Source: Candidatus Rifleibacterium amylolyticum (GTDB taxonomy: Bacteria > Muiribacteriota > Ozemobacteria > Ozemobacterales > Ozemobacteraceae). Taken from it: a stretch of 64,000 nt of DNA. The notes under the pieces are model-generated. The model had not been told where the DNA came from. It saw only the letters and a list, made by a program, of their open reading frames with translations, and did not search any database. Position numbers and translations under genes: made by a program. Position 1 is the stretch's first letter. Each line of letters starts with the position of its first letter. The stretch is taken from assembly GCA_009917695.1 (NCBI GenBank), contig JAACJG010000013.1, positions 1 through 64,000 of the forward strand, in the 5' to 3' direction. Shown here one piece after another: positions 1 to 64,000 of the stretch.

Positions 1-1
1 T

Positions 2-133
2 CCGGGAAAAGTACAAGGCAGGTTCTTGACAAACAGATTCCATTTTCCCGCAAACATCAGTATTTTTCTCGATTATTCTCATAAATTCACTTCAGAAAGA
101 GGTTTCGGTCTTAACCGAATTCATATGATATAA
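2..133 (+). pseudogene. 5' fragment of membrane protein, separated by apparent frameshift
   Basis: From base 2 one frame stays open for 43 codons and ends with ...RGFGLNRIHMI and a TAA at 131-133. The next frame is open from 129 and begins YKKDYFKSF followed at once by a hydrophobic segment that runs without a stop into the gene at 207-1283. Joined, the two frames read as one continuous membrane protein. No ATG is available in the second frame near a ribosome site. I infer a one-base slip around 126-131 in the repeat atatgatat, either a true mutation or an assembly error. The protein starts before the window. Confidence 0.45.
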
Positions 134-206
134 GAAAGATTACTTTAAAAGTTTTCTGTTTGCTGGCGCAGCAATCTCTTTTCATGTATTAGTAGGGTTA
201 TATGCT

Positions 207-1283
207 TTGTTTTGCTCGGGTTTTGTTCTTTTGCTAACAGGAAATCTTGTTGGACAGTGGCGAGATATACTCAGAAATTCCTGGATTTTGCCGATCACTG
301 GAATTTTTGGTATTCTGGCTATCATCCAACAACTGATACCTTCATCAAATATAGACTCGTCATTCGCATGGAAAATTTATGTAGAATATCGAACGACTCA
401 TCACCTTTTACCTTCAGCCTGGAGCGGTCATTGGATTAGTTTGCTGGCAATCTCTGCGTTTTTTTTCATGGCCACAATAGTGGCAAAAAAAGATTCACCA
501 GCTATACGGTTTATTGCAGGTTATTCCATTGGTAGCCTTATATTATTCCTAATTGGTTTGTTGGTTTTTGCGTTTGCGGATACCAGTTGGCTTAGATTTT
601 ACTGGTTTCGATTTCCAGACACGATTATCCCATTTTCAATGTGTTTATTAGCAATGAAAATTCTGGGAGATTTTGCGGAAAGCGAATGCCACAGGCAAAA
701 GTATGCCAAAGCACACTTTCAGATTAAGAGAGTTATTCAGCTTGGAATTCCAATTTTAACGTCCATTTTAGTAGTGATCATGTTTTTGAATAAAGGGATT
801 TATCTTTCCAGAACAAGATTTTTAGACAACAGTAATAGTAGGAGAGTTATTAGGCCAATTTTGGAATGGATCAATAAAAACACAGACAAAGGAACCGTTT
901 TTCTAGTTTATCCTGGAATTCAAGATTTCTATATGTATGCTCAAAGAGCGATGTTTGTTTCTTACAAACATTCTCCACAGGCAGCTGAGGATATAATGGA
1001 ATGGTATGAGAGGATAAAGCTGACCAATGGTGGTCGATTTCCATCCAAAAGGGGATTTGCCGCTCTTGAAGAGCTAGAACCCAATTTTTATCAACTAAAT
1101 GAACAATCCATCCTTCGGCTTTCAAAGCAATATGGAATTTCTTATTATTTAGGTAAACCTTCGCAAAATCTTAGATTTAGGAAGGTATACAGTGATTCTT
1201 ATTACACATTATACAAACTGAATGACCACATACAACAGGATTACCAAGAAAAAATCCCGGCCGCGCTTTCAAAGCAAAAATAG
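207..1283 (+). CDS. Polytopic membrane protein, glycosyltransferase/DUF6798-like, N-terminus in another frame
   Basis: The first half holds about five hydrophobic segments, including a strong one just upstream of 207 (from base 129) in the same frame, so the TTG at 207 is only the first formal start and not a convincing one. A central SWLRFYWFRFPDTIIPF stretch is followed by a soluble C-terminal domain of about 150 residues (GTVFLVYPGIQDFYMYAQR). This layout, many membrane helices and then a small exported domain, resembles DUF6798-like and other lipid-linked-sugar glycosyltransferases, but no catalytic motif is certain. It lies upstream of a methyltransferase on the same strand. Product naming is inference; the membrane topology is clear. 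Confidence 0.6.
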   Translation: MFCSGFVLLLTGNLVGQWRDILRNSWILPITGIFGILAIIQQLIPSSNIDSSFAWKIYVEYRTTHHLLPSAWSGHWISLLAISAFFFMATIVAKKDSPAIRFIAGYSIGSLILFLIGLLVFAFADTSWLRFYWFRFPDTIIPFSMCLLAMKILGDFAESECHRQKYAKAHFQIKRVIQLGIPILTSILVVIMFLNKGIYLSRTRFLDNSNSRRVIRPILEWINKNTDKGTVFLVYPGIQDFYMYAQRAMFVSYKHSPQAAEDIMEWYERIKLTNGGRFPSKRGFAALEELEPNFYQLNEQSILRLSKQYGISYYLGKPSQNLRFRKVYSDSYYTLYKLNDHIQQDYQEKIPAALSKQK

Positions 1284-1416
1284 CATAATAAATCAACTTG
1301 TCCTCAATTGATTACAGAACGCAAATGGAATTCGCTTCAATTGTAACAGACTAAATGGCGGCTTAAAAAACATTATTTTTTACTAGACCATTCAAAACGA
1401 GTTTCGGAGAAGATTC

Positions 1417-2157
1417 ATGGATCGAGAAGCATACATTCGATATTCTGAAGAATCAGACAGCTGGCTCCACAGGGGAAGAAGAGAGCTCATCAAACGAGCT
1501 TTGAGCTGGTTTCTTCCTAGTGAACTATCTAGTCCACTGGAAATCCTTGATGTTGGTGCAGGAGTGGGACAAAACATTCAAGTATTTAAATCATTTGGAG
1601 TAGTAGATGCTATTGAAATAGATCCAATAGGTATTGAGAAACTCAAGAAACTGGATGGCGTCCGCGATATATTTGAATGCAATGTTCCATTCGAGTTGTC
1701 ACGAACTTATGACATCATCGGTGCTTTTGACGTAATTGAGCATATTAAGGAAGACAAGGAAGCTGTTCATTGGATTCTGGAGCGGCTCAGACCGGGCGGT
1801 ATTTTTATTGCGACAGTTCCAGCATTTCAATGGTTGTTCAGCTCTCACGATAGAGCTTTGGGTCATTACCGGAGATACTCCGCCGCAGAGTTCAATGCAT
1901 TGATACCTAAGGAATATGCATTGCTATCAGCCAGCTACTTCAATTCGCTGCTTTTCCCTGCAGCTGTTCTGACCAGAGCCATCTGGCAATTCAAACAACT
2001 GTTTAGTTCTAGAAAATTAGAAAAACAGCACGTTCCTCATGATGGATGGTTAAACACAATTTTAAATAGGATTCTGCAACTAGACGTGTCAACAATGAAA
2101 CCCAGCAGTAACAGATGGTTCGGGCTATCCTATTTTGTCTGTGTGAGAAAAGTGTGA
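1417..2157 (+). CDS. Class I SAM-dependent methyltransferase
   Basis: This 246-residue protein has a Rossmann methyltransferase fold. Motif I is LDVGAGVGQ (residues 44-52), the acidic end of strand 2 is AIEIDP, and the motif after it is DIIGAFDVIEHI, typical of UbiG-like (Methyltransf_11) enzymes. The C-terminal third contains a hydrophobic stretch (SYFNSLLFPAAVLTRAIW), common in methyltransferases found beside glycosyltransferases. A GGAG sequence at 1406-1409 sits eight bases before the ATG. The acceptor is unknown; the neighbours suggest a sugar, lipid or glycan precursor. The enzyme class is clear, the substrate is not. Confidence 0.85.
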   Translation: MDREAYIRYSEESDSWLHRGRRELIKRALSWFLPSELSSPLEILDVGAGVGQNIQVFKSFGVVDAIEIDPIGIEKLKKLDGVRDIFECNVPFELSRTYDIIGAFDVIEHIKEDKEAVHWILERLRPGGIFIATVPAFQWLFSSHDRALGHYRRYSAAEFNALIPKEYALLSASYFNSLLFPAAVLTRAIWQFKQLFSSRKLEKQHVPHDGWLNTILNRILQLDVSTMKPSSNRWFGLSYFVCVRKV

Positions 2158-2306
2158 ACTCAATGCTAACGTAAGTTCCATGAAGACACAATTTTCCATG
2201 TGCTTAGCAGGCAAATTTGCATCACATTTTAGTGAATGACTCTTCTTGAAAACATTATTTCTCATACAAAGAGTACAACTGCTTTAAAAATGCTTTTGGA
2301 AAACAA

Positions 2307-3929
2307 CTACCGATTAAACGTTATAAAAAGCTTTAATTCCTCGCTAATAGGAAGGCTATTTTTTATATAAATGTTATGATACTTGCTTCCCCATAAGGAA
2401 TTTGTTGCTGAATATCTGGCGTCTTCTGGCAGGTAGATTGGCACCCTGAATGCGTTGTATTGCTTGATCACCTCACTGGCCTGCAGAGCCTTCGCAAAAA
2501 GATCATGACTGACAATAATGTCTGGATTTTTGAATTTTACATACTCTGGCGGGATGGCTCCAATACCGCTACTTTCGCGTTGCTCAGGAACCTTCATTGG
2601 ATGAAACTTAACCGCATCTGCTGAAGCCAGGCCTACGGCATCATAGATTTTACCTCTAAATGCATAACCCGTTCCACCTATTTCTGACGTCAGTATAATC
2701 GCGCTGGGATAACAAGTATTCAAAATTGCCGCAACAAATTGATATGTCTTAACACGTGCCCCTGTTGAAAATGTTGGGGAATAGCTTCGATCGCCAATTG
2801 TCGCGTAAAAGCACTGTGCCAATAGAATGATTGATGGAATGATGGCCATGATCATTCCAGCTCGCGCGATTTTTCTTGTCACAACAACTTTTGAGAATGA
2901 ATAAATTGCAAGCGACAATAGCGCTGGCAACATGTATAGTGGACGGTACCAGTTAAAAACGAATGCCCGGCCAAGAACATAACCCGCGATGGTACACAGG
3001 CTCGAAAAACAAAAAAACAATGGCCATAAATTTTCATTGTGCTTTCTTTTTAGAACTACCATTAAGTTGATTAAAACCAGCGAACAAAAAAATACAACGC
3101 AGGGGAACGCCCCGAGAGTGTAGATAATAATGGCATTATAAGTTCTTTTAATAAATGGAAGCGCTCCAAATATTGCACTTATAAAAGTTTCAAGATAAGT
3201 AAAGCTGTAAACAGCCTTCTTGGCAACAACTGAGTGTGGCACAACGGTGCCAAAATAATATAAATCGAACATGACTATAGGCAGCAAACCAACCAGAACA
3301 GGTAAAAGCACTGCAAGCAATTTGCGTCGCTGATTTATGAGCGCTAAAGGGATGGCCAGAACAAAAGGTATAACCATTTCGGGCCGTAGATAGACTGCAA
3401 AACTCAGATACATCAATCCCCAGACATTTTTGCATAACAGGCGGTAAATGCCTATCCCTGCAATCAGAATAGCGAATGGGGTTTCCATAAGTTCAAGGCT
3501 TGTAGGCAAAAGAATGGCCAGACAAGGTATTTGAAACAACAACCGGACTCCGACAGAAAGGTCTTTCTCCAGAATCATTTCAAGAATTCTGGTGTAAAGA
3601 TAGATTATTGCAGTAAGAAACAGGACATTAAAAATTGCCACCAGAAGAGGAAAGTTGTCTCCAAAACCCAGCTTTGCAGCAATTGCAAAAATGAGACTGA
3701 TAAAAACAGTCCAGCCAGATGAAGTGCTCACCTTGAGAGGTTCATCATGGTTGTAATAGGGCACACCTTTTTTGACAAGATTTCTCGCGACTCTGAAGTG
3801 AATATAGGCATCATCAGCCGCGTATTCATAGAATTCGATATGTAGAAACAAGAGCAACAAGAAAAATAGCAAGTACAAAAGGACTCTACTGTATCCATTA
3901 CTCACTTGTCTGATGGTTACTTTATCCAT
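2307..3929 (-). CDS. Polytopic membrane glycosyltransferase (GT39/AftB-like)
   Basis: 540 residues with a first membrane helix at about 15-30, then the external loop ADDAYIHFRVARNLV with paired aspartates D39-D40, then VSTSSGWTVF, then many further helices and a soluble tail. The DDAYI.FR pattern followed by a glycine/serine-rich motif is characteristic of polyprenyl-phosphate-sugar-dependent GT-C enzymes such as mycobacterial AftB and relatives. It would transfer a sugar from a lipid carrier on the outer face of the inner membrane. No ribosome binding site is visible before the ATG. It is transcribed away from the gene at 4258, toward the methyltransferase. The fold class is well supported; donor and acceptor are unknown. 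Confidence 0.7.
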   Translation of the reverse strand: MDKVTIRQVSNGYSRVLLYLLFFLLLLFLHIEFYEYAADDAYIHFRVARNLVKKGVPYYNHDEPLKVSTSSGWTVFISLIFAIAAKLGFGDNFPLLVAIFNVLFLTAIIYLYTRILEMILEKDLSVGVRLLFQIPCLAILLPTSLELMETPFAILIAGIGIYRLLCKNVWGLMYLSFAVYLRPEMVIPFVLAIPLALINQRRKLLAVLLPVLVGLLPIVMFDLYYFGTVVPHSVVAKKAVYSFTYLETFISAIFGALPFIKRTYNAIIIYTLGAFPCVVFFCSLVLINLMVVLKRKHNENLWPLFFCFSSLCTIAGYVLGRAFVFNWYRPLYMLPALLSLAIYSFSKVVVTRKIARAGMIMAIIPSIILLAQCFYATIGDRSYSPTFSTGARVKTYQFVAAILNTCYPSAIILTSEIGGTGYAFRGKIYDAVGLASADAVKFHPMKVPEQRESSGIGAIPPEYVKFKNPDIIVSHDLFAKALQASEVIKQYNAFRVPIYLPEDARYSATNSLWGSKYHNIYIKNSLPISEELKLFITFNR

Positions 3930-4179
3930 AATTATAGCATTAATACAGGCATTTGCATTTGTTTGGAAAAGACTTTGCTCTTAATTGACAATAAAGCAAG
4001 CAGGACATTATGCGAGATTTCCTGACTATGCTCGAGGTCATTCATAAATTCCGAGATGACAACCTCAAGCAATGCTTCCCGGCATCTTCAAAATTCAATT
4101 AGCTAATCGACCCAATGGTATGACATTACAGTCGATCTGTAAATAATTCTTTATGCAAGCGAAACTTTAAAATGTACTT

Positions 4180-4208
4180 TTGACAACCCCTGTTCTTTGG
4201 GTTATTCT
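4180..4208 (+). promoter_or_regulatory. Sigma-70-like promoter for the gene at 4258
   Basis: TTGACA at 4180-4185, 17 bases, then TATTCT at 4203-4208. The expected start of transcription is near 4215, leaving a leader of about 40 bases that holds the ribosome site GGAGG at 4247-4251. The rest of the 3930-4257 intergenic region shows no gene. Confidence 0.65.
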
Positions 4209-4257
4209 GCCTGCAAAAGTCAGGTTGTCTTTTAACCAGAAGGATCGGAGGTCGCGC

Positions 4258-5799
4258 GTGCAAAGACACAATTTCGGCTTAATGCTGTATCTCTTTGTGT
4301 TTTTCTTTACAGTGTATGTGATGACCTCGTCTGTTATTACCATCGATCTTTTCGATGTCAGCATAATGAGGCTGGAAGTACTCAAAGCAATATATGAAAG
4401 ATTCGACCTTAATGTTCCAGCCGGTTCAGGAGTTGTTGGAATTGATGGGCGAGATTATTCATGGTTTGGAATAGGCTCTGTTTTGCTGTTTCTTCCATTT
4501 TATGCACTGGCCAGAATTGCTGACATAAGCCCCAATATTGTATTGAGCATACTAAATCCCCTATTCAGCGCCGCAACGGCAGCCATGGTCTGTTACTTCT
4601 GCCTTTCTACAGGATATTCCAGGAAACAATCAGTTTTCGCGTCTCTTGTTTATGGAGTTGGAACCATGGCCTGGTATTATTCAAAAGACCCGGGCGATCA
4701 CTCACTTGAGACATTTTTTCTTCTATTATCGACTCTCTCTATGTACAAATACATCAAAAGCGAAAAAGGCTGCTGGTTAGTCTTGTCAGGCTTTTCACTT
4801 GGTATTGGCGGCCTTGTCAGACCCACCTCCTTTATGCTTGCACTCCCTTTAATGCTTATGCTTTTGGCGAACTGTAATAAAGTTAAGCGAATTTCAGAAT
4901 GCTATAATGTTATTTTTCGCAGTTCTGTAATACTGGTTGCATGTCTGCTGCCTTTTTTAAGCATTTTTCTCTGGTATAACAACTATCGATTTGGCTCCAT
5001 ATTTGAGTCCGGCTACTCATTGATTGCGGCACGCGCAGGTGTAAGCCTTTTCAGCAAGACGTCTTTCTTCACCGGACTGGCAGGTCTTTTAGTGAGTCCT
5101 GGCAAGGGTTTTTTCTTTTATTCACCGATTACGTTGCTATTTTTTTTCTATTTTAAACCCTTCTGGAAAAAACACCAGGAACTGGGAACATGCTTTATAA
5201 GCACGATCATAATTTATGTCATATTTTTTTCAAAGTATCTTTACTGGCATGGAGACTGGGCGTGGGGTCCGCGCTTTTTATTTGTCCTGACACCATTTCT
5301 GGTAATCCCGATTGTTGAGCTATTTGAATCTAAGCTCTGGCAGGAAAAAGGATTAATAAGAAATGCGACACTTTTTCTATTGTTAATAAGCATTCTGATT
5401 CAAATCATATCAGTTTCAGTTCATACGTATAGATATTTTGTTTATATCCAAACCGATAAAAACGTAAAATTTACTGTTGACAAGGGCGTGGGCGCACCGC
5501 CAGTTAAAGAACCTGCTGTCGAAACTTATTTTAACTGGAAATTATCGCCAATCCTGCTACAGGCTGGAATGGCAGGCGATATCATGCTTGCAACATTAGC
5601 TGGCAGAAAAGCCGACATTTCTTCAAATCCAGAAACCGAAAGCGGAGTAACAAAGCTTCTTCACATAGATTGCCTGGACTTCTGGTGGCATTACATATAT
5701 TACTTCAGTCACAACTGGCTTATACTGCTGGTTGTTCCTATACTGGGGTTCATTGCACTGGTCTCAGCTTATAAAGTCCTCACATTGATTCAACAATAG
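4258..5799 (+). CDS. Polytopic membrane glycosyltransferase-like protein (GT39-like)
   Basis: The start is taken as GTG 4258 because GGAGG at 4247-4251 lies six bases upstream; the longer frame from TTG 4180 overlaps the promoter. The 513-residue protein has an N-terminal helix, a loop with IDLFDVSIMRLEVLKAI and GIDGRDYSWFGIGSVL, then about ten more helices and a C-terminal loop region (PAVETYFNWKLSPILLQ). The GRDYSW.G pattern recurs in bacterial membrane mannosyltransferase-like proteins. It probably acts on a lipid-linked sugar in surface glycan assembly, but no specific family member can be named. Confidence 0.6.
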   Translation: MQRHNFGLMLYLFVFFFTVYVMTSSVITIDLFDVSIMRLEVLKAIYERFDLNVPAGSGVVGIDGRDYSWFGIGSVLLFLPFYALARIADISPNIVLSILNPLFSAATAAMVCYFCLSTGYSRKQSVFASLVYGVGTMAWYYSKDPGDHSLETFFLLLSTLSMYKYIKSEKGCWLVLSGFSLGIGGLVRPTSFMLALPLMLMLLANCNKVKRISECYNVIFRSSVILVACLLPFLSIFLWYNNYRFGSIFESGYSLIAARAGVSLFSKTSFFTGLAGLLVSPGKGFFFYSPITLLFFFYFKPFWKKHQELGTCFISTIIIYVIFFSKYLYWHGDWAWGPRFLFVLTPFLVIPIVELFESKLWQEKGLIRNATLFLLLISILIQIISVSVHTYRYFVYIQTDKNVKFTVDKGVGAPPVKEPAVETYFNWKLSPILLQAGMAGDIMLATLAGRKADISSNPETESGVTKLLHIDCLDFWWHYIYYFSHNWLILLVVPILGFIALVSAYKVLTLIQQ

Positions 5800-5820
5800 A
5801 ATATGTTCCCGGGGAAACAG

Positions 5821-8193
5821 CTATGCGCCAGAATGAATGCGGCTGAAGACGAATGCCAGCAGATAAAAAGCGGCGGCGGCGAGGAAGAGGCTGGTGAAGC
5901 CTGTGGTCATTGAAATGATTATGGCAAATACCGACGCAACTACTGACGCGAAGCTGTTGATGGCATAGGCCCATGGAATTGCTCCCGCCTGAGATTGGCT
6001 GATACTTCGCATCATCGTGGGGAAAGGCATTCCCATTACGAAACTGCCGGGTGCGATAAGTACTGCGGCGACCAGACAACGCCAGAGAAGGCTTTCGGAA
6101 TATAGAACGCTCAACCAGGCCGATGGCACAAAAGCATAGCAGACAGCCGATGTGATTATTCCCGCAAAAATGGCGAGCCGGGCTTTGGCAGAACTTTCGC
6201 GCAGTCGCTCAGAATACATGCTGCCGAGGCCTGAAAAAATCAGAATCGAGAAAATTGTCACAGAGATCGAATATGAGGGATGCCCCAGAAACAAGACCAA
6301 CTTCTGAATCAGTCCGATTTCAATGAACATGAAACCTGTGCCTATCGCGAAAAAATAGCCGGCAAGCGATCTGAGATTAAAACTGGTTCCGCCTTTTGAT
6401 ATGACGTGCAGGGGCAGCAGAATAAGCACAAATGCAATTATAGCAACAGTGCTCAAAATGAATGCCAACAGTGAAAAAGCAGGAGAGTCATAAAAATTGC
6501 GGGTCTGATTATAGAAATAAGGGCTGTCATCAGTTATCGGAGCGATATTATGGCTGCATTCAGCAATAAACCTGGTCTCATTGCCAGAAGCTATCGACTC
6601 GAACAGTGAACCGAATTCCGGACATTGACTTATATACCTGGCGCTTGAACCATTGGTCTCGACTGGCAGATAAAAAAGATCATATCTGCCTGAATGAGAC
6701 TGCACCAGCGAAACAATTCGACTTATGTCAGCATCGGTCAGCGGCGAACGCCCGAATAGGGCGACCCGCCACATGTCATCGCCAAATACGGCATAATGTT
6801 TTTCCGGATGCTGAATTCCCATGGCGCGCATTGTCTCGACGGCGGTAACGATAGAACGCATCAACTGACGCGTTGGTCGGAATACCATGAAGAAGCCGCG
6901 GTCTTTTAATGCACTGAAGAATTCATTAAATGCCTCTCTGGTGTACAAATAGTTTTCCGACATGATGTTCCCGCCAAAGGCGATACCAGCGCCGGTATCA
7001 ACAGCGCTCAAGGTAATCACATCAAATTTACGGTCAGTATTATTAACAAAGGTGCGACCGTCCATTTCCTTGATGGTGACGCGCGCGTCATTGAATGGGT
7101 CATCATAAAAGCTTCGGTGTCTGTTTTTGACCGCTTCTATCATCAAAGGATTGATTTCGACGCCGACAACCGACCTGGCACCATGATAGAGAGCGAGAAA
7201 GACGTCTATGCCTCCGCCAAGGCCGATATTCAGCACCTCTGAGGCCTCTGTCAGAACGTATGGAATTGCGAGAATGTTATTTGCGGCGAATTCCTTTTTA
7301 AAATCATCGTTCTGGCGGAAATCAACAGTGTACGACCAGTTATCGCCGCTGGCGAAGAGGTAGCGATAATCAGCACCGCGGTCGAGTATTTTCTGGGCAG
7401 GTTTTCCCAGGGCGAAACGGTCGATACCTGAAACCGGTACAACCGAATCGAGGCGGCCGAGAAAGCCCCATTTTGTCCAGTCGAGCCTTGTATTGATCGC
7501 AGGGTTACTGAGGATCTGACCGTAATGTTTTTCTCTGGCCGGCATAAAAGCTACCAGATCATCGATTGTGGGGCTTAAACAGCAGACAACAACGAAAGCT
7601 AAAACAGAGGCCTTAAGATATATGCCAGACAGCCTGAAAGCAAGCGGCATCGTTCCAAGCAGCGCGATTCCCGATATAACCAGCGCCGTCATAGCAGCAT
7701 CGCCAGTCAGGTTGAGAACCATTATCAGCGCAATGCATCCAAGGCCTGAGCCAAGCAGATTGAAAAAGTAATTGCGATGAGTCTGTTCTGACCAGAAAAG
7801 AAAAACTAAAGACAGCATAATGCCGACCGGAATGTACGGCAAAAGATTTATGAGAACGATGGCAACAAGGCTGTCAAGCCTGGACCCCACTATTGTGGCA
7901 ATTAAAACAAGAATAGCAAAGGCGTTTACACAAGCCCATAACCACCTGACTCGATCTTCTCTGGCGCGTCCGGCAAGCAGCGTAGCCAGAGTGCCTCCGG
8001 CACCAAGTCCCAGCATCGAAAAGGATACCACCAGAAAGGCGTTTCGGTCGAATAACTGTAGTGAAAGCGTTATAGTTTGCAGTATCTGGAACATAAGCAT
8101 AGCCGCCGATACCATAACGACGGGGAATGCAATTACAAAATTATTCTGGCCCGCAGTTGAGTCTGCGTTTTCGCTGTTGTTACCTTCAGTCAT
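5821..8193 (-). CDS. Membrane-embedded spermidine-synthase-like protein
   Basis: 790 residues in three parts: about seven hydrophobic helices (residues 20-215), a soluble methyltransferase-fold domain (about 230-540), and a second bundle of about six helices (550-785). The soluble part has VLNIGLGGGIDVFLALYHGA near 320-340, followed by VGVEINPLMIEAV and the acidic DGRTFVNNT, the layout of spermidine/spermine synthases. The classic GGGDG is GGGID here, so aminopropyl transfer is uncertain. The last helix bundle includes GYFFAIGTGFMFIEIGLIQK, typical of the membrane-fused subfamily. The gene is convergent with the one ending at 5799. The subfamily has no settled function that I can name. Confidence 0.75.
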   Translation of the reverse strand: MTEGNNSENADSTAGQNNFVIAFPVVMVSAAMLMFQILQTITLSLQLFDRNAFLVVSFSMLGLGAGGTLATLLAGRAREDRVRWLWACVNAFAILVLIATIVGSRLDSLVAIVLINLLPYIPVGIMLSLVFLFWSEQTHRNYFFNLLGSGLGCIALIMVLNLTGDAAMTALVISGIALLGTMPLAFRLSGIYLKASVLAFVVVCCLSPTIDDLVAFMPAREKHYGQILSNPAINTRLDWTKWGFLGRLDSVVPVSGIDRFALGKPAQKILDRGADYRYLFASGDNWSYTVDFRQNDDFKKEFAANNILAIPYVLTEASEVLNIGLGGGIDVFLALYHGARSVVGVEINPLMIEAVKNRHRSFYDDPFNDARVTIKEMDGRTFVNNTDRKFDVITLSAVDTGAGIAFGGNIMSENYLYTREAFNEFFSALKDRGFFMVFRPTRQLMRSIVTAVETMRAMGIQHPEKHYAVFGDDMWRVALFGRSPLTDADISRIVSLVQSHSGRYDLFYLPVETNGSSARYISQCPEFGSLFESIASGNETRFIAECSHNIAPITDDSPYFYNQTRNFYDSPAFSLLAFILSTVAIIAFVLILLPLHVISKGGTSFNLRSLAGYFFAIGTGFMFIEIGLIQKLVLFLGHPSYSISVTIFSILIFSGLGSMYSERLRESSAKARLAIFAGIITSAVCYAFVPSAWLSVLYSESLLWRCLVAAVLIAPGSFVMGMPFPTMMRSISQSQAGAIPWAYAINSFASVVASVFAIIISMTTGFTSLFLAAAAFYLLAFVFSRIHSGA

Positions 8194-8297
8194 ATTACTT
8201 TTGCTATTCTTAAGAGATGTCTGGGATGTCGCCTGCCCGTTGAAAGTAACACAACAACATCATATGTAAAAGTGTTTCGTCACTTTATGAGTTGGCA

Positions 8298-8333
8298 GCA
8301 AGATTGCGTCAGGGCTTTGCCCTTCGCAATGAC
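8298..8333 (-). repeat. Interspersed palindromic repeat, half unit
   Basis: The minus strand reads gtcattgcgaagggcaaagc and ends in gacgcaatc, the same pattern as the copies at 23126, 25258, 26251 and 51432. It lies in the divergent gap between the genes at 8193 and 8449. Confidence 0.6.
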
Positions 8334-8371
8334 TTGTCTGGCCGAGAGTTACTGTTAAGGCGGCGTATTTC

Positions 8372-8400
8372 TTGACATTGTCACAGGGGGGCTATATTAT
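8372..8400 (+). promoter_or_regulatory. Sigma-70-like promoter for the secreted protein at 8449
   Basis: TTGACA at 8372-8377, a 17-base spacer, then TATTAT at 8395-8400. Transcription should begin near 8407, about 42 bases before the ATG. Confidence 0.7.
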
Positions 8401-8448
8401 GGCTTTGGTTGTTCAAGTTAAATGCAAACAAAAAATGAGGAGTTACGT

Positions 8449-9477
8449 ATGTTCAAGAAGTTTTTACTGGTAGCAGTGATGCTGGTCGCCCTTACCGGTT
8501 CGGCCCTGATGGCTCAGGACCTGATGAAGCTCATCCCCAGCGAAGCTGACTTTGTATTTCAGGTAAACATCAGTAAGTTCGTAGCAAACCCCGATGTTAA
8601 GAAATCTCTAATGGAAAACCTCGACAAGTCACCGGAACAGAAGAAGGCTTTCGAAGAATTCGTAGCCAACACCGGTTTCAACCCGATGGAAAACCTCTCT
8701 CAGATAGTTGTTTTCACTTCTGGCAAAATCGACCCTAAGGCCCCGGCTCAGAATGCTGGTGCTATCATGGCCGGAACCTTCAATCCAAGCCGCATTTTTG
8801 AAGCGATCAAAAAAGACCCCAACGCCGGCAAAGACGTTGAAATCACTAAGATCGACGGCTTCGACGCTATCGTTCCCAAGAACAAGCAGGATGGCTTCGG
8901 CATTTTCCTCGATGACAAAACTGCCGTACTTGGCACCGAACAGGGTGTTAACGCTGTTAAAGACGTTAAGAAAGGCACCAACAAAGGCGCAGCTTCTCGC
9001 AAAGATTTCTTCGCAGTTCTTCAGAAGCTCGACCTCAATGCCTCTGTAAGTGGCGCCGGCCTTATTCCTGCCGAACTCAAAGAAAAATTAAAAGCTAATC
9101 CGCAGGCTGCTCCGCTGGCCGCGCTCAACTTTTTCTTCTTCTCTTTCAACCATGGCGACACCATTGAATTCAATTTCAACGGCGAAGTTGACAAGAAAGA
9201 AAACGTAGAAACCGTTATGACTTCGCTCAACGGCTTCCTGGCCATGCTCAAGATGCTCACCGGTCAGGCTCCCGAAATCGGCGAAATCCTCAACATGGTT
9301 AAACTCAGCAATGCCGAAACCACCGTTCAGATCGCTCTCAATGTTCCCAAGGCCAAGCTCGATGAAATCAAAGCCAAAATGGAACAGAGAATCAAAGAAA
9401 TGAAGGAAAAGGGCGCCACCGGCGTTGAAACTGAAGGCGACGACGTCGAAGTCGAAGAAGAAAGCGAACGCGAATAA
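8449..9477 (+). CDS. Secreted DUF3352-like protein
   Basis: ATG 8449 is chosen because GAGGAG lies six bases before it and a clean signal peptide follows (MFKKFLLVAVMLVALTGSAL, cleavage near AMAQ). The mature part of about 320 residues begins LMKLIPSEADFVFQVNISKF, the opening seen in DUF3352-type periplasmic or surface proteins that contain two similar alpha/beta halves. The C-terminus is a highly acidic tail (EGDDVEVEEESERE). The gene has its own promoter and a strong terminator, and rather uniform codon use, which suggests high expression. No catalytic residues are recognised. Function unknown; export is well supported. Confidence 0.7.
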   Translation: MFKKFLLVAVMLVALTGSALMAQDLMKLIPSEADFVFQVNISKFVANPDVKKSLMENLDKSPEQKKAFEEFVANTGFNPMENLSQIVVFTSGKIDPKAPAQNAGAIMAGTFNPSRIFEAIKKDPNAGKDVEITKIDGFDAIVPKNKQDGFGIFLDDKTAVLGTEQGVNAVKDVKKGTNKGAASRKDFFAVLQKLDLNASVSGAGLIPAELKEKLKANPQAAPLAALNFFFFSFNHGDTIEFNFNGEVDKKENVETVMTSLNGFLAMLKMLTGQAPEIGEILNMVKLSNAETTVQIALNVPKAKLDEIKAKMEQRIKEMKEKGATGVETEGDDVEVEEESERE

Positions 9478-9498
9478 GCGTTTAAATCGCATAAAAGA

Positions 9499-9529
9499 GG
9501 GCTGCCTTGAATGGCAGCCCTTTTTGTTT
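9499..9529 (+). terminator. Rho-independent terminator
   Basis: Perfect 8-bp stem gggctgcc/ggcagccc (9499-9506 and 9513-9520) with a six-base loop, followed by TTTTTG. It ends the single-gene unit at 8449-9477. Confidence 0.9.
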
Positions 9530-9578
9530 GCAGCGAATCTGTTCATGTAACAATAGGGTTTGCCGATAATAGATATGC

Positions 9579-10889
9579 ATGCACAGACGTCTGTTAAAAC
9601 TGATTCTGCTTCTGGGTCTCATAATGACTGCGGGAAATGGTTTCGCGCAGCCGTTCGACCTTATCGTGCCAGGCGAAGAAAGCCCTGATACGCTGAGCCA
9701 CGAACTGCGGGCCCTGCAGGCCATTGAGCGCGACATCGCGATTGAAAAGCTCACCCGCGAACCGACCCGTCTCGAAGCCTATATCGAACTTGGCGAACTG
9801 CGCCTGTCGCAGGGCAAACTCGAAGAGGCCCAGCGCTTTTTCGAAATGGCACTCGAGATTCAGCCAAAAAATATGAATGCCAATCAGGGCATGGTAATGG
9901 TTCATTACCACAAAGGCGAGTTCAATCTCGCGCGCAGTCGCATGGATGTTGTACACAAGTTTTACCCGCTTTCGGACCAGCTCAAGGAAGAAGTCGAAAA
10001 GCACCGTCTGAATCTGCAGAACCAGGCGATTGTCGGATCAACCGTGCGCGAGGACGACCGCGGCATTCGCGATATCATTTCGTCAATAGAGGGTGTATTT
10101 CCTTCTGGCGAGATGAAAAAGCTGACCGGACGATACCGATATGAAGCCTGGTCACACGAAGACAACAATCAGCGCGAAACCAGCCAGGTGTATTCTGCCA
10201 CCATGGATTACCGTGCCGATCGCAACACCAGTCTTTCACTGACCTGGGCTCCTGAGGTCTTCGCCAACGACGATAGCATCGGCGGCTACAGTGCACAGTT
10301 CGTAGCCGGCACCGACAACCTCAAAACGTCTTTCAGAGGCGGAAAAGCGACATTCAAGGAAAATCTCTTCACTCTGCAAAACCGCTACAGCGAAGAATTC
10401 AAGTCTTTCAGTCTGTTCGGCGATCTGCATCAAAGAACCAGAGCGATTCAAACCATCACTCTGGCAGATATCTCAGACGGGAACGCGCGCAGACGCTGGG
10501 ATAGCGAGATAATTCACAGTATTTTCCGGCGCACGGCTCCTTTTCTTACCGCCAATCTGCGTGTATATCAGGCGAGCTACGAAAAACAAAGATACGCTGA
10601 CGGCAGTCTGCTCGACTACTGGGCCCCTTCAGATTACAAGGGTACGGAACTGATGCTGGCATGGGAACGAGCCGTTGGCGCAAGCTGGTGGTGGGGACTG
10701 GATACAAGCGTCACCGCCAACTCTTATCGTTTCGGAAGCGATGAAACAGTATACGACAGTGGCGCCGGTGCCACCGTTCACCTCAGCTACCGGTTTCCGA
10801 ACGGCAGTTTTTACGTATCGCTCGGCGACCGGCTCTCAGGCTATTTTCGCGAGCGTCGTCTCGAAGCCTACGGCAGCGTAACTTTTTAG
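9579..10889 (+). CDS. TPR protein with C-terminal outer-membrane beta barrel
   Basis: 436 residues. A signal peptide (MHRRLLKLILLLGLIMTAGN, cut after GFAQ) is followed by about two and a half TPR units (residues 45-140: RLEAYIELGELRLSQGKLEE, then NMNANQGMVMVHYHKGEF). From about 180 the sequence turns into alternating polar/aromatic strands such as YSATMDYRADRNTSLSLTW and TVHLSYRFPNGSFYVSLGD, ending in ...YGSVTF. A terminal phenylalanine is the usual C-terminal signature of outer-membrane barrels. The order signal, TPR, barrel recalls exopolysaccharide export proteins such as PgaA, but the barrel is short (about 250 residues), so a porin-like or secretion role is equally possible. Confidence 0.7.
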   Translation: MHRRLLKLILLLGLIMTAGNGFAQPFDLIVPGEESPDTLSHELRALQAIERDIAIEKLTREPTRLEAYIELGELRLSQGKLEEAQRFFEMALEIQPKNMNANQGMVMVHYHKGEFNLARSRMDVVHKFYPLSDQLKEEVEKHRLNLQNQAIVGSTVREDDRGIRDIISSIEGVFPSGEMKKLTGRYRYEAWSHEDNNQRETSQVYSATMDYRADRNTSLSLTWAPEVFANDDSIGGYSAQFVAGTDNLKTSFRGGKATFKENLFTLQNRYSEEFKSFSLFGDLHQRTRAIQTITLADISDGNARRRWDSEIIHSIFRRTAPFLTANLRVYQASYEKQRYADGSLLDYWAPSDYKGTELMLAWERAVGASWWWGLDTSVTANSYRFGSDETVYDSGAGATVHLSYRFPNGSFYVSLGDRLSGYFRERRLEAYGSVTF

Positions 10890-10914
10890 CGCATGAATTT
10901 TTCAACTCTTGCTA

Positions 10915-10943
10915 TTGACAATTAGTTTGATATAAAACATTAT
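10915..10943 (+). promoter_or_regulatory. Sigma-70-like promoter for the sulfatase at 10988
   Basis: TTGACA at 10915-10920, 17 bases, then CATTAT at 10938-10943. Start of transcription expected near 10950. Confidence 0.6.
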
Positions 10944-10987
10944 CAACGCTCACCAGACAATTTAATAGCGAAAATGAGCAGTTCCAA

Positions 10988-12850
10988 ATGACAGCGTTGA
11001 TAGCATATTCAGTATTACTGAAGGTTTTCCATTTCTGGCATGTGATAGGAAAGGATGTCGGAGGTTCTCTTTTACCAAATTTTCAGTATATTGTCGCAAC
11101 TCTTGCGCTATTACTGATGTCTTTCCTGGCGTTGAGAACGATTAACAGCAACTCATTGCGCTTCTGGCTGGCATTCACCCTGAACCTGGCGCTGGGCTTA
11201 TTTTTTCATGTCAGCTACATGTATTATCGAATGTTTGCAGCTCCTCTGGATTACTCACTACTTCTTGTAGTCAGAAACGCTACTGAAGTAGGAGACAGCG
11301 CATTGAACCTCTTCAGACTCTCGGATCTATTCCTGTACTCGCTGGATATACTTATAATCATAAGTTATCTGCACTCCGGCACAAGAAATAGATTGACTCT
11401 TACGGAAAATTTTTTAATAAAAATCCCAGCAAAAAAAGTAATGATTGCTTTAGTATTACTTTTAGTCAGCTGGTATGGCAGCTTTTACCCGCTCAAGCGA
11501 TGGACACAGCCATTCGAACAGCGAGGACTTTACGCGATTGCATCTTATGGTCCAGCTGGATATGTAGTCTCAGAGACAATCAGAGAAGTGTACAGGATTG
11601 TCTCCCCCCCCGAAATTGATGATGCAACAGCTTCTCAGATACACCAGAAACTTCTGGAGCTGGCAGAAAAAAGGCAGGTGCTTACCATACCTTTTGCAAA
11701 AGAAAGCACAGCCCGAAACATCTACCCAGATGTTTTTATCATTCAAGTTGAAACCTTGATGAAGGACTTTTTGTTCAATGATTTTAATGGCATTGTTGTT
11801 ATGCCCGTATTAAGGGATCTTGCAAGCAAATCGGTATTTCTGGAAAACTTTTATTCTCATGCTGTATCAACAGCTGACTCTGATTTTTCAACTCTCACAT
11901 CATTATTACCACTTAAACTTGCAATAGCTCACATGCGTTATGCCGAAAACAGGTTTGCTTCTTTACCAAAAGAGCTTAACCACTATGGCTATTTCAATAT
12001 TTATGGCGTTGGTGGTCCAAAACATTTTTGGAATGTCGAGCGCTTTAACAGCAACATAGGTTTTGACCGAGTCTTTGCCTTGGAAGACTGGGGTGACAGT
12101 CAGAAAATTGGTCCCTGGACAAGCGATGAGGCACTGCTGAGCAATTTATTAAAGAAAACTGCAGATTGTCCCAGACCATTGTTCTGCATGGTTCACCTTT
12201 CTAGCGCACATCATCCTTTTACGCTTTCAGGACTCCCACAGACGATTTCAAATAAAGGATATGAGGGAGCTGAACTGGAACTGGCAAATCACGCCAACGC
12301 CATTAATTATGCCGACCAGGCTATCGGAATGTTCATCAAGAGTCTCGATGCAATGGGCAGATTGCAGAACTCAATAATAGTAGTTTATGGCGATCATCCG
12401 GTCATGCTGCAAGTTCAAAAAGAAAGACTCAGTAAAAAATACGGGAAACTGCCTGGATCAGAAGATCTAATGCGATTTTTAAATTCTAACGTGCCATGTA
12501 TGATTTATGCACCAGGTTTGCTCAAACCGCAGATTATCACGAAGTATTGTGGACAGATCGATCTGGCACCAACTATTCTGTCTATTCTAGGCAAAACTCA
12601 ACCTCTCAGATTTCTGGGTACTTCAGTATTTTCTGAAGGTGAGGGGGTAGCCCTTCACAAATATGAGTGTGGAAGAAATTCTGAATTGATATTTTACCAG
12701 GGTCTCATCAGCAATGACGATGCAACGGGTTTCAGACACGTCATCAATGCAAATACTCTCGAAAACGCAACGAACTCGCATGAGGTGTCTATCTATTATT
12801 CAATGTTCAAGCTTTCGAACAAAATCATAGAATATGATTATCATGAATAG
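10988..12850 (+). CDS. LtaS-like membrane sulfatase / phosphoglycerol transferase family protein
   Basis: 620 residues: about five N-terminal membrane helices (1-170), then an alkaline-phosphatase-superfamily domain. The metal-binding start is YPDVFIIQVETLM. The nucleophile region is STADSDFSTL with Thr295 in the position of the catalytic Thr of LtaS (consensus TSD.EF). The second metal site is VYGDHPVM near residue 470. Known relatives move phosphoglycerol or phosphoethanolamine groups from phospholipid to surface polymers (lipoteichoic acid, osmoregulated glucans, lipid A). In a diderm host a glucan- or lipid-modifying role is more likely than lipoteichoic acid synthesis. The gene stands alone behind its own promoter. 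Confidence 0.75.
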   Translation: MTALIAYSVLLKVFHFWHVIGKDVGGSLLPNFQYIVATLALLLMSFLALRTINSNSLRFWLAFTLNLALGLFFHVSYMYYRMFAAPLDYSLLLVVRNATEVGDSALNLFRLSDLFLYSLDILIIISYLHSGTRNRLTLTENFLIKIPAKKVMIALVLLLVSWYGSFYPLKRWTQPFEQRGLYAIASYGPAGYVVSETIREVYRIVSPPEIDDATASQIHQKLLELAEKRQVLTIPFAKESTARNIYPDVFIIQVETLMKDFLFNDFNGIVVMPVLRDLASKSVFLENFYSHAVSTADSDFSTLTSLLPLKLAIAHMRYAENRFASLPKELNHYGYFNIYGVGGPKHFWNVERFNSNIGFDRVFALEDWGDSQKIGPWTSDEALLSNLLKKTADCPRPLFCMVHLSSAHHPFTLSGLPQTISNKGYEGAELELANHANAINYADQAIGMFIKSLDAMGRLQNSIIVVYGDHPVMLQVQKERLSKKYGKLPGSEDLMRFLNSNVPCMIYAPGLLKPQIITKYCGQIDLAPTILSILGKTQPLRFLGTSVFSEGEGVALHKYECGRNSELIFYQGLISNDDATGFRHVINANTLENATNSHEVSIYYSMFKLSNKIIEYDYHE

Positions 12851-12876
12851 GCCACGGGCAAAACGAAATTGCTATT

Positions 12877-13116
12877 TTAACCTGTGAAGTAGTTGAAGAT
12901 GAAGCTGACGACGTAGCCGGTGATGAAACCGTCAGCGAAAGCCCACCCGGCACCGATCAGGATACCGCGTGGCGTGAAATTGAAGCCCTCATAAATATAG
13001 GCAACCAGCAACAGCCATGGGCTGGGCTCACCTGCTGTAATTTCGGCGAGAGTCCAGACGACCAGGGCAAAAGCCCAGATCATTCCGGCCAGGATGCCTA
13101 TCTCAAAAGGTGTCAT
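12877..13116 (-). CDS. Small membrane protein, 'bacteriophage holin' family
   Basis: 79 residues with two to three hydrophobic segments (GILAGMIWAFALVVWTLAEI; ILIGAGWAFADGFITGYVVS). The second half, G.GWAF.DGFI.G...S.I.N, resembles small chromosomal proteins annotated as bacteriophage holin that occur outside prophages. The start overlaps the stop of the Memo gene by four bases (ATGA at 13116-13113), so the two are translationally coupled. No other phage genes are nearby, so a lytic role is doubtful. Family assignment is from memory of its pattern. Confidence 0.55.
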   Translation of the reverse strand: MTPFEIGILAGMIWAFALVVWTLAEITAGEPSPWLLLVAYIYEGFNFTPRGILIGAGWAFADGFITGYVVSFIFNYFTG

Positions 13117-13961
13117 CCAGCCTCCTCGAATATAATGGCGGCATAGCCAACGCCACGGTCGTGTTCCATGACATCCATTGATGTTGCGTATTTAAGCAGA
13201 CTGGCGTGGACCTTCTGCTGACGCATAATTACCAATAATGCGGTTATCGGCATAAGTCCGCAAACCGAGCGATCATCTTCGACTATCAGATCGTAAAAGC
13301 TTCTGGCATCGAGGCTGACGATGCGTTCGATAACTTCGGCGTCGAGCCGATAAGCCTCATCGCGCGGGGTGTCGTGCGAAAAATCTGAGCTACAGATAAA
13401 ACAGAAGCTGCCTGACGGTTCAGCGGCAAGAACCTTGCTGATTGCGGCCGCCACTGATTCAATTTCTTCGAAAGAGGCATAAGCCAGGGCGATCGGCACT
13501 ATTTTCGGCGGGTTCGGCAGGCTATACTGTATAAAAGGCAGCTGCACTTCGAGTGAATGTTCGTAAAGGTGCGCAGCGTTGTCGGCGGCGAGTTCTGGCA
13601 CAGCTGCGATAAGTCGGTGGCAGAGGGCCTGATCGACCGCAAGGTCGCCGAGAGGCGTTTTCCAGCTGTCGGCAGCGCTGATCGAAAACCTGGCACCATG
13701 ATGCGTGTGTTTTGGCCCAAGCAGAATGAGCGTCTGCGGCAAAGGTTTTTCTTCGCGCAGGCGGGCGAATGCATGCGACGCGACCGGGCCACTGAACATA
13801 TAACCGGCGTGCGGCGAAATCAGGCCAATCAGGCGGCCAGTTACCGGCACAGCTTTCTGCCCGACGCCAATGCTGTGCTCGAAACATTCTTTGATCTGCT
13901 GCCGAAGCTTATCGGGGCGCGCCTGGTAAAATCTTCCCGCCACTGCTGGTTCACGCTGCAT
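13113..13961 (-). CDS. amrB: AmmeMemoRadiSam system protein B (Memo family)
   Basis: The start is ATG 13961, with AGGAG eight bases upstream; a longer frame to 14288 would run through the neighbour's promoter. The 282-residue protein begins MQREPAVAGRFYQARP, the usual Memo opening. Conserved metal-site residues are visible: the His in LISPHAGYMFSG, the His in LGPKHTHHG, the Ser/Asp region FICSSDFSHDT, and the Cys in SVCGLMPI near the C-terminus. Memo proteins share the fold of catechol dioxygenases and occur with AMMECR1 and a radical SAM enzyme in many prokaryotes; here neither partner is adjacent. The chemical role is unsettled. Confidence 0.9.
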   Translation of the reverse strand: MQREPAVAGRFYQARPDKLRQQIKECFEHSIGVGQKAVPVTGRLIGLISPHAGYMFSGPVASHAFARLREEKPLPQTLILLGPKHTHHGARFSISAADSWKTPLGDLAVDQALCHRLIAAVPELAADNAAHLYEHSLEVQLPFIQYSLPNPPKIVPIALAYASFEEIESVAAAISKVLAAEPSGSFCFICSSDFSHDTPRDEAYRLDAEVIERIVSLDARSFYDLIVEDDRSVCGLMPITALLVIMRQQKVHASLLKYATSMDVMEHDRGVGYAAIIFEEAG

Positions 13962-13999
13962 GATGTTTCTCCTGTCATTGTCGACGAGATACTTACGAG

Positions 14000-14028
14000 T
14001 TGAAGAGGTATCAATTATCAAGTAGAAT
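14000..14028 (+). promoter_or_regulatory. Candidate promoter for the NamZ-like/pseudopilin operon
   Basis: TTGAAG at 14000-14005, 17 bases, TAGAAT at 14023-14028. Transcription would start at about 14035, the ATG itself, implying a leaderless or nearly leaderless message. Confidence 0.45.
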
Positions 14029-14034
14029 AAGAGT

Positions 14035-15270
14035 ATGATAAATATTAAACGCATCATTTTACCAGAAATTATTTTTCTGGTGATGGCAGTGGTGCTGCTG
14101 GCGCCAACGCCGGCTCTGACGAGGGTCAAGACCGGCATCGACGTTCTGGCGCGCGAGCACCCTGAAATGGTGCGCGGCAAAAAGCTCGCGCTGTTAACCG
14201 CGAAAACCGCAATAGATGGCAGTCTCAGCCACACGATCGATCGTCTGGCCAAAGCAGCTGTAGTCAAACTGATACTTACCGGAGACAATTTTTTTCGCGA
14301 GACGATTCCCGGGGAAGTCGCCGGCGAAGCTTATGATGCCCTGACCAACGCGCGCGTGGTCGAGGTGCTCGATCCGCTGAAGCGCCCCAAAGTAGATATA
14401 TTTGGCGACACCGAGCTCTTGATCATAGATTTTCAAGATCTGGGCATACGCTATTTCAAGTATCTGACGCTGATGGCGCAATTTCTCGATCTTGCCCGCG
14501 AGGCTTCGATTCCGGTGCTGGTTCTCGATCGACCGAATCCGATCAATGCGCGCACAGTAGCCGGCCCAGTATTGGAAGTCGGCCTGAGAAGCCGATTCGG
14601 AGTTTATCCGATACCCCTGCTGCACGGAATGACAATCGGTGAACTGGCCTTGTATTTCAACAAAGTTTACGGACTGGGCGCCAGTCTGACGGTAATTGGC
14701 ATGGAGGGTTACGATCGCGACATGAACTGGCACGAGACGGGACTTCATTGGGTTCCGCCATCTGACCATGTTCCTGAGCCTGATACGCCGGCTTTCTATG
14801 CTGCAACAGGTTTTATCGGTGAAATCGGAGTATTCTCGACCGGAGTCGGCACTACCCGCCCCTTTCACTATGTGCTGGCGCCATGGATTGATGGCGAAAT
14901 GCTGGCTCAGCGCCTGGAACGCCACAGGCTGCCGGGCGTGAGGTTCATACCAGCTTCGGAAAAACCTTACTATGGGCTGTTCGCACAGCGCAAAGCAACC
15001 GGCATCGAACTGGTAATAACAGATCGGGCAACCTTTGACCCGTTTCTGGCCGGAATGGCTATTTTAAAGAGTCTTTACGAACTTTATCCAGATCGCATTC
15101 CTCTGAACAACCCTGCTGCTGCCGAGGCTGTCGATACGTTGCTCGGCAGTCAGAAGATCAGGCAAAGCATCATCAGCAGTCGACCTCTTATGGAGACCTG
15201 GTCGAGTCTGCAGGCCGACATTGCCACATTCAACCAGAAACGCCGTGAATTCATGATATACCCGGAGTAA
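14035..15270 (+). CDS. Divergent DUF1343 / NamZ-like protein
   Basis: 411 residues with an N-terminal hydrophobic export or anchor segment (IIFLVMAVVLLAPTPAL) and then a full-length DUF1343 domain: VKTGIDVL, DFQDLGIRYFKYL, VLDRPNPI, GVYPIPLLHGMTIGELAL, GVGTTRPF, ending ELVITDRATF. Characterised NamZ proteins are exo-beta-N-acetylmuramidases of peptidoglycan turnover. The nearly invariant (A/G)PEHG(F/V)RG motif is replaced by LTGDNFFRE, and TN..GV by TAKTAI, so catalysis as in NamZ is doubtful. The stop is one base before the ATG of a pseudopilin, so it heads a pilus-type operon. Family certain, activity uncertain. Confidence 0.85.
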   Translation: MINIKRIILPEIIFLVMAVVLLAPTPALTRVKTGIDVLAREHPEMVRGKKLALLTAKTAIDGSLSHTIDRLAKAAVVKLILTGDNFFRETIPGEVAGEAYDALTNARVVEVLDPLKRPKVDIFGDTELLIIDFQDLGIRYFKYLTLMAQFLDLAREASIPVLVLDRPNPINARTVAGPVLEVGLRSRFGVYPIPLLHGMTIGELALYFNKVYGLGASLTVIGMEGYDRDMNWHETGLHWVPPSDHVPEPDTPAFYAATGFIGEIGVFSTGVGTTRPFHYVLAPWIDGEMLAQRLERHRLPGVRFIPASEKPYYGLFAQRKATGIELVITDRATFDPFLAGMAILKSLYELYPDRIPLNNPAAAEAVDTLLGSQKIRQSIISSRPLMETWSSLQADIATFNQKRREFMIYPE

Positions 15271-15271
15271 T

Positions 15272-15742
15272 ATGCGAAAACTCACAGCAGCCATGTCAAT
15301 GGTCGAAATAATGATCGGAGTCGTGCTTCTGGCCCTGATCATAGTGCCATCGCTACAGGTTATTGTCGGGCAGACCAAAACCGTTACTGCAACGCGAGAT
15401 CACTCTTCTGCGGCTTTTGTTGCGCAAAAAGTACAGGAACTCTGCCGCTCTTTCCAGTTCGATATGATCGAAGCAGACCAGTATAATTCAGATGCCGGCA
15501 AGCAGAAAAATACTTTTGAGTGGAAGTTGAAGAACGATGATGAATACCGAAAGCACGTGATAAATGGCATAACTTATCATATTGATCCGGCAGAAACCCG
15601 CATAGATCCGATCAAAGGCAAATTCGACAATGCAGACACAAAGGTGGTGGCATTGGCATTCCGTTTTACCATCAAGTATAAGAGCAAAGATCAAAGAGAT
15701 CATCGACTCGAGATTTCTACCGCAGTGACTCGAAGGGAATAA
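15272..15742 (+). CDS. Minor pseudopilin, PilV/GspI-like
   Basis: 156 residues with a class III signal: short basic leader MRKLTAA, then MSMVEIMIGVVLLALIIVPS, where the Glu stands five residues into the mature helix as in type IV pilins. The -1 residue is Ala rather than Gly. The rest is a small soluble domain. A CCGGAG ribosome site lies inside the end of the upstream gene, five bases before the ATG. With the next two genes it forms a minor pseudopilin trio that would prime pilus or type II secretion pseudopilus assembly. PilV versus GspI cannot be settled by eye. Confidence 0.75.
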   Translation: MRKLTAAMSMVEIMIGVVLLALIIVPSLQVIVGQTKTVTATRDHSSAAFVAQKVQELCRSFQFDMIEADQYNSDAGKQKNTFEWKLKNDDEYRKHVINGITYHIDPAETRIDPIKGKFDNADTKVVALAFRFTIKYKSKDQRDHRLEISTAVTRRE

Positions 15743-15743
15743 C

Positions 15744-16391
15744 ATGCGCAAAGGGGTAACAGTAGTCGAGCTTATGGTGGGATTGATCATCATGTCAATT
15801 CTGCTGACAGCGCTATATCGCGCCTTTTCGACAAGCCGGCAGACTGCAGCCGATATTATGGCCAACCATGCAATTAACGACGATCTTGATCGCACTCTTC
15901 TGCGCATTACCGATGACATAAGGGAATCGAATGTTATAGTTCCCGGTTTTCCGGTAACGGTCGAGCCAATGGAAGTCAATACGCTCAGTACCAACAAAGA
16001 TAACAAACTCAAATTCGTAAAATATCTATACGATTATACGAAAGACCCGACAGATCTGGCTGCAGGCGAAGTAAACTATACTAAAAACGAAATCACCTAC
16101 TATCTTGAACCCGAAGACGACCAGGACCCCGACAGTCCCTGGACCCTCCAGCGCAGCATGTTGCCCTACAACAACCGCAAAGAGCCAGAAAACTCGCAGG
16201 CAACAGTTTATACTATTCTGCGAGGCATTAGAGAATGCGTGTTTTACCGACTTAACGACGAAAATACCTCGGGCGGAGGCAATGTCTATATCAGACTGAA
16301 GCTTACCCGCACTGATGCTGACGACGAAAGCAAAAAGTATTCTAACGAAATAACCATCTCGGTCAAAGAGAGAGGAGCAAACCCTGAATGA
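15744..16391 (+). CDS. Minor pseudopilin, PilW/GspJ-like
   Basis: 215 residues starting MRKGVTVVELMVGLIIMSIL, a textbook prepilin signal (Gly at -1, Glu at +5 counted with V as +1). The hydrophobic helix is followed by a soluble domain of about 180 residues with ITYYLEPEDDQ and ITISVKERG at the end. It starts one base after the preceding stop and its own stop overlaps the next ATG (ATGA, 16388-16391). Position and length fit the PilW/GspJ subunit of a minor pilin tip complex. Confidence 0.8.
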   Translation: MRKGVTVVELMVGLIIMSILLTALYRAFSTSRQTAADIMANHAINDDLDRTLLRITDDIRESNVIVPGFPVTVEPMEVNTLSTNKDNKLKFVKYLYDYTKDPTDLAAGEVNYTKNEITYYLEPEDDQDPDSPWTLQRSMLPYNNRKEPENSQATVYTILRGIRECVFYRLNDENTSGGGNVYIRLKLTRTDADDESKKYSNEITISVKERGANPE

Positions 16392-18718
16392 AAGGCAAGC
16401 ACATGAATTCTCGCCATGGTTCTGCAATCATAACCGCCATTGGCATGGGTGTCGTTCTGCTTTTCATCATAGCTGCCATTTACACATTTTCCAGCTACCG
16501 CACCCAGACGATAATTCAGGAAAGCCGGCGGGTAAAAGCGCTGGCAATAGCGGAAGCGGGCTTGGAACTGGCGCTCGCCGAACTTACCAAGAACTCTGCT
16601 TTTGCCACTCATAAGTTAGACAAGGATTTCAAATGGTTGTCACCCGAAAACCGTGACCAATTAATGGAAAATCAGAACGATCATGATTTGAAGATTAACT
16701 CTGCGAGCTCCGGCACTTACAGCGGTAAAATCGGTGATGGCACCTTTCGGGTCAGAGTCGGCATCATTCCTTATGCTGACGATCCAAAGACAACCAACGT
16801 CGATGAAAGCCTCAGCTATGTCAGAATCGAAGCGCTTGGCAAGTATGACAACACGATTCGCCGCGTCGATGCGGTTATCAACCGACGCTACCCCGCCCGC
16901 GAGTTTCTGATGTATGACGGCGGCGTGCTTTCAATGGTTTATGGCCTGCCAGGGTTGAGCAACAAGAATGTCTTTTCGACCGGGCACCTTTATGGTCACA
17001 AGGGCATCGAGATCGGGCGCATCATGCTTTCTGCTCACAGCCCGGTTGCCCATGGCACCACCCAGGAACTCAACGACATGAATGCCCTGATCAGCGGTGC
17101 CGGCGGGATATTTATCTACAGCCCTATCCAGGCGCAGTTCCGCGAACGCCGCGGCCTGCCGGCAAAAACTGCAGTTATTCCCAAGAACACCACTTTTCCC
17201 ACCAGTGGCACTTTCAGCAGTCCAGAGGCACGCAAGAGCGGCGAAATGCCACGCGAAATCGCCGACACCACCCCTCCCCTGCCTGATGAACTGAGACCCT
17301 GGATCAAAGACCGCACTGAAAAAATGTCTATGCCGCTTTCTGACCCGCCTTTTGCCAAGTATAAAAGTGACGCAAAGAAGCCGAAGGGTCTATTCTTCGG
17401 CAACAGTGACAGCAGTGACAAAAGCATAAAGTACCGCATGCCTTCGGGCTGGACCAAGGATAATTCCCCCACCCTCAATGCGGTTTATCTCGATTTTGGC
17501 AGCAACCTTCGCCAGGGCAACGTGACCCTGCCGAACAATTTTAATGGGGTGATCTACTCAGAAAAGAATATAGTGCTCAAAGGCAACCCACCCCAGGACA
17601 TACATATAGTCAGTGAAGGCAATGTGTTTATGGCCGGCGACTTCAACCAGGCCGGCGACCCGGCGTTATTCGAGGACTTCTACGGACTGCCACAGGATTA
17701 CGAACCGGGACAGAACGCCATGACAGCGATAGACTACTCTAGCGGAATCAAAGATCGCTTCAAAGAGGATGCGAAGCCCGGCGTCAACTTCAGACACCAT
17801 GTGGCTGCAACTGTAGTAGCGCAGGAACGCATAGTCTACGACTATCGCAGCCCGGTTGACTGTTTTGAAAACGAGATTTACCCGTTCATGAAGTATAAAC
17901 TGGCAAGCGCAATGGGGTCTGAAAGCAATGCCAAAGCGAATTGTCTCGATCGTAACCGCAACGGCACCATCAATTTCAAGTCAGACAGTACTGCCTATGA
18001 AGATGCCATCGATCAGTTTTTCACGGACTATCCGATCGAAGGCGTCGCAGCCGCCAACCCTACACCCACCGAAGATAATCTTAAGCAGAAGCTCAAAGAC
18101 CTGCATACAGACAGCAACATGAATTTCGATGATTTTGACGAAGTCTGCCGGGAGGTCTGGCAGGAATACGCCAAAAACTACGAGACTTCAACAAGTGGCG
18201 AACGCGGCGCCCCCAGCAGCTATGCGCAAAGCAGCTCATATGGGGTATACAAGTTGCTCTCAGGGCTTCGCGCCAAACTTGGGGTTCCTGGTGGCGGTAA
18301 TACCAAAGACTTCAACCCAAACCTCATCAACGATCAGCCCGGTGATTTTCTGTATTTTCCGGAGCTGACCACCAATGCCATGTTCATTTCCTGTGGGCAG
18401 CTCAATACCGTTTTCTACGCCGGACCAGATGTTGTCAAGTATTACAACAAAATCGGCTGCGTAAACAATAATGTCGGGATCAGGCATTCAGAAACCAATC
18501 ACTTCGTGCATCGTGTCTATGGTTCTGAGATTAACCTGCGTACGCATCCCGTTCACCGCATCAATTCCAGCTACTATATACCGCCGACACGCCGAAAAAT
18601 TTACGATGCAACGCTGCCTCACATGGGTCTTATCGGCAATGAGTATGAGCTCACTGCGCATGTTGTAATCTCCTGGAAAGACACCGTAGCTTATGAAGAA
18701 GAATATAACGAGTTCTAA
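16388..18718 (+). CDS. Large PilX/GspK-like minor pseudopilin
   Basis: 776 residues. The N-terminus MKGKHMNSRHGSAIITAIGM is a basic leader followed by a membrane helix to about residue 37, and then ALAIAEAGLELALAEL, the helical motif of PilX/GspK-type proteins, which lack Glu5. About 550 residues follow with no family I can name; they include runs that look like a beta-solenoid (GVIYSEKNIVLKGNPP, IHIVSEGNVFMAGDF), as in DUF4900-type PilX relatives. At more than twice the usual GspK length it could form a large tip adhesin. It is coupled to the upstream pseudopilin by ATGA. Confidence 0.7.
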   Translation: MKGKHMNSRHGSAIITAIGMGVVLLFIIAAIYTFSSYRTQTIIQESRRVKALAIAEAGLELALAELTKNSAFATHKLDKDFKWLSPENRDQLMENQNDHDLKINSASSGTYSGKIGDGTFRVRVGIIPYADDPKTTNVDESLSYVRIEALGKYDNTIRRVDAVINRRYPAREFLMYDGGVLSMVYGLPGLSNKNVFSTGHLYGHKGIEIGRIMLSAHSPVAHGTTQELNDMNALISGAGGIFIYSPIQAQFRERRGLPAKTAVIPKNTTFPTSGTFSSPEARKSGEMPREIADTTPPLPDELRPWIKDRTEKMSMPLSDPPFAKYKSDAKKPKGLFFGNSDSSDKSIKYRMPSGWTKDNSPTLNAVYLDFGSNLRQGNVTLPNNFNGVIYSEKNIVLKGNPPQDIHIVSEGNVFMAGDFNQAGDPALFEDFYGLPQDYEPGQNAMTAIDYSSGIKDRFKEDAKPGVNFRHHVAATVVAQERIVYDYRSPVDCFENEIYPFMKYKLASAMGSESNAKANCLDRNRNGTINFKSDSTAYEDAIDQFFTDYPIEGVAAANPTPTEDNLKQKLKDLHTDSNMNFDDFDEVCREVWQEYAKNYETSTSGERGAPSSYAQSSSYGVYKLLSGLRAKLGVPGGGNTKDFNPNLINDQPGDFLYFPELTTNAMFISCGQLNTVFYAGPDVVKYYNKIGCVNNNVGIRHSETNHFVHRVYGSEINLRTHPVHRINSSYYIPPTRRKIYDATLPHMGLIGNEYELTAHVVISWKDTVAYEEEYNEF

Positions 18719-18769
18719 GGGTTGAACCCTGGTTACTACTGTGCTAGAATGGAGCGCAACGGAGATATT

Positions 18770-18958
18770 ATGGAAGACAGATGCCCGCTGTGCCTTCAGA
18801 TAAAGGAATTCGACATCGAACACGTCGATTATCTGAAGTTTCAAAACACCGAACGTCTCATATGTAAACAATGCGCCGCCGAGATTCGTGGGCAGATGCG
18901 GCCGACCTGGCAGGTAATTTCCGGAAGGGTCTTTCCCCGCAGCACCAAATCGTTCTAA
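18770..18958 (+). CDS. Small zinc-ribbon protein
   Basis: 62 residues from ATG 18770, preceded by GGAG five bases upstream; the longer frame from 18722 adds an implausible leader. Two cysteine pairs, CPLC near the start and CKQC near residue 33, should bind one zinc ion. The gene sits between the pseudopilin operon and cheR, eleven bases before the cheR ATG. Function unknown. Confidence 0.6.
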   Translation: MEDRCPLCLQIKEFDIEHVDYLKFQNTERLICKQCAAEIRGQMRPTWQVISGRVFPRSTKSF

Positions 18959-18969
18959 GAAGATAACAA

Positions 18970-20025
18970 ATGAGTAGCCGATTCAGCTCCAGAGAAATCA
19001 GTGATTTTTGCCTGTACCTCAACCGTGAATACGGTTTGAGCTTTCCACCGGCGCGCTATTCTTTTGTCGAAAACCGGGTAGAGCCAATTCTAAAAGCTTT
19101 TGACTGCCTGACTCTGGCCGACATAGCCGGCAAGGCGAGAAAAGACCTGAAGCTGCGCATAGAGCTTTTGAATTGCCTGACAACCAATGAAACCTGGTTT
19201 TTCAGGCATCCCGAGCATTTCAAGATTTTACGCGAGCACATTTTGCCAGCGCTGCTTGAAAACATGCGCGAATCAGGCGACAACCGATTGCGTATCTGGT
19301 CGGCAGGGTGCTCGATTGGTGCCGAACTCTATTCAATTCTGTTCACCATTCTCGAAGCGATACCCGATGTACAGAAGCTCAATATTCAGCTGACCGGCAG
19401 CGACATTTCGAGCGATGCCATCGAGCGAGCCCGTGCCGGCATATATGCTGCAAATGAGCTCAAACTGCTGAGCGAAAAAATGCTGGTAAAGTTTTTTTCT
19501 AAGCACTCACACAACAGCTGGCAGGTACTGCCCGAATATCGCCGCTACTGTTCATTCGAGTTGCTCAATTTGCTTGCAAGCTGGCCGGCGCGTAGTTACG
19601 ACATTATCTTCTGCCGCAACACCATGATCTACTTCGATGAGAGCAATAAAGATAAAATTGCCAGACGCTTTTTCAAAGTTCTTGAGCCAGGCGGCTATTA
19701 TCTAACCAGCGCCAACGAAATGCTCAAGGCTGGAGCACAGCAGGATTTCACCCAGATCTTCGTCGAAAACGAGATTGTTTACCGCAAAGTTCAGCAAACC
19801 AACGAGTTAAAGCTGGTCAGGTTCAAGACACCGACCGATCTGTTGCGCGCCCTCAACCTGCTCAAAAACAACGGCTTCTTTTTTCAGCTCGAAAAAATAC
19901 CGCAGGAACATAACCTGGCACCGCGGCGCGCCATCTATCTGCGCAAGCGCGAATCGGCCAAAGTCGAAGAACTTTTCGCCCTTAATTCAATAAAAATCAC
20001 CAGCTCCCGCCTTATTGTAAAATAA
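18970..20025 (+). CDS. cheR: CheR-type chemoreceptor methyltransferase
   Basis: 351 residues with the two CheR parts: a helical N-terminal domain (1-75) and a SAM-binding domain. Motifs: LTTNETWFFRHPEHF (about 68-82), WSAGCSIGAELYSI (about 111-124, usual form WSAGCSTGEEPYSI), TGSDISSDAIERAR, DIIFCRNTMIYF and PGGYYLTSANEML. The enzyme methylates glutamates of chemoreceptor-like proteins. No receptor, cheB or cheA is nearby, so it may serve a pilus or other alternative Che pathway. The GEEP-to-GAEL change in the SAM loop and an extra 70-residue tail are unusual. Confidence 0.9.
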   Translation: MSSRFSSREISDFCLYLNREYGLSFPPARYSFVENRVEPILKAFDCLTLADIAGKARKDLKLRIELLNCLTTNETWFFRHPEHFKILREHILPALLENMRESGDNRLRIWSAGCSIGAELYSILFTILEAIPDVQKLNIQLTGSDISSDAIERARAGIYAANELKLLSEKMLVKFFSKHSHNSWQVLPEYRRYCSFELLNLLASWPARSYDIIFCRNTMIYFDESNKDKIARRFFKVLEPGGYYLTSANEMLKAGAQQDFTQIFVENEIVYRKVQQTNELKLVRFKTPTDLLRALNLLKNNGFFFQLEKIPQEHNLAPRRAIYLRKRESAKVEELFALNSIKITSSRLIVK

Positions 20026-20065
20026 TCTGTTCAGTTTGGGCTGATGCCTGCCGATGTAGATAGGT

Positions 20066-20524
20066 GTGCAACAGCTTGACAACAACTCTATCAGGATACG
20101 GGTTTCCGTGCTGCTCAAACGCGATGACGGGCGAATCTGCTTCGCACGGCATTGCAAAGACGGGCGGCACTACTGGCTTTTGCCGGGAGGCGGCCAGGAC
20201 GCCGGCGAAACAGCGAAGGAAGCCGCAGCGCGCGAACTCGCAGAAGAGCTGCAGATAAGGGCTGAAGATTTCCGTCTGCTGTTCATAAGAGAATCTATCA
20301 ACAAAGATACGGGTCGGCACATTCAGTTTATGGTCTTTGAGGGAATCAGACCGGACTTCTCAACTCTGGCAACCGGATCTGATGCGAGGGTGGAAGGTTT
20401 TGACTTCTTCGGGCCAGAAGAAATCGCAAAGGCAACAATTTACCCGGCAATGAAGACCGATCTATTGGACTACGCGGGGGGTAAAACCCCGGAGCTGTTC
20501 AGAACACTGGACTGGATAAGCTGA
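20066..20524 (+). CDS. Nudix hydrolase
   Basis: 152 residues from GTG 20066. The Nudix box is complete in layout: GGGQDAGETAKEAAARELAE followed by ELQI, with only the glycine before the last hydrophobic residue replaced by Gln. Nudix enzymes hydrolyse nucleoside diphosphates linked to another group, with magnesium held by the REL.EE glutamates. No subfamily motif identifies the substrate. It follows cheR by 40 bases and precedes the TPR gene by 14, so all may share a message. Confidence 0.85.
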   Translation: MQQLDNNSIRIRVSVLLKRDDGRICFARHCKDGRHYWLLPGGGQDAGETAKEAAARELAEELQIRAEDFRLLFIRESINKDTGRHIQFMVFEGIRPDFSTLATGSDARVEGFDFFGPEEIAKATIYPAMKTDLLDYAGGKTPELFRTLDWIS

Positions 20525-20538
20525 TACAGGAGGCAGGA

Positions 20539-23106
20539 ATGGCAGAACGAAAACTCGACGAAATAATCAAGGATTGCAAGCGACGAATTGCTGCTAATCC
20601 ACGCGACTTTTTCGCTTATTACCAGCTTGCCCGTGCGCTTGAAATGTCGGGCGAAACCGACCGCGCCATCAATGTCTTCAAAGATGCCATCACCATCAAT
20701 CCGAAAGACGCTTACGCCCACAATTTTATCGGATTGGCCTACCGCAACAAGGGCATGCTCAACGAAGCAATAACCGAGTTCAAAAAAGCCATCATGTATA
20801 ATCCGAGCTATGCCTTTCCTTATGCAAATCTTGGCGTTATTTACAAACTCAAGGGCATGTATGACGAGGCAATAATCAGGTTCAAGAAAGCAATTTCACT
20901 TAAATCTGACTTTGCCTTCTCACATCTTCAACTTGGCCTGATCTACAAATTAAAAAAGCTTTACGACGAAGCTATTGTGCGCCTTAAAAACGCAATCGAC
21001 CTCAATCGCGATTATGCCTATGCACATTTCTCGCTGGGTGCGGTCTATCTCGAAATCGGCAAACCCAAAAAGGCTATCGTCGAGTTCAAAAAGGCGGTGC
21101 TGCTCAATCCGCAGGATGCTTATGCTCTCTGCCAGTTAGGCCGCAGCTACATCAGCCTCGAAAATTACGAAGAAGCGATTAAGCAGCTCAAAGACTCGAT
21201 ACGAATCAACCCCGACAATGCTTTCGCCTTTTTGAATATAGGCATGGCACATTTTTTCAGTCAGTCATATGACGAAGCTGTTGAAGCGTTCAAAAGAGTT
21301 CTGTCGATCAGCCCGATGCTGCTCGAAGCGCATGTGTATCTCGGTCAGTCTTTGCTGAAGCTCAACATGGATGACGCTGCAATGGCTGAATTCCGCAAGG
21401 CGCTCAAGATCGATCCCAAGTATCCTCGCCTGCGCTTTTTCATCGGCATGGTCATGCGCAAAAAAGGCGAACTTCAGAAGGCAATAGAGCAGTTCAGGCT
21501 TGAAAACAATCTTAATCCTAACGATGCCGAGCTGCACTTCAATCTTGGGCTTACCTACAAAGACCGCGGCATGCTCGACGAAGCAACTGGCGAACTCAAA
21601 CGCAGTCTGTTTCTCGATGCCCGCCTCAGTCGTGCTCATGATGTGCTTGGCGAAATCTACGATGTCAAGGGCCAGTGCGAGCAGGCGGTTTTTCACTGGC
21701 GCAAGGCAACCGAACTGCGCCGAAAAACCGGCAGTGAACCGGCACCAAAACCGGCTGCGATCATCAGAAACAAAACTGAAATCGATATGATGATCGAAAA
21801 ATACAAGGCCGAGATCGCCAATAACCCGAACAATCCGGAAGCTCATTATAAGCTGGCTTCGGCCTACAAGAACAAAGAGATGTATGACGAAGCGATCATC
21901 GAATATCGCAAGGTCATAGCTCTTAACCCGTATGACAGCTTTGCCAACTACAATCTCGAAGTTATTTACCGACTCAAGGGCATCGACGACCAGAATTTGA
22001 CGCGCTGGAAACGTTCGGTGACCATCAATCCTGACAACGCTGGCGCGCATTACCGACTTGGCCTGGCTTACCGCGAAAAGGGAATGGTCGATGAAGCAAT
22101 CAGAGAATGGGAAAAGGCGATCGCACTCGACCCCGACTTTTCTCACGCTCATCTGCAACTCGGTATCGCTTACAAGAGTGTTGGCAAAGCAGACCTGGCA
22201 ATCAGCTCATGGCATAGAACCATCGAACTTGACCCTGATTTTCAGGAAGCATTCTTCCATCTCGGCAAAGCCTACCTCAACCAGGGTCGCCTCGAAGAAG
22301 CCATCAGCTCTATTAAACGCACCATCAAGCTCAATCCGGAAGACACTGAGAGCCACTATGTGCTTGGCCTGATCTACAAAAACAACGGCATGATGGAAGA
22401 AGCGCGTGAAACCTTTGAAGAACTTCTCAAATACCAGGAAGAGAATCCATCGGTGCTGATGATTCTCGGTGCTGTTTACAAAAGCCTCAATCAGCTGGAA
22501 AATGCGCTGAATTGCATCATGATGAGTATCAGACTCGACGGCGAAAAGTTCTACGCTCACTACCTGCTCGGCAGCATCTATCGGGCCATGGGCAATCGCG
22601 AACAGGCAGAAGCTTCGTTCAAAAAGGCGATCATGCTCAATCCTGACGATGCCTTCTCGCAGTACAGCCTCGGCGTGCTCTACAAGAATTCGGGGCGCAT
22701 TCCCATGGCAATCAAGGCGTTTTCGCATGCTATCGAGCTTGATTCTGACGACGCCTATTCGCACTCACATCTCGGGCTTTCATTCTACGAACAAGGACAG
22801 ATCGATGAAGCAATCGTCGCTCTGCAGCGCGCTGTTGAAATCAACCCGGAAGACACCTATGCATTATATAACCTCGGAGTGGCTCATCTCGACAAGCATT
22901 CGGCCGACGCGGCGATCGACGCGCTGGTGCGCGTTGTAAACCTGTCGCCAGGCGATTCTTATGCCTGCTTCTACCTTGGGCAGGCCTATGAAGAGAAAAA
23001 GATGTTGCGCGAGGCCAAAGCCTGCTACAAGCGGGCTTTCGATAACGCCCCGGCCAACACCCAGATTTCGAAGTTCGCCAAAGAAGCATTCGCGAGGCTG
23101 AAGTAA
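20539..23106 (+). CDS. Giant cytoplasmic TPR-repeat protein
   Basis: 855 residues, almost wholly tetratricopeptide repeats of 34 residues with the pattern NP.DA.A...LG..Y...G..DEAI..F.KAI.L. I estimate more than twenty units. There is no signal peptide or membrane helix. A break near residues 395-415 (GSEPAPKPAAIIRNKTEI) splits the chain into two superhelices, and the second starts like the first (IEKYKAEIANNPNNPEAHYK compared with IIKDCKRRIAANPRDFFAYY), indicating internal duplication. It should act as a protein-binding scaffold, perhaps for the pilus genes around it. AGGAGG lies seven bases before the ATG. Confidence 0.85.
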   Translation: MAERKLDEIIKDCKRRIAANPRDFFAYYQLARALEMSGETDRAINVFKDAITINPKDAYAHNFIGLAYRNKGMLNEAITEFKKAIMYNPSYAFPYANLGVIYKLKGMYDEAIIRFKKAISLKSDFAFSHLQLGLIYKLKKLYDEAIVRLKNAIDLNRDYAYAHFSLGAVYLEIGKPKKAIVEFKKAVLLNPQDAYALCQLGRSYISLENYEEAIKQLKDSIRINPDNAFAFLNIGMAHFFSQSYDEAVEAFKRVLSISPMLLEAHVYLGQSLLKLNMDDAAMAEFRKALKIDPKYPRLRFFIGMVMRKKGELQKAIEQFRLENNLNPNDAELHFNLGLTYKDRGMLDEATGELKRSLFLDARLSRAHDVLGEIYDVKGQCEQAVFHWRKATELRRKTGSEPAPKPAAIIRNKTEIDMMIEKYKAEIANNPNNPEAHYKLASAYKNKEMYDEAIIEYRKVIALNPYDSFANYNLEVIYRLKGIDDQNLTRWKRSVTINPDNAGAHYRLGLAYREKGMVDEAIREWEKAIALDPDFSHAHLQLGIAYKSVGKADLAISSWHRTIELDPDFQEAFFHLGKAYLNQGRLEEAISSIKRTIKLNPEDTESHYVLGLIYKNNGMMEEARETFEELLKYQEENPSVLMILGAVYKSLNQLENALNCIMMSIRLDGEKFYAHYLLGSIYRAMGNREQAEASFKKAIMLNPDDAFSQYSLGVLYKNSGRIPMAIKAFSHAIELDSDDAYSHSHLGLSFYEQGQIDEAIVALQRAVEINPEDTYALYNLGVAHLDKHSADAAIDALVRVVNLSPGDSYACFYLGQAYEEKKMLREAKACYKRAFDNAPANTQISKFAKEAFARLK

Positions 23107-23125
23107 ATGCGGTCATAGCTTTACT

Positions 23126-23161
23126 GTCATTGCGAGGAGGCGTAGCCTACGAAGCAATCTC
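23126..23161 (+). repeat. Interspersed palindromic repeat, half unit
   Basis: gtcattgcgaggaggcgtag, then cctacgaagcaatctc. Same family as the copies at 8298, 25258, 26251 and 51432. Lies in the gap between the TPR and lipoprotein genes. Confidence 0.65.
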
Positions 23162-23202
23162 AAAGAGCGACGACGACAACGCGTAAGAGCATGAGAACAA
23201 AA

Positions 23203-23231
23203 GCGATACCGATTACGATTACGATTACGAG
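23203..23231 (+). repeat. Short tandem repeat, about three copies of a gattac hexamer
   Basis: ccgattacgattacgattac just before the lipoprotein start. A related tract (ggtatcgggatcggaatcg, about 25307-25325) follows the same gene, so the lipoprotein gene is bracketed by similar repeats. Confidence 0.5.
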
Positions 23232-23242
23232 AGATAAGAAAC

Positions 23243-25237
23243 ATGAATCTTAACTTCAACAGAATGCGGGTTACATTGCTGGCAGCAGCTCTGCTGCTGA
23301 TTCTCGGCACCGGTATAATCGGCTGTTCAGGCAACAGTGTCACGCCGCGCGAGGGCAGCCTGCAGGGACGCATAATTGACAAAAGCGGCCTGCCGGTTGA
23401 AGACGCACTGGTTACCTGGGAATATGACAACACCCGCTGGGCTCTCACAGACGCAGACGGCAAATACTACCTTGAAGCCATAGGATTTGGCGACCAGACT
23501 TTTCTGGTTCAGGCCTTCGCTTATCATCCGTCGCGTTTTGGTATTGCAATTTATTCAGGTCAGACGAGCACTGCCGAAGATTTTGCCATCGAAGCCAAGA
23601 GCTTCGATTATCTTGAAATAGAAGTTGAAGAAGTGTCAGCGACACATGCAGTAATCTCATGGAAGACAACTGACTATACCAATGGTCTGGTCGAATATGG
23701 AGAAACTGAGTCATATGGCAGAACTGTAAGAGAGGATAGCGGAGTCTATGCAACCACTCACAGCGTGAGACTTATCGACCTTTCGCCTGAAAAACAGTAT
23801 TTTTTCAGAATCGTTGCCAATCGTGAAGGGCGTTCGACCGAGACTTCGACTTCGAGCAGCTTTGTAACTCAGAATTCGCTCGAAGACAAAACACCGCCTT
23901 CTGCGCCAACCGGCGTTTCTGCCGCGCTTACTTCAACACCGGGCCAGGTTACAGTTTTCTGGGCAGCAGTGGCCGACCCCGACCTTAAAGGCTACAAGGT
24001 CTACCGCAGCGAGCTTGCCAACGCAACTTTCAGCCAGGTCAGCAACACATTGATTCCGAAGGGACAGGAGCGCTTTACTGATTACACTGCGGTAGCCGGC
24101 AAAAAGTATCATTATCGTGTAACCGCCATCGACCAGGCAGGAAACGAAGGCGGCTACAACAATGTCGCCAGCATGCTGGTACCTGGCAACATATCGACCG
24201 AAGTCCGCTGGATTCGAGCCAACAGCCCCTATGTTCTGGCAGGTGACCTCAACATCACCGAGACCGGCATACTTAATATCGACTCCGGCGTCGAGGTACT
24301 TATTGCCGAAAGCGACGCTTTCAGACTGGGCGATGCCAACCGCGTTGAAATAACCGTATCTGGCGCCATAGTTGCTTCGGCAACAGCTGATTTCCCGGTT
24401 ATTTTTGCCTCTCAGCAGTCTAATCCGGAAAAAGGCGAATGGGGCGGTATCAAATTTGAGAACGTAGAAAGCACAGTTAACACTCTGGTAAACGCTGTAA
24501 TTTCAGATGCGGCCACAGGGCTGCACATCAGCAATTCGGCCGGCATTTTCTCAACAATTGCAGTTAAAAACTGCAATACTGCGGTAAAGGTCGAAAACTG
24601 CCTCGATCTGCAGATCGATCGGGTCACGGCACAGCGATGCTCGACCGGCATGGAGCTGAAGAGCAATACCAACCTGTTTGTCAGCAACAGCACCATAATT
24701 CACCCGGCAATTGGCATATCGTCACAGCTTAATGACAGCATCGAGATCAATGGCTGCAACTTTCTCGAATACACTGATACTGGTCTCATCTCGAACGAAG
24801 CCGGCGGCACTATCAGATTTACCAACAATCTGTTCGTATCTCCTCTTGGCACAGGCATAAAACTGACTCAGCGCAATGCCACGATCGATTACAACACTTT
24901 TGATTCGCCATATCTGATTCAAATCAGCCAGGGCAGCCCGATAATTCAGAAGAACCTCTTCATGGCCCGCCGCAGCGCTTTTGGAACCGGCCAGAAAGGC
25001 ATCGAGCATCTGCTCGGCACTCTGCCTCTGCCGACATTCGGGCCAAACAACATGACTGATTTCAACTCAGACGTCGCCTATGTGGGCTGCACTGCCTCAG
25101 ACGACAGCACTTCTGAATCCATTCTAATGATGATGGAGTTGACCGGCGACAAATACGACTATCGTCTGCGCCAGCCTTACCCCGACACAGAAGACACCTG
25201 GGGCATCAATCGCGAGACAATCCCCTACGAAGAATAG
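23243..25237 (+). CDS. Surface lipoprotein with carboxypeptidase-regulatory, fibronectin III and beta-helix domains
   Basis: 664 residues. A lipoprotein signal ends at LGTGIIGC with the lipidated Cys at residue 28. Then come a carboxypeptidase-regulatory-like domain (about 38-120: GSLQGRIIDKSGLPVEDALV), a fibronectin-like domain (about 130-215: ATHAVISWKTTDYTNGLVEY), a second fibronectin III domain (about 220-315: APTGVSAALTSTPGQVTVFW, VYRSE, YRVTAIDQAGNEGG), and a right-handed parallel beta-helix to the end, with short NS/IN turn repeats. The architecture suits a surface-anchored adhesin or glycan-binding protein. There are no catalytic motifs I can recognise. Confidence 0.8.
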   Translation: MNLNFNRMRVTLLAAALLLILGTGIIGCSGNSVTPREGSLQGRIIDKSGLPVEDALVTWEYDNTRWALTDADGKYYLEAIGFGDQTFLVQAFAYHPSRFGIAIYSGQTSTAEDFAIEAKSFDYLEIEVEEVSATHAVISWKTTDYTNGLVEYGETESYGRTVREDSGVYATTHSVRLIDLSPEKQYFFRIVANREGRSTETSTSSSFVTQNSLEDKTPPSAPTGVSAALTSTPGQVTVFWAAVADPDLKGYKVYRSELANATFSQVSNTLIPKGQERFTDYTAVAGKKYHYRVTAIDQAGNEGGYNNVASMLVPGNISTEVRWIRANSPYVLAGDLNITETGILNIDSGVEVLIAESDAFRLGDANRVEITVSGAIVASATADFPVIFASQQSNPEKGEWGGIKFENVESTVNTLVNAVISDAATGLHISNSAGIFSTIAVKNCNTAVKVENCLDLQIDRVTAQRCSTGMELKSNTNLFVSNSTIIHPAIGISSQLNDSIEINGCNFLEYTDTGLISNEAGGTIRFTNNLFVSPLGTGIKLTQRNATIDYNTFDSPYLIQISQGSPIIQKNLFMARRSAFGTGQKGIEHLLGTLPLPTFGPNNMTDFNSDVAYVGCTASDDSTSESILMMMELTGDKYDYRLRQPYPDTEDTWGINRETIPYEE

Positions 25238-25257
25238 CAGGCAATGCCCTCACTTAT

Positions 25258-25293
25258 GTCACTGCGAGGAGCGGAGCGACGAAGCAGTCTCAC
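25258..25293 (+). repeat. Interspersed palindromic repeat, half unit
   Basis: gtcactgcgaggagcggagc, then gacgaagcagtctcac. One base of the core differs (cactgcg for cattgcg). Follows the lipoprotein stop codon. Confidence 0.6.
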
Positions 25294-25376
25294 AGATTGA
25301 TTAATCGGTATCGGGATCGGAATCGAGCGTTCTCTGTTACGGGCTTTTCCATTCCGCTAATCATGGCATTATCTGA

Positions 25377-25481
25377 GAGGCATTTATCATTTGCGGCAAC
25401 TTTGCCTCAGGCGTGGTAAAGATTACCTGTAATTTCTCCTCTCGGCATTGGCGCAAAAGTACCACAGCCTGTAAGTCAGGC
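25377..25481 (+). promoter_or_regulatory. Structured non-coding element with mutually exclusive hairpins
   Basis: This gap (25238-25585) has no gene. It contains CAGGCGTGGTA at 25408-25418, complementary to TACCAC (25460-25465) and GCCTG (25467-25471) apart from one bulged A, an 11-bp long-range stem around a 41-base loop. GCCTG can instead pair with CAGGC at 25477-25481 across the five-base loop taagt. GAGGCA (25377-25382) also matches TGCCTC (25403-25408). Such either/or pairing resembles a regulatory RNA leader. However, the readable pilin promoter lies downstream, at 25516, so the element may be transcribed separately or not at all. No known riboswitch consensus was matched. Confidence 0.35.
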
Positions 25482-25515
25482 CAACAAAGACACTTGCAGA
25501 AACTTCAACAAAAAA

Positions 25516-25544
25516 TTGCATTTTGGCATTGTATTTGCGATAAT
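25516..25544 (+). promoter_or_regulatory. Sigma-70-like promoter for the Flp pilin pair
   Basis: TTGCAT at 25516-25521, 17 bases, GATAAT at 25539-25544. Start near 25551, with AGGAGG at about 25575-25580 before the pilin ATG. Confidence 0.6.
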
Positions 25545-25585
25545 ACATAATTGGCAGAACGCCAAAATATTTCAGGAGGATTCAT

Positions 25586-25771
25586 ATGGAACTCATTCGC
25601 AGATTTGTACGTGAAGAAGAAGGCCAGGGCCTGGTCGAATACGCTTTGATTCTCGGCCTCATCGCAGTTGTAGCTATCGCCGCTCTTACTCTCTCAGGCA
25701 GCAGCATCAACAACATGTTCGGCACTATCAGTGGTACTCTTGCCAATGCCGAAAGCACAATCGGTAGCTAA
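25586..25771 (+). CDS. Flp/Fap family type IVb pilin
   Basis: 61 residues: MELIRRFVREEEGQGLVEYA followed by a hydrophobic helix (LILGLIAVVAIAALTLSG) and a short polar tail. G-QGLVEYAL is the Flp prepilin cleavage motif, with Glu at +5 and the neighbouring Tyr at +6. Flp pilins form thin adhesive fibres by the Tad pathway. A strong AGGAGG precedes the ATG. No tad ATPase or secretin is in the window. A second pilin follows after a hairpin. Confidence 0.9.
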   Translation: MELIRRFVREEEGQGLVEYALILGLIAVVAIAALTLSGSSINNMFGTISGTLANAESTIGS

Positions 25772-25792
25772 GCAGGCTCTTGACTAACTGAA

Positions 25793-25826
25793 GACACGAG
25801 GGCAGGCTCATGTCTGCTCTCGTGTC
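25793..25826 (+). terminator. Strong intercistronic hairpin between the two pilins
   Basis: GACACGAGGGCAG (25793-25805) pairs with CTGCTCTCGTGTC (25814-25826), 13 bp with one G-T wobble and an eight-base loop. The T tract is weak (actgttt), so it may be an attenuator or message-stabilising hairpin that sets the ratio of the two pilins. Confidence 0.6.
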
Positions 25827-25859
25827 ACTGTTTAAGCAAATTTTCTGAAAAGAGGATAT

Positions 25860-26036
25860 ATGAGAAACAAGAGAAAAGGGCAAGGGTTGGTTGAATATGC
25901 ATTGATCTTTGGGCTGATGGCGCTGGCTGCAGTTTTTGCCCTCACCACAATGGGAGAAGGTGTAGTCAGGTCTTTGCTTACGCATGTTCGTGATAACGTG
26001 GCAAATGCTGAACAGACGATCGAGAACAGCAAATAA
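25860..26036 (+). CDS. Second Flp-type pilin (58 residues)
   Basis: The frame from ATG 25860 to TAA 26034-26036 encodes MRNKRKGQGLVEYALIFGLM, then a hydrophobic helix and a charged tail ending ENSK. The KGQGLVEYAL prepilin motif is the same as in the preceding pilin, while the leader and tail differ. A GAGG sequence lies a few bases upstream of the ATG. It is easily missed because of its length. It is probably a minor or variant Flp subunit co-transcribed with the first. Confidence 0.85.
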   Translation: MRNKRKGQGLVEYALIFGLMALAAVFALTTMGEGVVRSLLTHVRDNVANAEQTIENSK

Positions 26037-26092
26037 TCTCTGACTCTCTTGTTTCAGAATTCAGACGGCTTAAACGGTTCAAGAGCTCTACA

Positions 26093-26123
26093 AACCGCAT
26101 TTGATGCGGTTGTTTTATTTTTG
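26093..26123 (+). terminator. Rho-independent terminator of the pilin pair
   Basis: AACCGCA (26093-26099), loop tttga, TGCGGTT (26105-26111), then gttttattttt. Confidence 0.85.
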
Positions 26124-26250
26124 CTTGATTCTAAAAAATTGTTTCGGCAAAATTCAGATATGTATTACATGAGCTTATTGTGATGGACATATGTTACCCT
26201 CTTAACAAAGATGCTGTTTTTCTCTCAAAATCGAATAAATGCCTAAAAAT

Positions 26251-26334
26251 CGTCATTGCGAGGATCGCAGCGACGAAGCAAGCTCTCTGAACATGGGATT
26301 GCCGCGTCGTGCTGCCACCCTCCACGCAATGATG
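26251..26334. repeat. Interspersed palindromic repeat, full inverted unit
   Basis: The left arm cgtcattgcgaggatcgcag and the right arm, ending ccaccctccacgcaatgatg, are imperfect inverted copies around a short centre (ctgaacatg). It is the longest copy of the family here. Its bases are open in the frame of the following gene and give a false N-terminus (RHCEDRSDEAS) if that gene is started at 26239. Confidence 0.75.
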
Positions 26335-27546
26335 GTAAGCCACAGCCTCAATATTGAAAAAGCACTATGTAATTTTTTAAATTATAGAAGAGTTAAGTCG
26401 TGGCTGATCATTATTGTTGCAGCATACTTTTTAATTTTTGCAGGGTGGATTTATAAAGCATCCGGAACAGAAGACTACCGGGGCAAGCCAATTGGAACCG
26501 ACTTCATAACATTTTATTCGGCAAGTCGGCTCTTACAGCAAAACAGGCCTGGAGCACTTTTCAGTCATCAGGCAATTCATAAAGCTCAGATAGATGTTGC
26601 TTCGAACTCAAAAGAAGTGTTTGCCTGGCATTACCCCCCTCCTTTTATGCTTGTTGTCTATCCACTCAGCCGCTTAAGCTATTATCATGCTTATTACTTA
26701 TGGATATTACTTACAATTTTACCCTTCCTGCTTTTACTGAAAACCATAAACAGCCATCCTTTAACAATTATGATATTTCTGGCCTTCCCGGGTACATTCC
26801 AGAACATCATTCACGGACAAAACGGCTTTTTGACTGCCGCACTATTCGGAACCGGTCTCTGGCTGGCCGACAAGAAGCCGTTTTACGCAGGTCTTTGCCT
26901 GGGAAGCCTGTTATACAAGCCTCATCTCTCGATATTGATTATTCCGGCACTTTGCGCCGGCAAAAACTGGCGAGCTCTACTGGGTGTGGTAATCTCAACG
27001 GGCACCTGGGTTGTTTCGACCGGTCTTTTCTTTGGCTGGAAGGCCTGGCTGGACTTTTTCAATAATCTGCCGGTAGCCACGGCTGTTCTCAAAAGCGGAT
27101 CGCTTCCACTCTACAAAATGCCGACTCCCACGCCAGGCATGCTACTTTTAGGGGTTTCTCCCGCCAACACCCAGATCATTCAAATTCTCATGTCAATTAT
27201 CTCGGTAGCCTTGATCACCTATATCTGGAGATATCAAGCGAATACCACAATCAAAATTTCCAGTTTAATCGTGGCAACATTTGTTGCAAGTCCCTTCGGA
27301 TTTGATTATGATCTGGTAATTATGGCACCAGCGATTGCCTTGATTTTGTCAGATTCTTGCGCCAGCCAGAAGGGTTATCTCGTCTGGGCACTGTTATTCT
27401 GGTTATTGCCATTTCTGGCGCCTTTAATATCAGTCCTCACACGCGTCCCCTTCGCTCAGATAATTTTTCTGGCATATGTAACGATAAATTTCACAGCCAC
27501 CTGGAAATCAAAACAGGAACGGTTGCCGGTAATTCGCGTAGAATAA
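26332..27546 (+). CDS. GT87 (DUF2029) family membrane glycosyltransferase
   Basis: The frame is open from 26239, but the first 30 codons are translated from the interspersed repeat, so ATG 26329/26332 or later is the likely start (about 404 residues). The protein has about ten helices. The family motif is clear: GTDFITFYSASRLL near the start, WHYPPPFMLVVYPLSRLSYY, a small FLAFPG.FQNIIHGQNGFL segment, and LYKPHLSILIIPAL. GT87 enzymes such as PimE transfer mannose from polyprenyl phosphate on the outer face of the membrane. It is followed, 75 bases on, by another membrane enzyme. Confidence 0.8.
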   Translation: MVSHSLNIEKALCNFLNYRRVKSWLIIIVAAYFLIFAGWIYKASGTEDYRGKPIGTDFITFYSASRLLQQNRPGALFSHQAIHKAQIDVASNSKEVFAWHYPPPFMLVVYPLSRLSYYHAYYLWILLTILPFLLLLKTINSHPLTIMIFLAFPGTFQNIIHGQNGFLTAALFGTGLWLADKKPFYAGLCLGSLLYKPHLSILIIPALCAGKNWRALLGVVISTGTWVVSTGLFFGWKAWLDFFNNLPVATAVLKSGSLPLYKMPTPTPGMLLLGVSPANTQIIQILMSIISVALITYIWRYQANTTIKISSLIVATFVASPFGFDYDLVIMAPAIALILSDSCASQKGYLVWALLFWLLPFLAPLISVLTRVPFAQIIFLAYVTINFTATWKSKQERLPVIRVE

Positions 27547-27621
27547 TGCGTCTGAAATCAAAATTTGCACCTGCTAAAGAATAAATAATACAGAACCTCT
27601 CAGGTAGAGATAATATATCAA

Positions 27622-29346
27622 ATGGATAAGTGGAAAGAGAAAGAGGCATCGTTGATACCAAAATCAGAGCTGGCTATTGCGCTTATTCTAATGATCAGCA
27701 GTGTATTGCTCTGCTATCCATGTTTCAAAGACACCATGAACGTCCTGGATGACATGCCTTTTCATCTGGGGCGAATTCAGAGCGTTGCAGCTAATCTAAG
27801 AATTGGTAATATACTGCCAACTGTTTACGGCGATGCGATAAACAATTATGGTTATGCCAGCGCCTTTTTTTATCCTGATCTCTGGCTCTATTTGCCGGCA
27901 ATGCTTGTATTGTCAGGGTTCGAACTGCTAAGAGCATACCAGATTTTTCTTTTTCTGATAACTTTGGCCACTTCTTTGGCAATGTACTATTCGACAAAAA
28001 AGATTATGGCCATTCTTCAAATCGATCATTACTGCAATATACAGGCTGATCACGGCCTAAAAGCCGAACAGACAATTGCTTTACTGGCAACCGTTTTTTA
28101 TATCGCATTTCCTTATCGCCTGATAGACATCTATCTTAGAGGCGCATTAGGAGAAATTCTGGCCTTTGTATTCATTCCGGTAGTCGCATGGGGAGTTACC
28201 GAAATACTCCATGTTAAAAATCCTGACTGGAAGATACTGATGCTGGGCTCTCTGGGATTGCTTTATTCGCACATCATCTCATGTTTCATGGTGAGCATAC
28301 TTGTCGGGCTGATTTTTGCATTTAACTGGAAGCATAGCCTACAGATAAAGACCGGATTGGCAAAACTCTGCCTGTACAGCTCCGCACTGGGTGCTGCTTT
28401 TATAATTCCCTTGCTAGAACAAATGCGCAGCAATAAATTTTATTATAATGTCCGTAGTCCATTTGGCTCATTAGCCGAGCAATCGGCAGTTATTGCACCT
28501 GCTCTGGACAACTGGCTGCTTCTCTTATTAAATTTGGTCCTTATTGCACTTTTTTACTTCTATCACAATTGGTTGAACAGTCGCCAGAAAGATTCTCGAG
28601 TGGCACTGCTCGTTTTTGCATCTCTCTACCCTGTAGTAATGACGACAAATTTGTTCCCATGGGAATTTTTTGAACAGTTTCCTTTTGTCAGATACATCCA
28701 GTTTCCCTGGCGACTGTTCATGTTTGTCTGTTATTTCAGCTCTTTATCTGCTGGTATTATTTTGATTAAACGGTATCTTGCTCACAGGTCACAAAACTTT
28801 TTCTTTACAGTTCTTGGGCTTGTTTTAGTCTCTGGCGCCTTTCTCGTTTCCGTGTACACGCAACCATCACCAGTTGTCACCAGATCACTTGATTATGCTC
28901 CGCCTCTTGTCAGTATAGGTCAGGCAGAATATCTGCCAGCTTCATTTTCTTTCGGGGAGTTTCAAAAAAGCTCTCCAACACCCAGATTATTGGCAGGAAA
29001 TGCAACGATCACGAGTTATTCGAAAACAGGGAATCTCGCCAGACTTGCATTTTCACAGGCATCAGACTCATTTACTATTGAACTGCCAATAATTTATTAC
29101 AGAGGTTACACTGCTACAGTTAACAATCAGCCGGTTAAAATTGAAGAAAGCAGTAATGGCCAGGCTCAAGTAACTATTAACAGTCTGGAATCAGGAAATC
29201 TGATCGTTCAGTACAACCACACTCTGCTGCAGATGATAGCCTACGCCATATCTCTGACAACAATAATTTATCTACTTGTGACGAGTTTTCTGTCTCATCT
29301 GAACTGTATGATAAAGGGGTTCAGACAGTCTCGTCAGTATTATTGA
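27622..29346 (+). CDS. PTPS-related (PF10131-type) polytopic membrane protein
   Basis: 574 residues with about eleven helices. The N-terminal external loop reads DDMPFHLGRIQSVAANLRIG, then YGDAINNYGYASAFFYPDLW, the hallmark of the so-called 6-pyruvoyl-tetrahydropterin-synthase-related membrane family, which is probably a GT-C glycosyltransferase group. The C-terminal part (about 420-540) is a beta-rich external domain (IELPIIYYRGYTATVNNQPV), as in YfhO-like proteins. The 3' end overlaps the convergent GT2 gene by 26 bases. The actual sugar chemistry is unknown. Confidence 0.7.
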   Translation: MDKWKEKEASLIPKSELAIALILMISSVLLCYPCFKDTMNVLDDMPFHLGRIQSVAANLRIGNILPTVYGDAINNYGYASAFFYPDLWLYLPAMLVLSGFELLRAYQIFLFLITLATSLAMYYSTKKIMAILQIDHYCNIQADHGLKAEQTIALLATVFYIAFPYRLIDIYLRGALGEILAFVFIPVVAWGVTEILHVKNPDWKILMLGSLGLLYSHIISCFMVSILVGLIFAFNWKHSLQIKTGLAKLCLYSSALGAAFIIPLLEQMRSNKFYYNVRSPFGSLAEQSAVIAPALDNWLLLLLNLVLIALFYFYHNWLNSRQKDSRVALLVFASLYPVVMTTNLFPWEFFEQFPFVRYIQFPWRLFMFVCYFSSLSAGIILIKRYLAHRSQNFFFTVLGLVLVSGAFLVSVYTQPSPVVTRSLDYAPPLVSIGQAEYLPASFSFGEFQKSSPTPRLLAGNATITSYSKTGNLARLAFSQASDSFTIELPIIYYRGYTATVNNQPVKIEESSNGQAQVTINSLESGNLIVQYNHTLLQMIAYAISLTTIIYLLVTSFLSHLNCMIKGFRQSRQYY

Positions 29347-30301
29347 GATCTGAATTTGCCTGATCTATTTTTTCTGAGGTTTTTATAAGATATATAGGCC
29401 TTCGCTTGGTTTCAAGATATGTCTTAGCTAAATATTGCCCCAGAATGCCGGTGCAGAAAAGTTGAATTCCACCCATGAAAAGTATTATGACAGCAAGAGA
29501 TGGCCAGCCACTGACAGGGTCGCCAAACAGAAGAGTTCTAACTATGATGAAGCAGACGAAAAAGAAAGCAATCGCACAGAAAAATATTCCAACAAATGCC
29601 GACAAAGCAAGAGGAGCGGTTGAAAAAGCCGTTATGCCCTCAAGAGAATACAAAAACAACCCCCAGAAAGACCACTTGGTATTTCCGGCGGCTCTCTGAA
29701 CATTTTCATATTCCAGCCATTTGGTTTTGAAGCCCACCCACTCGTTGATACCTTTGGTAAATCGGTTGTATTCATTCATTGCCAATATCGCATCTGCCAT
29801 CTGTCGGGTCATAAGCCTGTAATCTCGTGCACCATCGACAAATTCCGTTTTGGAAATCATTTTAATCAGCTTATAATACTGTCGCGCAAAAAAAGACCGT
29901 ATTACTGGTTCGCCGGCTCTGGTCGTTCTTCTTGTTGCCGCCGAATCATAGCCTTCTCTTGTGAGAGCGAGATACATATCCATCAACAAAGAAGGCGGAT
30001 CCTGCAAATCGACATCCATTATCGCTACATAATCGCCCAGAGAATTTTCAAGCCCGGCAAAAATAGCTGCTTCCTTGCCAAAATTTCTAGAAAGAGAAAG
30101 ATAGCGAACCCTTTGGTCGCTTTTGTGCAAATCCCTGGCTATTTGAAGAGTGTTGTCCCGAGAACCGTCATCAATGAAAATAATTTCAAAGTTTACGCCT
30201 ATGCTCTTGAATCTTTCTGCCTCTTTGCAGATTTCGTCATAAAAAATCCGGATAACTTCTTCTTCATTGAAACAGGGCACTATTATCGATAACAAGCTCA
30301 T
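29321..30301 (-). CDS. GtrB-like family 2 glycosyltransferase (polyprenyl-phosphate sugar synthase)
   Basis: 326 residues: a GT-A domain (1-225) with SIIVPCFNEEEVI, FIDDGSRDNT, NFGKEAAIFAG and the metal-binding MDVDLQDP, then DGARDYRLM, and two C-terminal membrane helices (about 230-300). This is the layout of GtrB/ArnC/dolichyl-phosphate-sugar synthases, which load a sugar from a nucleotide donor onto undecaprenyl phosphate on the cytoplasmic face. It would supply donors for the nearby GT-C enzymes. It overlaps the upstream gene by ATGA (30301-30298), so the two form an operon. Confidence 0.85.
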   Translation of the reverse strand: MSLLSIIVPCFNEEEVIRIFYDEICKEAERFKSIGVNFEIIFIDDGSRDNTLQIARDLHKSDQRVRYLSLSRNFGKEAAIFAGLENSLGDYVAIMDVDLQDPPSLLMDMYLALTREGYDSAATRRTTRAGEPVIRSFFARQYYKLIKMISKTEFVDGARDYRLMTRQMADAILAMNEYNRFTKGINEWVGFKTKWLEYENVQRAAGNTKWSFWGLFLYSLEGITAFSTAPLALSAFVGIFFCAIAFFFVCFIIVRTLLFGDPVSGWPSLAVIILFMGGIQLFCTGILGQYLAKTYLETKRRPIYLIKTSEKIDQANSDLNNTDETV

Positions 30302-31827
30302 TCTTCTGTTACTCCATGTTCCAGATTATGTTTGATGCGCCTGTAGTATACGGCATTATCAGTGGCCAGCACTAATTTGTATTTTTGCGGGTGGCTCTTC
30401 AAATATACAGCTAAAGCGTGATTAAATCTAATAAGAAAAGCATCGAAATCATACTTCTCGATTATTTTTTCAGGATCAAATATTTTATCCAGCTGTTTTT
30501 CATCTGACTGAACCAGATTTGACAGGCTTCTTGTATCTCGCAGGTTATGTGGTGAAAACAGGTCGGCCCTGGCATCAGCAAAAGTTTCTATGTCATTGTA
30601 TATAAGCGATTCGCCAAAGTTGTAATCATTGAATAGCCTTTTGGGGGCATCTCTCTTTACAAATTCTATGATTTTTTTATCTAACACAGAAGAAATAAGC
30701 TTACCCTCACGGACTGTGTTAATCGTCGCTTTAATGCTTAATACATTTGTCAGGATCAACGCTGCGACAATCAGCATAAATGCTGGCTTATCATACCGGG
30801 TCTTTACTGATTTAGATTCTCTGAATATTAAATAATCAAATGTAAAAAAAGTAGAAGCAATATAAAAGACAACCCCAAATCTCACACTTCTGAAGAACAT
30901 ATAAGCAAAAAATAGAAAAAGCAGCAGGTCCAGGACTTTAACTTTCTTATCTGTAATAACCAGGCTCAGCGATACTATAAGCATCGGCCAGAAAAACAGG
31001 ACGAGATGAGTTATCTGTTTGGCATCCGGCGGGGCCCATTCATTGATCATATCCTGCATAAAAGCATCGCCCATGTTGGCATAAGGATATACAATCATGT
31101 CTACGCCATAAGGGTTCAAGGCCAGAGCAAAAAGAGAAAGAATTCCTACTCCCAGAATGGTGATCAACTGCTTTCTTGAGAGTTTTTCGCCATGCAGCTT
31201 GCCGAATGAGAATTCAAGAGCTCCGGAAACAAAAAATATGAAACAAAGAATATAAGAAAGGGTTGACGATCCGCCGTGAAGATTGCCCCAAAGCACAGAG
31301 AGAACAGGTATGAAATAAATCAGTCTGGATGATTCACTTTCCTTATAGCGGTACAAACAGAATAATGTCGCATAGATAAGAAAATAGCTTATCAAATGAG
31401 GTCGGCCGTAGAACATGAAACGAAACAGCACCACCATTGGTGCAAGATATATGATGGTAAAAGCTATATTTTTTCTTATAGCCTGCCTGCTTCTGAACAA
31501 AATAAGCATCGCCATGGCAATGGCAGAACCCAATGAAAACAAAAATATACCAATATCATGTGTCAGGCTGTGAATCAGATAAAACAATACCTGCGACATC
31601 CATTCATGAGAAGCCCAGATCAGACCTTTCTCCTTAGCATACCAGGAAAAAATATCAATGGTTGGCAAAGCACGGTTGTTCACCATCCATTCACCCGCTT
31701 TTACATGCCACCAGAAATCATTGCCAGAAATACCTAGACTGAATGAAGCTATCAATCCGGTGATAATAGAAAAAACAAGAATCCAGAACGGCTTATCATC
31801 AATCAACTTCTCTTCACTGCCATTCAT
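30298..31827 (-). CDS. Polytopic membrane protein, GT-C glycosyltransferase-like
   Basis: 509 residues, about ten to eleven helices. The N-terminal external loop GNDFWWHVKAGEWMVNN, followed by IDIFSWYAKEKGLIWASHEW, is a recurring signature (DFWWHL..G.....IP..D.FS......W..HEWL) of bacterial membrane proteins in polysaccharide loci. A C-terminal soluble segment (KRLFNDYNFGESLIYNDIET) follows the last helix. A GGAGG site precedes the ATG by eight bases. It is coupled to the GtrB-like gene downstream. It probably uses the lipid-linked sugar that GtrB makes; this is inferred from the gene pair. Confidence 0.65.
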   Translation of the reverse strand: MNGSEEKLIDDKPFWILVFSIITGLIASFSLGISGNDFWWHVKAGEWMVNNRALPTIDIFSWYAKEKGLIWASHEWMSQVLFYLIHSLTHDIGIFLFSLGSAIAMAMLILFRSRQAIRKNIAFTIIYLAPMVVLFRFMFYGRPHLISYFLIYATLFCLYRYKESESSRLIYFIPVLSVLWGNLHGGSSTLSYILCFIFFVSGALEFSFGKLHGEKLSRKQLITILGVGILSLFALALNPYGVDMIVYPYANMGDAFMQDMINEWAPPDAKQITHLVLFFWPMLIVSLSLVITDKKVKVLDLLLFLFFAYMFFRSVRFGVVFYIASTFFTFDYLIFRESKSVKTRYDKPAFMLIVAALILTNVLSIKATINTVREGKLISSVLDKKIIEFVKRDAPKRLFNDYNFGESLIYNDIETFADARADLFSPHNLRDTRSLSNLVQSDEKQLDKIFDPEKIIEKYDFDAFLIRFNHALAVYLKSHPQKYKLVLATDNAVYYRRIKHNLEHGVTEE

Positions 31828-31845
31828 GATTTTCCCTCCATCAAA

Positions 31846-33261
31846 CTACATCGAAAGTCTTTTAAACAAATAAAGTCGACGCTGTGATTCTGATATAGCT
31901 TCACTTGCTTCCAAATGAAACTGCGTTAAAAAGGCCTCTTCGAAACTACTTTCATTGTAGTCCGGAAATATGTCTGGACGCGAAGCAAGCAGTCTCTGCA
32001 CCTGTGAATCTGACTTAGGAACGAATTCAATAATCAGATAATTGCAGATCCGTGCCATAAATGAAGCAATAAGCGACAATGGGAGGTTGTTGGAAATTGC
32101 CAGATGATGGATAAGCGCCAGAGCCATAACGGTATCGGCCGGGCCTCGCGAAAAAAGTGATCTACGCTCTTCATTCGCCCAGCCAATTGCCGGCGAAGGG
32201 TTAGTGATATCAAGCAAAAGAGGCAATATTTTACAGTCTTTCTGGTCGCGACAAAAAAGATAATTCTTTTCAACCGCGGCCGGATCTATATCGAATGCGA
32301 TTACTCTTTTACTGTATTGGGCTGCGATATGGCTATACACGCCAGTATTGGCGCCAAGATCCCATACCAGCTCCTGCGATCCAATTTTATCAAAAAACTG
32401 TTCTATCAACTTCTTTTTGTGCTCGGCAGAAGCATCTTTATAATTGGTGTTTGCGTAATAATTACCCCATTCAGTGCCCTTGGCTTTATAGTTTTGAGCA
32501 TTAATGCCTGACTCGAGACTATCGATGATCCCAAGCAGAGCATTTCGTGAAACTTTTCCCTGAGACTGACCGGAGGGAGCTTTGTCGGCAAAATAATTCT
32601 GAGATCCAGCATGAAGATGGATATGTGTCAGAAGAGAAAAATTCAGCCAGGTTCGCAACGGCAACAATCTACTTGCAAGATCCAGAGGAATACCATCTAT
32701 ATTAGCCAACCAGAGCTTTTGCAGCCTGATATCACAACGACTCATCAACGCTAACGGAGCGAGAAAGTGCTGACAAAACTGTCGGTATGCAGACCAGGGC
32801 TCACCTTCTCTGTACGGCTCAAAAGACAATGTGTCAATAAAAACAGGTTTTGCATTAACAAATTGAATATTGAATGCACTACAATCTTTCAGAGACATGC
32901 CAAATTCCAAGGCTGTTTTCTGAATCTGTAAAGTCGCTGATGCTGCGTCTCTCAATTGGCTGAAAGACCATTCCCATGGATACGATGTAAAAGGCACCTG
33001 AGCTGGACGAATAACTTTATAGGAAGTATTTGAATCGAAAGGCTCAACAGCGACTTCTTCGTGCGCAACTAGCAGCCCAGATTTTACAAGCGAGTCATAG
33101 AACCCTGATTTTATAAGACTTTCGTAACACTCTTTACCAACGAAGTTTATCTGACGGTATATCTGGCCTTCACGAGAAAACACAAAACCTGCAGGATCTC
33201 TAAATGATGAGGCTATTCGCTCACTGGTCATCTTATTCTGATTCTGATCCTCTGCCAGCAT
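31846..33261 (-). CDS. NoeA-like SAM-dependent methyltransferase
   Basis: About 471 residues. The N-terminal 240 residues resemble the nodulation-protein NoeA-like group: SSFRDPAGFVFSREGQIYRQ, RPAQVPFTSYPWEWSFSQL, LKDCSAFNIQFVNAKPVFID. The C-terminal half is a methyltransferase: LVWDLGANTGVYSHIAA, VIAFDIDPAAVEKNY, then ALIHHLAISNNLPL. The start is uncertain: TTG 33270, ATG 33261 and ATG 33231 are all in frame and overlap or abut the upstream gene's end, and no ribosome site is clear. NoeA relatives modify extracellular glycolipids or proteins; the substrate here is unknown. Confidence 0.75.
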   Translation of the reverse strand: MLAEDQNQNKMTSERIASSFRDPAGFVFSREGQIYRQINFVGKECYESLIKSGFYDSLVKSGLLVAHEEVAVEPFDSNTSYKVIRPAQVPFTSYPWEWSFSQLRDAASATLQIQKTALEFGMSLKDCSAFNIQFVNAKPVFIDTLSFEPYREGEPWSAYRQFCQHFLAPLALMSRCDIRLQKLWLANIDGIPLDLASRLLPLRTWLNFSLLTHIHLHAGSQNYFADKAPSGQSQGKVSRNALLGIIDSLESGINAQNYKAKGTEWGNYYANTNYKDASAEHKKKLIEQFFDKIGSQELVWDLGANTGVYSHIAAQYSKRVIAFDIDPAAVEKNYLFCRDQKDCKILPLLLDITNPSPAIGWANEERRSLFSRGPADTVMALALIHHLAISNNLPLSLIASFMARICNYLIIEFVPKSDSQVQRLLASRPDIFPDYNESSFEEAFLTQFHLEASEAISESQRRLYLFKRLSM

Positions 33262-33595
33262 GCTTTTCAAACCGCTCAGCCCCTTTATCTTCAGATGATT
33301 CCGACTTCAACTGCTTGTTCGTAACTTCCGAGTCTACAGTAGATTTGTTATCCTCAGGATTATGGCGGCAAAACCAGCTCTTGATTCTTTGCCAATAGCT
33401 TTTTACAACAAAAAGCGCACCAAAAAGAGCTGCAATAAGAGTTTGCAAAATAAAACTGCCGGTGCCAGGATCAAGATAAGAGTAAGCAGCAGGTAATACT
33501 CCTGTCAGAAAAAAAATCAACAAAAATGCGATTTTCAAACATATCGATTTCGTAGGAAAGAAAGAATTTGAGTATTCTATCCCGCGATGTTTCAT
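33233..33595 (-). CDS. Small membrane protein of polysaccharide loci
   Basis: 120 residues from ATG 33595, with an AGGCAGG-like site upstream; the TTG at 33613 is less likely. One helix in the first 30 residues is followed by YLDPGTGSFILQTLIAALFG, a well-conserved motif of small uncharacterised bacterial membrane proteins that accompany phosphodiesterase- or sulfatase-type glycan genes, then a charged tail rich in Ser, Glu and Lys. It overlaps the start region of the methyltransferase gene, so the two are probably one operon. Function unknown. Confidence 0.65.
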   Translation of the reverse strand: MKHRGIEYSNSFFPTKSICLKIAFLLIFFLTGVLPAAYSYLDPGTGSFILQTLIAALFGALFVVKSYWQRIKSWFCRHNPEDNKSTVDSEVTNKQLKSESSEDKGAERFEKHAGRGSESE

Positions 33596-33747
33596 ATGAG
33601 TTACCTGCCTCAAAAGAATTTTGTCAGCAGTATATCTTCATTTATTGCCAGAAGCCAGTTATTTTTAGCCCATAACATGGAGAACGCATGGGTTCTGTGA
33701 TAAACTAACTCAACGTTTGAACAATAGATCTGAGTGGCTTTTCCATT

Positions 33748-35361
33748 ATGCAAGACCCAGACAGAAATGCAACTATCAATGCATGCATTTTGCCTGTATG
33801 TACAGCCATTATCCCAATTTTGCTGCCGTATACAGGAAACATGGAGCAATTATCTCTGACTGACGCGCTTCTGCTGATGACTGCGAGCAGTCTTACCTCG
33901 CTGCTCATATTTATTGTTGCCGGCAGATTCTGCAAAAGCATGGCTGAAGCCGCTTTATCGACGTCTTTCATTGTGTTTGTCTTTTTCTCACATCGACACT
34001 TTGTTGGCATGTTAAGTATGATAGGGCAGAACAAAGGCTTGGGAGCAACAGGTAACCTTCTATTCTCTTTGTTAATCATGGCTACTGGAATCCTTTACAT
34101 AAGGTATCGCATCAAAAGCCACCAGGATTTTTTGAAAGTAATAAATGTAATGGCCACCGTGCTGTTGATTATCAGCACAGGCAAGATTGCTGCCTTTTAC
34201 TTGAGTCCACCTTATCCACGACTGGTTGAAGCAGATGCACTTGCATCAGTTGAAATTTCGAAGCCTGAAGCCGGATTCCCAGATATTTATTTTATCATTC
34301 TTGATGGTTATGCAAGAAACGATACCCTTAAAAGCCTTTACAATTTCGACAACAGTTCATTTATCAATGAACTTGTAAATCAGGGTTTTTATGTAGCAAC
34401 GAAAAGTAATGCCAATTACATTCAAACCAATCTGTCGCTGGCCGGCACTTTGAACCTTTGCTATCTTGACAGTATTGCATCAAGAATAAATGACAATTCT
34501 CTTGGGCCAACAATGAGTTTGATCTCGACAAATGCCTTTTCAGCGATTCTCAAGCGTGCGGGATATGAAACCGTTGCTTTTGAAAGCGGTTATGACATCA
34601 CCGAGCTGCAACAGGCCGATCGTTACTACTCACAATCTATGATCAGCCAACAATTTCTCAACCTGATTCTCTCTACTACTATTTTGAACGATATCAAGTT
34701 TCAAATATTCAATACAACTTCTATTCAAGCTGAGAGACACGCTCGACTGATCCGTAATACTCTGATTAAAATTGGCGAAATGAAGGTTAAGGGTGCGCCT
34801 AAATTTGTCTTTGCACACATACTTTGCCCGCACCCGCCTTTCGTATTCAACTCTGATGGCACATTGATGGATCAGGAGCAATCTTTTGAAATCAGAGATG
34901 GCAGCCACTTGAGTATGGACAATGCAAAATACCGTTTAAACTATATAAAACAGCTTGAATACATCAATATCATGGTCAACAATATGCTGAGTGATATTCT
35001 TAAAGAATCAGAGCGCCCCAAAGTCATTGTTCTGCAATCGGATCACGGCCCCGGATCTGAGCTTGACAGTGAAAGCAAACAAAACACTTTATTGTCAGAA
35101 CGTTTTGGCATATTGAACGCAATTTATTTTTCTGACAAAAATCATTCATCTCTTTATCAGTCGATTTCGCCAGTTAATATGTTCAGAGTTATACTCAACA
35201 AGTATTTTGCAACAAATCTTGCGTTGTTAGAAGACAGACACTTCTATTCTACATGGGGAGACAGATATAATTTTATTGATGTAACTGATGAGCTTACCAA
35301 TGCTTTCATGAACCCCTCGATTAAATCTTATCCGACATCTGATGCGTCTGAAGAAGAATAA
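33748..35361 (+). CDS. Membrane sulfatase-like phosphotransferase/hydrolase
   Basis: 537 residues: about five N-terminal helices (to about 165), then an alkaline-phosphatase-superfamily domain beginning PDIYFIILDGYARNDTLKSL. Further blocks are NYIQTNLSLAGTLNLCYL (nucleophile region), FVFAHILCPHPPFVF and VLQSDHGPG (second metal site). The family includes phosphoethanolamine- and phosphoglycerol-transferases and sulfatases of surface glycans. The stop is two bases before the ATG of the fusion protein at 35364, so they are co-transcribed. The protein at 38267-39841 is a clear paralogue with the same blocks. Confidence 0.75.
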   Translation: MQDPDRNATINACILPVCTAIIPILLPYTGNMEQLSLTDALLLMTASSLTSLLIFIVAGRFCKSMAEAALSTSFIVFVFFSHRHFVGMLSMIGQNKGLGATGNLLFSLLIMATGILYIRYRIKSHQDFLKVINVMATVLLIISTGKIAAFYLSPPYPRLVEADALASVEISKPEAGFPDIYFIILDGYARNDTLKSLYNFDNSSFINELVNQGFYVATKSNANYIQTNLSLAGTLNLCYLDSIASRINDNSLGPTMSLISTNAFSAILKRAGYETVAFESGYDITELQQADRYYSQSMISQQFLNLILSTTILNDIKFQIFNTTSIQAERHARLIRNTLIKIGEMKVKGAPKFVFAHILCPHPPFVFNSDGTLMDQEQSFEIRDGSHLSMDNAKYRLNYIKQLEYINIMVNNMLSDILKESERPKVIVLQSDHGPGSELDSESKQNTLLSERFGILNAIYFSDKNHSSLYQSISPVNMFRVILNKYFATNLALLEDRHFYSTWGDRYNFIDVTDELTNAFMNPSIKSYPTSDASEEE

Positions 35362-35363
35362 AT

Positions 35364-38264
35364 ATGCATAATAACAAATCAGATCGACTGTATTTATGGG
35401 ATAACGCAAAAGGGATTCTCATTGCTTTAGTTGTATTCGGTCATTTTCTCACCCCCTACCGCTCGATACCAGAAGTGAAGACGATATTCGACATTATTTA
35501 TTTTTTTCACATGCCAGCCTTTGTATTTGTCTCAGGTTACCTTAGTCGCCTGACATCAGACAATCGCAAGGCAATCCTCAAACTATGTATTGCATATGCT
35601 CTATTCAATTTTCCAATGATGGTATACGTGGTTTTGCATAAAAACAATGCTCCAAGCCTTTTGACGCCTTATTATTCCTTCTGGTATCTTCTGGCTCTTA
35701 TCGCCTGGCGTCTAATTGTTCCAACTATTTCCAAAACGCGCGAAATACTTTTCTTTAGTATATTCACAGCAGTTTTAATCGGTTTCTGGAATGAAATCGA
35801 CAATACGCTGGCAATCTCAAGAATAATTGGCTTCCTGCCTTTCTTTCTTGCAGGCTATATGCTCGATGAAAACAAGCTCAGCGACTTTTTCAAGAAGAGG
35901 CGTTTATTACATACCTGCCTTGGACTCACTTTATTGGCAATAACCCTCTATCTCAGCATCATCATTTCCCAGGCAGATATGACACTTTCGGATCTTCTAT
36001 TTTTCCCATATGCAACGCCTGGAAGATTCATTTTTAGAATTTTCATACTACTGATTTCAGCTGCTGTAATAGTCTCTTCAGGACTGATACTTCCCGAAAG
36101 CCCCATTTATCTGCTAACTCGCTGGGGCAGGAACTCCCTCTCAATTTATATTCTGCACAGATTCATAACATTGGTCGCTACTGACCTTTACCCTTTGAGC
36201 CATGAACCATCTATTGTTTTAATAGCGTCTATAACTGGAACAATCCTGACTCTTTTCATGCTTGGGCTGGATCGCTTGAGCAGCAGTATAAATCTGCTGA
36301 TCGCCGTGTTATCAGATGCCATTGCAGCTCCTGTTAGAAATGCAAGAGGATTAAGAATGGCATTCTGCATTTTTCTTTTATGCCATCTGTTTTTTGTTAT
36401 TAAATATCGAGCTCCCGAGAAAGCCGATGTCTCTCATGCCGTATTAACAGCCCAGCAAAACAGCCAGATAACAAATGCAATATCGATTGCTTTTGTTGGC
36501 GACATTATCCTTCTCAGAGATCAGATTAGAAGAGCTTACTCAGCTGAAAAGCAAGAGTATGATTTCTCCCCGGTTTTTGAGTATGCAAAAAAACATCTGC
36601 TTACAGCCGACCTGGCAATCGGAGTGTTTGAAGGTCCTATGGCCGGCAAAGACGAGGGTTATTCTACAAGCAATTATGGTGACGGAATTCCACTATATCT
36701 TAACTTCCCAGACTCATTCGTCGATTCGGTAATAGATTCCGGGATTGATCTGGTAACGCTGGCAAATAACCATATTCTTGACATGGGTGAAGAAGGTGCA
36801 AGCCGAACCCGCCAGGTGTTAGATGCCAAAAAGCTTAAATACGTCGGCTCATACAGCAATATCTCTGAGAAGAACCAGCCGAAGATTGTAGGGTTAAAAG
36901 GGCTGCGAATAGCTATTCTTGCCTATAGCTTTCCAAGCAATTACTATTCAGAAGATTATTTCTTTGATATCAACCCCTCTCTTACCTCAGTCATAGTAGG
37001 GAAAAGCAGTCGTTATTTCAGCGAAGCACGGTCTCAGGTTCATGTTGATTTTGAGCGCGCAAAAGCAGAAAATCCTGATCTAATAGTAGTTTTGCCGCAC
37101 ATGGGAACTCAATTTATACACGAGACCGATACTTTTCAGAAAACATGGAATGAAATATTTATAAATGAGGGAGCAGATATTATTCTTGGAGACCATTCAC
37201 ATGCTGTGCAACCGGTCGAATTTCGCAAAGTTGTAATAAAAAACCGCGAAAAGCAGGTTGTCATAGTTAACAGCCCTGGCAATTTTGTCAACTCGTATAT
37301 TGAGCACAACGGCGACGCGACTTCGATTGTCAAAGTATTTATCGATTCAGAAACAAAATCTGTGATTTGCGCGGGAATTATTCCGATGATAACGCAGGCC
37401 TTCAGCAATGGTCAGCATCGTGCTCTGCCCATTATAGACATTCTGAATGACACATCTCTGAGAAATCATCTGAGCCTGCTCGAAATGAAACGAGTTCAGC
37501 AAGTGCAATCTCTTGTAACAAAAGTTATGCTTGGAACAGAGCTTTCACTTGATCAAGCTCAGAATTTGTATTACCTGTTCCCGGATGGCTATTATCGTCA
37601 GCCAGTTGCCGGCATTCACCTGGAAGATAATGCATATCAGAATGACGTTCGCAAGATGTTTGAAACCGCAAGTTCGGTATTATTTATCGGCGACAGTGTT
37701 ACGCACGGAACAAAGAACGGCGGCTACGGCTGGTATGAGCCTTTAACTGCGAGTCTGCCAATGCTGCAGGTTGCACGAGAAGCCTGGGGCAGTGCAACAA
37801 CTATTACATTACTGGATAATCTCGATACAATATGTTCTCACAAAGCTGATTTATACGTCATTGCCATTGGAACGAACGATATTCGTTATAGAGACGCCCG
37901 CAGGTGCGCGATGACGCCGCAACAATACATTGCAAACCTGGAAAGACTAACTGAAGCTATTTCTCAAAAGAGCCCCGATGCAAGTTTCATTTTTATTGCT
38001 CCATGGCCATCTCTGGAAAATGATCCTTTTATAAAAATTCCTCAGGATAAGAAAAGAGAATTATTCTCAGATTATTACAAGGCTCTTGAAAGCTTCTGTA
38101 AGAAACAAGGCTATCGGTTTGTTGATCCAACGCAAGCGATTCTTACAGCCATAGATAAAAAGATTTCTGGCTTCTATCTTCTCGATCATATTCACCCCAA
38201 TGCAAATGATGGATTGAGGCTATACAGTGAAGCTTTTATGTCTTCTCGAGAACTCACAGAATGA
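35364..38264 (+). CDS. Three-domain fusion: acyltransferase-3, CapA-like phosphatase, SGNH hydrolase
   Basis: 966 residues. Residues about 8-350 are a ten-helix acyltransferase family 3 domain (RLYLWDNAKGILIALVVFGH; FFHMPAFVFVSGYLSR), like sugar O-acetylases. Residues about 372-680 are a CapA/PGA-type metallophosphatase domain: AFVGDIILLRDQI, LANNHILDMGEEG, VVLPHMGTQF, LGDHSHAVQP, NSPGNFVNS. Residues about 772-960 are an SGNH/GDSL esterase domain: LFIGDSVTHG with the catalytic Ser near 777, IGTNDIRY (near 836) and the DHIHPN dyad (near 942). The frame is uninterrupted, so this is one polypeptide with acyl transfer in the membrane and two exported hydrolase domains. Acetylation coupled to deacetylation of a surface polymer is a plausible role. 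Confidence 0.85.
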   Translation: MHNNKSDRLYLWDNAKGILIALVVFGHFLTPYRSIPEVKTIFDIIYFFHMPAFVFVSGYLSRLTSDNRKAILKLCIAYALFNFPMMVYVVLHKNNAPSLLTPYYSFWYLLALIAWRLIVPTISKTREILFFSIFTAVLIGFWNEIDNTLAISRIIGFLPFFLAGYMLDENKLSDFFKKRRLLHTCLGLTLLAITLYLSIIISQADMTLSDLLFFPYATPGRFIFRIFILLISAAVIVSSGLILPESPIYLLTRWGRNSLSIYILHRFITLVATDLYPLSHEPSIVLIASITGTILTLFMLGLDRLSSSINLLIAVLSDAIAAPVRNARGLRMAFCIFLLCHLFFVIKYRAPEKADVSHAVLTAQQNSQITNAISIAFVGDIILLRDQIRRAYSAEKQEYDFSPVFEYAKKHLLTADLAIGVFEGPMAGKDEGYSTSNYGDGIPLYLNFPDSFVDSVIDSGIDLVTLANNHILDMGEEGASRTRQVLDAKKLKYVGSYSNISEKNQPKIVGLKGLRIAILAYSFPSNYYSEDYFFDINPSLTSVIVGKSSRYFSEARSQVHVDFERAKAENPDLIVVLPHMGTQFIHETDTFQKTWNEIFINEGADIILGDHSHAVQPVEFRKVVIKNREKQVVIVNSPGNFVNSYIEHNGDATSIVKVFIDSETKSVICAGIIPMITQAFSNGQHRALPIIDILNDTSLRNHLSLLEMKRVQQVQSLVTKVMLGTELSLDQAQNLYYLFPDGYYRQPVAGIHLEDNAYQNDVRKMFETASSVLFIGDSVTHGTKNGGYGWYEPLTASLPMLQVAREAWGSATTITLLDNLDTICSHKADLYVIAIGTNDIRYRDARRCAMTPQQYIANLERLTEAISQKSPDASFIFIAPWPSLENDPFIKIPQDKKRELFSDYYKALESFCKKQGYRFVDPTQAILTAIDKKISGFYLLDHIHPNANDGLRLYSEAFMSSRELTE

Positions 38265-38266
38265 TC

Positions 38267-39841
38267 CTAGTCACTCGTTTTTTCAATGATTTGTGCCTTG
38301 TTTGTAATATCTACAAATTTGTACAAGTCTTTGAAGGTGACGTAATGGCTTTTATCGGGAAGAAGGCTGATTTCGTTATTTAGAGCTTTTTTGAAAACTG
38401 CGCGAAAGTTGTTTACTGGAGATAAAGAGGGTTTGAGGCCATCATGGTTGCTGTCTGGCAGGTAGATGGCGTTGAGAATGGACATGCGCTCAAGAATATT
38501 TGTGCGTTCGAGAGAGCTGTAATCTACATCAGATGCAGGTCCGTGGTCGGCCTGAATGATGATGACCTTTTTGCGGCTTTTATCAGCCAGCAGTCGTGAG
38601 ATACAATCTTTTAACTGTGAATTTACGTAGATCAGCTGATCAACGTAATTCTTGCGATAAGTTGATATATCCATATACCTTCGCAGATACATGCCATCTG
38701 AATAATCAAAGTAGGGAAGATCGAGCGGACTGCCGTCACGGGCAAAGACAAAGGGCGCATGCGGTGTCAACAGGTGAGCGAACACGAATGCTGGCTGGCC
38801 TTTTCCTGCCACTGATGGCAGCTCTGAAAAGACTTTTCTGATGGCATTGCGGTGAGCATCAGCGTGAAAACGAACCAGATTCCAGCTGCCAAAATTGCAG
38901 GAAGCCAGAATTGTCTTGCGCGAAAGCACGCATAGAAGTTCGCGACAGATGGGGCTGTCGGCAATAAACCGGTCAAACTGCCGCATTTCAGTGGCCATGT
39001 AACCACTTGAAAACGCGATTGTTTGATAGCCAAGCTGCTTGAACTCACGCACGACCAGGCTGTCGGCAATCAGATCTACCAATGGAGAAAAGCCGTGAAA
39101 GTCAGGCGAATGGTTTTTGCCAGTCGCCAGATAGCCCATATTAAGCGAGCTTGCCAGAGAAAAGTAAGTCAGCGGATAGTTCGAGCGGCTGGCTGAAGCA
39201 ACAAAGAAGCCCTGCTCTTCAAGAAAATCAGTAAAATCAGAATTGTCGAAGTCATATAAGCTTTTAAGCGTGTCGTTTCCGGCATAACTGTCGAGAACAA
39301 TGTAGTAAATATCGGGAAGACTAGCAGTCTGTCTGCTGGCATGATTAAGATCATCGTTCAGAACCACCAGATCTGCCCGAGGCTTCATTAATGCATGATA
39401 GCTCAAAATATTCCAGGCATTGAAAAACACCAGCACTGCGACAAAAACATTGGCAAAAGTCGTCAGAGCCTTGAGGCTTCTGACTTTACGCGCAAAAATA
39501 TAGGTCTCGACCGCCCAGAAAACCAGCCATAATACCGCAAACCAGCAGTTTGAAAGCGGCCAGCCGAATCCGGCATCGCCAACAAAAACCGAGGCGAGAG
39601 GCCCGTAATAGACAGTTGCAAAAAATATGGTCGAAACGGCCAGAGAAGCCCGTTCCAGATTTCCGGTCAGGCGGTAAAAAATAAACAACCCCACAATAAC
39701 CGATAAAAGACTTGCTGCTGCCGGAACAAACAGTTCAGATGCGACGAATTTATCGACATTTTCAGCCCAAACCCCGAGAATCGGCAAAACAGCCAATCCC
39801 AGCGAATGAAAGCACCTGAGAATTACATTTATAACCAGCAT
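38267..39841 (-). CDS. Membrane sulfatase-like protein, paralogue of the one at 33748
   Basis: About 524 residues from ATG 39841; a longer frame to TTG 39877 is open but has no better ribosome site. About four N-terminal helices are followed by PDIYYIVLDSYAGNDTLKSL, FVFAHLLTPHAPFVF, VIIIQADHGPASDVD and LNAIYLPDSNHDGLKPSLSP. The same blocks occur in the same order in the gene at 33748-35361, so the two are paralogues on opposite strands flanking the fusion gene. Its stop is two bases from the stop of the fusion gene. Likely a phosphoglycerol/phosphoethanolamine-transferase- or sulfatase-type surface enzyme. Confidence 0.75.
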   Translation of the reverse strand: MLVINVILRCFHSLGLAVLPILGVWAENVDKFVASELFVPAAASLLSVIVGLFIFYRLTGNLERASLAVSTIFFATVYYGPLASVFVGDAGFGWPLSNCWFAVLWLVFWAVETYIFARKVRSLKALTTFANVFVAVLVFFNAWNILSYHALMKPRADLVVLNDDLNHASRQTASLPDIYYIVLDSYAGNDTLKSLYDFDNSDFTDFLEEQGFFVASASRSNYPLTYFSLASSLNMGYLATGKNHSPDFHGFSPLVDLIADSLVVREFKQLGYQTIAFSSGYMATEMRQFDRFIADSPICRELLCVLSRKTILASCNFGSWNLVRFHADAHRNAIRKVFSELPSVAGKGQPAFVFAHLLTPHAPFVFARDGSPLDLPYFDYSDGMYLRRYMDISTYRKNYVDQLIYVNSQLKDCISRLLADKSRKKVIIIQADHGPASDVDYSSLERTNILERMSILNAIYLPDSNHDGLKPSLSPVNNFRAVFKKALNNEISLLPDKSHYVTFKDLYKFVDITNKAQIIEKTSD

Positions 39842-39943
39842 TTTGAGCAGATTACAGCAAACTTCAGGTATTCGCAATCATAAGTTTACCCAATGTCTGT
39901 TATTGGCATTGAAAATGCACAACAGATAAGTTAGCATCAGGTC

Positions 39944-42004
39944 ATGACTGATCTTGTTCAGCTGGCAACCGGTATTTTGCTGCAGATAATTTTCTGCGCT
40001 TTTCTGACAGATTCTGCAATTATAATGGCAAACCGATGTCTTCCCGGCAGCACCCTTATCGCCCGAACATGCGCTGCCGGGGTTATTTCATTCTGGCTCG
40101 GCAGCACTATTTTTAACATTCTCATAAATCTGAATCTGTTCTTTCATCTGCCAGCCATTCTGATGGCAGTCGTAGTGTTTGCCGCAGTTCGTTCAGGTTC
40201 AGGAAACAATGCAAAAAAGAGCCTTTTAATTCCCGCAGCCAGGCTTTGCCGGCGACTGTTTAAGCGATTCAGCAAAAGCCTGACAGGAAAAGTAGTTACT
40301 TTATCTTTTTTAATGCTTTTCAGCCTGCTGCTGATCCGTGCTCTTCTGCTGCCGATGGTCAGCTGGGATTCTCTCGTCTACCACACTCTCAAAGCAGGCT
40401 TATGGGTGCAGACAGGTCAGCATTACGACCTTGACAGCCCGGGACTCTGGCAGTCATATAAGACTTTCTTCGGGGGCGGAGAAGCTTTTACCGCCCTGGC
40501 TATGATTTTTACCGGCAGCGATTTTTTCGGAAGCATGCCAGATCTTGTTTTATGGTGCCTGCTGGGTATTACCAGTCTGGCATTGCTGCGCGAACTGCAT
40601 ATAAAAGGTGCTGCTGGGTATTTCATAACTGCCGCGTTTCTTTGCTGCCCAATCATAGCAGGCGCAGTCGGCAGTGGTTATGTCGATAACGGCATGACAG
40701 GCTTTCTTCTGACCGGAACTCTCTTTTTCATAAAATTTTCCAGAAGCGCAAAAATAGAACACCTTATGTTGGCGGCAACAGCATTCGGGCTTTCAGGAGC
40801 AGTTAAAGCCACCGGCCTGGCGACTGGCTTAATTATGCTGGCACTGTTGCTTGTCTATGCAAAAGTTAAAAAGCGGACTTCATTTTTGCAGTTATCTCTT
40901 GCGCTTTTGCTGTTCTCCAGTAGTGTAGTCCCGTGGCTATGGTTCAACCATAAGATATCAGGCTACATTCTCGGTTCGATACCTGCAGCAATCGGACCGC
41001 TGGTTCTTGGTTCCATGCCGCTTCCATTCGCCTATTTATGCAACAGTGCAGATTTTCAGGCGTATTCTCTGCCCCATGAGCTTTACGCGCTCTGGCAGGC
41101 GTTCTCCGGCTACAGCATCTTCGCTCCGCTTCTTCTTCTGGTGCCTTTCGGGATAATTACTCAAATAAAAGAGAGCAATCAATCACACTGGATTCCGCTG
41201 ATACCCGCACTGACAATTTCATCGCTATATTTTTCGCCGTCGTTTTCAACCATTAGGCTTCTCTGGGCGGGAAGCAACGGACGCTTCATTTCAGCTGCGA
41301 TATTACTCTTCGCTGTTTTTCTGCCTTGCAGGGGCTCTGGCAAAACAGGCCGTCTTGTAAGATTTATCTGCTTTCTGGCTATCCCGGTCGGGCTTATAGA
41401 GTATCTGATCAGATTTGTTTTCAGCAACGCAAGCCAGACCGAGATAATCATTCTGCCTGTTGCTGCCTGCACGGCTGGCCTGATCTATGCAGTCCTGAAC
41501 ATCACAAGGACTCCATTGCTGTTACGTCAAAGGGCGGTTCTGTTGTTCACGATCATACTGCTTCTTATTATGACTGCGAATATCAAAGATTTTATCAGAA
41601 ACGAATCATACAAATCAGCTTACTTTTTGCATGAACACCCGACCTACTGGGTAGAAGCTCTACCGCACACAGCGAACAGCAAGCTTAAAATCGCATTTAC
41701 TTATGGCATGGAGCAAATGCACCACCGGGCTTTTATTGCGCCGTTCTTTGGGGCACGGCTGCAGAACGAGATATGCTACGTTTCTCCACTGGAAGATGGG
41801 CGAACACCGATCTATCACCCAGACTACATTGATAAGGAACCCTATTGTTTTGATAGCTGGATCAAACGCCTGCGAGAAAAGAATGTTACTCACCTGCTCT
41901 GCTTTGCGCCGCGCTGCACTGAGCTTGAGTGGGCACGAAGTCACCCTGAGTCATTTAAAATGCTTGCAGGTAACAACGCCTGGGGCTTCTTTGAAATTGA
42001 ATAG
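39944..42004 (+). CDS. Polytopic membrane glycosyltransferase (GT39-like)
   Basis: 686 residues, about fourteen helices. After three N-terminal helices comes the external loop PMVSWDSLVYHTLKAGLWVQ, in which D-S/A-L.YH is the acidic catalytic-loop pattern of GT39-like enzymes, then SGYVDNGMTGFLLTG. The C-terminal 120 residues form an external soluble domain (LKIAFTYGMEQMHHRAFIAP ... HLLCFAPRCTE). It probably uses a polyprenyl-phosphate sugar donor in the periplasm. It is divergently placed from the sulfatase-like gene. Family-level call only. Confidence 0.65.
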   Translation: MTDLVQLATGILLQIIFCAFLTDSAIIMANRCLPGSTLIARTCAAGVISFWLGSTIFNILINLNLFFHLPAILMAVVVFAAVRSGSGNNAKKSLLIPAARLCRRLFKRFSKSLTGKVVTLSFLMLFSLLLIRALLLPMVSWDSLVYHTLKAGLWVQTGQHYDLDSPGLWQSYKTFFGGGEAFTALAMIFTGSDFFGSMPDLVLWCLLGITSLALLRELHIKGAAGYFITAAFLCCPIIAGAVGSGYVDNGMTGFLLTGTLFFIKFSRSAKIEHLMLAATAFGLSGAVKATGLATGLIMLALLLVYAKVKKRTSFLQLSLALLLFSSSVVPWLWFNHKISGYILGSIPAAIGPLVLGSMPLPFAYLCNSADFQAYSLPHELYALWQAFSGYSIFAPLLLLVPFGIITQIKESNQSHWIPLIPALTISSLYFSPSFSTIRLLWAGSNGRFISAAILLFAVFLPCRGSGKTGRLVRFICFLAIPVGLIEYLIRFVFSNASQTEIIILPVAACTAGLIYAVLNITRTPLLLRQRAVLLFTIILLLIMTANIKDFIRNESYKSAYFLHEHPTYWVEALPHTANSKLKIAFTYGMEQMHHRAFIAPFFGARLQNEICYVSPLEDGRTPIYHPDYIDKEPYCFDSWIKRLREKNVTHLLCFAPRCTELEWARSHPESFKMLAGNNAWGFFEIE

Positions 42005-42112
42005 ATGTGACAGAGGACTATAGAATTTTTGCAGGTCTTTTGCGGCAAACTTAGGTAAGAGGCGAGGTTCCAGCCTAAGTCGTGCAGAGTTCCAAAAATC
42101 TTGGGCGGGGTA

Positions 42113-42141
42113 TTGACAGTCGGTTTTTATAGTACTACACT
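42113..42141 (+). promoter_or_regulatory. Sigma-70-like promoter for the SH3 protein
   Basis: TTGACA at 42113-42118, 17 bases, TACACT at 42136-42141; start near 42148, with GGAGG at 42162-42166 before the GTG start. Confidence 0.65.
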
Positions 42142-42173
42142 GGTGCACAGCAAGTTGTATCGGAGGGGTTGTA

Positions 42174-43082
42174 GTGAAAAAAGCGAAAATAGTTTCGATC
42201 ATGGTCATAATGCTCTCGGTTATTGCTCTGGGCATTTTTATGGGCAAACAGATGTTCAAACTCATGGAAGCAGAGGCCGGGGCACCGGGTCAAACAGCAT
42301 CGGCTGGCGATACCAGTGCATCTTCTACAGTCAAAATTCTATACAGCGCCGACAAAACAGGCAGCGAAGTTGCCGCTGCACCGGCAGCAGAGCCAGCACC
42401 TGCAGCTGTTGTAAGCGAACCGGCAGCGCCAGTCGAAACCGTTGCTCAGCCTGTGCCGGAGACAGAAAAAAAAGACGGCAATGCCTTCGATCCAAATGGG
42501 CCTAAGTGGTTTGCCTATTCTTCAGGAAACGGCATCAATGTCAGATCAGGACCATCACTTCAAGACAAAGCTTTATTCAAAGTCGGCAAAGGAACAAAAG
42601 GCACGGTAATCGACAAGAAAAATGGCTGGACACAGATTAAATGGGATTTTAACAAAAAAGAAGGCTGGGTACGTGATGACCTGCTGGTGCAGGGCCCGGC
42701 CGCAGTTGTGCAAACTGTTGTTGCCAACACCAGCGACATATCACAGCTCGATATCAGCAAAATCAACAAAGAATCTGCCAAAGCAATTCTTGAAGAAAGC
42801 AAAGTAGCTGTTGCTGTCGCAAAGCCGGCGCCAGTATCTGAAACCGTAAAGTCATTCGTCGATGGCGCGAATCTTCCAGAGCAGGCAAAAATCGAAGTTC
42901 AGACCTTTGCCAACATCAGAAGCGGTCCCAGCACCAAACACGACATGGTTGCCAAGCTGCCCAAAGGCATGGTTGTAAAAATCAAGGCCGTCGAAAAAAT
43001 CGGCAAATGGCAGTGGTTCGAAATAGTTTTCCAGGATGGCAAAAAGTCCGGCTGGACCCGCGAAGACAACCTGAAGTTTTAA
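42174..43082 (+). CDS. Membrane-anchored protein with two bacterial SH3 domains
   Basis: 302 residues from GTG 42174, chosen for the GGAGG seven bases upstream. An N-terminal helix (VSIMVIMLSVIALGIFMG) is an uncleaved anchor or signal. An Ala/Pro/Glu-rich linker (about 60-95) follows, then SH3b domain 1 (about 108-165: GINVRSGPSLQDKALFKVGK, KKEGWVRDDLL), a helical linker, and SH3b domain 2 (about 240-302: FANIRSGPSTKHDMVAKLPK, KKSGWTREDNLKF). Bacterial SH3 domains bind peptidoglycan or proteins at the cell wall. It is a likely periplasmic wall-associated scaffold. The neighbour converges with only two bases between stops. Confidence 0.8.
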   Translation: MKKAKIVSIMVIMLSVIALGIFMGKQMFKLMEAEAGAPGQTASAGDTSASSTVKILYSADKTGSEVAAAPAAEPAPAAVVSEPAAPVETVAQPVPETEKKDGNAFDPNGPKWFAYSSGNGINVRSGPSLQDKALFKVGKGTKGTVIDKKNGWTQIKWDFNKKEGWVRDDLLVQGPAAVVQTVVANTSDISQLDISKINKESAKAILEESKVAVAVAKPAPVSETVKSFVDGANLPEQAKIEVQTFANIRSGPSTKHDMVAKLPKGMVVKIKAVEKIGKWQWFEIVFQDGKKSGWTREDNLKF

Positions 43083-43084
43083 GT

Positions 43085-43801
43085 TTATTTAAAAACGTCG
43101 GTGGCGAATGGCTCGCGGTAGGAAAAATCGCGGTTTATCGTTTCGGCGGTTTCTTTGGTCAGAGACACAGAGAGTTTGCCGCTTCTGAACCTGAATTTGT
43201 CGAGAGCAAGAGCTCCATTAGCCTGCTGATCAAAGAAGAATTTACCGGAAAAATCGCGGCGACCAGTCCAGTTGCAATGTATTTCGCGAACCCTGCCGCG
43301 GCGGGCGTTGACGTCACGCAAACCAAGGCGGGCACCACCAGCATTGAACTCAGGCAGCACTCCGCCAGTTTTCTCAACCTGGCGCATGTAGGCCCAGAGA
43401 GCAACCAGCTGCCGGATCTGCTGCTGGCGCTCACCTTCGATACCGACAAACTGCGCATAAACTTCTGAATCTATGCTGTAACTATCTGGTTTGCATTTCA
43501 GTACCATATTCACGCGAAAAGTGTATTTCTGACCACGTTTTTCCGGGTGCAAAGCCGAAACATGAACTATGACCTGAGTCTTATCAGGTGAGATGTCTTT
43601 GAACCAGGCCAACCCACAGCCAAGGCTGCTGAAACCCTTTTTGACGGTGCCACGATACTGGGCGTTGATTCTGAAAAATTGCCATTCTTCATTTGCCTGG
43701 GCGATCTGCTCAGCAGCCTGCAAAAAACTCTGTCCCAGCTGCAGATTCAAAGTAGTCAATAATAAGACAACGCATAAAAATTTTCCTGAAGATAGTCTCA
43801 T
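43085..43801 (-). CDS. Secreted protein of unknown function
   Basis: 238 residues with a signal peptide (MRLSSGKFLCVVLLLTTLNL, cleavage probably near SFLQAAEQ) and an AGGAGG site before the ATG. The mature region looks beta-rich (YRGTVKKGFSSLGCGLAWFK, TFRVNMVLKCKPDSYSIDSE), with two cysteines that could pair. I do not recognise the family. It is the last gene of a minus-strand run with the PrsW-like and TolB-like genes, so it may be exported alongside, or be a substrate of, that module. Confidence 0.6.
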   Translation of the reverse strand: MRLSSGKFLCVVLLLTTLNLQLGQSFLQAAEQIAQANEEWQFFRINAQYRGTVKKGFSSLGCGLAWFKDISPDKTQVIVHVSALHPEKRGQKYTFRVNMVLKCKPDSYSIDSEVYAQFVGIEGERQQQIRQLVALWAYMRQVEKTGGVLPEFNAGGARLGLRDVNARRGRVREIHCNWTGRRDFSGKFFFDQQANGALALDKFRFRSGKLSVSLTKETAETINRDFSYREPFATDVFK

Positions 43802-43810
43802 AAACCCTCC

Positions 43811-44653
43811 TCAGCTGTCACCAGCCTTAAAAGAATAATCCCTCTGTTTCTTCAATACCCGCGAACCGCAAAAGCCACAAAAACGTGAACGTTCTATGGA
43901 AAAGGCACCACAGCCCGAGCAGACCATCAGACCAGCTTCATGCTGTGAGTCGACCTTGAGCACTGCAATCCATGCTTCCTGAATGCCAAAAAGAAACATC
44001 ACCACCAGGCTGACGATAACGCCGCTGGCCGCCTGAATGTCGAAGTGAAAAACCAGAAAATCGAAAAAGCCATGCGCCACCGCTGCAATGATAATACCGC
44101 AGAGAATACGCAAAGAAACGACATAATCGGCTCTGGACACGCGAGAAAGCGCTACTGCCGCAAAACCGGAGCTGATGCAGGCAAAGAAAAGATGCGCACT
44201 CGAGCTCACAATAATTCTGGGCAGCACTATTTCTGCGCCGAAAATCAGATAATACTGAATGTTTTCGAGCAGAGAAAAAGCCAGCGCACTGCCTGCAAAG
44301 CTCATGAACAAAGAAGCCGGTCGTTTCAGGAATGAAACCTGATAACTGGCGACGAGTCCCCCACCCGCTTTCAAGCCTTCCTCGACAAAACCGATAACGC
44401 CAATACTGGTTAAAAGTGTAATCCACCAGGTTCCCGGCCCGGCAATAAAAGTACGCAAATCGGTGCCAAGATACATTTCGATCGGCACATAGGCGACCCT
44501 GGTCACCAGAATAGCCGCCCCTCCGAGCAGAAGGCCTGTAACAAATGATGTGCGCAGTTCAGCATCTACCCAGTTGCGGCGAAAAGCCAGATAAAACAGA
44601 CCTATCGGAAGCAACAGCAGAAGCGGGAAAAATATTTCATCGTTAGAAGTCAA
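43811..44653 (-). CDS. PrsW-family intramembrane metalloprotease with C-terminal zinc ribbon
   Basis: 280 residues and about eight helices. Active-site motifs of PrsW-type proteases are present: FVEEGLKAGG (E91-E92..K95), AFSLLENIQY, SSSAHLFF and VAHGFFDFL, providing Glu and His ligands for zinc within the membrane. After the last helix comes a zinc ribbon (CSGC ... CGFC, about 244-262). The start is TTG 44653, directly after the TGA of the upstream gene (tgattg), with AGGGA upstream; no in-frame ATG is close. PrsW in Bacillus cleaves an anti-sigma factor, so a signalling protease role is likely here. Confidence 0.85.
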   Translation of the reverse strand: MTSNDEIFFPLLLLLPIGLFYLAFRRNWVDAELRTSFVTGLLLGGAAILVTRVAYVPIEMYLGTDLRTFIAGPGTWWITLLTSIGVIGFVEEGLKAGGGLVASYQVSFLKRPASLFMSFAGSALAFSLLENIQYYLIFGAEIVLPRIIVSSSAHLFFACISSGFAAVALSRVSRADYVVSLRILCGIIIAAVAHGFFDFLVFHFDIQAASGVIVSLVVMFLFGIQEAWIAVLKVDSQHEAGLMVCSGCGAFSIERSRFCGFCGSRVLKKQRDYSFKAGDS

Positions 44654-46048
44654 TCAGTTTCCCTGTTGCTCTCGCTTAAAGCGGGCAAAATAAAGATTTC
44701 TGGTGCTGCCAACCGTTGCATGAAAAACAAGACCAGATGAATCTGCCGCCCAGACCGGCCGCAGGCATTCAGCCTCGCCAAGTGGCTTGAGAACAGTTTC
44801 TTCGCCATTTTCCAATCGGCGCACGACCAGCACGTTCTTACTGCCATCATCGCTCTCGGAACGAACATAAACCAGAGTGCTGCCGTCTGGCGACATATCC
44901 GGCAGCCAGTTTCGGCGGCCATTGGCAACGACAGGCTCAGCCTCGCCAAGCGGGTCGAGTCGAATCTTCATAATGTCTGACTTTTTCATGTATGTATGAA
45001 TTCTGGTAAAATAAAGAGTCGAGCCATCGGCTGACCAGCGCGGCTCACGATCATCAGCAGAACCGGAAGTAAGCTGCAGCATGTTGTCGCCATCGATGCC
45101 GATCAACCAGATGTTATTCGCCTTGCCTTTCTGACCGGAAGTATAAGCGACAAGCCGGCCATCCGGGGAAACGGCACACATCATGTTCTTGCTGTCTCCG
45201 CTGGTAAGTGCTTTTGCATTTCCTGATTTACGATCGTAGACGAACAGGTGTTCGGGCGCAACACTGTCACTGGAAAATACGATTCGGGTGCCATCCGGGG
45301 TAAACTCCGGAGTCCAGACGTTTCCAGGCCATTCAAAAGCCAGAACAGCTTTTTCGGTTGCAGCCGGTTTTTTGATAAAACACTGATAAGTGCTCTTGCC
45401 ATTGACTTTGAGTCGATTCGAAGCAAAAACCATCTCTTTGCCATCGCGCGAGAAAAAACCGTGGTAGCTGCTTGAATTATCTTTTTCAAGAACATCGACA
45501 CCGGCATACACCAGCTTGCCGGCAGCAACCGTCGTTGGCAGGACAGACTCAACCGGCGCAGTGGCTACAGACGATTCATTTGAAACCGAGCTTTCAGAAG
45601 CTATGCCGGCGGGCTGGCTGCTGACTGCTTCTTCTACTGGCGCCGGAGCCTCCTGGTAAGCTTCGACGGCGGAAGAAGAGCTCGCTGCAACGAGTTCAAC
45701 CGATGGTGATGATTGAACTGCCGTTACCGACGCCACGGGTGGTTTCAGATCGACGAGGTCTCCCGGTTTCATTGGCGTCGGGGCACGATCAGCACCATGC
45801 TGCGATGGCGCAACCGTTGCGCTGGCGGTTTCCTGCGAATTGAGCGCGCCTAAGAAAGAGTGCTCCCAGGCGCGACCCTTGAAAAAGAATGTATCGAAAA
45901 GACTGCCGGCTACAGCTCCGGCCAGAAAGATGAAAAGTCCGAGAATCATGCGGCGACGATAGCGCTGACGGCGCTTTTGCGGAGTATCGCAGTCGGGGCA
46001 GTTGACGACCCTTGGCGGTAATTTGTTTCCGCATCTGAAACAATACAT
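44654..46048 (-). CDS. Zinc-ribbon membrane protein with TolB-like beta-propeller
   Basis: 464 residues. A four-cysteine zinc ribbon opens the protein (C3, C6, C17, C20), then a basic stretch and one helix (about 33-52), then a Ser/Ala/Val-rich linker of about 110 residues. The last 280 residues are a six-bladed propeller of PD40/TolB repeats: DGKEMVFASNR, PDGTRIVFSSDS, PDGRLVAYTSGQ, ADGSTLYFTRIH, PDGSTLVYVRSE, ADSSGLVFHATV. The ribbon is cytoplasmic and the propeller periplasmic. AGGAG precedes the ATG. It directly abuts the PrsW-like protease, so the protease may cleave it or a partner. Confidence 0.85.
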   Translation of the reverse strand: MYCFRCGNKLPPRVVNCPDCDTPQKRRQRYRRRMILGLFIFLAGAVAGSLFDTFFFKGRAWEHSFLGALNSQETASATVAPSQHGADRAPTPMKPGDLVDLKPPVASVTAVQSSPSVELVAASSSSAVEAYQEAPAPVEEAVSSQPAGIASESSVSNESSVATAPVESVLPTTVAAGKLVYAGVDVLEKDNSSSYHGFFSRDGKEMVFASNRLKVNGKSTYQCFIKKPAATEKAVLAFEWPGNVWTPEFTPDGTRIVFSSDSVAPEHLFVYDRKSGNAKALTSGDSKNMMCAVSPDGRLVAYTSGQKGKANNIWLIGIDGDNMLQLTSGSADDREPRWSADGSTLYFTRIHTYMKKSDIMKIRLDPLGEAEPVVANGRRNWLPDMSPDGSTLVYVRSESDDGSKNVLVVRRLENGEETVLKPLGEAECLRPVWAADSSGLVFHATVGSTRNLYFARFKREQQGN

Positions 46049-46078
46049 TTGAGTTCTCCTTGAAAATTTCGCAAGTGA

Positions 46079-46086
46079 ATTATACT
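46079..46086. promoter_or_regulatory. Possible bidirectional promoter core between TolB-like and nagZ genes
   Basis: The minus strand reads TATAAT (46084-46079) and the plus strand TATACT (46081-46086), so two -10-like boxes overlap head to head in the 95-base divergent gap. The plus-strand -35 candidate TTGAAA (46060-46065) has a short 15-base spacer; the minus-strand -35 is poor. Confidence 0.3.
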
Positions 46087-46143
46087 CTATCCTGCCAGTT
46101 GTTAAAACAACAAAGGCGATTTTTTGGCAATACAGGAAAAACC

Positions 46144-47706
46144 ATGGACAAGAAAAAGGTCGGACAGCTGTTTATAGTGGGCTATCAGGGCGAAGAGCCG
46201 GGCGATGATTTTTTGCGTTTTGTCGAGGAGTGGGGAATCGGCGGTGTGATAGTTTTTGCGCGCAACCTGACCGATCCGGCGCGGCTGCCTGGGCATCTGG
46301 CGCGCATATGCGAGGCTGCCGGACAGCAGGTTTTCACGTCGATCGACCAGGAAGGCGGACTGGTTTTGCGCATTCTCAGACGTGGCAGTCTGTTTCCGTC
46401 AGCCATGGCCTTGTCGGCAACTGACAGTCTCGAACTCACCGAGCAATGCCACGAAGCGATTGGTCGCGAAATGCTGAGTCTCGGCCTGAACTGGAACCTG
46501 GCCCCGGTTCTCGACATCAATCATCCCGACAACCCGGGCATTGGAGCGCGATCCTTTGCTGATACACCGCAACGTGTGGCGTCTTTTGGCTGCGCCGCGA
46601 TTCGCGGTCTGCAAAAGGCTGGTGTTCTGGCCTGTGCCAAGCATTTCCCCGGCAAAGGGCATGCAAAAGTTGATTCGCACCTGACTTTGCCAGTTATTCC
46701 CTACGAAGCAGATAGACTGGAGAGCTTCGAATTGCTGCCGTTTGCTGAAGCCATCAAAAACGAAGTCGCTGCAATAATGACAGCGCACGTTTTCTTTCCG
46801 GCGTATGAAAAGACGCCAGATCTGCCGGCCACGCTTTCACAGGCGGTTCTTACCGGGTTGTTGCGCGATCAACTTGGCTTCAAAGGCATTCTGGTCACCG
46901 ACGACCTCGAAATGGGTGCGATAACCGAAACCTATGGCATAGCCCAGGCAGCCGATCTCTCGTTCAAGGCCGGCGCCGACCTGCTGCTTATCTGCCACCA
47001 GCTCGAACAACAGCGGCTTGCCGCTGAAACCATAACAAAAAAGCTGTCTGAAGATTCTCTCTACGGAAAGAGGCTTGAAGAAAGCCTGCAGCGCATCGAA
47101 AACGCCCGAAAAAAGCTTTCAGGAGCAGAGAAGAGCTGCGAACTGGCTGAGTTAAAAACGCGCCACCAGCCACTGATTGAAAAGCTGCATGCCCAGTCAA
47201 TCAGGTTTTTGCGTTATGACTCGACAATGCTTCCGCTAAGCTCCGACTCAGAAAAGCTGGTATTCTGCCTGCCAGAGATATCGGCACTGGTACAGGTTGA
47301 AGAAGAGCACCGTGAAAACGGCCTGAGAACTCTTATCGAAAAAGAGTTTCCCAGAGCGCAAGCGATAGTCTACGCTCCCAGGACTTCAGGCGCAGAACTG
47401 ATAAACCAGATCGCGAAGATAGTCGGCAATACTGGCAGAGCCACACAGATGGTCTTTATGACCTACAACGCACACCTTTTCGCCGGCCAGCTCGAAGCGA
47501 TCAGACACTTCGCCGGCACTGTCGATAAAATTGCAGTGGCAGCCCTGCGCAACCCCTATGATCTGGCCAAACTGCCGCCACAGGTCAAGACCTGCGCCGC
47601 CACATTCGGTTTCAGAACGCCGGCAATAAAGGCCCTGCTGAATGCATGCAAGGGCGTTACCCCCCCGGTAACCACCCCGTGGCCAATAGATACAACCAGC
47701 TGGTAA
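46144..47706 (+). CDS. nagZ: Family 3 glycoside hydrolase, beta-N-acetylhexosaminidase (NagZ-like)
   Basis: 520 residues from ATG 46144; the longer frame has no ribosome site. The N-terminal 340 residues form the GH3 barrel: KVGQLFIVGYQGEEPG, TSIDQEGGLVLRI, LGLNWNLAPVLDIN, KHFPGKGHAKVDSHLTLP (about 166-183, usual form KHFPGHGDT..DSH) and the nucleophile Asp in LVTDDLEMGAI near 252. The Asp-x-His of VDSH is intact. No signal peptide is visible, so it is probably cytoplasmic, removing GlcNAc from muropeptide fragments. A C-terminal domain of about 180 residues (YDSTMLPLSSDSEKLVFCLP) follows, as in longer GH3 forms. Its natural partner would be a NamZ/NagK-type recycling route. Confidence 0.9.
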   Translation: MDKKKVGQLFIVGYQGEEPGDDFLRFVEEWGIGGVIVFARNLTDPARLPGHLARICEAAGQQVFTSIDQEGGLVLRILRRGSLFPSAMALSATDSLELTEQCHEAIGREMLSLGLNWNLAPVLDINHPDNPGIGARSFADTPQRVASFGCAAIRGLQKAGVLACAKHFPGKGHAKVDSHLTLPVIPYEADRLESFELLPFAEAIKNEVAAIMTAHVFFPAYEKTPDLPATLSQAVLTGLLRDQLGFKGILVTDDLEMGAITETYGIAQAADLSFKAGADLLLICHQLEQQRLAAETITKKLSEDSLYGKRLEESLQRIENARKKLSGAEKSCELAELKTRHQPLIEKLHAQSIRFLRYDSTMLPLSSDSEKLVFCLPEISALVQVEEEHRENGLRTLIEKEFPRAQAIVYAPRTSGAELINQIAKIVGNTGRATQMVFMTYNAHLFAGQLEAIRHFAGTVDKIAVAALRNPYDLAKLPPQVKTCAATFGFRTPAIKALLNACKGVTPPVTTPWPIDTTSW

Positions 47707-47775
47707 AATCAGGCTAAGGTATTGTGCGCAGAATGCCGATGAGTTTTCCAGATTAAAATGCTGGAGGCAAAATTC

Positions 47776-48219
47776 ATGTGGCAACTTGAAGTTAAGATAA
47801 TCGCATTGACTCTGGTTTACTTTACCGGATGGTTCATGTTCGAAAAAGTTTTTTCCGCTCTCTGGAGCCGCCTGCGAGGCGAAGGGAAGGAAAACAACAC
47901 GCCGCGAGCCAGGCGCAAGGTCGTGCCGCTGGCGACAGTTACCCCTGTCGATCAGACCTGGCGCTATATCAAAGGCTTGAGCAGCCCCGACTGGCGCATT
48001 CGCAGAATTTCCTGCATTCAGCTGGGCGACCGCCGCGGTACTGCCGTTGTCGAAGCCTTGATTGAAGCTCTCGATGACCCGCGCGAAGAAGTGAGTCTGG
48101 CCGCTGGCGAAGCACTGACCCGCATCGGCGATCCGGCCGCAATCGAAGCACTGACCAACCACTGCCGCAAACTCGAAACGAGATCTATGCGCTCATACGA
48201 AAATTATCGGGCTGCCTGA
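47776..48219 (+). CDS. Membrane-anchored HEAT-repeat protein
   Basis: 147 residues from ATG 47776, with GGAGG eight bases upstream; the ATG at 47758 lies before the ribosome site and is rejected. One helix (IIALTLVYFTGWFMFEKVF) is followed by a basic linker and two HEAT-like repeats: SSPDWRIRRISCIQLGDRRG and DDPREEVSLAAGEALTRIGD. Such short repeat proteins mediate protein contacts. It ends in a strong terminator, so it may be a single-gene unit after nagZ. Confidence 0.7.
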   Translation: MWQLEVKIIALTLVYFTGWFMFEKVFSALWSRLRGEGKENNTPRARRKVVPLATVTPVDQTWRYIKGLSSPDWRIRRISCIQLGDRRGTAVVEALIEALDDPREEVSLAAGEALTRIGDPAAIEALTNHCRKLETRSMRSYENYRAA

Positions 48220-48250
48220 CCCGATTGTCGATTTCCCGAAAAGAACAAAG

Positions 48251-48290
48251 TGCCGGGACTGTCATTGCGATGGTCCCGGCATCTGTTTAA
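48251..48290 (+). terminator. Hairpin terminator
   Basis: TGCCGGGAC (48251-48259) pairs with GTCCCGGCA (48273-48281) around a 13-base loop, followed by tctgtttaaaac. The loop sequence gtcattgcga resembles the core of the interspersed repeat. Confidence 0.65.
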
Positions 48291-48372
48291 AACTTGATCG
48301 CGAGATTAAGCGTGAGAAAGATTGCGAGCACGAGCATTAGCACTCATAATAGCAGGATACGCCAGAACGACT

Positions 48373-49872
48373 ATGAATATTGCAGCTAAAATCGACAGTA
48401 AAACTCGACTGCTGCTGACAAAGATCAGCGGCGTAGCGGCAATTATCGGTTTGCTGATTCTGGTTCGCGAGCTGGGCTGGCGTGATGTTGGAACCTGGCC
48501 GGCTTTTACAGCAGCTTTCGCGGCTCTGCTTGGCACAGCAATTTTTGTCGGGCTATTCATGAGCACGAGTTTCAACCAACAACCAGAATCGACCACGAAA
48601 GCTGATAATAAAGCAGCTTCAGAAGCTTATACCACAAATATTCCTGATATCAGCATATTTTACCGCCTGCACCAGAACGCAGGCGACCTGGGCAGCTCCA
48701 GCGAAAAGGCATTGCTGATGCTTGTAGAGGCTTTACCAGAAAGAATTCTGGCATTATATGAAGTGCGCGGCAAAGACCTTGCATTCAGCTGTGGAGCACG
48801 GATGAGCTCTCGACAGAAATGCGAAACGATAAGCCCGGCCGACGACCTGGTCGCTGAGTTGAGTCAACGAGTCAACAGCTGTATGGATGCTGCTCTTCTG
48901 AAAACCCCGGCAAGATTCAGCAAGCCGCTGTTCTTTTCGCGCACACAAGAAAGCGAAGACGGCATGCTGCTGCCAGTAGCGTGCGACAACGAAATTTTTG
49001 CAGTTCTTGCAGTTCTTTCGACGACTGACCGTTCCTATGGAGCTGGCGAAACTGATTTTTTGAAGCATTTCTGCACAAGCCTGGCGGTTTGTTACAGAAA
49101 TCATATGGAACTGAGTTCATTCAATGATGCCAGCCTGCTTGAGGCAGAAAGCCGGCTGACGCAAAGGCTTTTCAGCGACATGCTTCCTGAGGCGGCAAAA
49201 TCGCTGCCCGGCTGGGACATTGCTCAGCTGAGCGCTTACAGTGCCTCACACAGCGGCGATTTTCATGACTATATTATGCTCCCGGGCAATCGCATGCTGA
49301 TAATTGCCGGCCGAACCTCAACAGGTGGGCTCAGCTCAGCACTATATCTTTCGCGCCTGCGCACCATGCTGAGCTGCTTGTGCGAGAACTGCGCCAGCCC
49401 GGCTGATCTGCTTAACCGCCTGTCAAACCAGCTTACCTGCGATAAGTCGCTCGACCTGTTTGCGTCGCTTATAGCTGTGCAGATCAAAGCGAACGACCGC
49501 AGCGTAACTCTTGCAGTCGCCGGACACGCGACTCCTCTGATCAATCGGCCACGCAGCGGATTTGTTGAGATTCCTCAGCTTGCAGCCGGGGTTCCAATGG
49601 GATTGTTCAGTCAAGGCGTCGATCCTTATCAGAATCAGGTTATTCAGTTGTTGCCCGGCGATGGCATATTGATTTATACTGACGGGGCACTCGATTTCGC
49701 CGGAGAAAAGGGGAACCGGCTTGGCAGCGAAGATTTGCGCCTGCTTCTCGACAAGATGCCTGAGCAGTATGCCGATGATTTGCTGGCAAACCTCGCCGAT
49801 CAGCTTGTTCCAGCCGAATCGAAAACTGGACCGTTGGAAGATTACACTTTTATTTACGCCAGCACGGAGTAG
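48373..49872 (+). CDS. SpoIIE-like PP2C phosphatase with membrane anchor and GAF-like domain, degenerate metal site
   Basis: 499 residues from ATG 48373. Two helices (about 15-68) are followed by a GAF-like domain (about 100-255) and a PP2C/SpoIIE domain. Recognisable blocks are HSGDFHDYIML (usual GGDFYD), AGRTSTGGLSSALYLSRL (usual DV.GKG..AALLM), VAGHATPLI, GVPMGLF, IYTDGALDF and LEDYTF (usual DD.T). The second-block Asp is missing and the last DD is ED, so phosphatase activity may be weak or lost. Such proteins dephosphorylate anti-sigma antagonists. It precedes an uncharacterised gene by four bases. Confidence 0.75.
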   Translation: MNIAAKIDSKTRLLLTKISGVAAIIGLLILVRELGWRDVGTWPAFTAAFAALLGTAIFVGLFMSTSFNQQPESTTKADNKAASEAYTTNIPDISIFYRLHQNAGDLGSSSEKALLMLVEALPERILALYEVRGKDLAFSCGARMSSRQKCETISPADDLVAELSQRVNSCMDAALLKTPARFSKPLFFSRTQESEDGMLLPVACDNEIFAVLAVLSTTDRSYGAGETDFLKHFCTSLAVCYRNHMELSSFNDASLLEAESRLTQRLFSDMLPEAAKSLPGWDIAQLSAYSASHSGDFHDYIMLPGNRMLIIAGRTSTGGLSSALYLSRLRTMLSCLCENCASPADLLNRLSNQLTCDKSLDLFASLIAVQIKANDRSVTLAVAGHATPLINRPRSGFVEIPQLAAGVPMGLFSQGVDPYQNQVIQLLPGDGILIYTDGALDFAGEKGNRLGSEDLRLLLDKMPEQYADDLLANLADQLVPAESKTGPLEDYTFIYASTE

Positions 49873-49876
49873 ACCT

Positions 49877-50596
49877 ATGAACGAATCAGACCCTGTATTA
49901 GAACAACATATCTTCTTGAGCGAACGCAAAGACCACGAAATCTTTCGCGCAGCCTTCGACCGCATTTTTGCGTTTCCGGTGTCCGACATCGATGTTGAAT
50001 ACAGCGACCAGCCCAATGAGGTCTATTCCACGGTCAACGACCGCACCAAAAAGATACTTGTCAATCTGGCACGCCCTGACAAGATCAGCTGCATTTCAGG
50101 CCGCTTCAGTGATGGCGGCGAATTCAGGCTGCAGAACAGCAATCTGCACGTATGTATTCGCGAAAGTGAGTATAACTACGACCTGATCAGCAATCTCAAA
50201 AATTTTCTCAGCCCGGTTTTCCCCTTGTGGATGTTCAGAAACGCTTATATCTGGGGCGTGAATGTGTATGAAGACTACGAGCGCCAGCATTTTTTTGAAG
50301 TTCGCAAATATTCCGCGCGCTCACAGCACCTGGAAGACCCTGAAATCGACATTTATCGGCGCGATGACGGCGTTATTCACAAATATCGATTCTTCATGCG
50401 CGAGCAATGCGAGCCAGAAGAAGGGCTTAAACTGCTGGCGCCTCATTTCAACAGCATGCGTCAGGGTCTGCAGAAGCGAAACTACGAGGGGCTGGAAGTT
50501 TTGCATCTTTACTGCACCGACAAGCCTGCCTTCAGACGGCTTGAACCTCGCACCAAGCTCGGCAAGGATATAAAATCGGTTCTTTCACTCGACTGA
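49877..50596 (+). CDS. Uncharacterised cytoplasmic protein
   Basis: 239 residues from ATG 49877, four bases after the phosphatase-like stop codon. There is no signal peptide or helix. It is rich in charged and aromatic residues (YNYDLISNLKNFLSPVFPLW, RNAYIWGVNVYEDYERQHFF, EIDIYRRDDGVIHKYRFF), without a recognisable motif. Tight spacing with the PP2C-like gene before it and the TPR gene 18 bases after it suggests a shared function. Family not recognised. Confidence 0.6.
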   Translation: MNESDPVLEQHIFLSERKDHEIFRAAFDRIFAFPVSDIDVEYSDQPNEVYSTVNDRTKKILVNLARPDKISCISGRFSDGGEFRLQNSNLHVCIRESEYNYDLISNLKNFLSPVFPLWMFRNAYIWGVNVYEDYERQHFFEVRKYSARSQHLEDPEIDIYRRDDGVIHKYRFFMREQCEPEEGLKLLAPHFNSMRQGLQKRNYEGLEVLHLYCTDKPAFRRLEPRTKLGKDIKSVLSLD

Positions 50597-50614
50597 TCTG
50601 ACAGGAGATGGTTA

Positions 50615-51364
50615 ATGGCAGATAACACGACTTACCGCGAAGGGTTGCTCGACGAGGTGATCGATGCCTGCATCAAACATCTGCGCTCACACCCCAACGA
50701 TCACGAAAAGCTGTTTTATCTCGGCAACGCCTTTTATCTCAAAAAGCAATATGACAAAGCCTCATTCTGCTACGTCAAGGCAGTTAACCAGAATCCGAAA
50801 AACCCGGTTTATTACAGTCACCTCGGGCACGCTTACCGTGAACTTGGCGACCGCGACCAGGCCGTTGCTTCATACGAGTCGGTTCTGACGCTGAACCCGC
50901 GCTTTGCCGACGCACATTTTAACGTTGGTTTGATTTTTTATGAAAACAAAGCCTTCGACAAGGCTCTGGCAAGCTTTGCCAACGCTCTGGCGATCAACCC
51001 ACGCTACGCTGCCGCGCGTTACCATGTTGGCCGCATATATGAAGAACAGGGCGCTATCAGCAAAGCAATCAAAGAATATCGCCAGATCATCGAAGATATG
51101 CTCGGCGAAAAGCTCGAACGCAGCAGCGTGACTATCGACCTTGGCGCAGTTTTTTCCGATCTCGGCCTGCTCGATCAGGCAGAAGCCGAGTATCGCCGCC
51201 TGATCAAGGACCACCCTGAATACGCCGACCTGCACTTCCATCTTGGTATAATCCTGCGCAAAAAGGGTCTCGACGATGAGGCCATGGAAGAATTCAGAAT
51301 CGCCATCAGACTGAACCCCCACTACATGGAAGCCCGCCGCAAATACTGGGAATCGGCGCAATAA
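50615..51364 (+). CDS. TPR-repeat protein
   Basis: 249 residues with about six tetratricopeptide units: HEKLFYLGNAFYLKKQYDKA, PVYYSHLGHAYRELGDRDQA, ADAHFNVGLIFYENKAFDKA, AAARYHVGRIYEEQGAISKA, VTIDLGAVFSDLGLLDQAEA, ADLHFHLGIILRKKGLDDEA. The opening (DEVIDACIKHLRSHPNDHEK) is like that of the giant TPR protein at 20539. It is cytoplasmic and probably a binding adaptor. A ribosome site (AGGAG) lies upstream. Last gene of the run from 48373. Confidence 0.85.
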   Translation: MADNTTYREGLLDEVIDACIKHLRSHPNDHEKLFYLGNAFYLKKQYDKASFCYVKAVNQNPKNPVYYSHLGHAYRELGDRDQAVASYESVLTLNPRFADAHFNVGLIFYENKAFDKALASFANALAINPRYAAARYHVGRIYEEQGAISKAIKEYRQIIEDMLGEKLERSSVTIDLGAVFSDLGLLDQAEAEYRRLIKDHPEYADLHFHLGIILRKKGLDDEAMEEFRIAIRLNPHYMEARRKYWESAQ

Positions 51365-51431
51365 GTAAAAAAAGCTTCTGGCGAGTTGGAAACCTTATCT
51401 ACCAAGCACATGCGAGGATTTGTATTTTTTT

Positions 51432-51502
51432 GTCATTGCGAGCGCAGCGAAGCAATCCTACGGGCAATAAGATTGCTTCAGGGCTTTGCCCTTCAGAATG
51501 AC
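51432..51502. repeat. Interspersed palindromic repeat, full inverted unit
   Basis: Left arm gtcattgcgagcgcagcgaa, then gcaatc; right arm gattgcttcagggctttgcc, then cttcagaatgac, which is the reverse complement of the same core. It occupies most of the gap between the TPR gene and pilB. Confidence 0.7.
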
Positions 51503-51565
51503 TTTGTTTGACCACGAATTGCTGCAAGGTTAGATAAATCTATTCAAATTTGGACGGGTTTATAT

Positions 51566-51571
51566 TATAAT
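51566..51571 (+). promoter_or_regulatory. Candidate -10 box before pilB
   Basis: Perfect TATAAT at 51566-51571; the matching -35 position reads TTCAAA (51543-51548) at 17 bases. Start near 51578, about 54 bases before the pilB ATG. Confidence 0.45.
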
Positions 51572-51631
51572 TGTCGTCTGGAAATAAACTCATCAAAGCG
51601 ATAAAATGCAGAAAATAAGGCTTAACGCTTA

Positions 51632-53314
51632 ATGTTTAAGCGAAAAAAGATTGGTCAGCTGCTCATTGAAGCAGGTCATATAGGCGAGAAGGAGCTCAAC
51701 ATCGGCCTTGCCGAGCAAAAGAAGCGCGGCAAGCGTATTGGGCAGGTTCTCATCGAACTCGGTTACCTCACCGAGGACAAACTGCTGCCTATTCTTGGCA
51801 AGCAGCTCAAGGTGCCCTTCGTCGATCTCAGCAAAGTTGAGATCAAACCAGAAGTTCTCAAGATGGTGCCCGAGAAAATCTGCCGCAAGCACATTCTGGT
51901 GCCGATCAGTTTTGATGGCAAAAGTCTGATGATCGGTATGGCCGATCCGCTCGACGTTTTCATCATCGACGAAATTCAGTTTCAAAACAACTGCGAAGTA
52001 GTCAGAGCGATTTGTTCAGAAAACCAGATAGCTGACACGACAGATAAACTTTACGTGGCCGGTGCCATGGCCGATGCCCTCAGCGCCATGGGCGGCGGAG
52101 ACGACGAAGGTGGCGGCGCGGCACTGGACGGCTTGAAAAAGGCCAGCGAAGAAACGCCAATCATCAAGCTGGTCAATCTGGTTCTGACTTCAGCAGTGCA
52201 AAAAGGAGCATCAGATATTCACATCGAGCCTGATGAAGGCGAGCTGCGGGTACGCCTGCGCATTGACGGTTCTCTCATCGTCTCGATGAATCTGCAGCCA
52301 GAAGCACTGCCATCGGTCATGTCGCGTATCAAAATTCTCAGCGGCATGGATATTTCGGAACGCCGAATTCCGCAGGATGGCCGTATTCAGATGACGATCA
52401 TGGACAAGCCGATCGATTTTCGCGTCAACACGATTCCGACAGCCTGGGGCGAAAAAGCCTGTCTGCGAATTCTCGACAAATCAAACGTCAACGTTGAGCT
52501 TGACCAGATGGGTTTTTCACCAGACAACTATGCAAAACTGCAGAAAGCTATCGGCTCTCCGAACGGCATGTGTCTGGTAACCGGCCCTACCGGTTCGGGC
52601 AAAACAACCACGCTCTATTCATGCCTGAATGCCATCAAGGGCCCTGATACCAATATATGTACCGTTGAGAACCCGGTTGAATACAAACTTAAATTCATCA
52701 ACCAGGTGCAGGTTCGACCTGAAATCGACCTGAACTTTTCGACAGTTCTGCGCGCGTTTCTAAGACAGGACCCCGACGTTATCATGTTGGGCGAGATCCG
52801 CGATGAAGAAACAGCAAGTATCGCGGTTGAAGCGGCATTGACCGGCCATCTGGTTTTCGCTACCCTGCACACCAACGATGCCCCAAGCACCGCCATTCGC
52901 CTTGTCGATATGGGAGTAGAGCCATTTCTCGTTTCTTCGGCGCTTCTCTGCATTGTTTCGCAGCGTCTCGCACGCCGTGTCTGCAAGTTCTGCAAGGATG
53001 TCGATACGACGATCACCCCAGAAACCCTGGTCGATCTCGGACTTCCACCAGAAGCCATCAATGAAACCTATTATCGCGGCAAAGGCTGCGACAAATGCGC
53101 AAAAACAGGTTATAAGGGCCGTGTCGGTGTGCATGAGGTCATGTATACCCACGAAAATCTTCGCAGACTCATCATTCAGAAGGTCGGCCCCGACGATCTC
53201 AAGAACGAAGCCGTACGACTGGGCATGAAATGCCTGAAAGATGACATTGTAGTGAAATTCCAGCAGGGTCTTACAACTCCGGAAGAAGTGTTTGCGCTGG
53301 CACGCGCAGACTGA
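51632..53314 (+). CDS. pilB: Type IV pilus assembly / type II secretion ATPase PilB (GspE)
   Basis: 560 residues. An N-terminal MshEN-type domain (IGQLLIEAGHIGEKELNIGL, about 5-110) is followed by the secretion ATPase core: SDIHIEPDEGELRVRLRIDG, Walker A GPTGSGKTTTLY (about 318-329), the Asp box ICTVENPVEY, Walker B VIMLGEIRDEET (about 383-394) and the His box HLVFATLHTNDA. A zinc-binding tetracysteine (CKFC near 450, CDKC near 486) is complete. The hexamer drives pilus extension or secretion at the cytoplasmic face. MshEN domains often bind cyclic di-GMP. pilC follows 26 bases downstream. Confidence 0.95.
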   Translation: MFKRKKIGQLLIEAGHIGEKELNIGLAEQKKRGKRIGQVLIELGYLTEDKLLPILGKQLKVPFVDLSKVEIKPEVLKMVPEKICRKHILVPISFDGKSLMIGMADPLDVFIIDEIQFQNNCEVVRAICSENQIADTTDKLYVAGAMADALSAMGGGDDEGGGAALDGLKKASEETPIIKLVNLVLTSAVQKGASDIHIEPDEGELRVRLRIDGSLIVSMNLQPEALPSVMSRIKILSGMDISERRIPQDGRIQMTIMDKPIDFRVNTIPTAWGEKACLRILDKSNVNVELDQMGFSPDNYAKLQKAIGSPNGMCLVTGPTGSGKTTTLYSCLNAIKGPDTNICTVENPVEYKLKFINQVQVRPEIDLNFSTVLRAFLRQDPDVIMLGEIRDEETASIAVEAALTGHLVFATLHTNDAPSTAIRLVDMGVEPFLVSSALLCIVSQRLARRVCKFCKDVDTTITPETLVDLGLPPEAINETYYRGKGCDKCAKTGYKGRVGVHEVMYTHENLRRLIIQKVGPDDLKNEAVRLGMKCLKDDIVVKFQQGLTTPEEVFALARAD

Positions 53315-53340
53315 CCTGATCAGCAGAAAAAGAGGTTGCG

Positions 53341-54540
53341 ATGCCAAAATACGAATGTGAAGTAAAAGACGCGAAGGGCGATATAATCAAGACAACGCTC
53401 GAGGCTCCCAACCTGCAGGAACTCGCGAATCGTCTTTCCGACAAGGGCTACTATCTGGTCAAGGCCAAGGAAGCCAAATCCGGCGGTGGTTTCGGTTTTG
53501 GCGGCAGTGTCAGCAAAAAAGAGATGATGGTCTTCACGGTTCAGCTGTCAACGCTTGTCGGCGCGGCGATTCCGCTGGTAGAATGCGTCGGCATTCTTGC
53601 CGACCAGACCCAGAACACCTATTTCAAAAACATCCTGAACAATATTGGTCGCGATCTGCAGAGCGGTCAATCGTTCTCGGTGTCGATCCGTAAGCACCCG
53701 AAAGTTTTTGACAAAATCTACTGCAATATGTGCGAAGCCGGTGAAGCCGGCGGTATGCTTGACGAGGTTCTCCAGCGCCTGGCTGCCTTCGCAGAAGCTG
53801 ACGATGAAATTCGCGGCAAGATCAAGGGCGCGCTGACCATGCCGGTTATTCAGCTTGTTCTGGCAGTTGGGGGTGTTATCTTTCTTCTGGTAAAGATCTT
53901 CCCGAACTTTTCGGCAATGTTCAAAAAAATGAAAGTAGATCTGCCCAAAATTACTGAAATCATGATGGTTGCTTCAGATGCCCTTTTGTATAATTACGTT
54001 GCCGTTGGCACCGGGGCACTGGGCATTGCGCTTGGCATATTTTTCATGCTCAAAACCGAACTTGGCAAAAAGGGCATGGCAATGTTTACTCTTAAAGCCC
54101 CGATTATAGGCCCTCTCACCCAGAAAATCGCGGTCAGCCGTTTTTCACGAACATTCTGCTCGCTGCTTGGCGCTGGTGTTCCGATTCTGCAGGCTCTTCA
54201 GATTACGGCTTCGGTAATGGGCAACCCACTGATGGAGGAAATGATCAGTAACATGGCAATCGGCGTTCAGCAGGGTAACACACTTGCCAGCACGCTGGTA
54301 AAAGTTACCATTTTCCCACCTATGGTCAAAAAAATGATCGAAGTCGGTGAAAACACCGGTAATCTCGACGTCATGCTGACCAAAGCTGCCGACTTCTACG
54401 ACCGCGAAGTTAAAGAGTCTCTCGATGGCCTGACTTCGGCACTCACTCCAATTCTAACGGTATTCATGGGTATCATCATCGGCACCATCGCCCTGTCGGT
54501 TTTCATGCCCCTCTTCAAAATGACCCAGAGCGTTAAATAA
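53341..54540 (+). CDS. pilC: Type IV pilus inner membrane platform protein PilC (GspF)
   Basis: 399 residues with two GspF halves, each ending in helices: MMVFTVQLSTLVGAAIPLVE and VAVSRFSRTFCSLLGAGVPI-like starts (the second reads KIAVSRFSRTFCSLLGAG), with GEAGGMLDEVL and GENTGNLDVML as the matching loop motifs. The N-terminus (MPKYECEVKDAKGDIIKTTL) is the usual PilC opening. A AGAGG site precedes the ATG. It forms the membrane platform turned by PilB. The following genes belong to a glycan island and not to the pilus, although the next pil genes resume at 62950. Confidence 0.95.
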   Translation: MPKYECEVKDAKGDIIKTTLEAPNLQELANRLSDKGYYLVKAKEAKSGGGFGFGGSVSKKEMMVFTVQLSTLVGAAIPLVECVGILADQTQNTYFKNILNNIGRDLQSGQSFSVSIRKHPKVFDKIYCNMCEAGEAGGMLDEVLQRLAAFAEADDEIRGKIKGALTMPVIQLVLAVGGVIFLLVKIFPNFSAMFKKMKVDLPKITEIMMVASDALLYNYVAVGTGALGIALGIFFMLKTELGKKGMAMFTLKAPIIGPLTQKIAVSRFSRTFCSLLGAGVPILQALQITASVMGNPLMEEMISNMAIGVQQGNTLASTLVKVTIFPPMVKKMIEVGENTGNLDVMLTKAADFYDREVKESLDGLTSALTPILTVFMGIIIGTIALSVFMPLFKMTQSVK

Positions 54541-54578
54541 GAGAATGGGTGGCAAATTCGCGGGATGCAGAGGCAAAT

Positions 54579-54974
54579 ATGAGGCTTAGACATCAAGCTG
54601 CCATAGTCTGTGCGGTGATAATAGCCATGCTGTCTATTATAAAAAACCTTCCGGTCATGCCGTTGTTTCACCAGATAGAATCAGGCGAAATTCCGCACCA
54701 TGAATCGGCCCTGCTGCCATTAAAGGGACTTCTCCCCAAAGATAGAGTCATCGAATACGTATCTGACCTTCCGGAAGACGAAGTTAAAGAAGCCTATTAT
54801 CAGATAACTCAGTATACGCTGGCCCCTCTGCTCATCGACAATTCTTTCGAATATGCGACCATCATTGGGTATTTTTCTAACAAAGACAGTCTCAATGAAT
54901 TTTGCCAGAAATACCAGGCAAAAGTCCTTCAAGAATCAACGGAAGGGATCTATCTACTGGAGCGAAGTCTGTGA
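54579..54974 (+). CDS. Small membrane-anchored protein of unknown function
   Basis: 131 residues from ATG 54579, with AGAGG five bases upstream; the GTG at 54549 is nine bases after pilC but lacks a ribosome site. One N-terminal helix (AAIVCAVIIAMLSIIKNLPV) is followed by an exported domain of about 95 residues (ESALLPLKGLLPKDRVIEYV, IGYFSNKDSLNEFCQKYQAK). Its stop overlaps the next start (GTGA). It looks like the exported soluble C-terminal domain of GT-C enzymes made as a separate gene next to its membrane partner. Family not recognised. Confidence 0.6.
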   Translation: MRLRHQAAIVCAVIIAMLSIIKNLPVMPLFHQIESGEIPHHESALLPLKGLLPKDRVIEYVSDLPEDEVKEAYYQITQYTLAPLLIDNSFEYATIIGYFSNKDSLNEFCQKYQAKVLQESTEGIYLLERSL

Positions 54975-56392
54975 TTATCGGCGGCATTCTGGTCAGCATT
55001 GTATTTGCCTGGTTGCTGGGTAATACAGTCTGGCGCCATGTTATGGGAGAAGCAGATCAGAATATTCGACTGATCGACCTGCCCCTGTCACTGGGCACTG
55101 GCCTGGCCATAACCAGCAGCATACTGTTTTTCTGGATGATATTGTTTAACGGGGATGTTCAGCACTATATCAAAGCTGAAATGATCATGGTATTTGCCTT
55201 GACCCTGTTGAAAATAAAGAAAAAATACAAGAGCAGCTCAATTAGCAGCAATATCCCATCTATTGATGAGCCAACAGACGAAGAAGCAAAAGAACTGAAG
55301 GGAACGACAAAACTGTTCTGGGCGATTTTTCTGCTGGCATTGGTTACTTTGATAATGTCATCATTCATGTTTCCCCACGGGAGATGGGATGCCTGGTCGA
55401 TCTGGAACATGAAAGCAAGGTTTTTCATTAGAGGTGGGCTTGATTGGACAAGAGCTTTTTCGGAATCCCTTGGTTTTACTCATCCTGATTACCCTCTCAA
55501 TCTGCCGATGACCGTCATGCGGCACTGGCTTTATGCCTTTTCAGAAACGATTGCAGGCCCCATGAGCACAGGCATTCTTTTTTCGGCGCTGATAATTCTG
55601 CTGTTGTTTCGGGCAGTATCTCTAATTAGAAGTTTCACTGCCGGTCTGATTGCCACATCAGTATTATTAGGCACGCCATATTTTCTGCTTGAGTCTGTGA
55701 GTCAGTATGCTGACGTTCCGCTGGCGTTTTATTTTCTTGCAACCCTTGTTCTCATTTCCATGTTCTTTCATTTTGGCAACACACGGATGCTGGTTATGGC
55801 GGGCATGAGTGCAGGCTTTGCCGCCTGGACAAAGAACGAGGGGATGCTTTACGCTGTCATTGTTACCGTCTTTTTGACAGCAGCGATATATCGGCGACGC
55901 CACAACATTTCGATGATTGCGCCTCTGAGCCGATATTTTGCCGGACTGTTAACAGGTATAATGCCAGTCATTGTTTTGAAGCTTTTCTTCGCAACGCCAA
56001 ATGATCTAATGAGTGGCATCGCTCAATCTTCGATCAATTGCCTGTTTGACATTGAAAATTATCAATTGATCGGAAACTATATGCTGCAATGTGCTCTTAA
56101 ATTCGGAGACTGGCGAGAAATAGCCTACGGCGCCTATAATCCATTGCCGATCATGGCGTTTTATTCTCTTTATGCCGGCGTGGAATTGAAAAAAAATGAA
56201 AACTGGCTGATGCCTGCCGTGATTATCGGCATGCTGGCAGGTTATTTTCTGGTATATGTCACTTCTCCTTTTGACATACTGTGGCATCTGAATACATCAT
56301 GCACTCGACTTTTTCTACAGTTGTGGCCCAGCAGCATCTTTGCCTTTTTCATTCTCACAGCTCCAGCTGACCATTGGCAGAAAGAACAATAA
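54971..56392 (+). CDS. Polytopic membrane protein, GT-C glycosyltransferase-like
   Basis: 473 residues from GTG 54971, which overlaps the upstream TGA by three bases. The protein has about eleven helices. The external loop after the third or fourth helix is PHGRWDAWSIWNMKARFFIR, then GFTHPDYPLNLPMTVMRHWL; RWDAWSIWN.KARF..HPDYPL is a recurring motif of bacterial membrane enzymes in polysaccharide loci. ASVSQYADVPLAFYF-like and FAAWTKNEGMLYAV segments follow (read as ESVSQYADVPLAFY and AAWTKNEGMLY). It is the first large gene of the island inserted after pilC. Sugar specificity unknown. Confidence 0.65.
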   Translation: MIIGGILVSIVFAWLLGNTVWRHVMGEADQNIRLIDLPLSLGTGLAITSSILFFWMILFNGDVQHYIKAEMIMVFALTLLKIKKKYKSSSISSNIPSIDEPTDEEAKELKGTTKLFWAIFLLALVTLIMSSFMFPHGRWDAWSIWNMKARFFIRGGLDWTRAFSESLGFTHPDYPLNLPMTVMRHWLYAFSETIAGPMSTGILFSALIILLLFRAVSLIRSFTAGLIATSVLLGTPYFLLESVSQYADVPLAFYFLATLVLISMFFHFGNTRMLVMAGMSAGFAAWTKNEGMLYAVIVTVFLTAAIYRRRHNISMIAPLSRYFAGLLTGIMPVIVLKLFFATPNDLMSGIAQSSINCLFDIENYQLIGNYMLQCALKFGDWREIAYGAYNPLPIMAFYSLYAGVELKKNENWLMPAVIIGMLAGYFLVYVTSPFDILWHLNTSCTRLFLQLWPSSIFAFFILTAPADHWQKEQ

Positions 56393-57831
56393 TGAAAATC
56401 CATGTTTTAAATCCTCCCTTTGTCAGAGATTTTTGCAGATCGGCCCGCTGGGCGGCCAAATCTCGCGGCAGAGTGCAGAGACATCCAGATCATCTTCTTA
56501 TACTTGCTGGCTACCTCGAAAAACAGGGACACGAAGTGGCCTTTATTGATGGCCCAGTGGCAGATCTCTCGCCAGATGAAGTAATAAAACAGATCGCGGA
56601 ATTCAAGCCGCAAATGCTGATTTTACATACAACAACACCGTCTATCTATAACGATATCGCTTATGCCGAAAAGGTTAAGAAAGTCCTGCCCGAATGTATA
56701 ACTGTGGCTGTGGGATCACATGCTTCGGCGCTGCCTGAAGACACCCTTCAACTTGCCAGAGAAAAGTTCTCGAACAGCCTTAGCGCGATCATGGTAGGAG
56801 AAATGGAGTTTACAGCAGCTGAACTGGCGGCATCCCCTGCGAAACTGACTGAAATAGATGGTCTTGCAACTTTTGAAAAGCAAACCTATCGCTATACTCC
56901 CAGAGCCGCCGGAAATATCAACGACCTTGCATTTCCTGCCTGGAGACACATAAAACCAGAGGATTACAAAGATGCCGGCAAGCGATTCCCATTTTTAACG
57001 CTGATAAATGCGAGAGGGTGTATTGGCCGATGTATTTTCTGTAGAGATCGAGAATCGAATTCCGCTGGAATCCTCAGGCAACGAAAGCCAGAGCTTGTCA
57101 TCGCAGAAATGGAATATGATCTTCGCTTATTCCCTCAAATTCAGGAAATTATGTTTGAAACCGACAGCTTCACGTCTATTCCAGATTACACTGAAGAAGT
57201 CTGTCGTCTCATCATAAAAGCTGGTATTCACAAAAAAATATCCTGGTCATGCAATACCAGAGTGGATATGAACCTGAAAATTCTTCCCTTGATGAAAGAA
57301 GCCGGTTGTAGAATGTTGATGACCGGATTTGAGTTCGGAACCCAAGAAGCGCTCGACGCTGTAAACAAAGGCACTACGATCGAGCAGTCCAAAGCTTTTG
57401 CCACAACTGCGCACCGCCTCGGATTCACGATCCATGGCTGTTTTATGATCGGCGCGCCCGGAGAAACCGAAAAGTCTGTGCAGGCAACCATTAAACTGGC
57501 GAAAAGCTTGCCATGTGATACTGTGCAGTTTTCCGGACTTTGCCCATACCCGGGAACAGCACTGTATGAATGGGCAAAAAGCAAGGGTTATCTGGTTCCG
57601 AAGGATTGGACTGAATGGGTAGACCAGAATTTTGAACAATGCACCCTGCTGGATCTGCCTGATTTACCAAAAAGCAAAATCGATCATTATATAGACAAAG
57701 GTTTGAAAGAGTTTTATCTTAGACCTCGGCAAATGCTAAGAATGCTGACTAACATAAAAAGCATGTCCGATCTAAAACGTAAGCTTTACGGGCTACAAAA
57801 ATTCTGGGAATACTTTCATGGCATCAGATGA
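56392..57831 (+). CDS. B12-binding-type radical SAM protein
   Basis: 479 residues from ATG 56392, overlapping the previous TAA (taatg). The N-terminal 150 residues look like a cobalamin-binding Rossmann domain (HLLILAGYLEKQGHEVAFID; VKKVLPECITVAVGSHASAL), though no D.H..G motif is present. The radical SAM core has RGCIGRCIFCRD, with the iron-sulphur cysteines at about 210, 214 and 217, then ETDSFTSIPDY, FEFGTQEALDAVNKGT and TIHGCFMIGAPGET. Members in glycan or lipid loci methylate or rearrange unactivated carbons. It is probably tailoring a sugar or lipid precursor for the island's glycan. Confidence 0.85.
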   Translation: MKIHVLNPPFVRDFCRSARWAAKSRGRVQRHPDHLLILAGYLEKQGHEVAFIDGPVADLSPDEVIKQIAEFKPQMLILHTTTPSIYNDIAYAEKVKKVLPECITVAVGSHASALPEDTLQLAREKFSNSLSAIMVGEMEFTAAELAASPAKLTEIDGLATFEKQTYRYTPRAAGNINDLAFPAWRHIKPEDYKDAGKRFPFLTLINARGCIGRCIFCRDRESNSAGILRQRKPELVIAEMEYDLRLFPQIQEIMFETDSFTSIPDYTEEVCRLIIKAGIHKKISWSCNTRVDMNLKILPLMKEAGCRMLMTGFEFGTQEALDAVNKGTTIEQSKAFATTAHRLGFTIHGCFMIGAPGETEKSVQATIKLAKSLPCDTVQFSGLCPYPGTALYEWAKSKGYLVPKDWTEWVDQNFEQCTLLDLPDLPKSKIDHYIDKGLKEFYLRPRQMLRMLTNIKSMSDLKRKLYGLQKFWEYFHGIR

Positions 57832-58483
57832 AAATCAGACCGCTGGCTGGAACAATTTCTGGTCTCGAAAAGCTGCGAATTCAGATGAACTGAGCTGGTC
57901 CAAAAAGAGGATACTGAAGATCATTTCGCCTCTTTTGCCTGGTCGGAATAAGATACTCGATGCTGGTTGCGGTTCAGGTTTCTTCAGCCGATTCTTTTTA
58001 AGTGAGAACAAGACTGTTTTTTCTATAGATAATTCAACCGAAGCTCTTGAACTATGCAGAAAAAATGTCGACAACAAATCTCATCTCAGGCTGCTTGACC
58101 TTACCAACCAGTCTATAAGATCTGAGCTGGCTACCGATATTGATCTAATCTTCACTGATGGGCTATTGGAGCACTTTTCCATGCCGATGCAGTTGAAAAT
58201 ACTGGAGAATTTCAGAGAAAGTCTTTCTGCCAATGGCGTAGTGGTAACGATTGTGCCAAACAAGTTCTCGTTCTGGCAAATTCTCAGACCATTTTACCTG
58301 CCAGGAATAAAAGAGGAGCCTTTGACATTGAGACAACTTGAAAAGTTGCACATGAAAGCAGGACTGAAGATTGTTTTGTCGGGAGGATTAAACGTTTTGC
58401 CTGTAAAATGGTCACCAGAAAGCTCACTCGGCAAATATTTCGGCATGCTTGTATACACGGTTGCTGTGAGGGTCCAGAGATGA
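57818..58483 (+). CDS. Class I SAM-dependent methyltransferase
   Basis: 221 residues overlapping the end of the radical SAM gene by 14 bases. The SAM site is ILDAGCGSGFFSRFFL (about 45-60), followed by VFSIDNSTEALELCRKN, LRLLDLTN and IFTDGLLEHFSM. The N-terminal AGWNNFWSRKA opening is common in methyltransferases of glycan clusters. It ends in ATGA overlap with the GT2 gene at 58480, so translation is coupled. The acceptor is unknown; a sugar hydroxyl or nucleotide sugar is likely from context. Confidence 0.85.
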   Translation: MASDENQTAGWNNFWSRKAANSDELSWSKKRILKIISPLLPGRNKILDAGCGSGFFSRFFLSENKTVFSIDNSTEALELCRKNVDNKSHLRLLDLTNQSIRSELATDIDLIFTDGLLEHFSMPMQLKILENFRESLSANGVVVTIVPNKFSFWQILRPFYLPGIKEEPLTLRQLEKLHMKAGLKIVLSGGLNVLPVKWSPESSLGKYFGMLVYTVAVRVQR

Positions 58484-59466
58484 AAATTTCAGTCATAGTA
58501 CCTGTTTTCAATGGTGAAAATACTATTGCCAGCAACATTGCTGCAATTAAGAAGCAAAAGCAGGTACCCGGCGACCTGGAAATTATCGTAGTAGATGATG
58601 GCAGCAAAGATTCTACACCCGCAATACTGAAATCCATTGATGAAATCACTGTTGTCACGCAGACAAACAAAGGACCGGCTGCAGCGAGAAATGCTGGCGC
58701 GCGAAGAGCTTCCGGCGAGATAATAGTATTTACCGATGCCGACACGATTCCACACGCAGACTGGCTAAATGAACTGACAGAACCATTCAATGATCCCCTT
58801 ATCAAGGCCTGTGCAGGCACTTACACTATAGCCAACTCAGAAAGCATGCTGGCTGAAATAGTTCAGAAAGAGATTGAACTGCGACACCGTAATTACGGCA
58901 ATTTTATCAAATTTGCGGGCACCTATAATCTGGCCATGAGAAAGCAGCTGTTCGATAAAATCGGCGGCTTCAACGAAACCTTCACCCAGGCCAGTGGCGA
59001 AGATAACGACCTGTGCTACCGGATTCTCAGAGAAGGCTGTGAAATCAAATACGTCAACAGCGCCAAAGTCGCCCACCATCATCCAGAAAAGCTGCTCAGA
59101 TATCTTAAGGAGCAATACCGACATGGCTACTGGCGCGCCTGGCTTTATCGCCAGTTTCCAGAGCGAATTAGCGGAGACAGCTACACATCATTTAAAGATG
59201 GAGCCGAAGTTATTCTCAGCCTGGTTTCCATGCTGGCTGTATTTTCAGGTAAACGTGGAATTCATAGATTTATGGCTTGTTTATCAAGCTTAGCCCTGCT
59301 TCTTATGGGTCTGTGGCAGATGCATTATGCCAGACGCATCAGTGAAAATTTTTTCAAAAGCCTGTTCGCTGCATTAGTATTCACTCTGAGGGCAGTTGCC
59401 AGAACATGCGGATTGATACATGGAATTATTCTTCACAGACCACGCGCCAGCGGAGAGAAAAAATGA
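58480..59466 (+). CDS. Family 2 glycosyltransferase with C-terminal membrane segments
   Basis: 328 residues from ATG 58480, coupled to the upstream stop (ATGA). GT-A motifs: SVIVPVFNGENTI, IIVVDDGSKDST, KGPAAARNAGARRASGE, VFTDADTIPH (metal site) and FTQASGEDNDLCYRI (acceptor or catalytic region). Hydrophobic segments near 250-310 suggest membrane association. It likely extends a lipid-linked oligosaccharide on the cytoplasmic face. The next GT2 gene is again coupled by ATGA. Confidence 0.85.
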   Translation: MKISVIVPVFNGENTIASNIAAIKKQKQVPGDLEIIVVDDGSKDSTPAILKSIDEITVVTQTNKGPAAARNAGARRASGEIIVFTDADTIPHADWLNELTEPFNDPLIKACAGTYTIANSESMLAEIVQKEIELRHRNYGNFIKFAGTYNLAMRKQLFDKIGGFNETFTQASGEDNDLCYRILREGCEIKYVNSAKVAHHHPEKLLRYLKEQYRHGYWRAWLYRQFPERISGDSYTSFKDGAEVILSLVSMLAVFSGKRGIHRFMACLSSLALLLMGLWQMHYARRISENFFKSLFAALVFTLRAVARTCGLIHGIILHRPRASGEKK

Positions 59467-60185
59467 ATAAATCTGTCTGCATTATAATTCCATGTTACAA
59501 CGAGCAGGAAAACATAGCAGGAGTGATAGCCGAGGTAGTCGCACTGCCAGGAGAAAGAGAGATATTAGTCATAAATGACGGTTCTACCGATGCCACATCA
59601 ATGCGGGCCAGAGAAACGGGAAAAGCCGTTGTAATTGATATGCCGGCAAATCTTGGAGTTGGTGGAGCAGTTCAGACCGGTCTGAAATACGCGGCAAGAA
59701 ATAACTACCAGTATGCTGTAAAGCTGGACGGAGACGGCCAACACAACCCTGCAAGCATAGACAGTCTGCTTCAGCCTTTACACGAAAACAATGCCGACAT
59801 AGTTATTGGTTCGCGCTTCATTACTGAAAATGAGGGTTTTAAATCAACATTCTGGCGCCGCGCCGGGATAAGCGTTTTTGAGTTTATCGTCCGATGGCTT
59901 ACGGGAAGACGCATAACAGATGCAACTTCGGGCCTGCGGGCTTACAATCGAAGCGCAATTGAATTCATGGAGAAATACTACCCCTCTTTCGATTATCCTG
60001 AGCCTGAAGAGATCATACTGGCGTGCAAAAATCAGCTCAGATTGCAGGAAATTCCAGTGGTAATGCGCGAAAGACGATCTGGGATGTCGACAATTTCTTC
60101 CGCCATGTCAATTTACTTTATGCTTAAAGTAACGCTTTCGATGCTCTTCATTTCTCTCAGAAGCCCGGAAAAAAAAGAAGGATAA
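59463..60185 (+). CDS. Family 2 glycosyltransferase, polyprenol-phosphate-sugar synthase-like
   Basis: 240 residues from ATG 59463 (ATGA overlap with the gene before, GGAG upstream). Motifs: CIIIPCYNEQENIAGVIAEV, LVINDGSTDAT, NLGVGGAVQTGLKYA, VKLDGDGQHNP (metal site) and DATSGLRAYNRSAIEFM, as in DPM1-like and DUF2304-associated GT2 enzymes. No clear C-terminal helices, apart from a weak hydrophobic end. It would charge a polyprenyl phosphate or add a sugar to one. The DUF2304 gene four bases downstream is its usual partner. Confidence 0.85.
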   Translation: MNKSVCIIIPCYNEQENIAGVIAEVVALPGEREILVINDGSTDATSMRARETGKAVVIDMPANLGVGGAVQTGLKYAARNNYQYAVKLDGDGQHNPASIDSLLQPLHENNADIVIGSRFITENEGFKSTFWRRAGISVFEFIVRWLTGRRITDATSGLRAYNRSAIEFMEKYYPSFDYPEPEEIILACKNQLRLQEIPVVMRERRSGMSTISSAMSIYFMLKVTLSMLFISLRSPEKKEG

Positions 60186-60189
60186 TCAC

Positions 60190-60588
60190 ATGTTTGAACA
60201 CATCGAAAGAATTCAGATTATCTCTGTCATTGGCAGTCTGACATTTCTAGCCATGATAATCCGCCTGATCAAGCATAAAATGCTTAAGGAAGCCTACGCC
60301 ATACTCTGGTTGATCTTTGGAGTCGTCTTTCTGATCTGCTCGGTCTGGAAAAAGGGCTTGGATTATTTTGCCGGAATTGTCGGGATCTACTATCCTCCAG
60401 CACTACTGTTCCTGATAATGATCATAGCCTTGATTCTCGTGCTTATACAATTTTCAATAATTGTATCATCGCAAAACGATAAAATTCGCCAGCTCAGCCA
60501 GGAAGTAGCATTACTTTCAATCTCATGGCAAAAAAATAAGAAACTGGAAGAGCCATCAGATAATGCTAAAAATAAACCTGACTGCTAA
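60190..60588 (+). CDS. DUF2304 small membrane protein
   Basis: 132 residues with three helices and a polar, coiled C-terminus (DKIRQLSQEVALLSISWQKN). RIQIISVIGSLTFLAMIIRL, LKEAYAILWLIFGVVFLICS and YYPPALLFLIMIIALILVLI match the DUF2304 pattern. Members typically follow a GT2 gene, as here, and probably anchor or assist it at the membrane. Its stop overlaps that of the convergent STT3-like gene by four bases. Confidence 0.85.
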   Translation: MFEHIERIQIISVIGSLTFLAMIIRLIKHKMLKEAYAILWLIFGVVFLICSVWKKGLDYFAGIVGIYYPPALLFLIMIIALILVLIQFSIIVSSQNDKIRQLSQEVALLSISWQKNKKLEEPSDNAKNKPDC

Positions 60589-62825
60589 TTCTTTTCAGTA
60601 ACCGGCAACAAGTCCTCTTCTTTTATTTCCATTCTTCCTGTCAGATCATTGCCTTTAACGACGTCTTCTTCGCTTATAGCCAGCGTTGCCTTAATCGTTT
60701 TTCCATCGCTGAAGTAAGCAAACTTATAAAACGGTTCTGTTTCAACCCTGCCGCCCTTATGTGACGTCGTATATGGAAGAATGAAGCTTGCCTGCCCTGA
60801 TGAAGAAACTTCCTGCGATTTCTTAAAGAGATAGGTATTGCCATTTATTCTCATTTCCAGAGACAGTTGACATGTGGTTCCCGGGTCAGCTTTGATATCA
60901 ATTTTTGCGCCAGCGACTTTTTCAAACAGAATATAGGGTGAAAGAACGTTTTCCGGGCTCTTTGCCGCATAAACAACACGAAAATGCGAACTGCTGGTAA
61001 ACCCGCCTCTGGCCGTTAAACAAAGATTCTCGATCAACCAGAAATAAAAATTGCTGCGATAGTCTGGATCGAGGGGAATGTCTGTATACTTGAGAACATA
61101 CTCCGGGCGGTCCGGCATATCCTTAAAAGCCGGCCAGATTTGATAGGTATGCAGATTGTATTCATTATAAGTGCTTACCAGGGCGTATCTGATACGATAT
61201 TTGGTAAAAAGATCTACAGCAGCCTGCTCAGTTTTCGAAGAAAAGATTTCTGCCATGGTCTTGTAACCCCACATGGCATTATTTACTACGGCCGGTCGAC
61301 GAGCATAGTATGAAAGACGATTACCCTCATCCCAGAAAGAGAGTATTCCATATTCAGGCTTACCTTCAGATGCATATCCAGATGTTTCTGGAGTATTGTT
61401 CCTGATCCAGGTATAGGCTTCAACTTCAGGTTCGGATAGCGTCATTAACTTGCTGATCCATTGAAAGTTATGATTTATCTGCGCAACCAGAAGTGGAATG
61501 AATATCGCTGCCAGCCAGATATTCTTGAATCTGTTGCCCGAGAACTCCCGGTAAGTCATACGCCAGACAATGGCGTAAACTACGGCATAATAGAGCCCTG
61601 CGCCCATAAAAAGCCATCTGATATAGCGAATCTGATAAAATGCCATAAGCAGCATAAGCCCAATCCAGAAACGCAGAAACCTCTCTTCTGATGCATCAAA
61701 AAAATTCCACCTGGCGAAGAAAAAGATTGGCAGAAATACTATACCAATCCCGAAATATGTCATTACGTCCTTAATATTTGCATTGTTTTCCATAAACTTC
61801 AGTGGAGAAAAAACACTTTTTAACTCACTGATCGATCTGTGGATTGGATCGGTTTGAAATAAAAATCCTGTCGCCTGCATCAACTGTTCTCTAAGTATGA
61901 GGGCCACAGCTACAGAAAGAAAAATCATCATCCCCATGCCGAGAACTCGACTGACTTTGCGCGCTTGAAGCTGCTTGAGACCGAAACAGGCAAGCCCACC
62001 CACCAGAATACATCCCATCTGAAAATAGCTGTACTTTGAGATTGAAAGCATTTCATCGGCAAGACTTGCGGGCCTCAGCAGCAAAAAATTAACAGCCGCG
62101 CCAACCAGCATGGTAGAACCGGCATAATCGAGAAAAATGCTTGAATCTTCAGTATTACGCAGCCAGACGATGAATCCAAACAGGGTCACAAAGAAAAAGA
62201 AAAGCGGAGTGCCAGACCAGGTTGCGATAAAAAGGGTTGTTAAAGTTGCCCCAACAAGTTTCCAAAAGGATTTGCCGCTTCTGAGAATAAGCAGATAACA
62301 ACACAACCAGCCCCAGATAAAAAAAGAAATGAGAAAATCATAATCAAGACGCATGAAACCGCTTACAAAAGAAGATGGACAGGCAGGCAACATAAAAAAG
62401 CCGCAGAAGAGCAGAAAAATCCGGCTCCGGCTCAATTTGAACGCCGTCAGAAGAATTATAGAACCTGTTATCCAGGCGAAAATTATTGGCAGGAAACCCG
62501 CCACATGCATTGGATCGATCTGGCTGTCAGGGAAAACCTGAAAATACAAAGCCGTGGTGTTATACAAAAACCACAGGTAAAATGGTCCAAAACCATGTCT
62601 GATCTCATAAGGGAAGCAACCATACATATCATACTGTATAATCTCGCCGCGAAGAATAGACTGTTCAAGCAATCTTGCAAAAAGAATCGAATCTGGATCA
62701 TATTGAGCAAACTGACCTGCCAGAGGGAAAATTTGCCAAAGATGGGAAGTTAACCAGATCAGCATCAGTGCCGATAGGATAATCAGAATGAAAAAAAACT
62801 TTACAGACTGTCTTGATTTGAACAT
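60585..62825 (-). CDS. STT3-family oligosaccharyltransferase
   Basis: 746 residues with about thirteen helices to about 450 and a soluble exported C-terminal domain. All STT3/PglB/AglB signatures can be placed: first acidic motif in loop 1, FAQYDPDSILFARLLEQ (D43-P-D45); second, MRLDYDFL (D161-Y-D163); the TIXE/SVSE-type motif as SISE (E334); and the WWDYG-type motif as SFWDEGNRLSYYARRPAV (W498-D499-E-G). These hold the metal and acceptor sequon in known enzymes, which transfer a lipid-linked oligosaccharide to Asn. The gene lies between DUF2304 and a pseudopilin in the pil locus. The WWDYG variant may alter acceptor choice. Confidence 0.8.
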   Translation of the reverse strand: MFKSRQSVKFFFILIILSALMLIWLTSHLWQIFPLAGQFAQYDPDSILFARLLEQSILRGEIIQYDMYGCFPYEIRHGFGPFYLWFLYNTTALYFQVFPDSQIDPMHVAGFLPIIFAWITGSIILLTAFKLSRSRIFLLFCGFFMLPACPSSFVSGFMRLDYDFLISFFIWGWLCCYLLILRSGKSFWKLVGATLTTLFIATWSGTPLFFFFVTLFGFIVWLRNTEDSSIFLDYAGSTMLVGAAVNFLLLRPASLADEMLSISKYSYFQMGCILVGGLACFGLKQLQARKVSRVLGMGMMIFLSVAVALILREQLMQATGFLFQTDPIHRSISELKSVFSPLKFMENNANIKDVMTYFGIGIVFLPIFFFARWNFFDASEERFLRFWIGLMLLMAFYQIRYIRWLFMGAGLYYAVVYAIVWRMTYREFSGNRFKNIWLAAIFIPLLVAQINHNFQWISKLMTLSEPEVEAYTWIRNNTPETSGYASEGKPEYGILSFWDEGNRLSYYARRPAVVNNAMWGYKTMAEIFSSKTEQAAVDLFTKYRIRYALVSTYNEYNLHTYQIWPAFKDMPDRPEYVLKYTDIPLDPDYRSNFYFWLIENLCLTARGGFTSSSHFRVVYAAKSPENVLSPYILFEKVAGAKIDIKADPGTTCQLSLEMRINGNTYLFKKSQEVSSSGQASFILPYTTSHKGGRVETEPFYKFAYFSDGKTIKATLAISEEDVVKGNDLTGRMEIKEEDLLPVTEKN

Positions 62826-62889
62826 AAAAACCTTGAATTTTAAATTAGAGGATTATACACTAGTTAAACATAATATTCCAAACTTGACC

Positions 62890-62917
62890 TTGACATAATT
62901 TTTTGCATGCCTATATT
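62890..62917 (+). promoter_or_regulatory. Sigma-70-like promoter for the GspG-like pseudopilin
   Basis: TTGACA at 62890-62895, 16 bases, TATATT at 62912-62917. Start near 62924, leaving a 26-base leader with GGGGAGG before the ATG. Confidence 0.65.
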
Positions 62918-62949
62918 GCAGTTAGTTGACCCGGATGGGGAGGTATAAA

Positions 62950-63525
62950 ATGAAAAACCGTAGATCAGGCTTTACTTTGATGGAAATAATGGTCGTTATC
63001 ATCGTTATTGCAGTTCTGGCATCAGTTGCCGGGCCGATGATCGGCTCGATCACAGACCAGGGCCGCGCATCAGCCACGAAATCAAAGATCTCTGCTCTCA
63101 AAAGTGCACTGTTAACTTACAACAGCGATGTTGGCAGATTCCCGTTCTGTGGCCCCGCCTCAAAAGTAACCTGTGCCGCAGCATATGACGGTGCAGACGT
63201 AGACCTGCTTAGCGTAACCATTGCCTGCAGCGTTCTTGTTAATGACGAAATCGGCAACACAAACTTAGGCTTCAACATCACCAACTATAATCGCCGCTGG
63301 AAAGGCCCATACATGGATTCAGACCCGAGCGACTACATGATGGACTCCTGGGGTACCAAAATCACCTACAAAGCTTATAAGAACAATATATATCTCTGGT
63401 CTGGCGGACCTGACATGGGTCTCGACGTCTGTATAGAGAACGCCCTCTGTACAGCCCTCACAGGCAACGGCGAAGTTGATGATATCATCTCGAGTATTGC
63501 CCGCTTCAGAAAAAAATTCAACTGA
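62950..63525 (+). CDS. Type II secretion / type IV pseudopilin, GspG-like
   Basis: 191 residues from ATG 62950, preceded by GGGGAGG; the earlier ATG at 62935 and start at 62926 lie before this site. The prepilin signal MKNRRSGFTLMEIMVVIIVI has Gly at -1, Phe at +1 and Glu at +5. The soluble domain has SKISALKSALLTYNSDVGRF and GPYMDSDPSDYMMDSWGTKI, the region where GspG has its calcium-binding loop, and a WSGGPDMG end. It would be the major pseudopilin or a pilus subunit for the adjacent PilB/PilC/PilM machine. It has its own promoter and terminator. Confidence 0.85.
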   Translation: MKNRRSGFTLMEIMVVIIVIAVLASVAGPMIGSITDQGRASATKSKISALKSALLTYNSDVGRFPFCGPASKVTCAAAYDGADVDLLSVTIACSVLVNDEIGNTNLGFNITNYNRRWKGPYMDSDPSDYMMDSWGTKITYKAYKNNIYLWSGGPDMGLDVCIENALCTALTGNGEVDDIISSIARFRKKFN

Positions 63526-63581
63526 TCAAAATCTGATCTGCAAGCCTGATCGAACACAAGACAATATTCTCGTATAACCAG

Positions 63582-63618
63582 AATCGTTCAGAGACAATCT
63601 GAACGATTCTTTATTCTC
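63582..63618 (+). terminator. Rho-independent terminator after the pseudopilin
   Basis: Perfect 11-bp stem AATCGTTCAGA (63582-63592) and TCTGAACGATT (63598-63608), loop gacaa, then ctttattctc. Confidence 0.85.
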
Positions 63619-63673
63619 ACCTTAAACTAGTATATACTTTACTTAGACCTGATAAATCTCGTGAATTGAGCAA

Positions 63674-64000
63674 ATGACAACACCAGAATCAGAAGGCTTT
63701 GAATCCTTTGTTGCCGTAGATGTCGGCTCGTTCTCTCTGAAGTTCGCCTACGCTGAGAAGAACGAGAATGGCGGCTTTGTGCTCAAAACCCTGGCGCAGA
63801 TGAATATTCCGCCTTACGAGCACGAGATAGACGCCGACAAGCGTGAGACCATGAGCAAAGACGATGTGCGCGAACATTGCCTCAAAGAACTTCGCCAGTT
63901 TCTTACCACTCACATAACAGAACTACTTTACGACAACGAAATCGTCACCAAACGCGCCATAACTTTTGCCTCAAACCGCGAAGTTACCATCAGATGCATC
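63674..64000 (+). CDS. pilM: Type IV pilus assembly protein PilM-like, partial
   Basis: Open from ATG 63674 to the right edge (109 codons, no stop). The protein begins MTTPESEGFESFVAVDVGSF and continues SLKFAYAEKNENGG; VAVDVGS.S.K is the nucleotide-binding phosphate-1 motif of actin-like PilM proteins. PilM sits on the cytoplasmic side, binds the PilN tail and links the ATPase to the alignment complex. The remaining residues (DDVREHCLKELRQFLTTHIT) fit the helical region that follows. pilN, pilO and pilQ would be expected after the window edge. Confidence 0.7.
   Translation, partial: MTTPESEGFESFVAVDVGSFSLKFAYAEKNENGGFVLKTLAQMNIPPYEHEIDADKRETMSKDDVREHCLKELRQFLTTHITELLYDNEIVTKRAITFASNREVTIRCI

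Follow-up and report, generated by a model that had tools for sequence, protein, structure and literature searches.

A single gene of Candidatus Rifleibacterium amylolyticum encodes a 966-residue protein in which an AT3 acyltransferase, a PGA_cap (CapA) domain and an SGNH domain are joined, and comparison with homologous proteins indicates that PGA_cap and SGNH constitute one conserved module with a changeable acyltransferase partner. The gene is located at 35364-38264 (+) of the window, the 64,000-nucleotide stretch of DNA analyzed here. The parts belong to known families and the layout extends that of AT3-SGNH proteins; the module with a changing partner is new. On this evidence the protein has the look of a machine for cell-surface acylation that has not been described before. 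The first-pass annotation had regarded the three-domain order as unfamiliar, and indeed many such proteins are encoded but none was found described: 5.39 million open papers yielded none combining AT3, PGA_cap and SGNH domains. The three-domain family is thus undescribed there, and unannotated InterPro entries with the same architecture may already exist.

Domain layout and active-site residues

The ORF list and translation give a single open frame of 966 codons from an ATG start. Both the uninterrupted frame and the order of the three enzyme domains had been read correctly at first pass, and each domain exceeds its Pfam gathering cut-off: Acyl_transf_3 at residues 12-297 (35397..36254, +; 70.3 bits, cut-off 31), PGA_cap at residues 375-644 (36486..37295, +; 181.8 bits, cut-off 27) and Lipase_GDSL_2, the SGNH domain, at residues 774-947 (37683..38204, +; 67.5 bits, cut-off 32.9). 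An inter-domain region (residues 645-770; 37296..37673, +), common to all module members in the alignment of homologues, lies between the last two. By hydropathy, the protein has several membrane helices within the AT3 part and another at residues 329-347 (36348..36404, +). AT3-SGNH proteins possess an 11th transmembrane helix (TMH) after AT3 (PMC9558356), and the extra helix, the predicted TMH11, would likewise place the C-terminal domains outside. In the full-length AlphaFold2 model the AT3 part has a pLDDT of mostly 35-55 and the SGNH catalytic loops are low, while PGA_cap, the best-conserved of the three domains among homologues, is confident. A frame artefact or chimeric assembly is ruled out by intact orthologues in the sister species (full-length, 58% identity to the window protein) and in eleven other genomes. 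Rfam gives no match anywhere in the window.

Profile score and motifs both place the N-terminal domain in the AT3 (Acyl_transf_3 / TmAT) family (motifs in PMC12423673, PMC7448272). The published motif list comprises D-x-x-R/K-x10-H in TMH1, FxxxxG in TMH2, a Gly in TMH6 and a Tyr in TMH9 (PMC12423673). The window protein keeps DxxK-x10-H (D13, K16, H27), FxxxxG (F53, G58), the TMH6 Gly (G164) and SxxxY (S258 and Y262, the TMH9 Tyr). Across the 12 AT3 sequences compared D13, K16, H27, F53, G58, G164 and S258 are invariant, and Y262 is replaced by Phe in one (L134). There is no RxxR in the TMH3 region, and Arg is not retained in homologues at R62 or R68. This absence does not exclude AT3 membership, since the first Arg of the motif is conserved in most members, not in all (PMC12423673). 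Weak matches of the domain go to OpgC/MdoC and NolL, not to OatA.

The middle domain falls within the PGA_cap (CapA) family, its profile, calcineurin-like fold and metal-site residues being in agreement. All metal-site residues are present (D380, E423, N469, H470, D473, H579, D610, H611, H613), and the ligands are retained in 17 of 18 sequences, the exception coming from the Synergistota genome G1280. Among solved structures, sequence and fold alike put it closest to MslH, a Ca-dependent peptide epimerase (fold E 5.7e-14); phosphodiesterases 5eqv and 5kar are weaker fold matches in a search with the AlphaFold2 model. Asn87, His88, Asp91 and His295, shown to be important for MslH (PMC10406935), align to N469, H470, D473 and H613, and E423 would correspond, by motif position, to MslH Glu44. 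The score against the MslH NCBIfam equivalog is 37 bits, below the cut-off of 700. The label "phosphatase", given to this domain at first pass, is not upheld: the nearest solved relative is an epimerase, and the metallophosphoesterase-type ligands, which would be compatible with a phosphatase, leave the label unproven.

The C-terminal domain carries the residues of SGNH Blocks I, II, III and V (S778, G809, N838, D941, H944), and its S, G, N and H fit the SGNH hydrolases. S778, within a GDS motif (776-778), and H944 are the catalytic Ser and His that had been expected near 777 and 945. In all 18 sequences Ser, Asn, Asp and His (S778, N838, D941, H944) are invariant; G809 is near-invariant, with Ala in L133 only. 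Block II reads W808-G809-S810, and in homologues the residue before the Gly is Q, V, F or Y. In OatA, Block II is (V/I)(G/S)(R/V) and the Val/Ile serves transfer (PMC5697884); it is absent from the window SGNH, which has Trp808 instead. The likeness to OatA seen at first pass therefore holds for the AT3-SGNH similarity and fails for this OatA-specific residue. The canonical Block II/III residues alone cannot separate esterases from transferases; SaOatA has both Gly and Asn (PMC9487903). The nearest SGNH structures are acetylesterases, including the acetylxylan esterase Axe2 (sequence E 7e-6, with fold matches).

The PGA_cap-SGNH module and its acyltransferase partners

A first scan of genome contigs with the single protein as query gave no match; the wider search used a profile built from the last ~615 residues (PGA_cap+SGNH). 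Within the phylum, the three-domain gene occurs in 2 of 40 genomes: that of the window (5.39 Mb) and that of the same-genus relative G022, where the full-length copy lies at L017:6001-8901 ('Candidatus Riflebacteria bacterium isolate MM_PC_MetaG.mb.182'). The 380 Negativicutes genomes contain nine intact AT3-PGA_cap-SGNH proteins (L054-L062) and another whose AT3 start is truncated (L053). Hexapeptide-PGA_cap-SGNH proteins are present there as well, three of them (L049-L051) plus one further hexapeptide copy whose two parts are in different frames (L052). Two intact, Pfam-confirmed three-domain proteins (G557, G795) and one interrupted copy (G567) are found among 391 sampled Clostridia genomes. 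Uniqueness to the window's genome is ruled out by the copies in the sister species, Negativicutes and Clostridia. In Synergistota, 4 of 188 genomes encode proteins that lack AT3 and in which PGA_cap-SGNH follows a hydrophobic anchor at the N terminus. None of 395 Bacteroidota genomes has a two-domain match at E<=1e-50, and plasmid records give single-domain matches only. SGNH-only and PGA_cap-only relatives are common; Negativicutes have a dozen SGNH-only relatives, stand-alone proteins of ~230 aa close to the module's SGNH and with no evident signal peptide (L064-L075). A gene for a DUF6056 membrane protein (307 bits), adjoining HIT and sirtuin genes, often neighbors the three-domain gene in Negativicutes (L085, at 10529-11953, with relatives in L078, L080, L084, L086 and L087).

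The module thus occurs with a fused AT3, with a fused CysE/EpsC-like hexapeptide acetyltransferase (Selenomonadales) or with an adjacent hexapeptide gene (Synergistota). The CapA domain had been described at first pass as inserted between AT3 and SGNH; the distribution reverses this picture, PGA_cap+SGNH being the stable unit and the acyltransferase the exchangeable part. In three of the four Synergistota module genomes a gene for a hexapeptide acetyltransferase of ~185 aa is directly upstream of the module. Orthologues of it (62-100% identity) occur in 3 of 188 Synergistota genomes, all among those four; the chance of such co-occurrence is ~4e-6 for independent genomes, a figure that is indicative only because Synergistota genomes are related. 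The fused and adjacent hexapeptide domains share 55% identity over 111 residues, and the best NCBIfam matches of this partner are EpsC and CysE (serine O-acetyltransferases), below curated cut-offs. The fused-hexapeptide copies form a single supported Negativicutes clade (97/95). Module and AT3 trees agree in separating {Riflebacteria, G557} from {G795, Negativicutes}, the AT3 tree being long-branched, and AT3 and module accordingly appear to have been inherited together. Because the module keeps swapping acyltransferase partners and co-occurs with them, the acyltransferase is functionally coupled to it. The hexapeptide fusions have neither signal peptide nor TM helix, which would leave their module in the cytoplasm, and the compartment may differ between branches.

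The fourth Synergistota module genome, G1280, has no hexapeptide orthologue, and five metal-site residues of its PGA_cap are lost (D380E, E423Q, D610S, H613F, N640C), with the SGNH triad intact. In G1265 the module gene (L137) has two in-frame TAG codons, both at Gln positions, and the hexapeptide partner carries one stop. Seven neighboring genes carry none, which rules out TAG recoding; joint decay of the module and hexapeptide genes is more likely, assembly error being the alternative. With interrupted copies in Synergistota (two) and Clostridia (one), part of the neighborhood evidence stems from genes in decay or from flawed assemblies.

Genomic context in Riflebacteria

The fusion gene lies in a region (~25.5-39 kb) of 39-44% G+C, compared with ~49-53% outside. 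This AT-rich region contains GT87, GT2, two sulfatase-like genes and unclassified membrane proteins, and is a surface-glycan island. A sulfatase-superfamily membrane protein (33748..35361, +; Pfam PF00884, 1.6e-8) with a putative LtaS/EptA-like layout is encoded on the same strand just ahead of the fusion gene, with 2 nt between the two. The sister species has the same pair on the same strand, with a 38-nt gap. These features bear out the surface-polymer setting proposed at first pass. A second sulfatase-superfamily gene (38267..39877, -; Pfam) is convergent with the fusion gene, which is thus flanked by genes for two similar membrane proteins, one co-oriented and one convergent. Also within the island are a GT2 polyprenyl-phosphate-sugar synthase-like gene (29321..30301, -; Pfam and similarity), with a homologue near the sister fusion, and an ORF for a 509-aa polytopic membrane protein (30298..31827, -), with a homologue at the sister locus. 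TPR and fn3 genes border the island; similar genes border the sister locus in a different order, and the genes flanking that locus match those of the window in size and kind. Neither poly-gamma-glutamate synthase (pgsB/C) nor lasso genes were seen near the fusion gene.

Two further observations concern the window. The stretch 31846-33613 encodes a 474-aa methyltransferase-like protein and, ahead of it, a small membrane protein with the motif YLDPGTGS; neither matches Pfam. At 60585-62825, a 746-aa protein is oligosaccharyltransferase-like, matching the AglB core and L1 models of Pfam.

Proposed function, alternatives and related systems

The preferred reading, in which confidence is evenly balanced, is that of a membrane enzyme with two successive roles: acylation of a surface polymer, then processing and trimming of the polymer once acylated. 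AT3 would take cytoplasmic acyl-CoA, probably acetyl-CoA, and carry the acyl group across the membrane, as its conserved acyl-CoA-site motifs suggest. The post-AT3 helix would set the PGA_cap-SGNH module outside, where it would work on the acylated product and not merely provide the last AT3 step: the metal-dependent PGA_cap would cut or rearrange the acceptor, probably a surface glycan, and the SGNH serine enzyme would take off or relocate the acyl ester, presumably in that order. The coordinated acylation, dephosphorylation and ester handling of the first-pass annotation would keep its surface-polymer setting, with the dephosphorylation unsupported beyond compatible ligands. Points against this reading include the copies in Negativicutes, Clostridia and Synergistota, which lie outside evident glycan clusters, the predicted cytoplasmic location of the hexapeptide fusions, which would fit poorly with a strictly extracytoplasmic role, and the transferase use of SGNH in characterized AT3-SGNH fusions.

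In the relay model of AT3-SGNH proteins, acetyl passes from AT3 to SGNH and on to the glycan (PMC7448272, PMC5697884), and characterized fused proteins of this kind employ SGNH as a transferase (PMC7448272). As the main rival reading, it is possible, though doubtful, that the window protein follows this OatA/OafB-type route, with Ser778 passing the group to a surface glycan and PGA_cap just binding or trimming the acceptor. Polysaccharide O-acetyltransferases are known to be built in this way, with an 11th helix after AT3 and SGNH at the C terminus (PMC9558356, PMC7448272), and the Ser-Gly-Asn-His residues are complete. However, the same SGNH accompanies hexapeptide acetyltransferases in other genomes. 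Such enzymes acetylate directly from acetyl-CoA and need no SGNH relay. This partnership, Trp808 in a Block II position that varies among homologues, and acetylesterases as the closest solved SGNH structures all make a pure relay less likely, as do the SGNH-only homologues of Negativicutes without signal peptides, and a module acting on an already acylated substrate is favored. SGNH is therefore probably not just an OatA-type relay.

The match to MslH would instead suit peptide or amino-acid chemistry, with PGA_cap acting either as a C-alpha epimerase in the manner of MslH or, in that of CapA/PgsA, on material of the poly-gamma-glutamate type, and with acyltransferase and esterase protecting and deprotecting the peptide. 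The four aligned MslH residues, the proximity of the hexapeptide partner to serine O-acetyltransferases and one copy (L019) adjoining a condensation-domain gene all point in this direction. It is nevertheless improbable, given an MslH model score far under the cut-off, a neighborhood free of pgsB/C and lasso genes and a glycan-type context in Riflebacteria. Least probable of all, and hardly to be expected, is a fusion for co-expression of three enzymes that catalyze separate steps of one polysaccharide pathway with no direct hand-over: the domains are separable, as their frequent single-domain relatives demonstrate, but the congruent AT3 and module trees and the co-occurrence with the hexapeptide partner argue for coupling.

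A further reading, offered tentatively and rather unlikely, is a self-contained 'acylate - process - deacylate' enzyme: the acyltransferase would set an acyl tag on a polymer or peptide, the CapA-type domain would act on tagged substrate only, and SGNH would remove the tag. Under such a scheme the acyltransferase could give way to one of any other fold, provided that it attaches an identical tag. If true, it would be the first clear biochemical handle on CapA-family domains. Little of the chemistry of the widespread CapA/PGA_cap domains is defined, and the fixed SGNH and acyltransferase partners tell of the surrounding chemistry. The natural swaps of two unrelated acyltransferase folds also make the function testable by separately expressed domains.

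The commonest AT3 fusions are AT3-SGNH and AT3-alanine racemase (PMC9558356), and the present family adds another kind. Like OatA, OafA, OafB and PglI, the window protein has an N-terminal AT3 with K-x10-H, an extra helix and a C-terminal SGNH with Ser-His-Asp, and would likewise be a membrane protein for extracytoplasmic acylation. In contrast to these, its AT3 has no TMH3 RxxR, its Block II has Trp and not Val/Ile, and a 270-residue PGA_cap plus a linker stands ahead of SGNH, which thus does not directly follow AT3 and TMH11 as in the OatA/OafB type; furthermore, its type of PGA_cap-SGNH part also occurs with another acyltransferase. With the PGA_cap / CapA / PgsA family, including MslH, it shares the calcineurin-like fold and the metal-site residues, but its PGA_cap is joined to SGNH and an acyltransferase. 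Among the CysE/EpsC/WcaB hexapeptide O-acetyltransferases, the alternative partner of the module is nearest to EpsC/CysE, though below cut-offs, and differs in being fused or adjacent to PGA_cap-SGNH, in genomes other than that of the window protein. Axe2 and the SGNH acetylesterases have GDS, the Block II Gly, GxND and DxxH in common with the window SGNH; those enzymes are free hydrolases, whereas the window SGNH is part of a membrane protein and stands beside an acyltransferase.
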